Below, one piece after another: positions 1 through 34,787 of a DNA stretch of 34,787 nucleotides. This DNA is from Syntrophomonadaceae bacterium (lineage in GTDB: Bacteria; Bacillota; Dethiobacteria; DTU022; UBA8154), in NCBI GenBank assembly GCA_007131175.1, contig SLRC01000003.1, forward strand, positions 1 through 34,787, read 5' to 3'. The stretch's first letter is position 1, and every line of letters starts with the position of its first letter. The notes under the pieces were generated by a model that was not told where the DNA came from, did no database searches, and saw nothing but the letters and a program-made list of their open reading frames with translations. Both the position numbers and the translations under genes were made by a program.

Positions 1-65
1 AACAACATATCTGGCTGATACACATTTGACTTTGGATTTGCCTAGGAAAGGGGTCTTTATGAACA

Positions 66-1514
66 TTGGCTAACGACAAGGAATTTGTAAAAGAAGTAAC
101 GCCCCAGGCGGTTGATTTTTCTCAGTGGTACCTGGATGTGGTTCTTAAGGCGGAACTTATGGATTATGCCCCTGTAAAGGGCTGCATGGCAATTCGGCCC
201 TATGGATATGCCATCTGGGAAAATATCCAGCAGTTGCTTGGTGGACGGATTAAGGCAACGGGGCATAAAAATGCATATTTCCCCCTCTTTATTCCCCAGT
301 CATTACTACAGAAAGAGGCGGAGCACGTTGAAGGGTTCGCCCCCGAAGTTGCCCTTGTTACCCGGGGCGGTGGTGAGGAACTGGCGGAAAAGCTGGTTGT
401 AAGGCCCACTTCGGAAGCAATCATCTGCAGCATGTATGCAAAGTGGATACAATCCTGGCGGGATCTGCCCCTGCTGATCAACCAGTGGTGCAATGTGGTG
501 CGATGGGAAAAGAATACCCGTCCTTTCCTGCGCACATCCGAGTTTCTCTGGCAGGAAGGGCATACTGTCCACGCCACAGAGGACGAAGCGGAGGCGGAAA
601 CATTGCAGATGCTGGGTGTTTACCAGGATTTCGTGGAAAACGAATTGGCTATTCCGGTGGTGGCAGGACGCAAAACGGAGAAAGAAAAGTTTGCCGGCGC
701 ACTGCGCACTTATTCCATCGAAGCACTGATGAGCGATGGAAGGGCGCTGCAGGCTGGAACTTCCCACAATCTGGGCCAGCACTTTGCCCGTGTATTTGAG
801 ATCCAATTTCAGGATAAAGACGACGAATTGAAATATGCCTGGCAGACATCCTGGGGCGTTTCCACCCGTTTGATCGGTGCCTTGATCATGGTCCACGGTG
901 ACGACAGGGGCCTGAAGATGCCACCCCGGGTAGCCCCTGTGCAGGTAGTGCTAGTGCCAATTCTGATGAAGAAGAAGAAGGAAGAAGTGTTGAATAAGGC
1001 TCGGGAACTGGCAGCGCGGTTTAACGGAAAACTTCGTCTGGAACTGGATGACCGGGAAGGATATTCCCCGGGATGGAAGTTTAACGAATGGGAAATGAAA
1101 GGGGTACCCCTGCGCCTGGAGATCGGGCCGCGGGACCTGGAAAACGGTGGCGTAACAGCTGTGCGGCGTGATACGGGGGAGAAATCATTTGTGGCAGAAG
1201 GGGATTTAATGCAGCAGCTGCCTTTGATTCTGCAGGATATTCAAGAAAACTTATTTGAGCAGGCCCGGCAATTTCGCCAAGAAAATACCCGTCACGCGGA
1301 AGACTTTGACAACTTTAGAAACATAATTTCTGAAAAACGGGGATTTGTGCTAGCCCACTGGTGCGGTGATGCAGCCTGTGAAGAAAAAATTAAGGAACAG
1401 ACAAAAGCCACGATCCGTTGCTTGCCCCTAAAAGAATTGGACGGAGTTGAAGGCCCTTGTATTTGCTGCTACAAAGGACGGGGCAAAAAAGCCTACTTTG
1501 CCAGGGCATATTAA
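66..1514 (+). CDS. proS: Prolyl-tRNA synthetase, archaeal/eukaryotic type
   Basis: Cytosolic class II aminoacyl-tRNA synthetase that charges tRNA-Pro with proline. The 482-residue protein has the short archaeal-type layout. Class II motif 2 is around residues 140-165 (VVRWEKNTRPFLRTSEFLWQ, then EGHTVHAT), an AGTSHNLGQHFAR segment follows near 230, and motif 3 (STRLIGALIMVHGDDRG) near 265-285. An anticodon-binding domain and a C-terminal zinc-type Cys region follow (CGDAACEEKI and GPCICCYKGRG), ending in the aromatic tail typical of this class. It lacks the INS editing insertion of the long bacterial type. The start is TTG, since no ATG lies in frame near the conserved N-terminus. An AGGAAAGGGG stretch upstream sits closer to an ATG at 59 that opens only a four-codon reading frame. 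The family call is secure; the exact start is less so. Confidence 0.95.
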   Translation: MANDKEFVKEVTPQAVDFSQWYLDVVLKAELMDYAPVKGCMAIRPYGYAIWENIQQLLGGRIKATGHKNAYFPLFIPQSLLQKEAEHVEGFAPEVALVTRGGGEELAEKLVVRPTSEAIICSMYAKWIQSWRDLPLLINQWCNVVRWEKNTRPFLRTSEFLWQEGHTVHATEDEAEAETLQMLGVYQDFVENELAIPVVAGRKTEKEKFAGALRTYSIEALMSDGRALQAGTSHNLGQHFARVFEIQFQDKDDELKYAWQTSWGVSTRLIGALIMVHGDDRGLKMPPRVAPVQVVLVPILMKKKKEEVLNKARELAARFNGKLRLELDDREGYSPGWKFNEWEMKGVPLRLEIGPRDLENGGVTAVRRDTGEKSFVAEGDLMQQLPLILQDIQENLFEQARQFRQENTRHAEDFDNFRNIISEKRGFVLAHWCGDAACEEKIKEQTKATIRCLPLKELDGVEGPCICCYKGRGKKAYFARAY

Positions 1515-1584
1515 TCCAATATCTAGCATTCACTTTTTGAAGGAGGTGTAAAACCGGGCCCCATATGGTGCCTGGATATTGATT

Positions 1585-2697
1585 ATGCCGAGCAAGGTTT
1601 TTTTTGTAGAACGGAGGGCCCGTTCCTCAAGGGATAGTTTGACCGTACGCTTAGGAAGGCTTTTTAATAAAGCTTCACTGAAAGAAGCTGTATGCAAGGA
1701 TGACCTGGTGGCGGTAAAACTGCATTTTGGGGAGCGGGGCTTGACAAGTTTTCTCCACCCTGTTTTTGTCCGGGTTGTTGTGGAAAAACTCAAAGCGCTT
1801 GGCGTAAAACCTTTTCTCACAGACACCAATACCCTTTACCGGGAAGCACGCCATAATGCCGTGGACCATGTTGAAACTGCACTGCTGCACGGCTTTTCTT
1901 ATGCCACGGCCGGGGCGCCTGTTATCATAGCTGATGGGCTGCGCGGCCACGGTTCCACTGATGTTCCGGTACACGGAAAACATTTTCAGCATGTCAAGAT
2001 CGCGGATGGAATTCTCCAAGCAGACAGCATGATTGTCCTCACCCATGTTAAGGGTCATATTGTAACAGCCCTGGGAGGTGCGATCAAAAACCTGAGCATG
2101 GGTTGTAGCAGCAGGGCTGGAAAACACATGATGCATGCTGCAATTAAACCGCAGGTGATTACAAAGAAGTGTCACGGCGATAAATATTGTATGCATCACT
2201 GTCCTGTTCAATGTATCCAAATATTTGACAAGACGGCCCGCATTAATGCAGAAGAATGTATTGGCTGCGGCGAATGCATCGTCGCATGTCCCCATGATGC
2301 CGTTAAGTTTGACTGGAGTAACGATGCGGTGCTTTTGCAAGAGAAGATGGCTGAGTTTGCCCTTGGGGCGGTAAAGGGTAAAGAGAAACGCTGTGCTTAT
2401 ATTAATTTTCTGCTGGATATTACACCCCACTGTGATTGTCATAGCTGGAGCGATAGTTTTATTGTCCCCGATGTTGGTATCCTGGCCTCTTTTGACCCGG
2501 TGGCCATTGATCAGGCCTCCATTGATCTGATCAACGCACAAACCGGTTTGACTGGGTCTTTGTTAAAAAAGAACTTTAGCCCCGGTGAGGATAAGTTTGC
2601 CGGTGTCTTTGGCGAAGTTGATTATACAGCCCAGTTGCGTCATGCTGCCCAAATCGGCCTGGGAAACAGGGATTATGAACTGATCAAAGTCCGTTAG
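1585..2697 (+). CDS. DUF362 family protein with ferredoxin-type 4Fe-4S domain
   Basis: Iron-sulfur protein of the DUF362 family, whose biochemical role is not established. The N-terminal two-thirds is the DUF362 fold (VAVKLHFGERG near residue 45, FLTDTNTLYREARHNAVDH near 80, ALGGAIKNLSMGCSSRAGK near 165). A ferredoxin-like insert lies at about 190-235. Its second cluster is canonical (CIGCGECIVACP); the first is unusual (CHGDKYCMHHCPVQC, spacing C-x5-C-x3-C-x3-C). ATG 1585 gives the usual MPSKVFFV beginning; TTG 1579 is a two-codon longer alternative. A strong AAGGAGGTG lies about 37 nt upstream, with an intervening five-codon ORF starting at ATG 1565 whose TGA overlaps this gene's start region. 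No membrane segment was seen. The gene follows proS by about 70 nt and may be co-transcribed. Confidence 0.85.
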   Translation: MPSKVFFVERRARSSRDSLTVRLGRLFNKASLKEAVCKDDLVAVKLHFGERGLTSFLHPVFVRVVVEKLKALGVKPFLTDTNTLYREARHNAVDHVETALLHGFSYATAGAPVIIADGLRGHGSTDVPVHGKHFQHVKIADGILQADSMIVLTHVKGHIVTALGGAIKNLSMGCSSRAGKHMMHAAIKPQVITKKCHGDKYCMHHCPVQCIQIFDKTARINAEECIGCGECIVACPHDAVKFDWSNDAVLLQEKMAEFALGAVKGKEKRCAYINFLLDITPHCDCHSWSDSFIVPDVGILASFDPVAIDQASIDLINAQTGLTGSLLKKNFSPGEDKFAGVFGEVDYTAQLRHAAQIGLGNRDYELIKVR

Positions 2698-2798
2698 CAT
2701 AGATTACTATTGATTTCAAAAAGTAAAATTCGTTTGGTGATTGCAGGTTTTTTCATGTACATATTTAATACTGAATTCTGACATCACGGAGGCTAAAG

Positions 2799-3749
2799 AT
2801 GCAGGCGGAAGAAAAACGGGAAGTAAAGGCAGGATTAAGGTACCGGCGGGGCAGAAACGCCATTCTTTACAATATTATTATTAATCTATTTTTAGCCATA
2901 TTAAAAGGTATTGCCGGTGTTTTAGCACGCAGTCAGGCCATGATCGCCGATGCATTCCATTCTGCCGGGGATCTTTTGGTCAATTTTGTTGTTTTAATCG
3001 GTTTGCGCGCTTCATACAAACCGGCCGATGCAGAACATCCCTATGGGCATGGGAAAGCGGAAACGCTGGCCCAAAATACTGTGGGGATTTTAATCATGGG
3101 CACGGGAGTTTATCTCGCCATATCTTCCATGTTGACACTGCAGGTTGAGCCGGTTGGCCCTCCCGGACAGTTGGCCCTTTATGCCGCTTTTTTTTCCATC
3201 GTGGTTAAATGGATCCTATACCGCTACATGTCGCATGTGGGTGAACAGGAAAACTCCCGCGCCATCAAAGCCAATGCTTTGGATCATCGTTCCGATGTTC
3301 TTTCTTCCCTTGCCGCCCTGGTCGGAATTGGGGGAGCAAGATTGGGTGCCGGCTTTGGTTATCCCATCTTTTATTACCTCGATCCTTTGGCCGGTATCAT
3401 GGTGGCGGTCCTGATTATCATGATGGGTTTGGGTATCATGCGTGATGCAGGTAAGGAGCTGATGGACAGCATGTGTTCACCGGAATTGCTACATGAGATC
3501 AGCAGTCTTGCTCAGACTGTTCCCAACGTAAAAGAGATACACCAGGTCCGGGTTCGCAGCAGCGGTTCGTGCCTACTGGTGGATATAGAGATCGGCATTG
3601 AAGGATCCCTTACTGTGGAGGAGGGCCATGCCGTAGCCCACGATGTGGAAGAAAACCTCTTCCAAAAAAGAGAAGATATCATCACGATTAACGTCCACGT
3701 CGGTCCCTGTGAAAATAGAGGTGAAAACTGGGATGCCAGTAAGCAGTAA
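2799..3749 (+). CDS. Cation diffusion facilitator family transporter
   Basis: Inner-membrane divalent-metal/proton antiporter of the CDF family, probably exporting Zn, Fe, Mn or a similar ion. The 316-residue protein has the normal length: a short basic N-terminus, about six hydrophobic segments between residues 25 and 215, and a cytoplasmic C-terminal domain (SLAQTVPNVKEIHQVRVRSS onward) like the CDF dimerisation domain. The metal-site signatures are present: ADAFHSAGDLLVN near 48-60, where the usual HxxxD pair appears as H-S-A-G-D, the HPYGHGKAE loop near 80, and ALDHRSDVLSS (HxxxD-like) near 160. ATG follows a GGAGG site by 7 nt. Metal specificity cannot be read from the sequence. It stands alone between proS/DUF362 and the formate dehydrogenase operon. 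Confidence 0.9.
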   Translation: MQAEEKREVKAGLRYRRGRNAILYNIIINLFLAILKGIAGVLARSQAMIADAFHSAGDLLVNFVVLIGLRASYKPADAEHPYGHGKAETLAQNTVGILIMGTGVYLAISSMLTLQVEPVGPPGQLALYAAFFSIVVKWILYRYMSHVGEQENSRAIKANALDHRSDVLSSLAALVGIGGARLGAGFGYPIFYYLDPLAGIMVAVLIIMMGLGIMRDAGKELMDSMCSPELLHEISSLAQTVPNVKEIHQVRVRSSGSCLLVDIEIGIEGSLTVEEGHAVAHDVEENLFQKREDIITINVHVGPCENRGENWDASKQ

Positions 3750-4064
3750 TGATCTGAAAAATTTCACACAAGGCAGGATTATGACCTGGGAATAGAGAAA
3801 TGGTTAACAATTTAAACCGTCAGAAAATGCCGGAATTGCTTGATTTTTCGCAAAGAATACGGTGGAAAGGAGATTAAGGTTTTATACTAGTATCAGGAGA
3901 CAAATAACAAAATGTTTTACAAATTTAAGCAGCTAATTGGCAGGAAAATCGCCACAAATGATAGAACATAACCTACTATTAACCTTGCCAGTCGTCCAGT
4001 ATTTCAGATAATGGTAAATGGTAATAAGTAGTGTAAAATTTACAGAGAAATGGAGGAAAGCATT
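3750..4064 (+). other. Intergenic region upstream of the formate dehydrogenase operon
   Basis: A 315-base AT-rich stretch with no supported gene. It should hold the promoter of the fdh operon, but no convincing -35/-10 pair stands out. The only clear structure is a 10-bp perfect palindrome, ATACTAGTAT, at 3884-3893, which could be an operator; this is speculative. Confidence 0.5.
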
Positions 4065-4529
4065 TTGGAAGACCGTTTAAAAGAAATCCTGTCACCATTT
4101 AAAACTCAAAGAAGTGATCTTATTCCCGTCTTGCAGGCTGTCCAGCATGAGTATGGATACCTGCCGGAACAGCAAATGAAGGGTATTGCCAAATTTTTAG
4201 GTGTTCCTGAGAGCCAAGTCTACGGCGTGGCTACTTTTTATGCCCAATTTCATTTTAGCCCCCGCGGCAAAAATATTATCAGGATGTGCCGGGGGACGGC
4301 CTGCCATGTTAAGGGTGTATCTAAGGCTGCAGATAAAATTCAGGAAAAACTGGAGATCAGGGTGGGGGAGACAACGCCCGATTTAAAGTTTACGTACGAA
4401 GAGGTGGCCTGTATCGGGGCCTGCGGACTTGCTCCTGTCATGATGATTAATGACCGGACCTACGGCAAGCTTACCCCGGATAAGGTTAAGGATATCATAG
4501 ATAGTTATGAAGAGACTTCGGAGGCATGA
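4065..4529 (+). CDS. NuoE/HydC-like 2Fe-2S subunit of NAD(P)-linked formate dehydrogenase
   Basis: Thioredoxin-fold [2Fe-2S] subunit related to the 24-kDa NuoE subunit of complex I and to HydC of electron-bifurcating hydrogenases. The N-terminus has the helical NuoE signature (DLIPVLQAVQHEYGYLPEQQ) and the body has GVATFYAQF. The four cluster cysteines appear as CRGTAC near residue 80 and CIGACG near 120. I chose TTG 4065 because TGGAGGAAAG lies about 7 nt upstream; ATG 4050 would place that ribosome site inside the coding region. It is the first gene of an operon with a NuoF-like flavoprotein and FdhA, matching NAD(P)H/ferredoxin-coupled formate dehydrogenases of acetogens. The bifurcating role is inferred from the family and neighbours. 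Confidence 0.9.
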   Translation: MEDRLKEILSPFKTQRSDLIPVLQAVQHEYGYLPEQQMKGIAKFLGVPESQVYGVATFYAQFHFSPRGKNIIRMCRGTACHVKGVSKAADKIQEKLEIRVGETTPDLKFTYEEVACIGACGLAPVMMINDRTYGKLTPDKVKDIIDSYEETSEA

Positions 4530-4546
4530 AAGGAGAAATAAAGCTA

Positions 4547-4726
4547 ATGGAGAGGTTTATTGACCCTTGCTGTGATAAGTGTGTTAACAGCAAAATTAAG
4601 CCCTGCGAAAATTTCGTGGAGTGCCGGCTTTCCGGGCCTATCTGCCATGAAAACAAAGAATGTACCGGGAAACGTCAGGCTATTATAGAGAAATATAATC
4701 ATAGCCCCGGTTTTTTCCAACACTAG
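4547..4726 (+). CDS. Small cysteine-rich protein between NuoE-like and NuoF-like genes
   Basis: Unrecognised 59-residue protein with seven cysteines in its first 40 residues (DPCCDKC, KPCENFVECR, GPICHENKECTGK), suggesting a small metal or Fe-S site. The C-terminal third is a short charged helix without Cys. AAAGGAG at 4529-4535 precedes ATG 4547. An alternative ATG at 4526 overlaps the stop of the preceding gene and would add seven residues (MKGEIKL). It lies tightly within the fdh operon, 17 nt after the NuoE-like gene and 27 nt before the NuoF-like gene, so a role in assembly or electron transfer of the complex is plausible but unproven. Regular Cys spacing and operon position argue that it is a real gene. 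Confidence 0.7.
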   Translation: MERFIDPCCDKCVNSKIKPCENFVECRLSGPICHENKECTGKRQAIIEKYNHSPGFFQH

Positions 4727-4753
4727 AACAAGCAAAAGGAAGGAGGGAATATT

Positions 4754-6589
4754 GTGTACGATAAACAAATCCTGATCTGTGCAGGCACAGGCTGTATATC
4801 CTCCGGTGCGCTGGATGTTAAAGGATCCCTGGAAAAAGAACTTGAAAAACATAATCTTCAGGATAAGGTGCGCATTATTCTTTCGGGATGCCATGGCTTT
4901 TGCGAAAAAGGCCCTATATTCATTGTATATCCGGAAGATATCTTTTATTGTGGAGTCACGGCTGAAGATATGCCTGAACTGGTAGAAGAGTATCTTGTGA
5001 AAGGCAATATTGTGGACAGACTTTTATATAAAGACCCGATTACAGGTGAGTCCGTTACCTCTCATGAGAATATTCCCTTTTACAGGCAGCAAAAGCGGCT
5101 GGTTCTGCGCAACTGTGGCGTTATCGACCCGGAGAATATTGACGAATACATTATCCGCGACGGTTATTCAGGGCTTAAAAAATCTTTACAGATGGACCCC
5201 AAAGAGATCATTGATACCGTTAAAAACTCCGGCTTAAGGGGCTTGGGAGGGGCAGGCTTCCCCACAGGAAGAAAATGGGAGACTGCTTATAAGATTGAAA
5301 GCGATAAAAAATACGTGGTTTGTAATGCAGACGAAGGAGATCCGGGTGCGTTTATGGACCGCAGTGTGCTGGAGGGCGATCCCCACTCTGTGCTGGAAGG
5401 ACTGATGATTGCAGGCAAAGCTATCGGCAGCGACGAGGCTTATGTTTACGTAAGGGCTGAATATCCCCTGGCGGTGCGCCGTTTGCGGAAAGCCATCGCT
5501 CAAGCTGAAGAATACGGCCTGCTTGGTGAAAACATCCTCAACTCAGGTTTTAATTTCAAGGTTAATGTAAAAGAAGGTGCCGGGGCCTTTGTCTGTGGTG
5601 AATCCACGGCGCTGGTCATATCCATCGAGGGCAAAAGGGGCATGCCCAAACCCCTTCCCCGGCCCAGGACCACAGAGGCAGGGCTCTGGGACAAGCCCAC
5701 CCTGTTAAATAATGTTAAAACCCTGTCTGTGATTCCGCAGATTATCAATAACGGTGCCGACTGGTTTGCCGGTATCGGTACGGAAAAGTGCAAGGGAACG
5801 GCTGTTTTTGCCCTGACGGGCAAAACCAACTGCAGCGGTCTGATTGAAGTTCCCATGGGAATCAAACTGGGTAAAATCATCCATGAAATTGGCGGAGGCA
5901 TTCCCGGAGGTAAAAAATTCAAAGCTGTGCAAACAGGCGGGCCCTCCGGCGGTTGCCTACCCGAGAGCAAGCTGGATCTGGCTGTTGATTTTGACACACT
6001 GCTTCAGGCCGGCTCCATGATGGGTTCAGGGGGAATGGTTGTACTGGACGAGACAACCTGCATGGTAGATGTGGCCCGTTACTTCTTAAATTTTACCGTG
6101 GAAGAATCGTGCGGCCAGTGTACGCCATGCCGCTCGGGGACACTGCAGATGCTGGAGATTTTAAACGATATCTGTGAAGGCAATGGTAGAGAAGGAGATG
6201 TGGAGCTGCTCCTTGAACTGGGTAAATCCATCATCGACAGCTCTATCTGCGGGCTCGGTAAGTCTGCTCCCAATCCTGTCCTGAGCACCATTGATTATTT
6301 CAGGGATGAGTACGAAGCTCACATAAAAGATAAGACATGCCCTGCGCTGGTTTGTAAAAACCTGATCATTTACGATATTGACCAGGAAGCGTGCACCGGG
6401 TGTGGGCGTTGCCGGAAAAACTGTCCTGCGGGAGCAATTGCAGGTGATAAGAAGGAGCCCCATGTGATCGACCAGGAGAAGTGTACAAAATGCGCTATCT
6501 GTTATGATTTATGTCCGGACCGCTTCAGTGCCGTTAAGTGCCTGACAGGTGAAAAAATAACAGCTATGGCTAAAGGGGGGGGTAACTGA
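4754..6589 (+). CDS. NuoF/HydB-like NADH-binding flavoprotein subunit with extra ferredoxin domain
   Basis: Diaphorase-type subunit that binds FMN and NAD(P)H and passes electrons through Fe-S clusters to the formate dehydrogenase. Domains in order: an N-terminal thioredoxin-like [2Fe-2S] domain (CAGTGC near residue 10, SGCHGFCEKGP near 45), the NuoF core (GLRGLGGAGFPTGRKW near 160 for FMN, CNADEGDPGAFMDRS near 190, GAGAFVCGESTAL near 275), the ESCGQCTPCRSGT [4Fe-4S] motif near 450, and a C-terminal 2x[4Fe-4S] ferredoxin (CTGCGRCRKNCP, CTKCAICYDLCP). The 611-residue length is typical of HydB-like subunits. GTG start with AAGGAAGGAGGG just upstream. Its stop overlaps the fdhA start (TGATG), indicating translational coupling. 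Confidence 0.95.
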   Translation: MYDKQILICAGTGCISSGALDVKGSLEKELEKHNLQDKVRIILSGCHGFCEKGPIFIVYPEDIFYCGVTAEDMPELVEEYLVKGNIVDRLLYKDPITGESVTSHENIPFYRQQKRLVLRNCGVIDPENIDEYIIRDGYSGLKKSLQMDPKEIIDTVKNSGLRGLGGAGFPTGRKWETAYKIESDKKYVVCNADEGDPGAFMDRSVLEGDPHSVLEGLMIAGKAIGSDEAYVYVRAEYPLAVRRLRKAIAQAEEYGLLGENILNSGFNFKVNVKEGAGAFVCGESTALVISIEGKRGMPKPLPRPRTTEAGLWDKPTLLNNVKTLSVIPQIINNGADWFAGIGTEKCKGTAVFALTGKTNCSGLIEVPMGIKLGKIIHEIGGGIPGGKKFKAVQTGGPSGGCLPESKLDLAVDFDTLLQAGSMMGSGGMVVLDETTCMVDVARYFLNFTVEESCGQCTPCRSGTLQMLEILNDICEGNGREGDVELLLELGKSIIDSSICGLGKSAPNPVLSTIDYFRDEYEAHIKDKTCPALVCKNLIIYDIDQEACTGCGRCRKNCPAGAIAGDKKEPHVIDQEKCTKCAICYDLCPDRFSAVKCLTGEKITAMAKGGGN

Positions 6590-9261
6590 TGGCCACGGTA
6601 AACATTAATGGGATCGATGTTAAGGCCCGTGAAGGCATGACAGTATTGGATGTGGCGCAGTCGGCAGGAATATATATTCCCACCCTGTGCTACCATCCCG
6701 ATCTTTCAACTTTTGGAGGGTGCAGGGTTTGTATGGTTGAGGCCGACGGATCAGCAGTAACAGCCTGTCGCGCTCCCATTAAAGACGGTATGGTAGTCAG
6801 GACAGATACGGAAAGAGTCAACCAGATGCGTCGGGTTAACGTTGAGTTGATTATGACAAACCATGACCAGGATTGTCAGACATGCGCCAAGAATAATAAC
6901 TGTAAGCTGCAGGAAGTCTGCGCGTTTGAGGGAATAACCCCGGAACGAATGAGCCGCCTGCGCCGCGTTATTACAAATAAAGAGCAGGACACAAGTAACC
7001 CGGCTTTCAAAAGGGATTTTGCCAAGTGTATAACATGCGGCATCTGCGTGCGTACCTGTGAAGAGATTAATGGTGTTGCCGCCATCGATTTTGCTTTCAG
7101 GGGTTATAAAACGACCATTAGTACCATTGGCAATAAGCCGATCCTGGAATCAAAATGTGAATCCTGCGGCGAGTGCGTGGAAAGGTGTCCCACCGGGGCA
7201 TTAGTCGTTAAAAACCAGGTTGTTCCCGAACGGGAGGTAAGAACCATCTGTTCGTACTGTGGGGTGGGCTGCGGCCTGGTGCTTGGAGTCAGGGGCAATA
7301 GGGTAGTCGGTGTCCGCGGTGATCGTCAAAACCCTGTCAACCAGGGTCACCTCTGCGTAAAAGGCCGCTATGGTTTCGGTTTTATTAACCATCCGGATCG
7401 ATTAAAAGCCCCGCTGGTTAAAAAGAACGGAACGCTTACAGAGACATCCTGGGATGAAGCACTGACACTGATTTCCGGCAAGATTAAGGAGTTCACGGAT
7501 AAGCATGGTCCCAACTCCTTAGCAGGTTTAACGTCAGCCCGTTGCACCAACGAGGACAATTACCTTTTCCAAAAGCTTTTCCGTTTCCTGGGAACCAATA
7601 ATATAGATCACTGTGCCCGTCTCTGACATGCTCCCACAGTGGCCGGTCTGGCCAATGCATTCGGCAGTGGAGCAATGACTAACAGTATCAGAGATATTAC
7701 ACAGGCTGACGTGTTCTTCATAATTGGTTCCAACACCACAGAGGCTCACCCCGTAATCGGGTACAGGATTAGAAAAGCTATCCGGGAAGGGGCTTCCCTG
7801 ATTGTGGCTGATCCCCGACGGATTGACCTGGCGGAACATGCAGATGAATTTTTACAACTGCGTCCTGGAACCAATGAAGCTCTCCTGAACGGGATTGTCC
7901 ATGTGGTTATTAACGAAGGACTGTATGATCAGGACTTTATCAGGGAAAGAACGGAAGGGTTCGATGAACTGGCTGAAGCCATGCAAAAATATACGCCCGA
8001 ATATGTGGCAGAGATTACAAATGTTTCGGCAGAGGCAATCCGCAAGGCAGCGCGCCTATATGCCGGAGCAAAAAATGCCGCAATCCTCTATACGATGGGT
8101 GTTACCCAGCATACTTCCGGTACAAATACAGTTTTAGCCATTGCCAACCTGGCCATGGCAACAGGCAACATTGGCAAGCCCTCCTCGGGGGTCAACCCCC
8201 TGCGGGGCCAGAACAATGTGCAGGGTGCCTGTGATATGGGAGGCCTGCCGCCTGTATTTACTGGTTACCAACCTGTATCCGATCCCACCAGCAGAAAGAA
8301 GTTTGAGGAGGCGTGGGGTGTTTCCCTGAACCCTGAACCGGGCCTGACGGTTACGGAGATGATGGACGGTGCGCTGGATGGACGTGTAAAGATGCTCTAC
8401 GTGATGGGTGAAAACCCGGCTCTCACTGATGCCAACCTGCACCATGTCCAGGAGGCAATGGATAAGGTTGAATTCCTGGTGGTGCAGGACATATTCCTCA
8501 CTGAAACGGCTGCCATGGCCGATGTGGTGCTGCCGGCTGCTGCTTTTGCTGAGAAAACGGGTACTTTTGTGAATACGGAGCGGCGCGTGCAGTTGATTAA
8601 TCAAGCTGTGGCCCCTCCCGGTGAAGCTAAAGCGGACTGGCAGATTTTGCAGGACCTTGCCCAAAAATTAGGCTTTAACTGGCAGTATGGAAGTACGGAG
8701 GATATCTTTAACGAGATCGCCACCCTTACTCCCAGCTACGGTGGCATCAGTTATGAACGGCTGGAGCGGGAAGGCAGCCTCCAGTGGCCCTGTCCCACGC
8801 CGGGACATCCGGGCACGCCTATCCTGCATGGTGAAAAATTTACCCGGGGTAAAGGTCTTTTCAACCCGGTTGAGTACACGCCGCCGGCAGAGCTTACAGA
8901 CGAAGATTACCCGCTGTCTCTCACCACGGGACGCAACCTTTATCACTATCACTCCGGTTCCATGACTCACCGCAGTAAAGAAATTGAGGAATTACGCCCC
9001 GAGGAGCTGGCCCAAGTCAACACTGAAGATGCTGCCCGGATGGGGATTTGTGACGGTGACCTGGTAAAACTGAGCTCACGCCGCGGTGCGGTGGAGACAC
9101 GTGTAGAGGTGAGTGATATTGTGCCTCCCGGTGTGGTATTTATGACTTTCCACTATAAAGAGGCAGCCGTGAATTTGCTCACTAACGATAAACTTGACCC
9201 GTTTGCCAAGATCCCTGAGCTTAAGGTCTGTGCCGTAAAGTTGGAGAAAGTTGCTTCCTGA
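6589..9261 (+). CDS. fdhA: Formate dehydrogenase catalytic subunit, selenocysteine-containing, NuoG-like N-terminus
   Basis: Molybdenum/tungsten bis-pyranopterin enzyme interconverting formate and CO2. The 890-residue product requires read-through of the in-frame TGA at 7624-7626 as selenocysteine, residue 346, in CARL-U-HAPTVAGLA, the active-site position of FdhA. The N-terminus carries a NuoG-like [2Fe-2S] domain (CYHPDLSTFGGCRVC), a His-Cys [4Fe-4S] site (HDQDCQTCAKNNNC) and a 2x[4Fe-4S] ferredoxin (CITCGICVRTC, CESCGECVERCP). The oxidoreductase domain follows, with its own cluster (CSYCGVGCGL near residue 222), Mo-cofactor segments, and a C-terminal dinucleotide-binding domain. ATG overlaps the preceding stop. 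Length and order match NAD(P)-dependent, cytoplasmic Moorella-type FdhA. A caller that does not allow Sec splits it in two. Confidence 0.97.
7624..7654 (+). promoter_or_regulatory. bSECIS element of fdhA
   Basis: Immediately after the Sec TGA, TGGCC (7640-7644) and GGCCA (7650-7654) form a perfect 5-bp stem around a GGTCT loop. The GGUCU loop is the same as in the Escherichia coli fdhF SECIS. The loop begins 18 nt after the TGA, within the usual bacterial range. It serves as the internal reference for the other TGA codons in this window. Confidence 0.85.
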
Positions 9262-9353
9262 AGATTAACTTGAATTTTAGTTAACAATAAAGCACAAATT
9301 ATTGGTAGGGGGCGCGCTGTGCCTGACCCTTCCGCAATGTTGAATATTTTGTG

Positions 9354-9382
9354 GGGCGAACCTTAGTGTTCGCCCTTGTTTC
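9354..9382 (+). terminator. Rho-independent terminator after fdhA
   Basis: GGGCGAAC (9354-9361) and GTTCGCCC (9368-9375) form a perfect 8-bp GC-rich stem with a 6-nt loop, followed by TTGTTTCT. It lies about 90 nt beyond the fdhA stop and should end the operon before fdhD. Confidence 0.8.
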
Positions 9383-9393
9383 TAATTGAGGGC

Positions 9394-9446
9394 AGACGGC
9401 CACGGAGGCCCTCTGCAGCACCGGCACCAGCATCGAATGAAAATGC
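9394..9446 (+). repeat. Dispersed intergenic repeat R2, copy A
   Basis: A GC-rich 53-bp segment beginning AGACGGCCA, with CCGGCACCA in the middle, ending GAAAATGC. The reverse complement of 25530-25582 has the same boundaries and the same length, roughly 80% alike by eye. Both copies sit beside an R1-type repeat. Confidence 0.7.
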
Positions 9447-9470
9447 ACAAGAGGGGTGCAAGGTTGCATC

Positions 9471-9528
9471 TAGAAGTAAGAAGTCAGAGTGCCAGTGAGC
9501 GCAGCGAGCCAAAAAATGTGTGCCGGGA
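9471..9528 (+). repeat. Dispersed intergenic repeat R1, copy a
   Basis: Contains AGAAGTCAGAGTGCCAGTGA and ends in TGTGTGCCGGGA. Related segments occur at 17818, 23907 (reverse), 23994, 24060-24100 (reverse) and 25447. The repeat occupies the fdhD upstream region, which argues against fdhD starts inside it. Confidence 0.65.
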
Positions 9529-9600
9529 CGGAAAAGCCGCCAATATAATCTTTATTTGAGGCTGCGCGTTGTGAGCAGGTACCTTGCGCACCGGTACCAC

Positions 9601-10425
9601 ATGTGTACTTATTTTCAGGACAGAAAGGTGGCTGAACTGGTGGTTGAAAAAGGTTCCAGGGAAATTGAAATTTTACGGGTAAAGAATGGCCAAGGCAAGA
9701 GGGAAATGGACCAGGTAGTGGAGGAGTCTCCCCTGACCTTATTTTTTAATGAACAGGAGCTTGTGACCCTGCTATGCTCACCCCGGGATCTAAAATATCT
9801 TGCCGTTGGGTTTTTACGATCAGAGGGTCTTCTGGGAAGCCTGGAAGAGTTGGATTCGGTGTTACTTGATGATGAGCGGAATATAGTCTTCGTTAAAACA
9901 AAGGGGCAGACCAATCTGGCAGAGAAGCTATATGGCAAACGAACAATCACTTCCGGATGCGGCAAAGGTACAGTATTTTTCCATGCCCTTGATTCCCTTA
10001 AAAGCAAAGCAGTTACCTCTAACATCAGGGTTAAGGGGGAAATTTTATTCCCATTAATGCGGGATCTGCAGGATCGATCCGTCCTATTTAAGGCTACAGG
10101 TGGAGTTCACAGTGCAGCATTGGCCGATACAGAACAGATTCTCGTTTACAACGAAGATATTGGTCGGCACAACGCCATGGACAAGATCGTGGGGGAATGC
10201 CTGATAAAAGGAATATCCCTGTCTGATCGGATTCTGCTAACCAGCGGACGCCTCTCCGCTGAGATTGTGCTCAAAGGAGCAAAGATGGGTTTGCCGCTCA
10301 TTGTTTCCCGTTCTGCCCCCTCATCCCTTGCTGTTGAGATAGCGGACAAAGTGGGAATTACCCTGGTGGGTTTTCTGCGGGGAAAACGCTTCAATATCTA
10401 TACCCATGGGGAACGTATTTTGTAA
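9601..10425 (+). CDS. fdhD: FdhD-type sulfur carrier/sulfurtransferase for formate dehydrogenase maturation
   Basis: Cytoplasmic accessory protein that transfers sulfur from a cysteine desulfurase to the Mo/W cofactor and is needed for active FdhA. Family landmarks are EESPLTLFFNEQELVTLLCSP near residue 40, LKYLAVGFLRSEG near 65, ATGGVHSAAL near 170, NEDIGRHNAMDKIVG near 190 and TSGRLSAEIVLK near 220. The Cys loop reads TSGCGKGT near residue 125, so only the first Cys of the classical CxxC is present. At 274 residues it is of normal length. ATG 9601 was chosen because upstream alternatives (GTG 9520) fall inside a dispersed repeat; its ribosome site is weak. It lies downstream of the fdh operon but past a terminator, so it is probably transcribed separately. 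Confidence 0.92.
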   Translation: MCTYFQDRKVAELVVEKGSREIEILRVKNGQGKREMDQVVEESPLTLFFNEQELVTLLCSPRDLKYLAVGFLRSEGLLGSLEELDSVLLDDERNIVFVKTKGQTNLAEKLYGKRTITSGCGKGTVFFHALDSLKSKAVTSNIRVKGEILFPLMRDLQDRSVLFKATGGVHSAALADTEQILVYNEDIGRHNAMDKIVGECLIKGISLSDRILLTSGRLSAEIVLKGAKMGLPLIVSRSAPSSLAVEIADKVGITLVGFLRGKRFNIYTHGERIL

Positions 10426-10830
10426 AATGCTCAAAATCATAATTTTATATTTAAGTGGAATATTATTCTTGTCCTAATAAATTCTGAATAAGTGCCTGGC
10501 ATCATATAATTAAATAAATATAGTTTGTTTAATCATAACTGTCCAATCCCAAATATTGAATTATATTCAAGATAATTGGAGTAATGTTTAATTAAACTGC
10601 GCATTCAAGCTTTTTCTACCTATACTGCTCCTGATATGCTTAATTTGTCTAAATATTAAATTTATAATAATCCTATATTTTGCTTAAATTGGTTGCAATA
10701 TGTTATAATACAGAAAATTGGGGATAATCGAAGTATGTTCGTGCCTGAAGGGATTCCTGCCAAAGGAGATGGCCTTTATGAGGTTATAGCAGTTTCTTTG
10801 TTATTCCATCTTAAAAGGAGGAGTTTACCG
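10426..10830 (+). other. AT-rich intergenic region before the radical SAM gene
   Basis: About 400 bases, markedly richer in A and T than the surrounding sequence up to about 10700. No RNA gene, clear promoter or recognisable coding region was seen. An open frame from 10693 joins the radical SAM gene, but the ribosome site lies at 10815-10823, so this part is probably untranslated. Confidence 0.5.
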
Positions 10831-12216
10831 ATGGATTTTGATGATTTTAAAAAAGGTGCTGCCGGTTATGCCCTCGAAAAAGCAATCAATTATATCACCA
10901 AAGATCCGGAGCATAACCTAATGGCGCTCATAAACATTGCAGAAAAAGCTGCAGTAGTGCCGGATCACAAAATTGCCCTGAGTAAGTTAAAAGCCCATTT
11001 TCAAAAGAGTCCCCATATCATGGAGCAAACTAGGCGTGTAGCAGGAAACCCAAAAATGCTTTACAACTTCTTTAATTCCTGGGTGATTAGTGCTACCCTG
11101 TTGGGCAAACCAATCCGCGAAAAAATGGCAGCTAAATTGGGTGTTTCTGTTCCCATGGCGATTCTGATTGATCCCACATCGGCATGCAACCTGCGCTGCC
11201 AGGGGTGCTGGGCCGGAGAATACAGCAAGGGGGACCACCTGTAACCGGAACTGTTTAACCGGATTATCTGGGAAGCCAAGGACTTGGGGATTCACTGGTT
11301 TGTCCTTTCGGGAGGGGAGCCGTTTTGTTATCCTCACCTCTATGATGTGATTGAGGAACATCCCGATTCCGCTTTCATGGCTTACACAAACGGCACATTA
11401 ATTGATGAAAAGGCTGCGGACCGGCTGGCAAACATAGCCAACCTTTCCCCAGCCTTCAGCCTGGAAGGCTGGCGTGAACAAACGGACGGGCGCCGCGGTG
11501 CTGGCACCTTTGACAAGGCAATGAAAGCAATGGATCTGCTACGGGAACGGGGTGTGTTTTTCGGGGCGTCGGTTACTGCCATGCGCAATAATGTTGAAAA
11601 AATATTCAGCGAAGAGTTTATTGACTTTTTGGTAGAAAAAGGTGCCACTTATGTGTGGTCCTTCCATTATATCCCCATTGGACGCAACCCGGATCTAAAT
11701 CTAATGCTAACCCCGGAGCAACGGCTGGGGTTGATAGACAGGGTGAGTGAGCTGCGGCGCACCCGGCCAATCTTTATTGCCGACTTCTGGAATGATGGGG
11801 ATTATACCAAAGGGTGCATTGCCGGCGGGAAACAGTATTTTCACATCAATGCCGCCGGGGACGTGGAGCCATGTGCTTTTGTTCACTTTGCCGTGGATAA
11901 TATTAAGGGTAAAAGCTTGCAGGAAGTATTACAGAACCCCTTATTTAAAGCATATCAGCAAAACCAACCCTTTAACAACAATCACCTGGCTCCCTGCCCA
12001 ATTATTGACGCGCCGGAAGCGCTGCGCACGATAGTTAAAAATAGCGGTGCCCGTCCCACACATAAGGGGGCGGACGATGTGCTGGAAGGTGAAGCGGCAG
12101 CTTATCTAAATGATGTATCAGATAAATGGCGGGAGCTGGCTGATGATTACCTAAGCAGTATGGAGAAAAAGGATGGGTTTTGTGAAGAAAAACGTAATAA
12201 AGTGGAAATCAAATAA
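10831..12216 (+). pseudogene. Radical SAM protein with SPASM-like C-terminus, interrupted by one in-frame TAA
   Basis: The 462-codon frame encodes an intact-looking radical SAM protein except for a TAA at 11242-11244 (codon 138), just after the cluster motif CNLRCQGCWAGEY. Downstream, in the same frame and without an indel, the barrel continues (DLGIHWFVLSGGEPF, TNGTLIDEKAADRLANIANL, FSLEGWREQTDGRRG). Then comes a Cys-containing C-terminal region (GCIAGGKQYFHINAAGDVEPCAFVH, APCPIID). The N-terminal 100 residues are helical. AAGGAGGAG precedes ATG 10831 by 7 nt. Context reads L-stop-P-E-L; one base change (TCA to TAA) would explain it. Neither half alone can make a working enzyme. It could be a recent nonsense mutation or a sequencing/assembly error. 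Substrate unknown. Confidence 0.8.
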
Positions 12217-12305
12217 AAGGGAGCAAGGCCTCCTACGCTGCTCCTTGCATTGCAGCAGCCAATAAAATATAATTATTTATAACACCTGTAATCCTCACTT
12301 GCTAA

Positions 12306-12325
12306 AGGTAACAGGGGTTTTACCT
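12306..12325 (-). terminator. Possible terminator hairpin for the minus-strand ATPase
   Basis: AGGTAA and TTACCT form a 6-bp stem around an 8-nt loop, 16 nt past the stop of the minus-strand gene. On the minus strand it is followed only by a short TTTAGC, so termination strength is doubtful. Confidence 0.3.
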
Positions 12326-12340
12326 GGGAATCTTGCCAAG

Positions 12341-13171
12341 CTAACGGGGTGGGAGAATGCGGCGGGCAGTTATATTAATATGATATATCTGCAAACCCGT
12401 AAGGTTTTCCAGGGTATTTTTTACCTCCAGTTGTGCCCTTTTAAGCAGCGTGGGAAGATGTAAGCGGGCTCCATATTTTATGGCCAACTCCATGCTCATG
12501 CTCATTCCCTTACGGTTGTAGGTAACGGTTACTCGATTGCAACGGGCAATTCCTTCCATTTTTTCCGTTTCATAAACAGCGATTTGTTCAAGGACTTGCT
12601 CTGAAATATAATAGTTGCCAAGGGTGCTGTAGAGGGGCCGGACAATGGAGTGCTCCGCGTGACGAATTGCGGAAGGGTTACCCTTATTCCCCCGGAAAAA
12701 AGACTTGATAGAATCGAGAACATATCCGGGAAAGTCACGTTCCAGAGCGAAGGTGGGAATGGGAATGACATGCCGGTTTTCTTTCTGCCTGATTTCCACT
12801 GCCTTTGCTATTAACGCAGGGGTAGAAACCTCTTCAATGTGTATAAATTTTTGTGCCGCCGGCAGTTCGAGACGGCTAAGGATTTTTGTAATCATACGTT
12901 CAGAGATTCCCAGGACAAGGATACTTTGTGGCTGAATCTCCCTGATTCTTTCTTTTACCTGAGATGCGTGCTCCGGATCCAAAAAAATTGCTCTCTTTGT
13001 AGCGGCCATCTTTGTATTTTCCCTTTTTGCTGAGCGCCCGGCCAGGATTTGATTATTTCCAATAAAAAGGCCATCATCAATAATATAGTCGATACCTTCC
13101 TGATAGGCTACCAGGGCTGACTGGTGACTTTTACCCGTCCCGCTGGATCCAATAAGGGCGTAAACTTTCAC
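12341..13171 (-). CDS. P-loop ATPase with Asp23-like C-terminal region
   Basis: Cytoplasmic protein with a Walker A motif at its very N-terminus (KVYALIGSSGTGKSH). The next 150 residues look like a nucleotide-binding domain (IDYIIDDGLFIGNNQIL, SILVLGISERMITKI). The last 70 residues (VTVTYNRKGMSMSMELAIKYG through VKNTLENLTGLQIYHINITA) resemble the Asp23/Gls24 fold. GTG 13171 is preferred because GGAGGTG lies 9 nt upstream on the minus strand; the longer ATG starts at 13189 and 13210 would put the ribosome site inside the gene. That gives 276 residues. It is monocistronic and divergent from the carboxyltransferase. Function unknown; the Asp23 part suggests a role at the cell envelope or in stress, which is inference. 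Confidence 0.75.
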   Translation of the reverse strand: MKVYALIGSSGTGKSHQSALVAYQEGIDYIIDDGLFIGNNQILAGRSAKRENTKMAATKRAIFLDPEHASQVKERIREIQPQSILVLGISERMITKILSRLELPAAQKFIHIEEVSTPALIAKAVEIRQKENRHVIPIPTFALERDFPGYVLDSIKSFFRGNKGNPSAIRHAEHSIVRPLYSTLGNYYISEQVLEQIAVYETEKMEGIARCNRVTVTYNRKGMSMSMELAIKYGARLHLPTLLKRAQLEVKNTLENLTGLQIYHINITARRILPPR

Positions 13172-13410
13172 CCGCCTGTCCACCTCCATTATTTTTGCCG
13201 AGTATATCACAATATAGAGTAAATGTCGATAAACAGTATTGCGTCTAAGTGTTGTGTCTCCTTGTATTCAGCTTTTTATACGGTATATCTGCATTGTTTT
13301 TATTTCGGATAGTGCAAAGATATTGAAAAAGCGGCAAAGGATTGATATACTGTAAAAGGTTTAAACATTGCAACAAGCTGCAGCAAAAAATAGGCGGGAG
13401 GTAAACGGCT

Positions 13411-14952
13411 TTGGAAGAGAAAATAAACTTATTGAAACAAAAACGGGAGATTATCCGCAAGGGCGGCGGAGATGAAAGGGTTTCTGACCAACACAACAAG
13501 GGGAAGCAGACGGCCAGGGAGCGTTTGGAACAATTTTTAGATGAAGGCAGTTTCATTGAAGTGGGAACTTTCGTGCAAGGTGACTTGCAGGATGCCAGCA
13601 CGCTGGACATACCCCTGCCTGGAGAAGGTGTTGTTACAGGATATGGAACAGTTGACGGCCGTCTCGTTTATGTATTTGCCCAGGATTTTACCGTTTCGGG
13701 AGGTTCTCTTGGTGAATACCATGCGAAGAAGATCTGCCGTGTTATGGACCTGGCAGCTCGTAACGGTGCCCCTTTTATCGGGATAAATGACTCAGGAGGA
13801 GCGCGCATCCAGGAGGGTGTAATGTCCCTGGATGGTTATGGTAATATCTTCTTCCGTAATACAATAAATTCCGGGGTTATACCTCAAATATCGGTGATTA
13901 TGGGTCCCAGTGCTGGGGGAGCGGTCTATTCCCCTGCGCTCACCGATTTTGTTTTTATGGTGGACAAAACCAGCTATATGTTTATAACGGGACCACAGGT
14001 CATCAAGGCTGTAACAGGAGAAGACGTAACCCCTGATAAGCTGGGCGGTGCGGCCACACATAACGATACGAGCGGCGTTGCCCACTTTCGGGCTGCCAAT
14101 GAGCAGGAATGTTTTGAAAAACTGCGCAAACTGCTGAGTTTTCTCCCTTCCAACAACCTTAACGACCCTCCTGTATTTGATGTGGTTGAGCCAACCCTGC
14201 CGGCGGAGGACCTGGCAACCCTGGTTCCCGTTGATGCAAACAAACCTTATGACGTAGTTGAAGTGATTAGCCGTATTGTTGATGGCAGTGAATTTTTCCA
14301 GGTGCAGGAACATTATGCCAAGAACGCGGTTGTGGGTTTTGCCCGCATGGGTGGAAAATCTGTGGGTATTATAGCCAACCAGGCAAAATTCCTTGCCGGG
14401 TGCCTGGATATTAACAGTTCTGATAAGATTGCCCGTTTTGTTCGATTCTGCGATTGTTTTAATATACCCCTTTTGACCTTTGTGGATGTTCCCGGTTATT
14501 TGCCGGGGGTACATCAGGAATATGGGGGCATTATCCGCCATGGGGCTAAAATTCTTTATGCGTATTCCGAGGCTACGGTTCCCCAGATCAGCGTGATTTT
14601 ACGTAAGGCGTACGGCGGTGCCTATATTGCCATGAATTGTCGTGCCCTGGGAGCGGATTTCGCTTTTGCCTGGCCTACGGCTGAGATTGCCGTAATGGGT
14701 CCGGAGGGGGCAACAAATATCATTTATCGCCGGGATATTGAAAAATCGGAAAACCCCAACCAAGTAAGAACACAAAAAGTTGATGAATATCGTGAGCGGT
14801 ATGCCAATCCCTATGTTACGGCAGCCCGGGGTTGGATCGATGATGTAATTGAACCGGAGGACACGCGGCATCATCTTTTGGCTGCCCTGGAATCTCTTCA
14901 GGATAAACATGAGGAGCGTCCAAATAAAAAACACGGCAATTTCCCGGTGTAA
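13411..14952 (+). CDS. Acyl-CoA carboxyltransferase (propionyl-CoA carboxylase beta / methylmalonyl-CoA decarboxylase alpha type)
   Basis: Biotin-dependent carboxyltransferase of the crotonase superfamily, 513 residues, typical of PccB/MmdA proteins acting on propionyl-CoA or methylmalonyl-CoA. Landmarks are KGKQTARERLEQFLDEGSF near residue 30, DFTVSGGSLGEYHAKK near 95, GINDSGGARIQEGV near 125 and GPSAGGAVYSPALTDF near 165. The C-terminal half has VGFARMGGKSVGIIANQ, VDVPGYLPG and RKAYGGAYIAMN. TTG start with GGGAGG about 10 nt upstream. No biotin carrier, biotin carboxylase or membrane decarboxylase subunit lies beside it, so decarboxylase, transcarboxylase and carboxylase roles cannot be separated. 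The gene is a single unit ahead of the arginine promoter. Confidence 0.9.
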   Translation: MEEKINLLKQKREIIRKGGGDERVSDQHNKGKQTARERLEQFLDEGSFIEVGTFVQGDLQDASTLDIPLPGEGVVTGYGTVDGRLVYVFAQDFTVSGGSLGEYHAKKICRVMDLAARNGAPFIGINDSGGARIQEGVMSLDGYGNIFFRNTINSGVIPQISVIMGPSAGGAVYSPALTDFVFMVDKTSYMFITGPQVIKAVTGEDVTPDKLGGAATHNDTSGVAHFRAANEQECFEKLRKLLSFLPSNNLNDPPVFDVVEPTLPAEDLATLVPVDANKPYDVVEVISRIVDGSEFFQVQEHYAKNAVVGFARMGGKSVGIIANQAKFLAGCLDINSSDKIARFVRFCDCFNIPLLTFVDVPGYLPGVHQEYGGIIRHGAKILYAYSEATVPQISVILRKAYGGAYIAMNCRALGADFAFAWPTAEIAVMGPEGATNIIYRRDIEKSENPNQVRTQKVDEYRERYANPYVTAARGWIDDVIEPEDTRHHLLAALESLQDKHEERPNKKHGNFPV

Positions 14953-15036
14953 TAAAAACAAAAAAACCATGAATAAAGAATCGGTCACCAGTTAAGTTGG
15001 TTGACTATTACAAACAATTTTGGTAATTTCCATACA

Positions 15037-15048
15037 CCATAATTATGG
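15037..15048. promoter_or_regulatory. 12-bp perfect palindrome upstream of the arg promoter
   Basis: CCATAATTATGG is perfectly self-complementary and ends 13 nt before the -35 box of the arginine operon promoter. It could be an operator; it does not match the Firmicutes ArgR box. Confidence 0.35.
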
Positions 15049-15061
15049 GTAATTGTCTGTG

Positions 15062-15090
15062 TTGACTTTTTATTTAGCCGGTGATAAGAT
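15062..15090 (+). promoter_or_regulatory. Sigma-A type promoter of the arginine operon
   Basis: TTGACT and TAAGAT are separated by exactly 17 nt. The start of transcription would fall near 15097, just before the T-box leader. Confidence 0.7.
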
Positions 15091-15104
15091 TTAGAGCATA
15101 AAAT

Positions 15105-15417
15105 AAAAACTGATGATGGGGAGAGTACGGGCAAAAATCGGGGCAAGCGAACCGGGGATGGTGTAAGCCCGGGACCGGTATTGTCTGGAAACGGACCCCG
15201 GAGGTGAGAACCGAAGCAGTATTTATACCAGGTTGCCTGCTCTGGTATTTGCGGGCACGGGTTTACGGTGTGTAGGTTTTTCCGGGTGACCTCCGATAAA
15301 GGGTATGTGTCGTTCTGCTATGGCACGATGCATTTTGAGGTGAGCCTTTGTTGCAAGGGCTAAAAAAGGTGGTACCGCGAGTAAGCCTCTCGTCCTTTTA
15401 GGAAGGGAGGCTTTTAT
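15105..15417 (+). promoter_or_regulatory. T-box leader, probably tRNA-Arg specific, controlling argCJBDFGH
   Basis: Transcription-attenuating RNA that senses uncharged tRNA. The invariant T-box GGTGGTACCGCG is at 15368-15379. It is followed by a terminator whose stem AAGCCTC (15383-15389) pairs with GAGGCTT (15407-15413) before a T-rich run. In the alternative fold AAAAAGG before the T-box pairs with CCTTTT at 15393-15398. Stem I shows AGAGTAC at the base, then GCGAACCGGGGATGGTG (distal loop region) and GTAAGCCCGG. On the 3' side, GAAACGGACCCCGGAG places CGG (15192-15194, Arg) in the usual specifier position. The specifier call is made by position against remembered T-box patterns and is less sure than the T-box itself; AGA at 15207 was a weaker candidate. 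Confidence 0.9.
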
Positions 15418-15460
15418 TATTGCCCAATGTTACACAATTTCTAATGAGGAGGTATAATTG

Positions 15461-16498
15461 GTGAGAGTAGGCATTATTGGTGTGACCGGTTATACGGGAA
15501 GCGAACTTTTGCGGATCATTCATGCTCATGACCAGGTGGAGCTTACTTACGTTACATCCCATTCTTTTACGGGCAGAAATCTTTCAGATATTCATCCCCA
15601 GTACAGTGGCCTGATGGAAATGGTCTGTCATCCTTTTTCTGTGGAAGAAGCCATCGAAAAAACAGATCTTGTTTTCTGTGCCCTGCCTCATGGAGAAGCT
15701 ATGCATACGGTTCCGTTGCTCACCCGGGCAGGCATTAAGGTAGTGGACTTAAGCGCCGATTTTCGTCTAAAGGATAAGGTTCTTTACCAGGAGTGGTACG
15801 GTAAGGAGCACATTGCTCCTGATTACCTGGGAAAAGCTGTTTACGGACTGCCGGAACTTTACCGGGAAAAAATAAAAGAAACTACCCTTGTGGCCAACCC
15901 GGGATGTTATCCCACTTCAGTCCTTTTGGCATTGGCTCCCCTGGCCCACAAAGGTATGATTTGCTGGGAAACACTGGTTGTGGATGCAAAGTCCGGTACT
16001 TCAGGAGCGGGACGCAATCCTTCACAGTTCTTACATTATCCCGAATGCACGGAGAATTTTCGCCCTTACCGGGTGGCTGCCCATCAGCACACCCCGGAAA
16101 TGGAGCAGGAGCTAGGACGGCTGGCTGGTGAGGAAATAACCTTTACTTTTGTGCCTCACCTGGTTCCCATGATCCGCGGTATTTTGAGCACCGTTTACCT
16201 GAAATCGGTTGTTTCAATGGAAGAAGATGAACTGTGGAGCATTTACGATAAATTTTACGCAAACGATCCGTTTGTGCGATTACTGGTTCCGCCGCTAATG
16301 GTGGAGACAAAATATGTTTACGGCAGCAACTACTGTGCCCTGTCCCTGAAAAAAGATAGCCGGACGGGCCGCTTTATTATCATATCTGTCATAGATAACC
16401 TGGTAAAAGGGGCGGCCGGCCAGGCTGTACAGAATATGAACCTGATGCTTGGCTTTGAGGAGACAACTGGCCTGGAAATGCTACCCCTAAGGCCTTAA
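15461..16498 (+). CDS. argC: N-acetyl-gamma-glutamyl-phosphate reductase
   Basis: NADPH-dependent reduction of N-acetylglutamyl phosphate to the semialdehyde, third step of arginine synthesis. The Rossmann start MRVGIIGVTGYTGSELLR and the active-site Cys in ANPGCYPTSVLLAL near residue 146 are both present. So are SGTSGAGRNP near 180 and the HQHTPEMEQEL and FVPHLVPMIRGI segments. At 345 residues it has the usual length. GTG 15461 is preferred over TTG 15458 because GAGGAGGT lies 7 nt upstream and the conserved N-terminus begins there. It is the first gene after the T-box, so it is under tRNA-charging control. Confidence 0.97.
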   Translation: MRVGIIGVTGYTGSELLRIIHAHDQVELTYVTSHSFTGRNLSDIHPQYSGLMEMVCHPFSVEEAIEKTDLVFCALPHGEAMHTVPLLTRAGIKVVDLSADFRLKDKVLYQEWYGKEHIAPDYLGKAVYGLPELYREKIKETTLVANPGCYPTSVLLALAPLAHKGMICWETLVVDAKSGTSGAGRNPSQFLHYPECTENFRPYRVAAHQHTPEMEQELGRLAGEEITFTFVPHLVPMIRGILSTVYLKSVVSMEEDELWSIYDKFYANDPFVRLLVPPLMVETKYVYGSNYCALSLKKDSRTGRFIIISVIDNLVKGAAGQAVQNMNLMLGFEETTGLEMLPLRP

Positions 16499-16570
16499 CG
16501 GGAGTTAATGTCTTAAATCTTCTAAAATTGGGTATTTACTTTAGAATATAACTTGAGGGAGGTCAAACAT

Positions 16571-17785
16571 ATGGATATTTCCATGGAAAACATACGGGGC
16601 GGAATAACTGCCGTGGATGGTTTTGAAGCGGCTGGTGTGACCTGCGGTTTGAAGAAGAATGGAGAAAAAGACTTTGCCCTGATTTATGCTAAAGAACCTG
16701 TCATCGCTGCTGCTGTTTTTACCACTAACCGGTTCAAGGCGCCTCCCCTTCTTGTAACGGAAGAGTACATGGCGGGAACTGTCCGTGCTGTTGCAGTGAA
16801 CAGCGGTATTGCCAATGCCTGTACGGGAGAACAGGGCCTGGCAGATGCCCGTACCATGGCTTCCCTGGTTGGGGATAAACTTGACCTGGGGGAAAAAGAA
16901 GTGCTCGTAGCTTCCACAGGGGTGATCGGGGTTTATCTGCCCATGGATAAAATTGCCTCAGGTGTTAAACAGGCTGTAAATTGCCTCTCAGCAAACGGGG
17001 GAAGCGATGCGGCTCAGGCGATCATGACCACCGATACGGTACTCAAAGAGCAGGCTGTCCGCTTTTTTCCGGAAGGCCAGAAGCCCTTTATCATAGCCGG
17101 TATGGCCAAAGGATCAGGGATGATTTGCCCTGATATGGCCACGATGCTGGCTTTTCTTACCACGGATCTCAGTGTGGAACAAGAGCTGCTGCAGGAAGCA
17201 CTCCGGGAAGCGGTGGCCCACTCTTTTAACCTTATCAGCGTGGACGGTGATACATCCACCAATGATATGGTTCTGCTCCTTGCCCGTGCGGAAACGGAAG
17301 GGGAAAAAATAAATAAACAATCTCCCCTTTGGCCTGTTTTTAAGAGGGCCCTGGGTCATGTCTGCCGTGAACTCGCCTACAAAGTTGTTGCTGATGGGGA
17401 GGGTGTCACCAAGGTGATCAAACTTACCGTGAGGGGAGCCGCCGATTATGAGTCCGGTCGCCGTCTTGCCCGCTCCGTGCTAAATTCAAGCCTTGTTAAA
17501 ACTGCTTTTTTTGGGGAAGACGCCAACTGGGGAAGGATTATTACCGCAATGGGATACTCGGGAGTTGATTTTATTCCGGAACGAGTGAATATCTTTTTGG
17601 GAGAAGTACAAGTTACAGATGGGGGTACAGGTCTTGTTTTTGACGAAGTAGCTGCAAGAGAAGTTTTAATGCATTCTGAGGTTCCCGTATTGATTGATTT
17701 AAATCATGGCAGCACGGAAATAACAGCTTGGGGGAATGACCTCAGTTATGAATATGTGAGTATTAACAGCGCTTACAGAAGCTGA
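16571..17785 (+). CDS. argJ: Ornithine acetyltransferase / N-acetylglutamate synthase
   Basis: ArgJ recycles the acetyl group from N-acetylornithine to glutamate. Its presence, with no argA or argE nearby, indicates the cyclic arginine pathway. The autoproteolytic cleavage site is conserved in [16 protein letters not shown], near residue 180, where the Thr of AT-ML becomes the catalytic N-terminus of the beta chain. Other signatures are [12 protein letters not shown] near 75, [11 protein letters not shown] near 220 and [19 protein letters not shown] near 310. ATG 16571 is preceded by GAGGGAGGT at 7 nt; an upstream TTG at 16553 would swallow that site. The product is 404 residues. Whether it is bifunctional cannot be told from sequence alone. 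Confidence 0.97.
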
Positions 17786-17817
17786 AGGGAATGTCAAAAA
17801 TAAGCTAACTGCTAAGC

Positions 17818-17830
17818 GGTCAGAAGTCAT
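17818..17830 (+). repeat. Short R1 core between argJ and argB
   Basis: GGTCAGAAGTCAT matches the core of the R1 repeats seen at 9471, 23907, 23994, 24075 and 25447, without their flanking GTGCCGG part. It is short enough to be chance. Confidence 0.3.
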
Positions 17831-17872
17831 TAAATTTTGGTTTTAGGATCTTATTTGGAAGGGGAAATAGGA

Positions 17873-18769
17873 ATGAATGATGTGATGTCAAAATTGATTG
17901 GCAAGGCGGAGATACTGATTGAAGCTTTGCCTTATATCCGTAACTTTGCTGGAAAGACCTTTGTAATCAAATACGGAGGACAGGCGATGGTCAGCCATGA
18001 GTTAAAAAATGCGGTGGCCCAGGATATAGTTCTCCTTAAATACATAGGCATAAATCCCATTGTTGTACATGGCGGGGGCAAGGAGATTACTGCCCTAATG
18101 GAGAAATTGGGTAAAGAAACAAATTTTGTGGACGGTTTACGTGTTACGGACAGGGAGACCATGGAGATGGTGGAAATGGTCCTCGTGGGGAAGGTAAGTA
18201 AAGAGATCGTAACACTGCTTAACAGGCATGGCGGCAAGGCAGTTGGTTTAAGCGGTAAAGACAGCAATCTACTCATAGCGGAAAAACGTTCTCCAACAAA
18301 TGTAAATGTTGATGGAATAAAAAAAGAGGTGGACCTGGGTTTTGTGGGTGATATTGTCTCCGTGAATCCTGCTGTAATTTACACACTGAACCGGCAGAAT
18401 TATATCCCCGTAATCTCATCCATTGGTGTAAATACTGAGGGGCAGGGCCTGAATATTAATGCCGATCATGTGGCCGGGGAACTTGCTGCAGCGCTCACTG
18501 CAGAAAAGCTCATTGTGCTTACGGATGTGGAGGGGATCCTAACAAAATCCGGGGATCCCACATCCCTTATTTCATCACTGCATCGTCAAAAGGCGCGGGA
18601 GATGATTATTACCGGAGAAATTTCCAAAGGGATGATCCCCAAGGTTGAAGCCTGTGTACATGCTTTGAATAATAATGTGCAGCGTACCCATATTATTGAT
18701 GGACGAATCAGTCATTCACTGCTCCTGGAAATATTTACTGACCAAGGCATTGGAACCATGGTAATATAA
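17873..18769 (+). CDS. argB: Acetylglutamate kinase
   Basis: Phosphorylates N-acetylglutamate with ATP, second step of arginine synthesis. Amino-acid kinase signatures are FVIKYGGQAMV near residue 27, NPIVVHGGGKEI near 62, GLSGKDSNLL near 128, GQGLNINADHVAGELAAAL near 190 and ISKGMIPKVEACVHAL near 250. The product is 298 residues. The helical N-terminal extension ahead of the first strand is the kind found in arginine-inhibited kinases, which suits a cyclic pathway; feedback control is inferred, not shown. ATG 17873 follows a GGAAGGGGAAATAGGA stretch; ATG 17885 is an alternative. An upstream in-frame TTG at 17837 lacks support. Confidence 0.95.
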   Translation: MNDVMSKLIGKAEILIEALPYIRNFAGKTFVIKYGGQAMVSHELKNAVAQDIVLLKYIGINPIVVHGGGKEITALMEKLGKETNFVDGLRVTDRETMEMVEMVLVGKVSKEIVTLLNRHGGKAVGLSGKDSNLLIAEKRSPTNVNVDGIKKEVDLGFVGDIVSVNPAVIYTLNRQNYIPVISSIGVNTEGQGLNINADHVAGELAAALTAEKLIVLTDVEGILTKSGDPTSLISSLHRQKAREMIITGEISKGMIPKVEACVHALNNNVQRTHIIDGRISHSLLLEIFTDQGIGTMVI

Positions 18770-18774
18770 GTGCA

Positions 18775-18832
18775 AGAGGCAAGAAGCAAGAAACTAAAGG
18801 CAAGAAGAAGGAAGAAGCAAGAAGCAAAATGC
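18775..18832 (+). repeat. Purine-rich low-complexity repeat between argB and argD
   Basis: GCAAGAAGCAAGAA-type units and AAGGCAAGAAGAAGG variants fill most of the gap between the two genes, ending just before the GGAGG site of argD. Confidence 0.6.
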
Positions 18833-18851
18833 AGTTTTTGGAGGAATAAAA

Positions 18852-20051
18852 ATGATACGGGAAGATGAGGGGAAATACATAATTAATACTTATGGCCGGC
18901 ATGCCGAAACAACACCTTTGCTTGTCCATGGCAGGGGAACCCGGGTTTATGATGACAAGGGCAAGGAATACCTGGATTTTGTAGGAGGACTTGCCGTAAA
19001 TTCCCTCGGACATTGCCACCCTGCCGTTGCTCAGGCTGCAAAGAAGCAACTGGATAAGCTTATTCACACCTCAAATTTGTATTATACCGAGCCACAGGTG
19101 GAGTTGGCTCGCTGCCTGGTGAAAAACACCGGAACCGCCAGGGCTTTTTTCTGTAACAGTGGGGCAGAGGCCAATGAAGCTGCCATAAAAATTGCGCGTA
19201 AATATGCAAAACTGAAATCTGAGGCACAACGTTATGAAATTATTACGGCACACGATTCGTTTCACGGGCGGACCATGGCCACGCTCACTGCCACCGGTCA
19301 GGAAAAATTTCATAAAGGCTATGAGCCTCTCCTTCCCGGATTCCGTTACGCTAAATTTAATGACCTGGATTCCTTCCACGCCCAGGTAGGAGAAGAAACT
19401 TGTGCTGTGATGATTGAACCGGTACAGGGAGAGGGAGGTGTGCATGTTGCACGCCATGATTTCGTCAAGGGTTTGCGACGCCTTTGTGACGAACAGGGTA
19501 TGCTGCTCATTTTCGACGAGGTGCAGTGTGGGCTTGGCAGAACAGGAAAGTTCCTAGCGGCTGAACATTATGGAGTTAAAGCAGATATCGTTACACTGGC
19601 AAAGGCATTGGGCGGTGGATTGCCCATCGGGGCCATGCTCTGCGTGGCAGATGTTGCCGAGACCTTTTCGCCGGGGGACCATGCATCTACTTTCGGAGGC
19701 AATCCGGTAGCCTGTGCTGCAGCTATTGCAGTGCTAACCGAGCTGCTGAAAGAGAATTTTTTATCAGATGCAAAACTTAGAGGAGACTATTTGCGGGAAG
19801 GATTGGCCTCATTGCAGAAGCTTTTCCCCGAAATGATTAAGGAGGTGCGGGGCCTGGGATTGATCCTGGGGGTGGAACTTGAAGGGGACGGCCTGGCAGT
19901 GCAGCGAGGCTGTGCCGAACGGGGGCTGCTCATTAACTGCATTGCCGGACGCATTTTACGTTTTCTGCCCCCGTTGAATGTGGAGCAGTCCGAAATTGAT
20001 AGAGCCCTGGCCATACTGGAAAAAGTGCTTGGGCAGTCTGCTGGTAATTGA
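18852..20051 (+). CDS. argD: Acetylornithine aminotransferase
   Basis: PLP-dependent class III aminotransferase producing N-acetylornithine from the semialdehyde and glutamate. The PLP Lys is in LAKALGGGLPIGAM near residue 250. Other class III signatures are FCNSGAEANEAAIKIARKYA near 100, HDSFHGRTMATLTATGQ near 135, LLIFDEVQCGLGRTGKF near 215 and STFGGNPVACAAA near 280. The 399-residue length is standard. ATG start, with GGAGGAA 7 nt upstream. It is the fourth gene of the arginine operon and, as in many ArgD proteins, may also serve lysine synthesis; nothing here tests that. Confidence 0.96.
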   Translation: MIREDEGKYIINTYGRHAETTPLLVHGRGTRVYDDKGKEYLDFVGGLAVNSLGHCHPAVAQAAKKQLDKLIHTSNLYYTEPQVELARCLVKNTGTARAFFCNSGAEANEAAIKIARKYAKLKSEAQRYEIITAHDSFHGRTMATLTATGQEKFHKGYEPLLPGFRYAKFNDLDSFHAQVGEETCAVMIEPVQGEGGVHVARHDFVKGLRRLCDEQGMLLIFDEVQCGLGRTGKFLAAEHYGVKADIVTLAKALGGGLPIGAMLCVADVAETFSPGDHASTFGGNPVACAAAIAVLTELLKENFLSDAKLRGDYLREGLASLQKLFPEMIKEVRGLGLILGVELEGDGLAVQRGCAERGLLINCIAGRILRFLPPLNVEQSEIDRALAILEKVLGQSAGN

Positions 20052-20153
20052 GGTTAACTAGTTGAAAAGAATCAGTGTTTTTTGCCCTTAAACTATAAAC
20101 GTGATCATATTAAATATTTTATTGCATATTTGGACTAAATTTGGGAGGTGAGG

Positions 20154-21092
20154 ATGATTAAAGAAATGTACGGAAGGCATTTTTTGACGTTGCAGGATTA
20201 CTCGCCTGAGGAAATAATAGCCTTACTTGATTTGGCTGCTGAACTGAAGCGTAAACTGCAGCAAAAAGAACAACATCACCTTTTAGCCGGTAAGACGTTG
20301 GGAATGATTTTTAAAAAGCCGTCAACACGGACAAGAGTATCCTTTGAAGTGGGTATGTGGCAACTGGGGGGGCACTCCCTCTTTTTGAGCAGTCAGGAAT
20401 TGCAAATTGGCCGGGGTGAACCGGTGCGTGATACGGCAGCGGTTTTATCCCGTTACGTTGATGGTATCATGATTCGTACCTTTGCCCACAGTGGTATAGA
20501 GGAGTTGGCCCGTCACGCCACTGTTCCGGTGATAAACGGTCTTACCGACCTTTATCATCCATGTCAGGCCCTGGCGGATCTGCTCACCATAAGGGAGAAA
20601 AAAGGGTCAATCTTGCCCGGGCTAAGTGTTACCTATCTTGGTGATGGCAACAATGTGGCCCACTCCCTGATGTTGGGTTGCACCAAGCTGGGAATACATA
20701 TTACAGTATGTGCACCCAAGGGTTATTGGCCCCTGCCTGAGGTCAGGTCAAAAGCAGAGAAAAATGGTGTTGTCTCGGGTAGTAGTGTAATGATTACGGA
20801 TGATCCCCTGGCAGCTGTTAAGGGAGCCGATGTACTTTACACCGATGCCTGGGCCAGCATGGGTCAGGAGCAGGAAAAGCAAGAGCGCAAAAACATATTT
20901 GCACCGTACCAGATAAACGAAACTTTACTTATGCAGGCGGATCCAAGGGCTATTGTTATGCACTGCCTGCCCGCATATCGTGGCGAAGAGATTACCAATG
21001 ATGTCCTTGAAGGAAATCGTTCTGTTGTGTTAGACCAGGCCGAGAACCGCATGCATGCACAAAAGGCCCTGATGGCCATGCTGATGGGGTAA
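20154..21092 (+). CDS. argF: Ornithine carbamoyltransferase
   Basis: Makes citrulline from ornithine and carbamoyl phosphate. Signatures are KKPSTRTRVSFEVGMWQLGG near residue 52 (carbamoyl-phosphate site), MIRTFAHSGIEELA near 105, HPCQALADLLTI near 133, YLGDGNNVAHSLM near 158 and HCLPAYRGEEI (ornithine loop) near 265. The product is 312 residues. Several starts compete: ATG 20154 follows GGGAGGTG at about 5 nt, GTG 20148 lies within that site, and ATG 20166 would begin MYGRHFLTLQDY, nearer the usual N-terminus. The preceding 100 nt hold no terminator, so it belongs to the arg operon. Confidence 0.96.
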   Translation: MIKEMYGRHFLTLQDYSPEEIIALLDLAAELKRKLQQKEQHHLLAGKTLGMIFKKPSTRTRVSFEVGMWQLGGHSLFLSSQELQIGRGEPVRDTAAVLSRYVDGIMIRTFAHSGIEELARHATVPVINGLTDLYHPCQALADLLTIREKKGSILPGLSVTYLGDGNNVAHSLMLGCTKLGIHITVCAPKGYWPLPEVRSKAEKNGVVSGSSVMITDDPLAAVKGADVLYTDAWASMGQEQEKQERKNIFAPYQINETLLMQADPRAIVMHCLPAYRGEEITNDVLEGNRSVVLDQAENRMHAQKALMAMLMG

Positions 21093-21128
21093 AAGGCAGG
21101 CTACAATCTGGAAAGGATGGTGTAAAGA

Positions 21129-22343
21129 ATGGAAAAAGTAGTGTTGGCCTACTCTGGAGGCCTGGACACTTCAATTATTGTAAAATGGCTTATAGAGGAA
21201 TACGGTTATGAAGTAATTGCTTTTGCTGCCGATGTGGGACAGGGGCACGGCGAACTGGACGGTTTGGAAGAGAAAGCCCTGGCTACGGGAGCGTCAAAAG
21301 TATTCATTATGGACTTACGCAAGGAATTTGTTGATGATTATGCTTTCCCCATGCTTCAGTCTGGAGCCCTTTACGAGGGTAAGTACATGTTGGGAACGGC
21401 TATTGCACGTCCAGTTATTGCCCGGGCCATGGTGCAGATAGCCATGCAGGAAGGGGCAACTGCAGTCGCACACGGATCCACGGGTAAGGGAAACGACCAG
21501 GTACGCTTTGAGTTGACCATAAAAGCCCTGGCACCCCAGTTGAAAATCATTGCCCCCTGGCGTATTTGGAATATCCGTTCACGAACGGATGCCATCGCTT
21601 ATGCCCGGGAACATAAAATTCCAGTTCCCGTGACTGCAGAAAAACCATACAGCATGGACCGGAATATCTGGCATATCAGCTATGAGGGGGGGATTTTGGA
21701 AGATCCGACCAATGAACCGCTTGAGGATATGTTTCTTCTTACCCGTTCGTTTGAGCAGGCCCCTGCTGAACCGGAAGAAGTGGAGATAACTTTTGTAAAA
21801 GGCCGGCCTGTCGCCCTTGATGGCGACCCCATGGGCGGCGTAAAACTGCTGGAAAAGCTTAATACGATGGCGGGACGCCATGGTGTGGGACGGGTGGATA
21901 TTGTGGAAAATCGTCTTGTGGGTATGAAGTCAAGGGGAGTTTATGAAACCCCCGGGGGCACGGTCCTTTATTATGCGCACCGTGAACTGGAGCACCTGAC
22001 CTTGGACCGGGAGTCCATGCACTTTAAAGAGATCATCGGCGCTAAATATGCTGAATTGGTCTATTACGGCCTTTGGTACTCACCCCTGCGCCAGGCTCTC
22101 GATGCTTTTATCAGGGAGACGCAGGAACATGTAACGGGTGAAGTCAAGTTGCGCCTTTATAAGGGGAATATTTCCGTGTTAAGTCGTCGCTCTCCCTCAT
22201 CTCTCTACAGCCCTGAACTGGCCACATTTGAAGAAGATGAACTTTATGATCAGAAAGATGCGGGCGGCTTTATTAACCTCTTCGGACTGCCCCTGCAGGT
22301 GGAAGGCCTGTTGCGGCAAAGATGGAAAAAGGAGGTTGAATAA
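21129..22343 (+). CDS. argG: Argininosuccinate synthase
   Basis: Joins citrulline and aspartate using ATP. The N-terminal PP-loop is [17 protein letters not shown], followed by AFAADVGQG. The signature [15 protein letters not shown] is near residue 115, and the citrulline/aspartate site continues in [15 protein letters not shown] near 175. The C-terminal helices include [17 protein letters not shown]. The product is 404 residues, the usual size. ATG start, preceded by GGAAAGGATGG about 8 nt upstream. It is closely spaced with argF (36 nt) and argH (5 nt). Confidence 0.97.
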
Positions 22344-22348
22344 TAACG

Positions 22349-23824
22349 GTGAAAGACAGTAATACGCCGGCAGAAAGAAGGGATCGGCTGACGGCTGATG
22401 GGGATAAACCATGGGGTGGAAGGTTCGATACAGCAATGGATAAAAAGGCTGAGACCTTTCTTGCATCTTTGCCGTTTGATCAGCGTCTTGCCCAGGAGGA
22501 TGTTCAGGGAAGCATCGCTCACTGCCGTATGCTGGTAAAACAAGGTGTGCTCTCTGTGGATGAGGGAGATAAAATACTGGACGGGCTGGCGGAGATCTCC
22601 ACAGAGCTGGCAGAAGGCATATTTCCTTTTGACACTGCATTTGAAGATATCCATATGAATGTGGAAAAGCGTCTCGTGGAGAAAATTGGGATGGTGGGGG
22701 GAAAACTGCACACAGGGCGCAGTCGCAATGACCAGGTGGCCCTTGATCTGCACCTTTATGTGAAAAAAGAAATAAGGGAAACAGATGTCTTGTTGAAACG
22801 CTTGCAGCAGGTTTTATTGGAACTGGCTAAAGAGCACATGGGGGTAATTATTCCCGGGTATACCCATTTGCAGCGGGCCCAACCGGTACTCTTTTCCCAT
22901 CACCTTTTAGCCTATTATTGGATGCTGCACCGGGATCGGGAAAGGTTTCTCGATGCATACGGACGGACAGACATGATGCCCCTGGGGTCAGGGGCGCTGA
23001 GTGGATCCAGCTTTCCCCTGGATCGGGAAGAAACGGCCCGTTTGCTTAAATTTGCTGCATTATATGAAAACAGTATGGATGCAGTAAGCGACCGTGATTT
23101 TGTTGTAGAATACCTTGGTTGCGCCTCCTTGTTGATGATGCACTTAAGCCGCTTTTGTGAGGAACTTATATTGTGGACTTCTCAGGAGTTTTCTTTTGTG
23201 GAATTGGGCGATGCGTTTACTACTGGAAGCAGCATGATGCCCCAGAAAAAAAACCCCGATATTCCAGAGCTCGTGCGCGGTAAAACGGGGCGTGTCTATG
23301 GGAACCTGCTGGCACTTCTCACCATGCTCAAAGGCCTGCCCCTTTCCTACAACAAGGATATGCAGGAGGATAAGGAGCCACTTTTTGACACCGTGGATAC
23401 GATCAAGAAAATACTTGAGCTGTTTCCCCCCATGTTACAGAGTATGGAGTTAAAAAGCGACAACCTTCAACGGGTGGTGGGGCAGGATTTTTCCACAGTT
23501 ACCGAGCTTGCTGATTTTCTGGCAGCTGGAGGTGTTCCTTTTCGCGATGCCCATGGTATTGTGGGACGTTTGGTCCGTTTTACCCTGGATAAGGGGAAGC
23601 TCCCTTCAGAACTGACCCGCACTGAGCTGGCAAACTTTCATCCTTTGTTGGACAGCGAAAAAACCACGCAACTTTTACTGCCAAAAAATGCTGTGGCATC
23701 GCACCGGACCCGTGGCGGAACAGCACCTTCCGCTGTAAAAGAACAGTTAAACAGGGCTCATCGTTTAGCACGCCGCTTGGACAAGCGAGCTGCAAAGATA
23801 TTCAGTGAAGCATTAGATGAATGA
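22349..23824 (+). CDS. argH: Argininosuccinate lyase
   Basis: Splits argininosuccinate into arginine and fumarate, the last step of the pathway. Fumarase/aspartase-superfamily signatures are HTGRSRNDQVALDLHLY near residue 118, PGYTHLQRAQPVLFSHH near 168 and TGSSMMPQKKNPD near 290. The conserved start of the family (WGGRF) appears only at residue 24, so this protein has a charged N-terminal extension of about 20 residues. An ATG at 22438 would remove WGGRF, so the GTG is kept. AAGGAGG lies 12 nt upstream, inside the end of argG, consistent with coupled translation. The product is 491 residues. It closes the operon, with no clear terminator after it. Confidence 0.95.
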   Translation: MKDSNTPAERRDRLTADGDKPWGGRFDTAMDKKAETFLASLPFDQRLAQEDVQGSIAHCRMLVKQGVLSVDEGDKILDGLAEISTELAEGIFPFDTAFEDIHMNVEKRLVEKIGMVGGKLHTGRSRNDQVALDLHLYVKKEIRETDVLLKRLQQVLLELAKEHMGVIIPGYTHLQRAQPVLFSHHLLAYYWMLHRDRERFLDAYGRTDMMPLGSGALSGSSFPLDREETARLLKFAALYENSMDAVSDRDFVVEYLGCASLLMMHLSRFCEELILWTSQEFSFVELGDAFTTGSSMMPQKKNPDIPELVRGKTGRVYGNLLALLTMLKGLPLSYNKDMQEDKEPLFDTVDTIKKILELFPPMLQSMELKSDNLQRVVGQDFSTVTELADFLAAGGVPFRDAHGIVGRLVRFTLDKGKLPSELTRTELANFHPLLDSEKTTQLLLPKNAVASHRTRGGTAPSAVKEQLNRAHRLARRLDKRAAKIFSEALDE

Positions 23825-23906
23825 AAAGGCACTCAGGGATGGTGTATCTTTAAAAGGCGGATGTGGGAGCGCTAGGAACTATTTACCAATTTTTTTAAGT
23901 AGTCAA

Positions 23907-23930
23907 TCCTGACTTCTGACCTCTGCTTTT
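23907..23930 (-). repeat. Dispersed intergenic repeat R1, copy c (reverse)
   Basis: Read on the minus strand it is AAAAGCAGAGGTCAGAAGTC followed by AGGA, closely matching AAAAAGCAGAGGTAAGAGGT at 25447. Confidence 0.6.
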
Positions 23931-23993
23931 TGCCTGACAGCCTAGATAGGGCACCGTGCATGCGAGGCGACATTGCTCAGACAGTTATTTTCA

Positions 23994-24100
23994 GGGCAGA
24001 AGTCAGAGTGCCAACGAGCCAGCTAAAGAAGTATATCAGAAGTTATTTTTTAGATGTTCTTCCCGGCACACTTATTTCTGACCTCTGACCTCTGCATGGC
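23994..24100. repeat. Inverted pair of R1 repeats (MITE-like) before cobA
   Basis: The left arm GCAGAAGTCAGAGTGCC (from 23997) and the right arm, GGCACACTT with TCTGACCTCTGACCTCTGC, face each other about 60 nt apart and could pair in GCAGAAGTCAGA/TCTGACCTCTGC with one mismatch. The right arm read in reverse ends TGTGCCGGGA, as in the copy at 9471-9528. With the copy at 23907 this fills most of the 310-nt gap between argH and cobA; nothing else is seen there. Confidence 0.6.
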
Positions 24101-24134
24101 AATAAACACATGGGAAAGGAATGACTGCATCTTT

Positions 24135-24662
24135 ATGGAAAAGAAAAAAGGGCTGGTGCTGGTTTATACGGGGGAAGGAAAAGGTAAAACAACAGCGGCT
24201 TTGGGATTGGCGCTGCGAGCCATTGGCCATGGTGCCAAAGTATTTATGGTTCAATTTAAGAAAGGCGATCCCAGTTATGGTGAAATACAGGCAATACGCA
24301 AGTATCTGCCCACTTTCTCCGTTTTCCAGGCCGGTAAAAACCGCATGTGTGAAGGAAAACTCAAGGAAGACGATGTAACTGTTACGTTGGATGGTTTTAC
24401 AGTTGCGAGAGAAGCACTTATCAGTGGAAAATATGACTTATGTATTTTTGATGAAATAAATGTTGTCATGGATTACGGTTTGCTTCCTGTTACCGCTGTT
24501 CTGAAAATGCTGGAAGAGAGGCCTCCTCATGTTGATATAGTCATCACCGGTCGCAATGCCCCGCCTGAAATTTTAGAGCAGGCCGACATGGTAAGTGAGG
24601 TGCGGGAGATTAAACACCATTTCAAATCGGGGATTAAGGCAAGAGTGGGAATGGAATTTTAG
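24135..24662 (+). CDS. cobA: Cob(I)alamin adenosyltransferase, CobA/BtuR type
   Basis: Adenosylates cob(I)alamin or cob(I)yrinic acid a,c-diamide with ATP. The P-loop GEGKGKTTAALGLALRAIGHG is at the N-terminus, followed by VFMVQFKKGDPSYGE. YDLCIFDEINVVMDYGLL near residue 115 and VDIVITGRNAPPEILEQADMVSEV near 135 match the family, ending with the usual KHHFKSGIKARVGMEF. ATG 24135 gives 175 residues, the normal length. ATG 24096 would lie at the edge of a repeat and is less likely. GGAAAGGA is about 14 nt upstream, so the ribosome site is loose. Its position just ahead of a regulator and corrinoid carrier genes suggests corrinoid supply or repair for that cluster. Confidence 0.93.
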   Translation: MEKKKGLVLVYTGEGKGKTTAALGLALRAIGHGAKVFMVQFKKGDPSYGEIQAIRKYLPTFSVFQAGKNRMCEGKLKEDDVTVTLDGFTVAREALISGKYDLCIFDEINVVMDYGLLPVTAVLKMLEERPPHVDIVITGRNAPPEILEQADMVSEVREIKHHFKSGIKARVGMEF

Positions 24663-24679
24663 AAGGGGGTGTTTGAGGT

Positions 24680-25447
24680 ATGCTGGGTAATCGTATCAGG
24701 ACCTTTCGCCGTGAAAGGGGTCTTACCCTGGGGCAACTTGCTGACAAATCAGGTATTTCAGCCTCTTACCTCAGCACCATAGAAAGGGGCTTAAAGAAAC
24801 CCTCCATACCCTCCCTGAAGCAGATCAGCGAAGCTTTACATGTTTCACCTGCTCTGCTGGTCCATTCGGAGGAGGAAAAGTTTACGGGGGAAAAGCTGCG
24901 CTTGCTGCGGGAGGGAAGGGGCCTTAACAGAGAAGAACTGGCTGAAATTAGCGATCTGCCCCTTTCCCAAATCGAAAAATTTGAAAATGGAGATGCAGTT
25001 CCCGATTACGAGCAACTGGATATGCTTGCCGGAGCCCTGAACCTGACAATCGGTTGTTTTGTTGAGGAAAACTATTATAAAACAAATATTGGATCCCGGC
25101 TGAAACAAATACGTGAATCCAAAGAATTAAGCATAGCCTCCCTTGCTGCCAAGGCAGAAGTTTCACCAGGGCTGATCAGCCAGATTGAGGGTAATTATAC
25201 CATTCCATCACTGGATACACTGGAAAAGTTTGCAGATGTCATGGAGATCACACTTCATTATTTTTTACTTGAAAGCAAGGATGTGGAAAGCCTCCTTTCA
25301 TCCCTGGGGCCCGATTTGCTGGAATTATTGTCAGATCATAAGGTGCAAGCAGTTCTCCATTCAATTAAAGATTTTGATTCAGCTGAACTGCGTTATATCC
25401 TCAATTACCTGCAATTTTTTAAGAGAAACCGCAAGATTCTGTCCTGA
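24680..25447 (+). CDS. Transcriptional regulator with three tandem XRE-type helix-turn-helix domains
   Basis: Cytoplasmic DNA-binding protein, 255 residues, with three HTH_XRE repeats. The first is at about residues 4-60 (RIRTFRRERGLTLGQLADKS, YLSTIERGLKKPSIPSL), the second at 71-125 (LRLLREGRGLNREELAEISD, IEKFENGDAVPDYEQL) and the third at 138-192 (RLKQIRESKELSIASLAAKA, LISQIEGNYTIPSLDTL). The middle copy is the most divergent. The last 55 residues are helical, without a recognised ligand-binding cupin. ATG start, with GAAGGGGGTG upstream, 17 nt after cobA, so probably co-transcribed with it. It lies directly ahead of the corrinoid cluster, whose likely regulator it is by position only. Confidence 0.88.
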   Translation: MLGNRIRTFRRERGLTLGQLADKSGISASYLSTIERGLKKPSIPSLKQISEALHVSPALLVHSEEEKFTGEKLRLLREGRGLNREELAEISDLPLSQIEKFENGDAVPDYEQLDMLAGALNLTIGCFVEENYYKTNIGSRLKQIRESKELSIASLAAKAEVSPGLISQIEGNYTIPSLDTLEKFADVMEITLHYFLLESKDVESLLSSLGPDLLELLSDHKVQAVLHSIKDFDSAELRYILNYLQFFKRNRKILS

Positions 25448-25483
25448 AAAAGCAGAGGTAAGAGGTCAGAAACCAGTGAGCCG
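25447..25483 (+). repeat. Dispersed intergenic repeat R1, copy f
   Basis: AAAAAGCAGAGGTAAGAGGT followed by CAGAAACCAGTGAGCCGG. It combines features of the copies at 23907 and 9471 and lies 46 nt before the second R2 copy. Confidence 0.6.
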
Positions 25484-25529
25484 GAAAAGAGATAAAACCT
25501 GTTAAACCCTCTATGCCAGCATAATCCGG

Positions 25530-25582
25530 GCATTTTCATCCTTCTGATGGTGCCGGCACCGCAGGGGCCGGCATGGCCGTCT
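25530..25582 (-). repeat. Dispersed intergenic repeat R2, copy B (reverse)
   Basis: The reverse complement starts AGACGGCCA, contains GTGCCGGCACCA and ends GATGAAAATGC, matching 9394-9446. The 243-nt gap between the regulator and the first corrinoid gene holds these two repeats and a promoter. Confidence 0.7.
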
Positions 25583-25641
25583 GTCCTGTCCTGAAAAAAG
25601 GTAGCCTTGTCCCCTTTTGGAAAAGAATATTAAAATCCTTA

Positions 25642-25671
25642 TTGCTAAAAGACCTTTTTTAAGTTTATAAT
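25642..25671 (+). promoter_or_regulatory. Probable sigma-A promoter of the first corrinoid protein gene
   Basis: TTGCTA and a perfect TATAAT are separated by 18 nt. Transcription would begin near 25678, before both candidate starts of the downstream gene. Confidence 0.55.
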
Positions 25672-25750
25672 AGAAATTATAATCGGAATAATGCTAAAAG
25701 TCGAAAATATATTTATTTATATTAATGGTATTAGGGCAGGTGGTCTTCCT

Positions 25751-26455
25751 TTGCAGGGGCGTGAAAAAGAATTACTGTCACAATTGAAAGAGGGAGTTAT
25801 AGCCTGCGATGAGGAGGCAGTTGTGGCGCTGTCACATGCCGTAATTAGAGAAGGCTTTGATGCTCTCAGAGCAATATTTGAAGGCTTGGTACCGGGAATG
25901 GAGCATGTGGGCAATCTTTATGAACAACAGGAATATTTTATACCCGAGTTACTCATGGCCACAGAGGCTATGTACGCGGGACTGAATATTTTAAGGCCCC
26001 ATGTTGCCAGGGTTGATTTTGGCGTGGCAGGGGCAGTAGTTATGGGTGTAGTGCATGGGGATGTGCATGATATTGGAAAAAACATTGTGAAAGTAATGTT
26101 CGAGGTTGCCGGCTTTGAAGTCCATGATCTGGGAAGGGATGTTCCCCTGGAAAAATTCGTTGACGAGCAGCTGCATTGTGATGCGGAGCTTGTTTGTTTA
26201 TCCGCCATGATGACAACCACTATGGTGGGAATGCGGAATGTTATCCGGCGCATTAAGGAAAAAAATCCCGAAGCCAAGATTATGGTAGGTGGCGCTCCTG
26301 TTACCCTTGATATAGCTGACAGATACGGTGCTGACTGCTTTGCTGAAAATGCAGGCAATGCTCTAAAGGATGCTATTCGTATGTTTAGCATGCTCCGCCA
26401 GTTACGCCAGCAGGCAATGGATGCGGAAACGGAAGCAGAAAGAGGAAAAAGGTGA
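25751..26455 (+). CDS. Corrinoid (B12-binding) methyl carrier protein 1
   Basis: Cytoplasmic methyl carrier of the MtaC/MtbC/MttC type, cycling between Co(I) and methyl-Co(III). A helical cap domain (about residues 5-85, with GLVPGMEHVGNLYEQQEYFI) precedes a Rossmann B12 domain. The lower-ligand motif is GDVHDIGKNIV (D-x-H-x-x-G), and the tail-binding segments are CLSAMMTTTMVGM and IMVGGAPVT. TTG 25751 (preceded by AGGTGG) makes the N-terminus align residue for residue with the second corrinoid protein; an ATG at 25691 is a longer alternative with poor ribosome site. The product is 234 residues, with a charged C-terminal tail absent from the paralog. About 78% of roughly 170 aligned residues are identical between the two (hand count). 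Confidence 0.93.
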   Translation: MQGREKELLSQLKEGVIACDEEAVVALSHAVIREGFDALRAIFEGLVPGMEHVGNLYEQQEYFIPELLMATEAMYAGLNILRPHVARVDFGVAGAVVMGVVHGDVHDIGKNIVKVMFEVAGFEVHDLGRDVPLEKFVDEQLHCDAELVCLSAMMTTTMVGMRNVIRRIKEKNPEAKIMVGGAPVTLDIADRYGADCFAENAGNALKDAIRMFSMLRQLRQQAMDAETEAERGKR

Positions 26456-26510
26456 AATTAATTTAATGACGAAATATTGTATAAAATTTTAATAGTTATT
26501 TATTTTACAC

Positions 26511-26539
26511 TTGACAATAAATAGTTTGTCTGTTATTCT
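26511..26539 (+). promoter_or_regulatory. Sigma-A promoter for the second corrinoid gene and downstream cluster
   Basis: A perfect TTGACA and TATTCT are separated by exactly 17 nt. Transcription would start near 26546, leaving a leader of about 225 nt before the next gene. Confidence 0.7.
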
Positions 26540-26771
26540 GGGAGAAAATTAGTAGCAAAATAATTACTTCTTAATATATTTTAATGCAAATGGATTTAGA
26601 GCAGGAAATTATATTTTGCATGGCGCCGTTTTTTTTCTGACCTAGCGTTAGTAACAGATAATAAATTATACTATTTATTCTATAAGTACGCAAAATTGTA
26701 ATTTGAGAGAACATTTGAGGGTTATTGTGGCCTGGTCCTGGGCTAAATAGGGATAAAAGGGAGGCGGCAGT
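26540..26771 (+). other. Long AT-rich leader of the second corrinoid gene
   Basis: An untranslated leader without a recognised riboswitch. ATGCAAA (26584-26590) can pair with TTTGCAT (26615-26621), followed 7 nt later by a run of eight T, so weak attenuation is possible. No cobalamin-riboswitch signature was found. Confidence 0.4.
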
Positions 26772-27449
26772 ATGTCGGAAAGAACTGACGAATTGTTTGG
26801 GAAGTTGAAGCAGGGTGTAATCGATTTCGATGAAGACGGGGTAATTGAGGCTGCAAACGCGGTGGTGGATGAAGGCATTGATGCAGTGGAAGCTGTGTTT
26901 AACGGGTTGGTACCGGGGATGGAGCATGTGGGTGAGCTCTATGAACAGCAAGAATATTTTGTGCCTGAACTTTTAATGTGTGCTGATGCCATGTATGCGG
27001 GACTGGAAATACTCAGGCCGCACATGACGCGGAAAAGCCTGGGTGTTACGGGGGTAGTGGTTATGGGGGTGGTGCAGGGGGATGTGCATGATATTGGAAA
27101 AAATATTGTAAAAATGATGTTTGATGTGGCCGGCTTTGAAGTACACGATCTGGGACGGGATGTACCCCTGGAAGTGTTCGTGGAAGAGCAACTCCGCACT
27201 GATGCGGAACTGGTATGCCTTTCGGCAATGATGACCACTACCATGGTGGGGATGAAAGATATCATTAAACAAATCAAGGAGAAAAACCCCAATGCCCGGG
27301 TCATGATTGGCGGAGCCCCTGTTACAGAGGATATTGCTGATAAATTTGGTGCAGACGGTTTTGCTGAAGATGCGAGCAACGCCCTTAAGGATGCCATTAA
27401 TATGCTCACCACACTGAAAAAGATTAAAGATGAGGCGGATTCGGCCTAA
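26772..27449 (+). CDS. Corrinoid (B12-binding) methyl carrier protein 2
   Basis: Second methyl carrier, 225 residues, close paralog of the gene upstream. It has the same cap domain (GLVPGMEHVGELYEQQEYFV) and the same cobalamin-binding GDVHDIGKNIV, CLSAMMTTTMVGM and VMIGGAPVT segments. Differences cluster in the linker between the domains (MTRKSLGVTGVV versus VARVDFGVAGAV) and in the C-terminus, which is shorter. ATG start with GGGAGG 8 nt upstream. It is followed after 21 nt by the RACE-type activator gene, so the pair is likely co-transcribed from the promoter at 26511. Which methyltransferase it serves cannot be told from sequence. Confidence 0.95.
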   Translation: MSERTDELFGKLKQGVIDFDEDGVIEAANAVVDEGIDAVEAVFNGLVPGMEHVGELYEQQEYFVPELLMCADAMYAGLEILRPHMTRKSLGVTGVVVMGVVQGDVHDIGKNIVKMMFDVAGFEVHDLGRDVPLEVFVEEQLRTDAELVCLSAMMTTTMVGMKDIIKQIKEKNPNARVMIGGAPVTEDIADKFGADGFAEDASNALKDAINMLTTLKKIKDEADSA

Positions 27450-27470
27450 TATATTGAAGGAGGAGAAACG

Positions 27471-29417
27471 ATGGGGCATACTGTAATATTTCAGCCCTCC
27501 GGGCGCCGCGGTACTGTGGAAGACGGTGTTAACCTCCTGGAGGCCGCCCGTCAATTGGGCGTAGACATTGAATCACCTTGCGGTGGGGCCCGGGTTTGTG
27601 GCAAATGCAAAGTTAGAGTTGAAGAAGGTGACTTTGAAAAATTCGGGATTATTTCCAAGGCAAGTAATCTTTCAGCTTTAATGGAAGAGGAAAGGGAAGA
27701 GCTGGAAAAAGGGGAGGTTGAAAAGAATTATCGCCTCGCCTGTTGTACCAGTGTTCAGGGTGATGTTCTCATTTTTGTTCCGGAAGAGTCCCGCGGCGCC
27801 CAGCAGGTGATCCTGGAGACAGGGCGGGAGCGGGATATTTCAGTGGATCCCATAGTGAAAAACTACTATATTGAAATGGTTCCGGCGACGCTGGATGATC
27901 AGACAGATGATTTCATGCGGATGAAAGGCGTGCTGGCGGAAAAATACGACCTGCATAATGTTGATTATATTGATTACTTCGTAACCGTTAACCTTCCCGA
28001 GACGATTCGGGCGGCAGACTGGAAAGTTACGGTAAGCATCTGGGACGACAAAGAGATAGTCAAGGTGTCCCCCGGACTGGTGGAAGACCCCTGGGGTGTG
28101 GCCATAGATGTGGGGAGTACCACGGTGGCAGGATATCTCTGCAACCTCCGCACCGGTGAATCCACCGTAAAGAAATCCATGATGAACCCCCAGATCACTT
28201 ACGGTGAAGACGTCCTTTCCCGGATTACTTATTCTATGATGAACGATGATGGCCTGGAAAAAATGAGCAGTGCCATGATCGAAGGGATCAACAATCTGAT
28301 TAAGGGGATGGCTGAAGAGGCAGGTTTGTCTGTGGAAGATATCGTGGATTTAACCCTGGTCGGGAATACGGCCATGCATCACTTGCTTTTGAATATTGAT
28401 CCCAAGTATGTGGGTCGTGCACCTTTTGCCCCGGCCTTTAAATGCAGCGTTGATTTCAAAGCGCGGGATCTGGGGATTAAAATGAATAAAGCTTCTTACG
28501 TACACTGGCTACCCATCGAAGCAGGGTTTGTGGGAGCGGACAATGTGGCTGTGCTCATTGCCGAGGAACCTTACAACCAGGACGGGATGATGCTGGTAAT
28601 AGACATCGGGACCAACGGTGAGATCGTTTTCGGCAACAGGGAAAAGCTCTTTTCCACTTCCTGCGCCACCGGTCCGGCCCTGGAGGGTGCCCAGATCCGT
28701 TTCGGTATGCGTGCTGCGCCCGGGGCAATCGAGTGGGTGAAGATTGATCCTGAAACGAAAGAACCTAAGTTTAAGATTATTGGGGAGGAAGACTGGTTTA
28801 AGGAAGGGGATGAACCTCTGGCCAAGGGTATCTGTGGATCCGGAATTATCGATGTGATTGCTGAAATGTTTAAAGCCGGTGTCATTGATAAAACGGGTCG
28901 CTTTAATAAAAAACTTGATACACCAAGGATCCGTCATGGCGAAGACGGAAAGATGGAATACATTCTCAGCTATGCCAGGGAAACCTCCATTGGCAAAGAT
29001 ATAACCGTCACCCAGGGAGACGTACGGGCTATCCAGTTGGCCAAGTCCGCCCTTTACTGCGGCGCTGAGTACTTAATGGAAAAACGTGGCGTGTCCAAGC
29101 CGGACCAAATCGTGCTGGCTGGTGCTTTCGGCAGCTATATTAACAAGGAGAGTGCCATGGTGATGGGGATGGTACCGAACTGTAACCTTGATAATGTCAA
29201 TGCTGTGGGGAATGCGGCCGGGGACGGGGCCAAGCTCGCCCTGGTAAGCAAGGCCAAAAGGGCTGAAGCCCAGAAAATGGCACTGGATGTGGAATTTATT
29301 GAAACAGCCACCGAACCGGATTTTCAGGAACGTTTTGCAAATGCCATGGCATTTCCGCACCGCAAACACGAGTTCCCCAGTATCCAGCACATTCTTGACA
29401 AAATCCCGCAGAAGTAG
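27471..29417 (+). CDS. Reductive activator of corrinoid proteins (RACE/RamA-analogue, ferredoxin-ASKHA, DUF4445)
   Basis: Uses ATP and low-potential electrons to bring inactive Co(II) corrinoid back to Co(I). An N-terminal plant-type [2Fe-2S] domain (SPCGGARVCGKCKVRVEEG near residue 35, with the last Cys in RLACCTS near 90) is followed by a linker and an ASKHA-fold ATPase/DUF4445 region (GVAIDVGSTTVAGYL near 205, VGNTAMHHLLLNIDP near 300, MLVIDIGTNGEIVFGN near 373, GICGSGIIDVIAEMF near 455). The C-terminus ends in AGAFGSYINKESA and the usual conserved tail. The 648-residue length is normal. ATG with AAGGAGGAG upstream. Its neighbours are both corrinoid carriers and methyltransferases, as in O-demethylase operons. 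Confidence 0.95.
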   Translation: MGHTVIFQPSGRRGTVEDGVNLLEAARQLGVDIESPCGGARVCGKCKVRVEEGDFEKFGIISKASNLSALMEEEREELEKGEVEKNYRLACCTSVQGDVLIFVPEESRGAQQVILETGRERDISVDPIVKNYYIEMVPATLDDQTDDFMRMKGVLAEKYDLHNVDYIDYFVTVNLPETIRAADWKVTVSIWDDKEIVKVSPGLVEDPWGVAIDVGSTTVAGYLCNLRTGESTVKKSMMNPQITYGEDVLSRITYSMMNDDGLEKMSSAMIEGINNLIKGMAEEAGLSVEDIVDLTLVGNTAMHHLLLNIDPKYVGRAPFAPAFKCSVDFKARDLGIKMNKASYVHWLPIEAGFVGADNVAVLIAEEPYNQDGMMLVIDIGTNGEIVFGNREKLFSTSCATGPALEGAQIRFGMRAAPGAIEWVKIDPETKEPKFKIIGEEDWFKEGDEPLAKGICGSGIIDVIAEMFKAGVIDKTGRFNKKLDTPRIRHGEDGKMEYILSYARETSIGKDITVTQGDVRAIQLAKSALYCGAEYLMEKRGVSKPDQIVLAGAFGSYINKESAMVMGMVPNCNLDNVNAVGNAAGDGAKLALVSKAKRAEAQKMALDVEFIETATEPDFQERFANAMAFPHRKHEFPSIQHILDKIPQK

Positions 29418-29463
29418 TATTTTGCTAGAGGAAAAGCAAAATATACTGAAAGGTGAGGGTAAA

Positions 29464-30399
29464 GTGTTTATTCTGAAAAAGGAACAAAAAGTATGTCAAA
29501 TTGGACCGTGGAAAGTGGGAGGGCAACCCGGAGATAATCCGCCGCTGCTTGTTGCTTCCATGTTTCATAAAGGTGATCGCATCCTGGGAAAGCGGAAAGC
29601 CGGAGAGTTTGACCGGGATAAGGCCACTGCCTATATTAAGCGCCAGGAGGAACTTTCAGAGCAGACTGGTATCCCGGCTATTACAGCTATGGTTGCTAAC
29701 TCTGCCGATGAAATGAAGCGTTATGTGGACTTTTTTACAGGGCTGAGTGATAAGCCCTTTGCCATTGATATGTGGATGCAGGATCCCCGTATTGAGGCGG
29801 TCAAGTACGTCTCCGAGCTGGGTATGATGGATCGCCTTGTCTATAACAGCATTACTCCCTGGGATAAGGATATCCCCGGACAGGTGGCAACATTGAAAGA
29901 ACTGGGTTTGAAGCACGTAGTGGTGCAGGTGTATGACGATAATGACCCCACACCGCAGGGCCGGGTTAACAGTTTCCGCAAAATGATGGGGATGATTGGT
30001 GAAGATACCTTTGAAACTATCCTTGTGGATACCTCCGTGATGAACCTTCCCGCAACTTCTTTCTCTTCAGTGGCAAACCGCATGATCAAGGAAGAATTTG
30101 GCGTGCCCTCGGGTCTTGCCTCTTCCAACGGAACATTCATGTGGAAAGCAGCAAGGGAAATGTGGGGGGCTGATGGATTTTCCTCAATGAATGTGGCTGG
30201 TCAGGCTGCGGCAACAATGTTTTGGTGTGACATAATATTTTATGGCCCCCAGGTGATCGCACCGCGTATTTTCCCTGCTGTGGTGAGCGCCACACTCATG
30301 CTGGCCATGTTTGTCTATAATGAAACGGGCAAGTTGCCCACGAACCCCAATCACCCCCTCTATAAATTTTTTAATGATTTTGCGGAGAAGCTCAAATGA
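29464..30399 (+). CDS. MtrH-like methyltransferase (methylcorrinoid:tetrahydrofolate type)
   Basis: Related to subunit H of tetrahydromethanopterin S-methyltransferase. In bacterial corrinoid systems such proteins (MT II) move the methyl group between the corrinoid protein and tetrahydrofolate. Visible family segments are GGQPGDNPPLLVASMFHKGD near residue 18, ATAYIKRQEELSEQTGIPAI near 53, YNSITPWDKDIPGQVATLKELGLKH near 130, ILVDTSVMNLP near 185 and GLASSNGTFMWKAA near 220. GTG 29464 follows AAGGTGAGGG by 4-5 nt and gives 311 residues. A longer open frame from 29287 overlaps the preceding gene and is not likely used. It lies between the activator and a UroD-type methyltransferase. The pterin is inferred to be tetrahydrofolate from the bacterial setting. 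Confidence 0.9.
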   Translation: MFILKKEQKVCQIGPWKVGGQPGDNPPLLVASMFHKGDRILGKRKAGEFDRDKATAYIKRQEELSEQTGIPAITAMVANSADEMKRYVDFFTGLSDKPFAIDMWMQDPRIEAVKYVSELGMMDRLVYNSITPWDKDIPGQVATLKELGLKHVVVQVYDDNDPTPQGRVNSFRKMMGMIGEDTFETILVDTSVMNLPATSFSSVANRMIKEEFGVPSGLASSNGTFMWKAAREMWGADGFSSMNVAGQAAATMFWCDIIFYGPQVIAPRIFPAVVSATLMLAMFVYNETGKLPTNPNHPLYKFFNDFAEKLK

Positions 30400-30435
30400 T
30401 AAGTGTTCTATAATACTGATGAGGTGGTGCAATAA

Positions 30436-31494
30436 ATGGCATTTACACCGAAAGAACGTGTCTTAAAACAGCTTGCCGGTGAAGAAATTGACAGAGTCCC
30501 CTGCTATAGTGGTATGGGGAATGTGACTGTAGCCGGACTGGAACAACTGGGTTATAAGTTTGCTATGGTCCACGGCGATGCGGAGATGATGGCCAACCTG
30601 GCTGCCACTTCCTACAAACTATATGGCTACGAGTGCGCCGTAGTCCCATTTGACTTCTGCGTGGAGGCGGAAGCACTGGGTTGTGTGATGAATGCGTATG
30701 AAAATGTGGCTCATCTCCTTTATCCAACCATCAAGGAGAAAGCCATCGAAGACGAAGAAATGCTGGATAAATTCCCAATTCCCGATGATCTTGCCAACGC
30801 TGGCCGTGTTCCTGTGGTCGTTGAAGCGATAAAGCGTTTAAAAGGGGAGTTTGGCGACGAGGTTCCCATCGGCACTTACTTCCTTGGTCCTTTTACCCTC
30901 GGAGGACAGGTTTACGACCTGGATAAAATGCTCAAGTATGCTTTTAAAAAGCAGGATTTGATTAGCGCCATGCTTGACCGGCTTGCTGATGTGCTGATCC
31001 GGGTGGCAAAAATTTACCAGGATGCGGGAGCGGACTATATTACTGTGCGGGAAATGGGCAGTGGAACCGATTTGCTCAGCCCCCGTCTCTGGAAAGCACT
31101 GATCAAACCCCATCTTGTGAAAATATTTGAAGCTTTAAAGGAGATGGGTATCCCCAACAACCTGCATATTTGTGGCGAGACAAATATGATTATCAAGGAT
31201 ATGAACGAATGTGGTGCTGATTCCATGAGCGTGGAATTAAAGAATGATGTGGCTAAGTCAAGGGAAGATATTGGTACTGAACCCCTTATATTCGGGAACC
31301 TTGACGCTTATAAGCTGCTTGTTGTTGATCCGGCGGAAGCGGTGGAAGGGGCTGTTATCAATGCCCTGGATCAGGGTGTGGATGCGATTTGGCCCGGGTG
31401 TGATATCTGGCCGGAGGCGAAGCCGGAAAACGTTAAAGCACTGGTTCAGGCGACAGAGAAACATGGTGCCGCTAAGTGGTTCCGTAAAAAATAA
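30436..31494 (+). CDS. UroD/MtaA-family corrinoid methyltransferase
   Basis: TIM-barrel protein of the uroporphyrinogen decarboxylase-like methyltransferase family (MtaA, MtbA, CmuA, O-demethylase MT I). The zinc site expected of methyltransferases is present: H-x-C in NNLHICGETNMI near residue 240 and a distal Cys in AIWPGCDIWPEAKPENVKAL near 320. These distinguish it from true heme-pathway UroD. The N-terminus (FTPKERVLKQLAGEEIDRVPC) and YFLGPFTLGGQ are typical. At 352 residues it is full length. ATG with GAGGTGG about 11 nt upstream. It probably demethylates the growth substrate onto one of the two corrinoid proteins; the substrate is unknown. A second family member starts at 34116. Confidence 0.92.
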   Translation: MAFTPKERVLKQLAGEEIDRVPCYSGMGNVTVAGLEQLGYKFAMVHGDAEMMANLAATSYKLYGYECAVVPFDFCVEAEALGCVMNAYENVAHLLYPTIKEKAIEDEEMLDKFPIPDDLANAGRVPVVVEAIKRLKGEFGDEVPIGTYFLGPFTLGGQVYDLDKMLKYAFKKQDLISAMLDRLADVLIRVAKIYQDAGADYITVREMGSGTDLLSPRLWKALIKPHLVKIFEALKEMGIPNNLHICGETNMIIKDMNECGADSMSVELKNDVAKSREDIGTEPLIFGNLDAYKLLVVDPAEAVEGAVINALDQGVDAIWPGCDIWPEAKPENVKALVQATEKHGAAKWFRKK

Positions 31495-31511
31495 CAGCTG
31501 AAAAAAAGTTC

Positions 31512-31540
31512 CTGGCCTCCTAATGAGTGATGGAGGCCGG
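31512..31540. other. Strong hairpin between the methyltransferase and the DGC genes
   Basis: GGCCTCC (31514-31520) pairs with GGAGGCC (31532-31538), extended by T-G and C-G. There is no T-run on the plus strand, but a run of seven T follows on the minus strand, so it is not a normal terminator for the upstream gene. It may be a processing or pausing site dividing the operon. The rest of the 200-nt gap shows no clear promoter. Confidence 0.4.
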
Positions 31541-31694
31541 TTCCAATAAAAAATGTCAGAATTAAGGTAATTGTGGCGAGATTGGAAAGATAGTAGCAAT
31601 TTGAGATCTCTACGGCGTGAATTTGGTTGTAATCTTTAAACATGAAGTAATTCTATATTCCACATTTAATTGTGCTTTAAAGGAGATGATTCCC

Positions 31695-32246
31695 GTGGTG
31701 GAACGTGTCTGTATTTTTCCATGTGGCGGGATTAAAAAAACAGAGGCTACGGTGGCCCGTATTGCCGGTTATATTGTAAATGAAGATTTGTTGCCCCGCC
31801 AGACAATGCTTCTTTGTGTGCCCGCATTTCTGCGAGGGGTGGAGGAGGATCTGGTAATGGTGGAGGACTATCCTACCCTTGTAATTGATTGCCATGCTGA
31901 GAATTGCGGAACAAACCTCCTTTACCTTTCCGGTATAACACCGGCAGCCCGCGTATTTATCCCCGATTTGGCGGGCCAGCACGATCTTGCCTACGGGACC
32001 CAGCGGCGGGAGCTGGAACCGGAGGCACAACAATTGGCGGAAATTGTGGCCCGGGAGACAGCCCGTGCGGCCCTTGCTATGTTGGAAAACCCCCTTTATA
32101 ACTTTGAAAAACAGCGGATCAAGACTGATACATGCCTGGCACAAAGGGGCCTGCCGGCAGATCCATTCGACTACGTGCAGCTTGCACCGGGGCTCTACCG
32201 TCCAAGAAATATGCCGGACTTTTTCCCGGAAGGAAGTGATACCTGA
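31695..32246 (+). CDS. DGC-like putative zinc-binding protein (no selenocysteine)
   Basis: A 183-residue protein related to DGC-motif putative zinc-binding proteins, whose function is unknown. Near the N-terminus is IFPCGGIKKTEATVARIAGY, and near residue 75 LVIDCHAENCGTNLLYL, which aligns with IIIDGCAYQCGSNLFRL of the next gene. A helical C-terminal region follows, ending APGLYRPRNMPDFFPEG, again matched in the next protein (KEGIYRPADMPKL). GTG 31695 lies 9 nt after GGAG; ATG 31686 is too close to that site. The stop overlaps the next start (TGATG), so the two are translated together and probably form a complex or succession of paralogs. No Cys aligns with the neighbour's TGA codon. Confidence 0.8.
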   Translation: MVERVCIFPCGGIKKTEATVARIAGYIVNEDLLPRQTMLLCVPAFLRGVEEDLVMVEDYPTLVIDCHAENCGTNLLYLSGITPAARVFIPDLAGQHDLAYGTQRRELEPEAQQLAEIVARETARAALAMLENPLYNFEKQRIKTDTCLAQRGLPADPFDYVQLAPGLYRPRNMPDFFPEGSDT

Positions 32247-32836
32247 TGGAAAAAGTACAAAAGGTTGCAATTTATCCCTGTGGCGGAGTTGGTTTCCCCC
32301 TTTCCAGCGTTGCCCGCTATGCCACTTTCATCGTTACCGAGGATCTCCTTCCCGGCGAAACAGAGATCGTGGATGCGGTTAGGTTGATCAGTGGTTTCCC
32401 TGAGGATGTGGAACTGGTGGAAAACAATCCAACCATAATTATTGACGGCTGTGCCTACCAGTGCGGCTCCAACCTTTTCCGCCTGCTCGGGCTTAAGCCT
32501 GCGGCCCGCATCCTGGCTACGGTAATCTCCAAGCTGCCTCCCACCTTTGTCTGAGACTGTAAAAAGGAGGAGACAAGTTTGTCTCCTGGCAGAGAGCGCC
32601 GTGTTCCCGGTGAATCAGGGAAAAACCTGGCCATGGAAATTGCTACGCAGATAAAAAATATCGCCCTTGTCATGCTCAATCTTAATTACCCCTTTAAAAG
32701 ACAAAAAATAAAGGAAGAAAGGCTCGAAATTTGCGATTATATCGATGATATACCGGAAGCAATGGATTATCTAACCGTTAAAGAAGGCATCTACCGACCG
32801 GCAGACATGCCTAAACTGACAGGTTTGGAACCATAG
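32246..32836 (+). CDS. DGC-motif putative zinc-binding selenoprotein (TGA read as Sec103)
   Basis: Read through the TGA at 32552-32554, the frame gives one 196-residue protein that matches the preceding DGC-like protein from end to end. The N-terminal part has VAIYPCGGVGFP and the DGC motif in IIIDGCAYQCGSNLF near residue 75. The C-terminal part is NLAMEIATQIKNIALVML through KEGIYRPADMPKL. Sec103 falls in PPTFV-U-D-C-KKEE, a U-x-C pair typical of redox selenoproteins, in a segment about 12 residues longer than in the paralog. A hairpin sits at the right distance after the TGA. The rival model is two genes, with the second starting at TTG 32579 behind AAAAAGGAGGAG. Two neighbouring TGA-containing genes favour Sec. 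The function is unknown. Confidence 0.7.
32552..32587 (+). promoter_or_regulatory. Candidate bSECIS of the DGC selenoprotein
   Basis: AGGAGAC (32568-32574) and GTCTCCT (32581-32587) form a perfect 7-bp stem around AAGTTT. The loop begins 20 nt after the TGA and includes a GU, as expected for bacterial SECIS loops. Part of the stem also looks like a ribosome site. Confidence 0.6.
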
Positions 32837-32868
32837 GATTGTTGCCTTGATAAGGAGGTGTATATGCG

Positions 32869-33348
32869 GTGGCTTTACTCACATCTGATGAGTTTTATGG
32901 TCAGAGTGTAACGGTGGATGACCGCTATTTCTACTATCCCCCTGAGCATCTTTGGGTGGAGGATGGGGGCAACGGTGTTTACCGCTTTGGTTTTACCCAT
33001 GCGGGTGTGATCCTGGTTAACGGCTTCAAATACATGGATTATGCCGTTGAAACAGGTGATGTTTTGGATGTGGACGACAGCGTTTTGTTTGTGGAAACTT
33101 TTAAGGCTATGTTTAATGTTACCACGCCGCTTGCCGGGGAGGTTCTCGCCATCAACGAAAAATTGGCTGAGGAAGGGATAAAAATCCTCGAAGAAAAGTA
33201 TTTTGAGGAATATATATTTGAGTTGAAATGTGAAGGGCCCGATGTAACAGCTGAGCTGCTAAACCCCCAGCAGTACATGGAGGCATTATTGCGTGGCGAT
33301 TCCGATCACTGCGGTGCCGGGGCTCGGGTTATGCGTAGAAACAGGTAG
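32869..33348 (+). CDS. GcvH-like lipoyl carrier protein
   Basis: Resembles glycine cleavage H protein, 159 residues. The lipoylation region VETFKAMFNVTTPLAGEVLAIN, near residues 75-100, matches the GcvH pattern (V-E-S-V-K-A ... P-x-S-G-E-V), and the Lys is conserved. The N-terminus has RYFYYPPEHLWVEDGGNGVYRFGFT, equivalent to the HEW region of GcvH. The C-terminal 40 residues (FELKCEGPDVTAELLNPQQYM) are like GcvH with a short tail. GTG follows AAGGAGGTG by 9 nt. No gcvT or gcvP is present; it sits between a DGC selenoprotein and two thioredoxin-like selenoproteins. This suggests a lipoyl group serving another redox or methyl-transfer reaction. Confidence 0.88.
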   Translation: MALLTSDEFYGQSVTVDDRYFYYPPEHLWVEDGGNGVYRFGFTHAGVILVNGFKYMDYAVETGDVLDVDDSVLFVETFKAMFNVTTPLAGEVLAINEKLAEEGIKILEEKYFEEYIFELKCEGPDVTAELLNPQQYMEALLRGDSDHCGAGARVMRRNR

Positions 33349-33364
33349 AGGAGTGGTAAAGGTA

Positions 33365-33658
33365 TTGGATCAGTCTGAACGAAAATTAGTGATTGAGGCT
33401 TTTGTGAATGATTTTGTCCAGTGAACCCCTTGCGTTTATCTGCTGTTAGCAGTAAAAAATATCCCCAACATACTGGGTGACCTTGCAGATAATGTTGAAA
33501 TCAAACAATGGGACCTGCGCACACCGGAAGGGATTAGCCGTAACAATGAGTTGGGAATTACCACTTTTCCCACTATTGCAATTGGTGGCGATGTGCTTTT
33601 TGAGAGCGTTATTCCTTCAGAAGATGAGTTGCTGGAGGCTATTAAAGCACGGCTCTGA
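33365..33658 (+). CDS. Small thioredoxin-like selenoprotein 1 (Sec20, U-T-P-C)
   Basis: The frame is open on both sides of the TGA at 33422-33424 and gives a 97-residue protein with the thioredoxin-fold plan: AFVNDFVQ-U-TPC-VYLLLAVKN, then WDLRTPEGISRNNELGITTFPTIAIGGDVLF with the cis-Pro (F-P-T), and a final helix SEDELLEAIKARL. U-x-x-C stands where thioredoxins have C-x-x-C. TTG 33365 is preferred, with AAAGG/GAGGAG upstream; GTG 33353 is possible. It begins 16 nt after the GcvH-like gene. Its paralog follows after 20 nt. It likely reduces or exchanges disulfides of a partner such as the lipoyl protein; this is inferred. It is too short, and split by TGA, to be found by ordinary gene calling. 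Confidence 0.85.
33422..33452 (+). promoter_or_regulatory. Candidate bSECIS of thioredoxin-like selenoprotein 1
   Basis: CTGCT (33440-33444) and AGCAG (33448-33452) form a 5-bp stem around GTT; the loop starts 20 nt after the TGA. The stem is identical in the next gene. Confidence 0.65.
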
Positions 33659-33678
33659 TACTTGGAAGGAATGGTTTT

Positions 33679-33978
33679 ATGAATGAGATAAAGATGGTCA
33701 ATCTTGAGGTTTTTGTGCAGGACCTGAATGATTTTGTACGGTGAGTCTCCTGTGTTCTGCTGCTGGAAGCAGTGGAGGTGTTTTTAAATGAGCATCCCGA
33801 TTTAGCACCACACGTTACTACTAAACGCTGGGATCTTAAAACTGCTGCAGGTTTTCAGCGTATTAATGAGTTGGAAATTACTGTATTTCCCACAATTACG
33901 CTTGACGGAACAATAACTTTCCAGGGTCGGATACCGGATGAAACTGAATTACTGGAATGTATTAGCTCCTGTTTCTGA
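33679..33978 (+). CDS. Small thioredoxin-like selenoprotein 2 (Sec22, U-V-S-C)
   Basis: A 99-residue paralog of the preceding gene: FVQDLNDFVR-U-VSC-VLLLEAVEVF, then KRWDLKTAAGFQRINELEITVFPTITLDGTITF with the same cis-Pro segment, and the end helix DETELLECISSC. The TGA at 33742-33744 occupies the position of the first active-site Cys of thioredoxins; the C-terminal SSC adds another Cys. ATG with GGAAGGA 8 nt upstream. An open frame starting downstream of the TGA (33772) is only a fragment. The conservation of WDL, NELxIT and FPTI between the two proteins on both sides of the TGA shows that both are single genes. The function is unknown but most likely dithiol/selenol redox. Confidence 0.85.
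33742..33772 (+). promoter_or_regulatory. Candidate bSECIS of thioredoxin-like selenoprotein 2
   Basis: CTGCT (33760-33764) and AGCAG (33768-33772) form a 5-bp stem around GGA; the loop starts 20 nt after the TGA, the same geometry as in the paralog. Confidence 0.65.
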
Positions 33979-34115
33979 TCATAGCATCACCATAATGGAA
34001 GCTGGGGGGTGGTATTGGCTGTTTATAGCTAGTTGCATCGTGTGCAGGGGAAGAATGGTTTTAAGAACGGTTAATGGGGTTCAGTTGCAAGAATTAAGAA
34101 GGAGGATTGAGAAAG

Positions 34116-34787
34116 ATGGGAATGCAGACGTTGCTTGATGCCTATCAGGGCAAATATACGCCAATAGTGCCATGGGTTCCCTATGCGGGGGTGCATGTGG
34201 CCTACATGATCGGTGAAAAAGCGGATGTTTACGCACAGGACCCGGATCTTATTGTCAAAGGTGTATTATATGCTGCCGAACGCTACAAGGCAGATGGAAT
34301 TCCGCTCCAGTTTGACTTAAATATTGAAGGGATGTCCATGGGCTGCGAAGCTACCTGGTATCCGGACAACCCGCCCGCCATCACCGGACACCCATTAGCC
34401 GACAAGACTCTGGCTGAAGCCAACTTGAAGATTCCCACGGCTACAGACGGACGTTGGCCCGTGGTGGTGGAAGCTGGGAAAAAGATTATGGCGCAAAAGG
34501 GTGACTGGGCGTTATTAGGCCTGCTCTGCGGTCCCCTGACCCTGGCTTCTCACCTTCGCGGTGTAAAAATCTTTACAGACGTGATTAAAAATAAGCCCCT
34601 GGCCCATGAGATCCTTGAATTCTGCGGCAAGGTTTGCGCCGAGTCGGCCCGTATCTACCGTGATATCGGTTGTGAAATTATCGGCATCGTGGACCCGGTG
34701 GCATCCCAGATTCGACCTGAGACTTTCCGGGAGTTTGTGACTCCGAATTGTCAGGAAGCGAAACAGGTGATTCATGATGCGGGCCGT
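34116..34787 (+). CDS. UroD-family methyltransferase, 3' end beyond the window
   Basis: Open frame of 224 codons running off the right edge. It resembles the UroD/MtaA barrel family: an N-terminal TPIVPWVPYAGVHVAYMIGE, then YAAERYKADGIPLQFDLNIE, GLLCGPLTLASHLRG near residue 135, and DIGCEIIGIVDPVASQIRPE near 190. The expected H-x-C zinc motif would lie just after the cut, so methyltransferase versus decarboxylase type cannot be checked here. ATG with GGAGG 10 nt upstream. It differs clearly from the UroD-type gene at 30436 and ends the visible cluster. Two different UroD-type methyltransferases alongside two corrinoid proteins may mean two substrate or partner specificities. Confidence 0.82.
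   Translation, partial: MGMQTLLDAYQGKYTPIVPWVPYAGVHVAYMIGEKADVYAQDPDLIVKGVLYAAERYKADGIPLQFDLNIEGMSMGCEATWYPDNPPAITGHPLADKTLAEANLKIPTATDGRWPVVVEAGKKIMAQKGDWALLGLLCGPLTLASHLRGVKIFTDVIKNKPLAHEILEFCGKVCAESARIYRDIGCEIIGIVDPVASQIRPETFREFVTPNCQEAKQVIHDAGR

Follow-up and report, generated by a model that had tools for sequence, protein, structure and literature searches.

A rare but conserved corrinoid methyl-transfer operon with its own lipoyl carriers and predicted selenoproteins

Introduction

Why should an operon for corrinoid-dependent methyl transfer carry lipoyl carriers together with proteins that seem to contain selenocysteine (Sec)? This question is raised by a stretch of 34,787 nucleotides from a Syntrophomonadaceae bacterium (contig SLRC01000003.1), hereafter called the window, in which a methyl-transfer cluster spans positions 25691-34787. 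A first-pass annotation, made from the sequence letters, had placed here two corrinoid proteins, the activator RACE, an MtrH and two UroD methyltransferases, two DGC proteins, a GcvH-like protein and two thioredoxin-like proteins, and every one of these parts is found at its place (Table 1). Sec in UroD2, the genes for lipoate synthesis, the arsenic link of DGC and GcvH genes elsewhere, and the continuation of the operon on another contig were not part of that annotation. No description of this system came up when the literature was searched for lipoate together with corrinoid or with ars operons, for GcvH together with selenoproteins, or for the DGC domain. What the analysis shows is a single, conserved system of corrinoid methyl transfer that has lipoyl carriers of its own, genes for lipoate synthesis and recycling, and up to four predicted selenoproteins, and it points to an undescribed handling of methyl groups on sulfur, selenium or arsenic.

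Organization and distribution of the operon

Table 1. Features of the cluster and its upstream flank (window positions unless a locus is named).
Feature	Position	Strand	Remark
CobO/BtuR-like (corrinoid adenosyltransferase by sequence)	24054..24662	+	flanking gene; also upstream in G001, G289
XRE-type regulator, several HTH repeats	24680..25447	+	conserved, immediately upstream of cluster
Corrinoid protein 1	25691..26455	+	B12-binding, MtbC/MtgC type
Corrinoid protein 2	26772..27449	+	corrinoid protein retained in G289, G360
RACE/RACo reductive activator, AcsV-like	27471..29417	+	
MtrH-family methyltransferase, MtgA-like	29467..30399	+	presumed corrinoid-to-tetrahydrofolate step
UroD1, MtaA/CmuA family	30436..31494	+	His-Cys-Cys zinc site, thiol methyltransferase type
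Conserved intergenic hairpin, then TGTCAGAATTA	31511..31564	+	terminator/attenuator or regulatory element
DGC1, DGC-domain protein	31695..32246	+	
DGC2, predicted selenoprotein	32246..32836	+	predicted Sec codon TGA 32552-32554, UDC motif
SECIS-like stem-loop	32569..32586	+	3' of predicted DGC2 Sec codon
GcvHL1, H-protein-like lipoyl carrier	32869..33348	+	predicted lipoyl Lys79, motif ETFKAM
Trx1, predicted selenoprotein	33365..33661	+	UxxC (UTPC), predicted Sec codon TGA 33422-33424
Trx2, predicted selenoprotein	33679..33978	+	UxxC (UVSC), predicted Sec codon TGA 33742-33744
UroD2 5' part	34116..34787	+	cut by contig end
UroD2 3' part	L032:2-511		predicted Sec codon TGA at L032:377-379

Beyond the end of the window, the operon runs on in a second contig of this genome, C188, which shares the window's terminal 121 bases and adds a thioredoxin, the lipoyl synthase LipA, a lipoate ligase, a dihydrolipoyl dehydrogenase (Lpd), another carrier of the H-protein-like type and an aquaglyceroporin. 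A GlpF-type aquaporin adjoins the cluster in this genome and also in two relatives, G289 and G360. Methanol/methylamine genes lie beside the cluster. The start of corrinoid protein 1 is uncertain, and homology sets in about 60 bases after the start in Table 1.

The operon is rare but well conserved. Eight genomes carry the module; two of them belong to other families of the class and one to a different class. A scan of 84,980 species yielded only six named loci with it. A strong UroD2 match occurs in only 6 of 98 genomes of the class, and all six have the cluster. In the other families of the class the conserved module is corrinoid protein-RACE-MtrH-UroD1-DGC1-DGC2-GcvHL-Trx1-UroD2-Trx3-LipA-LplA-Lpd-GcvHL2, and the genome of another class carries most of this conserved module. 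Does the lipoyl/selenol module then belong to the methyl-transfer genes, as had been proposed on first reading? Redox genes scattered elsewhere were sought across the genomes and not found, so that the linkage stands in this respect; it is less strict in G245, where the two halves of the cluster lie about 13 kb apart, and because a hairpin and a TGTCAGAATWA box are conserved between UroD1 and DGC1, the second half may be under regulation of its own.

Predicted selenocysteine codons and their signals

The three in-frame TGA codons that the first-pass annotation had noticed are located in DGC2, Trx1 and Trx2. Similarity to proteins of other genomes runs past each of them, and the aligned column holds Cys or Sec; therefore they are not chance readthrough and, as far as can be judged from sequence, behave as Sec. 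The DGC2 codon is exchanged with that of Cys, the UDC motif being replaced by CDC in four relatives. A fourth in-frame TGA, in UroD2, is kept in all seven of seven orthologues; its column corresponds to the C-terminal zinc-ligand Cys of MtaA (4ay7) and is Cys in paralogues. Thus, conserved coding past the UGA and a Cys column in homologues are found for DGC2, Trx1, Trx2 and UroD2 alike, and all four are predicted selenoproteins. Neither UroD nor DGC figures among the 119 prokaryotic selenoprotein families listed in 2026.

A SECIS element was looked for as a stem-loop about 15-35 nt 3' of the UGA, and a SECIS-like stem is present 3' of each of the four codons, with one covarying pair in UroD2 and one in DGC2. 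The shuffle statistics of these stems are weak because the sequences are few and alike, and the folding energy of the UroD2 stem by itself is not above that of shuffles. The genome has SelB above the cut-off and tRNA-Sec above the gathering score of the Rfam model; an ARAGORN search next to SelB gave tRNA-Sec in G245 only. A gene for a Sec formate dehydrogenase also lies within the window. For Trx1 and Trx3, the best match among known families is NF047660, the thioredoxin-like selenoprotein with a HUIPC motif, with which they have UxxC in common; the match is weak, about 37 bits or less against a cut-off of 105.

Metal sites of the two UroD proteins

The ligands of UroD1 are His-Cys-Cys, which is the S-methyltransferase set according to the metal-ligand rule (PMC10418091), and the protein passes both TIGR01463 and NF004889. 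Like UroD1 with its His-Cys-Cys site, UroD2 recalls the methylcobamide:coenzyme M (CoM) methyltransferases MtaA and MtbA, aligning to MtaA (4ay7) over the full length. Unlike these enzymes, it has F/Y at the His site and the predicted Sec at the last Cys, so that Cys and Sec are retained with no His, and its possible partner is a dihydrolipoyl protein, not CoM. The predicted model of UroD2 is too poor around Sec for the geometry of the ligands to be assessed. The carboxylate or missing Cys ligand of UroD-type O-demethylases is found in neither UroD1 nor UroD2. A Cys-type UroD2 of G289 is found with OsmC beside MarR-HgcA.

Lipoyl carriers and lipoate genes

The relative G360, whose genome is complete, has no LipA and no H-protein-like lipoyl carrier outside the cluster, and the same holds for G289, which is 99% complete. 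The E2 of 2-oxoacid dehydrogenases is absent from all eight genomes. Thus, lipoate seems dedicated to the cluster. The GcvHL proteins match PF01597 and have the lipoyl hairpin with a conserved Lys, as the H-protein of glycine cleavage and NF045810 have, and their lipoylation is predicted. They differ from these families in staying under the cut-offs (43 against 115.85 bits for gcvH TIGR00527; 109 bits over the full length of NF045810, a GcvH-related protein, for GcvHL2), in forming a clade that is also distinct from the GcvH of arsenic clusters, and in a C-terminal motif, invariant in GcvHL1 as DHCGAGAR-x-x-RRNR.

DGC proteins and the arsenic link

What do DGC proteins accompany elsewhere? In 16 DGC regions of the phylum, which were hand-picked and not random, ArsR-type genes occur in 14, Acr3 in nine and GcvH in eight; ArsM, OsmC, Lpd, LipA and LplA are further neighbours. 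DGC and GcvH are fused in five genomes. The ars clusters at L135, L136 and L144, for which the literature search also returned no description, have in common with our operon a DGC pair, an H-protein-like carrier, Lpd, LipA and LplA; they differ in having ArsR, Acr3, OsmC and sometimes ArsM, and no UroD or corrinoid genes, and their DGC and GcvH proteins are not 1:1 orthologous to those described here. According to the tree, our DGC1/DGC2 pair arose by duplication within its own lineage, and direct orthology to the arsenic-cluster pair is rejected. With this duplication and the separate GcvHL clade, the arsenic link is one of shared family content, not of shared descent. An ars cluster is recognized by ArsR, Acr3/ArsB, ArsM or ArsC nearby; the scan for ArsR, Acr3 and ArsM found no homologue in the scanned parts of the loci of our own type (L026, L029, L032, L045, L047, L099 and L100). 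A Foldseek search with the AlphaFold model of DGC gave no match to a fold at E <= 0.001.

A possible route of the methyl group and its alternatives

The lipoyl/Sec module probably acts on the methyl-transfer reaction itself. As for the whole scheme, in which a methyl compound of a soft atom sits on a lipoyl dithiol, Sec-UroD2 and the corrinoid proteins transfer the methyl group, and MtrH passes it to folate, we would give it an even chance. The dihydrolipoyl arm of GcvHL1 and GcvHL2 would be a protein-bound vicinal dithiol that holds the substrate with its methyl on the soft atom; loading or unloading may fall to DGC1 and DGC2. UroD2, whose Cys/Sec site replaces the usual His-Cys-Cys zinc site, would shuttle the methyl between the lipoyl carrier and corrinoid Co(I), and UroD1 might act on a partner thiol or in a further methyl step. 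MtrH would connect the corrinoid to tetrahydrofolate, RACE would rescue Co(II), and the UxxC thioredoxins with Lpd would re-reduce the dithiol; the aquaglyceroporin may transport a small neutral substrate or product. Demethylation is the likely direction, because MtrH and the adjoining methanol/methylamine genes feed methyl groups to folate; the reverse, putting methyl onto arsenic as detoxification, is an option. This comes close to one suggestion of the first-pass annotation, that lipoate carries a one-carbon or sulfur intermediate.

Which soft atom is it? We infer an order of methyl-arsenic first, then methyl-sulfur or methyl-selenium, and arsenic itself is a tentative leading choice, held at somewhat below an even chance. 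Dimethylarsenic is demethylated by methylotrophic methanogens through an enzyme that is unknown, and a corrinoid route has been suggested (PMC10579292). It is possible, if rather doubtful, that the whole forms an anaerobic corrinoid pathway: Sec-UroD would demethylate methylated arsenic, or remove an S-methyl group, carried on the lipoyl dithiol, and the methyl would go to folate.

It is less probable that lipoate stands in the place of CoM: UroD1 and UroD2 would then methylate or demethylate the thiol of dihydrolipoyl-GcvHL through S-methyl-lipoyl, for use of methanethiol or dimethyl sulfide or as a methyl store, and the arm might also carry released sulfur as in sHdr/LbpA. The family and ligands of UroD1 are those of an S-methyltransferase, a thiol is the acceptor for MtaA-type enzymes, the lipoyl carrier seems dedicated to the cluster, and a Dethiobacter sp. 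is among the named relatives. Lipoate-dependent sulfur oxidation by sHdr/LbpA likewise has a GcvH-like carrier, which serves a pathway outside the classical ones and comes with lipoate machinery of its own; here, however, LipA is classical, methyl transfer is by corrinoid, and no Hdr-like, DsrE or TusA protein is recognized. The conserved module as a whole is without a recognized sulfur-specific or Hdr-like gene, and DGC/GcvH neighbours elsewhere indicate arsenic.

An improbable alternative is salvage or use of methyl-selenium, with the thioredoxins and lipoyl dithiol handling selenide. Proposals of this kind exist for the type 1 mlp gene clusters (MGCs; Kountz and Balskus, PMC10418091) and for the use of dimethylselenide in Methanococcus voltae. 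A type 1 MGC has an Mlp2 and an Mlp3 beside its corrinoid protein and RACE. The corrinoid protein, RACE, MtaA-like UroD, selenium setting with Sec machinery and anaerobic hosts are common to both, and the many predicted selenoproteins of our operon would increase its selenium demand. Type 1 MGCs are, however, described without lipoyl carriers or DGC and usually without a folate methyltransferase, whereas MtrH, a DGC pair, lipoyl carriers with LipA/LplA/Lpd, and predicted Sec thioredoxins are present here; and the Mlps, bar several Mlp1, have His-Cys-Cys, as UroD1 does, but not UroD2 with its predicted Sec and no His.

The chance is slimmer still that the lipoyl, thioredoxin and DGC proteins give redox support only, protecting or reducing the corrinoid activator or the thiols of the methyltransferases without carrying a substrate. 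UxxC thioredoxins, Lpd and lipoyl carriers make a plausible chain from NADH to thiols. On the other side, related corrinoid operons function without this module: three-component operons (MT I, corrinoid protein, activator and MT II, as in MtgBCA and O-demethylases) share the corrinoid protein, RACE and an MtrH/MtgA-type methyltransferase with ours, whose conserved block lacks a substrate enzyme of the MttB type or of the carboxylate-ligand UroD type and has the added lipoyl/Sec module. Sec is also predicted within the metal site of UroD2 and not just in redox proteins, and making lipoate for this purpose would be an expensive way to reduce thiols in general. We know of no link from lipoate to RACE, and the earlier idea of electrons for the activator gained no support. 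Finally, that ordinary glycine cleavage H-protein genes lie by chance beside methylotrophy genes is hardly credible, for all the match to PF01597 and the presence of such common parts as Lpd and LipA, with GcvHL far under the gcvH cut-off and in its own clade, no GcvP or GcvT recognized in the cluster, and a true GcvH present separately in G003, G004 and G245.

Concluding remarks

What would follow if the lipoyl-bound route is right? Corrinoid methyl transfer would for the first time be seen to depend on lipoate, and a UroD enzyme to contain Sec, and there would be a candidate C-As demethylase that works without oxygen. Lipoate would have a role beyond oxoacid dehydrogenases, glycine cleavage and sulfur oxidation, and the selenoproteome would gain UroD and DGC, the Sec of UroD lying in a methyltransferase metal site. 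Demethylation of dimethylarsenic, an activity known with its enzyme unknown (PMC10579292), would gain a testable candidate in one operon, and the eight genomes narrow down the genes and organisms on which experiments could be done.

Extent and conservation of the operon

All parts of the corrinoid methyl-transfer cluster named in the first-pass annotation, including three in-frame TGA codons, were recovered in the window. UroD1 scores above the MtaA/CmuA family cut-offs, MtrH above its subfamily cut-off, and both DGC proteins pass PF08859. The H-like protein passes PF01597 but, at 43 bits, falls far short of the curated gcvH cut-off of 115.85. The window, contig C57 of a 2.16 Mb genome (77% complete), ends within UroD2 because the contig ends there. 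A 121-base overlap joins its end to the start of contig C188 of the same genome, which continues with the end of UroD2, Trx3 (with CAAC), LipA, a lipoate-protein-ligase-like protein, a dihydrolipoyl dehydrogenase (Lpd) passing TIGR01350, the second lipoyl carrier GcvHL2, and an MIP channel reading as GlpF type (NPA...NPARD). Thus LipA, the ligase-like protein and Lpd equip the operon to build lipoate, attach it and recycle it.

The supposed linkage of this redox module to UroD and MtrH genes also holds among genomes. Cluster order is shared by four congeners, by G289 and G360, which belong to other families of the class (G360 is complete, 3.56 Mb), and by G245 from another class. In G245 the cluster is split, the RACE-MtrH-UroD1 half lying about 13 kb from the DGC-to-Trx3 half with pyrrolysine and methylamine genes in between; a homology search found no LipA homologue in G245. 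Six loci turned up when 84,980 species were scanned, among them those of a Dethiobacter sp., a Syntrophomonadaceae bacterium and a Peptococcaceae bacterium. Strong UroD2 matches occur in six of 98 genomes of the class, all six carrying the cluster; G003 is also cluster-positive, yet its contig stops short of UroD2. In several relatives, sequence reading places mtaB and mtaC, for methanol use, and genes for pyrrolysine just downstream; at loci L026, L045 and L099 of relatives, RamA-like genes, mtaB/mtaC and genes for pyrrolysine synthesis and its tRNA synthetase lie just downstream or between the cluster halves.

A strong hairpin followed by TGTCAGAATWA separates UroD1 from DGC1 in the window and in G001, G003, G004, G289 and G360. 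It could be a terminator or an attenuator, so each half may be under its own regulation.

Positions of features in the window and at other loci
Feature	Location
In-frame TGA, DGC2	window 32552
In-frame TGA, Trx1	window 33422
In-frame TGA, Trx2	window 33742
UroD1-DGC1 hairpin	window 31511-31564
Ordinary Sec formate dehydrogenase gene, in-frame TGA; NuoEF-like genes upstream	window 6589-9366
T-box leader upstream of arginine biosynthesis cluster	window 15104-15400
Arginine biosynthesis cluster	window 15458-23824
DUF6951 protein, QueG-like 4Fe-4S protein; both found close to the operon in several genomes	L032:5479-6555; L047:2279-3528
DUF6951, also upstream in G289	L044:4597
DGC2 codon of G001	L025:12457-12459
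UroD2b region of G289	L098:9271-12407
DGC-GcvH fusion	L131:8541-9413
DGC-GcvH fusion	L132:7651-8529
DGC-GcvH fusion	L134:2205-3077
DGC-GcvH fusion	L137:6748-7602
DGC-GcvH fusion	L138:7273-8259

Lipoate apparently dedicated to the cluster

What argues most strongly for a joint function of the carrier and the methyl-transfer genes is that lipoate appears dedicated to the cluster. The sole LipA and sole H-protein-like lipoyl carriers of G360 lie inside it, bar a single weak match of 44 residues that scores under the family cut-off; likewise in G289 (99% complete), and in G001 bar one weak 50-residue match. No 2-oxoacid dehydrogenase E2 was found in any of eight cluster-bearing genomes. A normal GcvH is encoded elsewhere in G003, G004 and G245, and G004 also has a second LipA. 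The lipoyl Lys is conserved in both carriers, which group in a clade separate from classical GcvH.

Selenocysteine and metal ligands

Comparative evidence predicts selenocysteine (Sec) in DGC2, Trx1, Trx2 and UroD2, and the genome encodes SelB and tRNA-Sec. TGA is kept in all copies of Trx1, with Cys in that column of Trx3, and in all seven UroD2 orthologues, where about 44 conserved residues follow; UroD2 paralogues of G360 and G289 have Cys there, and in the alignment the column falls opposite the C-terminal Cys that is a metal ligand in MtaA (4ay7). For DGC2, three congeners carry TGA; G002, G289, G360 and G245 have Cys, and G001 has Ala (GCA) but retains the SECIS-like stem with its covarying pair; Sec loss there is apparently recent. 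A stem-loop lies 3' of every TGA at bacterial SECIS distance, with one pair switched from C-G to U-A in UroD2 and one covarying pair in DGC2, whose Cys versions lack the stem; the small number and close similarity of the sequences keep these stem statistics modest. Neither UroD nor DGC is among the 119 prokaryotic selenoprotein families of a 2026 review (PMC13188914).

Metal ligands tell the reactions of this superfamily apart: His-Cys-Cys indicates S- or Se-methyltransferases, carboxylates indicate O-demethylases (PMC10418091). Every examined copy of UroD1 and UroD3 carries His-Cys-Cys. In UroD2 the His place is taken by Phe or Tyr, followed by Cys and Sec; its Cys-type paralogue UroD2b has Leu, Cys and Cys. 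The cluster is not classed as a type 1 mlp cluster, since UroD2 lacks His-Cys-Cys. UroD2 is thus an unusual branch, though both of its remaining ligands suit a soft atom.

DGC proteins and arsenic

A sample of 398 genomes from the phylum includes 52 with DGC genes. In 16 DGC regions chosen by hand, an ArsR-type regulator was present in 14, Acr3 in nine and GcvH in eight. The clearest case, L144, has ArsM, ArsR, Acr3, GcvH, two DGC, OsmC, Lpd, LipA and LplA, with ArsM, Acr3, Lpd, LipA and GcvH passing curated cut-offs; L144, L135 and L136, from other genomes of the phylum, share ArsR, Acr3, GcvH, two DGC, OsmC and Lpd, joined in some by LipA/LplA and ArsM, and are apparently undescribed arsenic-lipoate clusters. 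DGC and GcvH are fused into one protein in five genomes, and the fusion genes lie next to ArsR-type regulators and one or two additional DGC genes. In G289, UroD2b stands alongside OsmC, and the two diverge from a MarR gene and from an HgcA gene that passes its cut-off. Trees give the cluster's own DGC pair and carriers no direct orthology to arsenic-cluster counterparts and the regions were hand-picked; the link to arsenic therefore amounts to a hint at what the families do, nothing more.

A possible role

RACE proteins reduce Co(II), MtrH/MtgA proteins move methyl groups between corrinoid and, in bacteria, folate, and MtaA-type UroD proteins move them between corrinoid and thiol. Vicinal dithiols chelate As(III), and neutral metalloid hydroxides pass through glycerol-type aquaporins. 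Beyond the linkage, dedicated lipoate, conserved Sec positions and metal-ligand sets observed, the partner of UroD2 would be a methyl compound bound to the dihydrolipoyl carrier, which the DGC proteins would load and whose dithiol the UxxC thioredoxins and Lpd would hold reduced. As the soft atom we infer arsenic first, sulfur next and selenium third. The arsenic reading is testable, since methylotrophic methanogens demethylate dimethylarsenic by an enzyme yet to be identified (PMC10579292). By homology scans for ArsR, Acr3 and ArsM the system is not an ars cluster, nor is it glycine cleavage; it would work in the manner of a corrinoid S/Se-methyltransferase cluster, and its dependence on lipoate is what could set it apart as a new kind.
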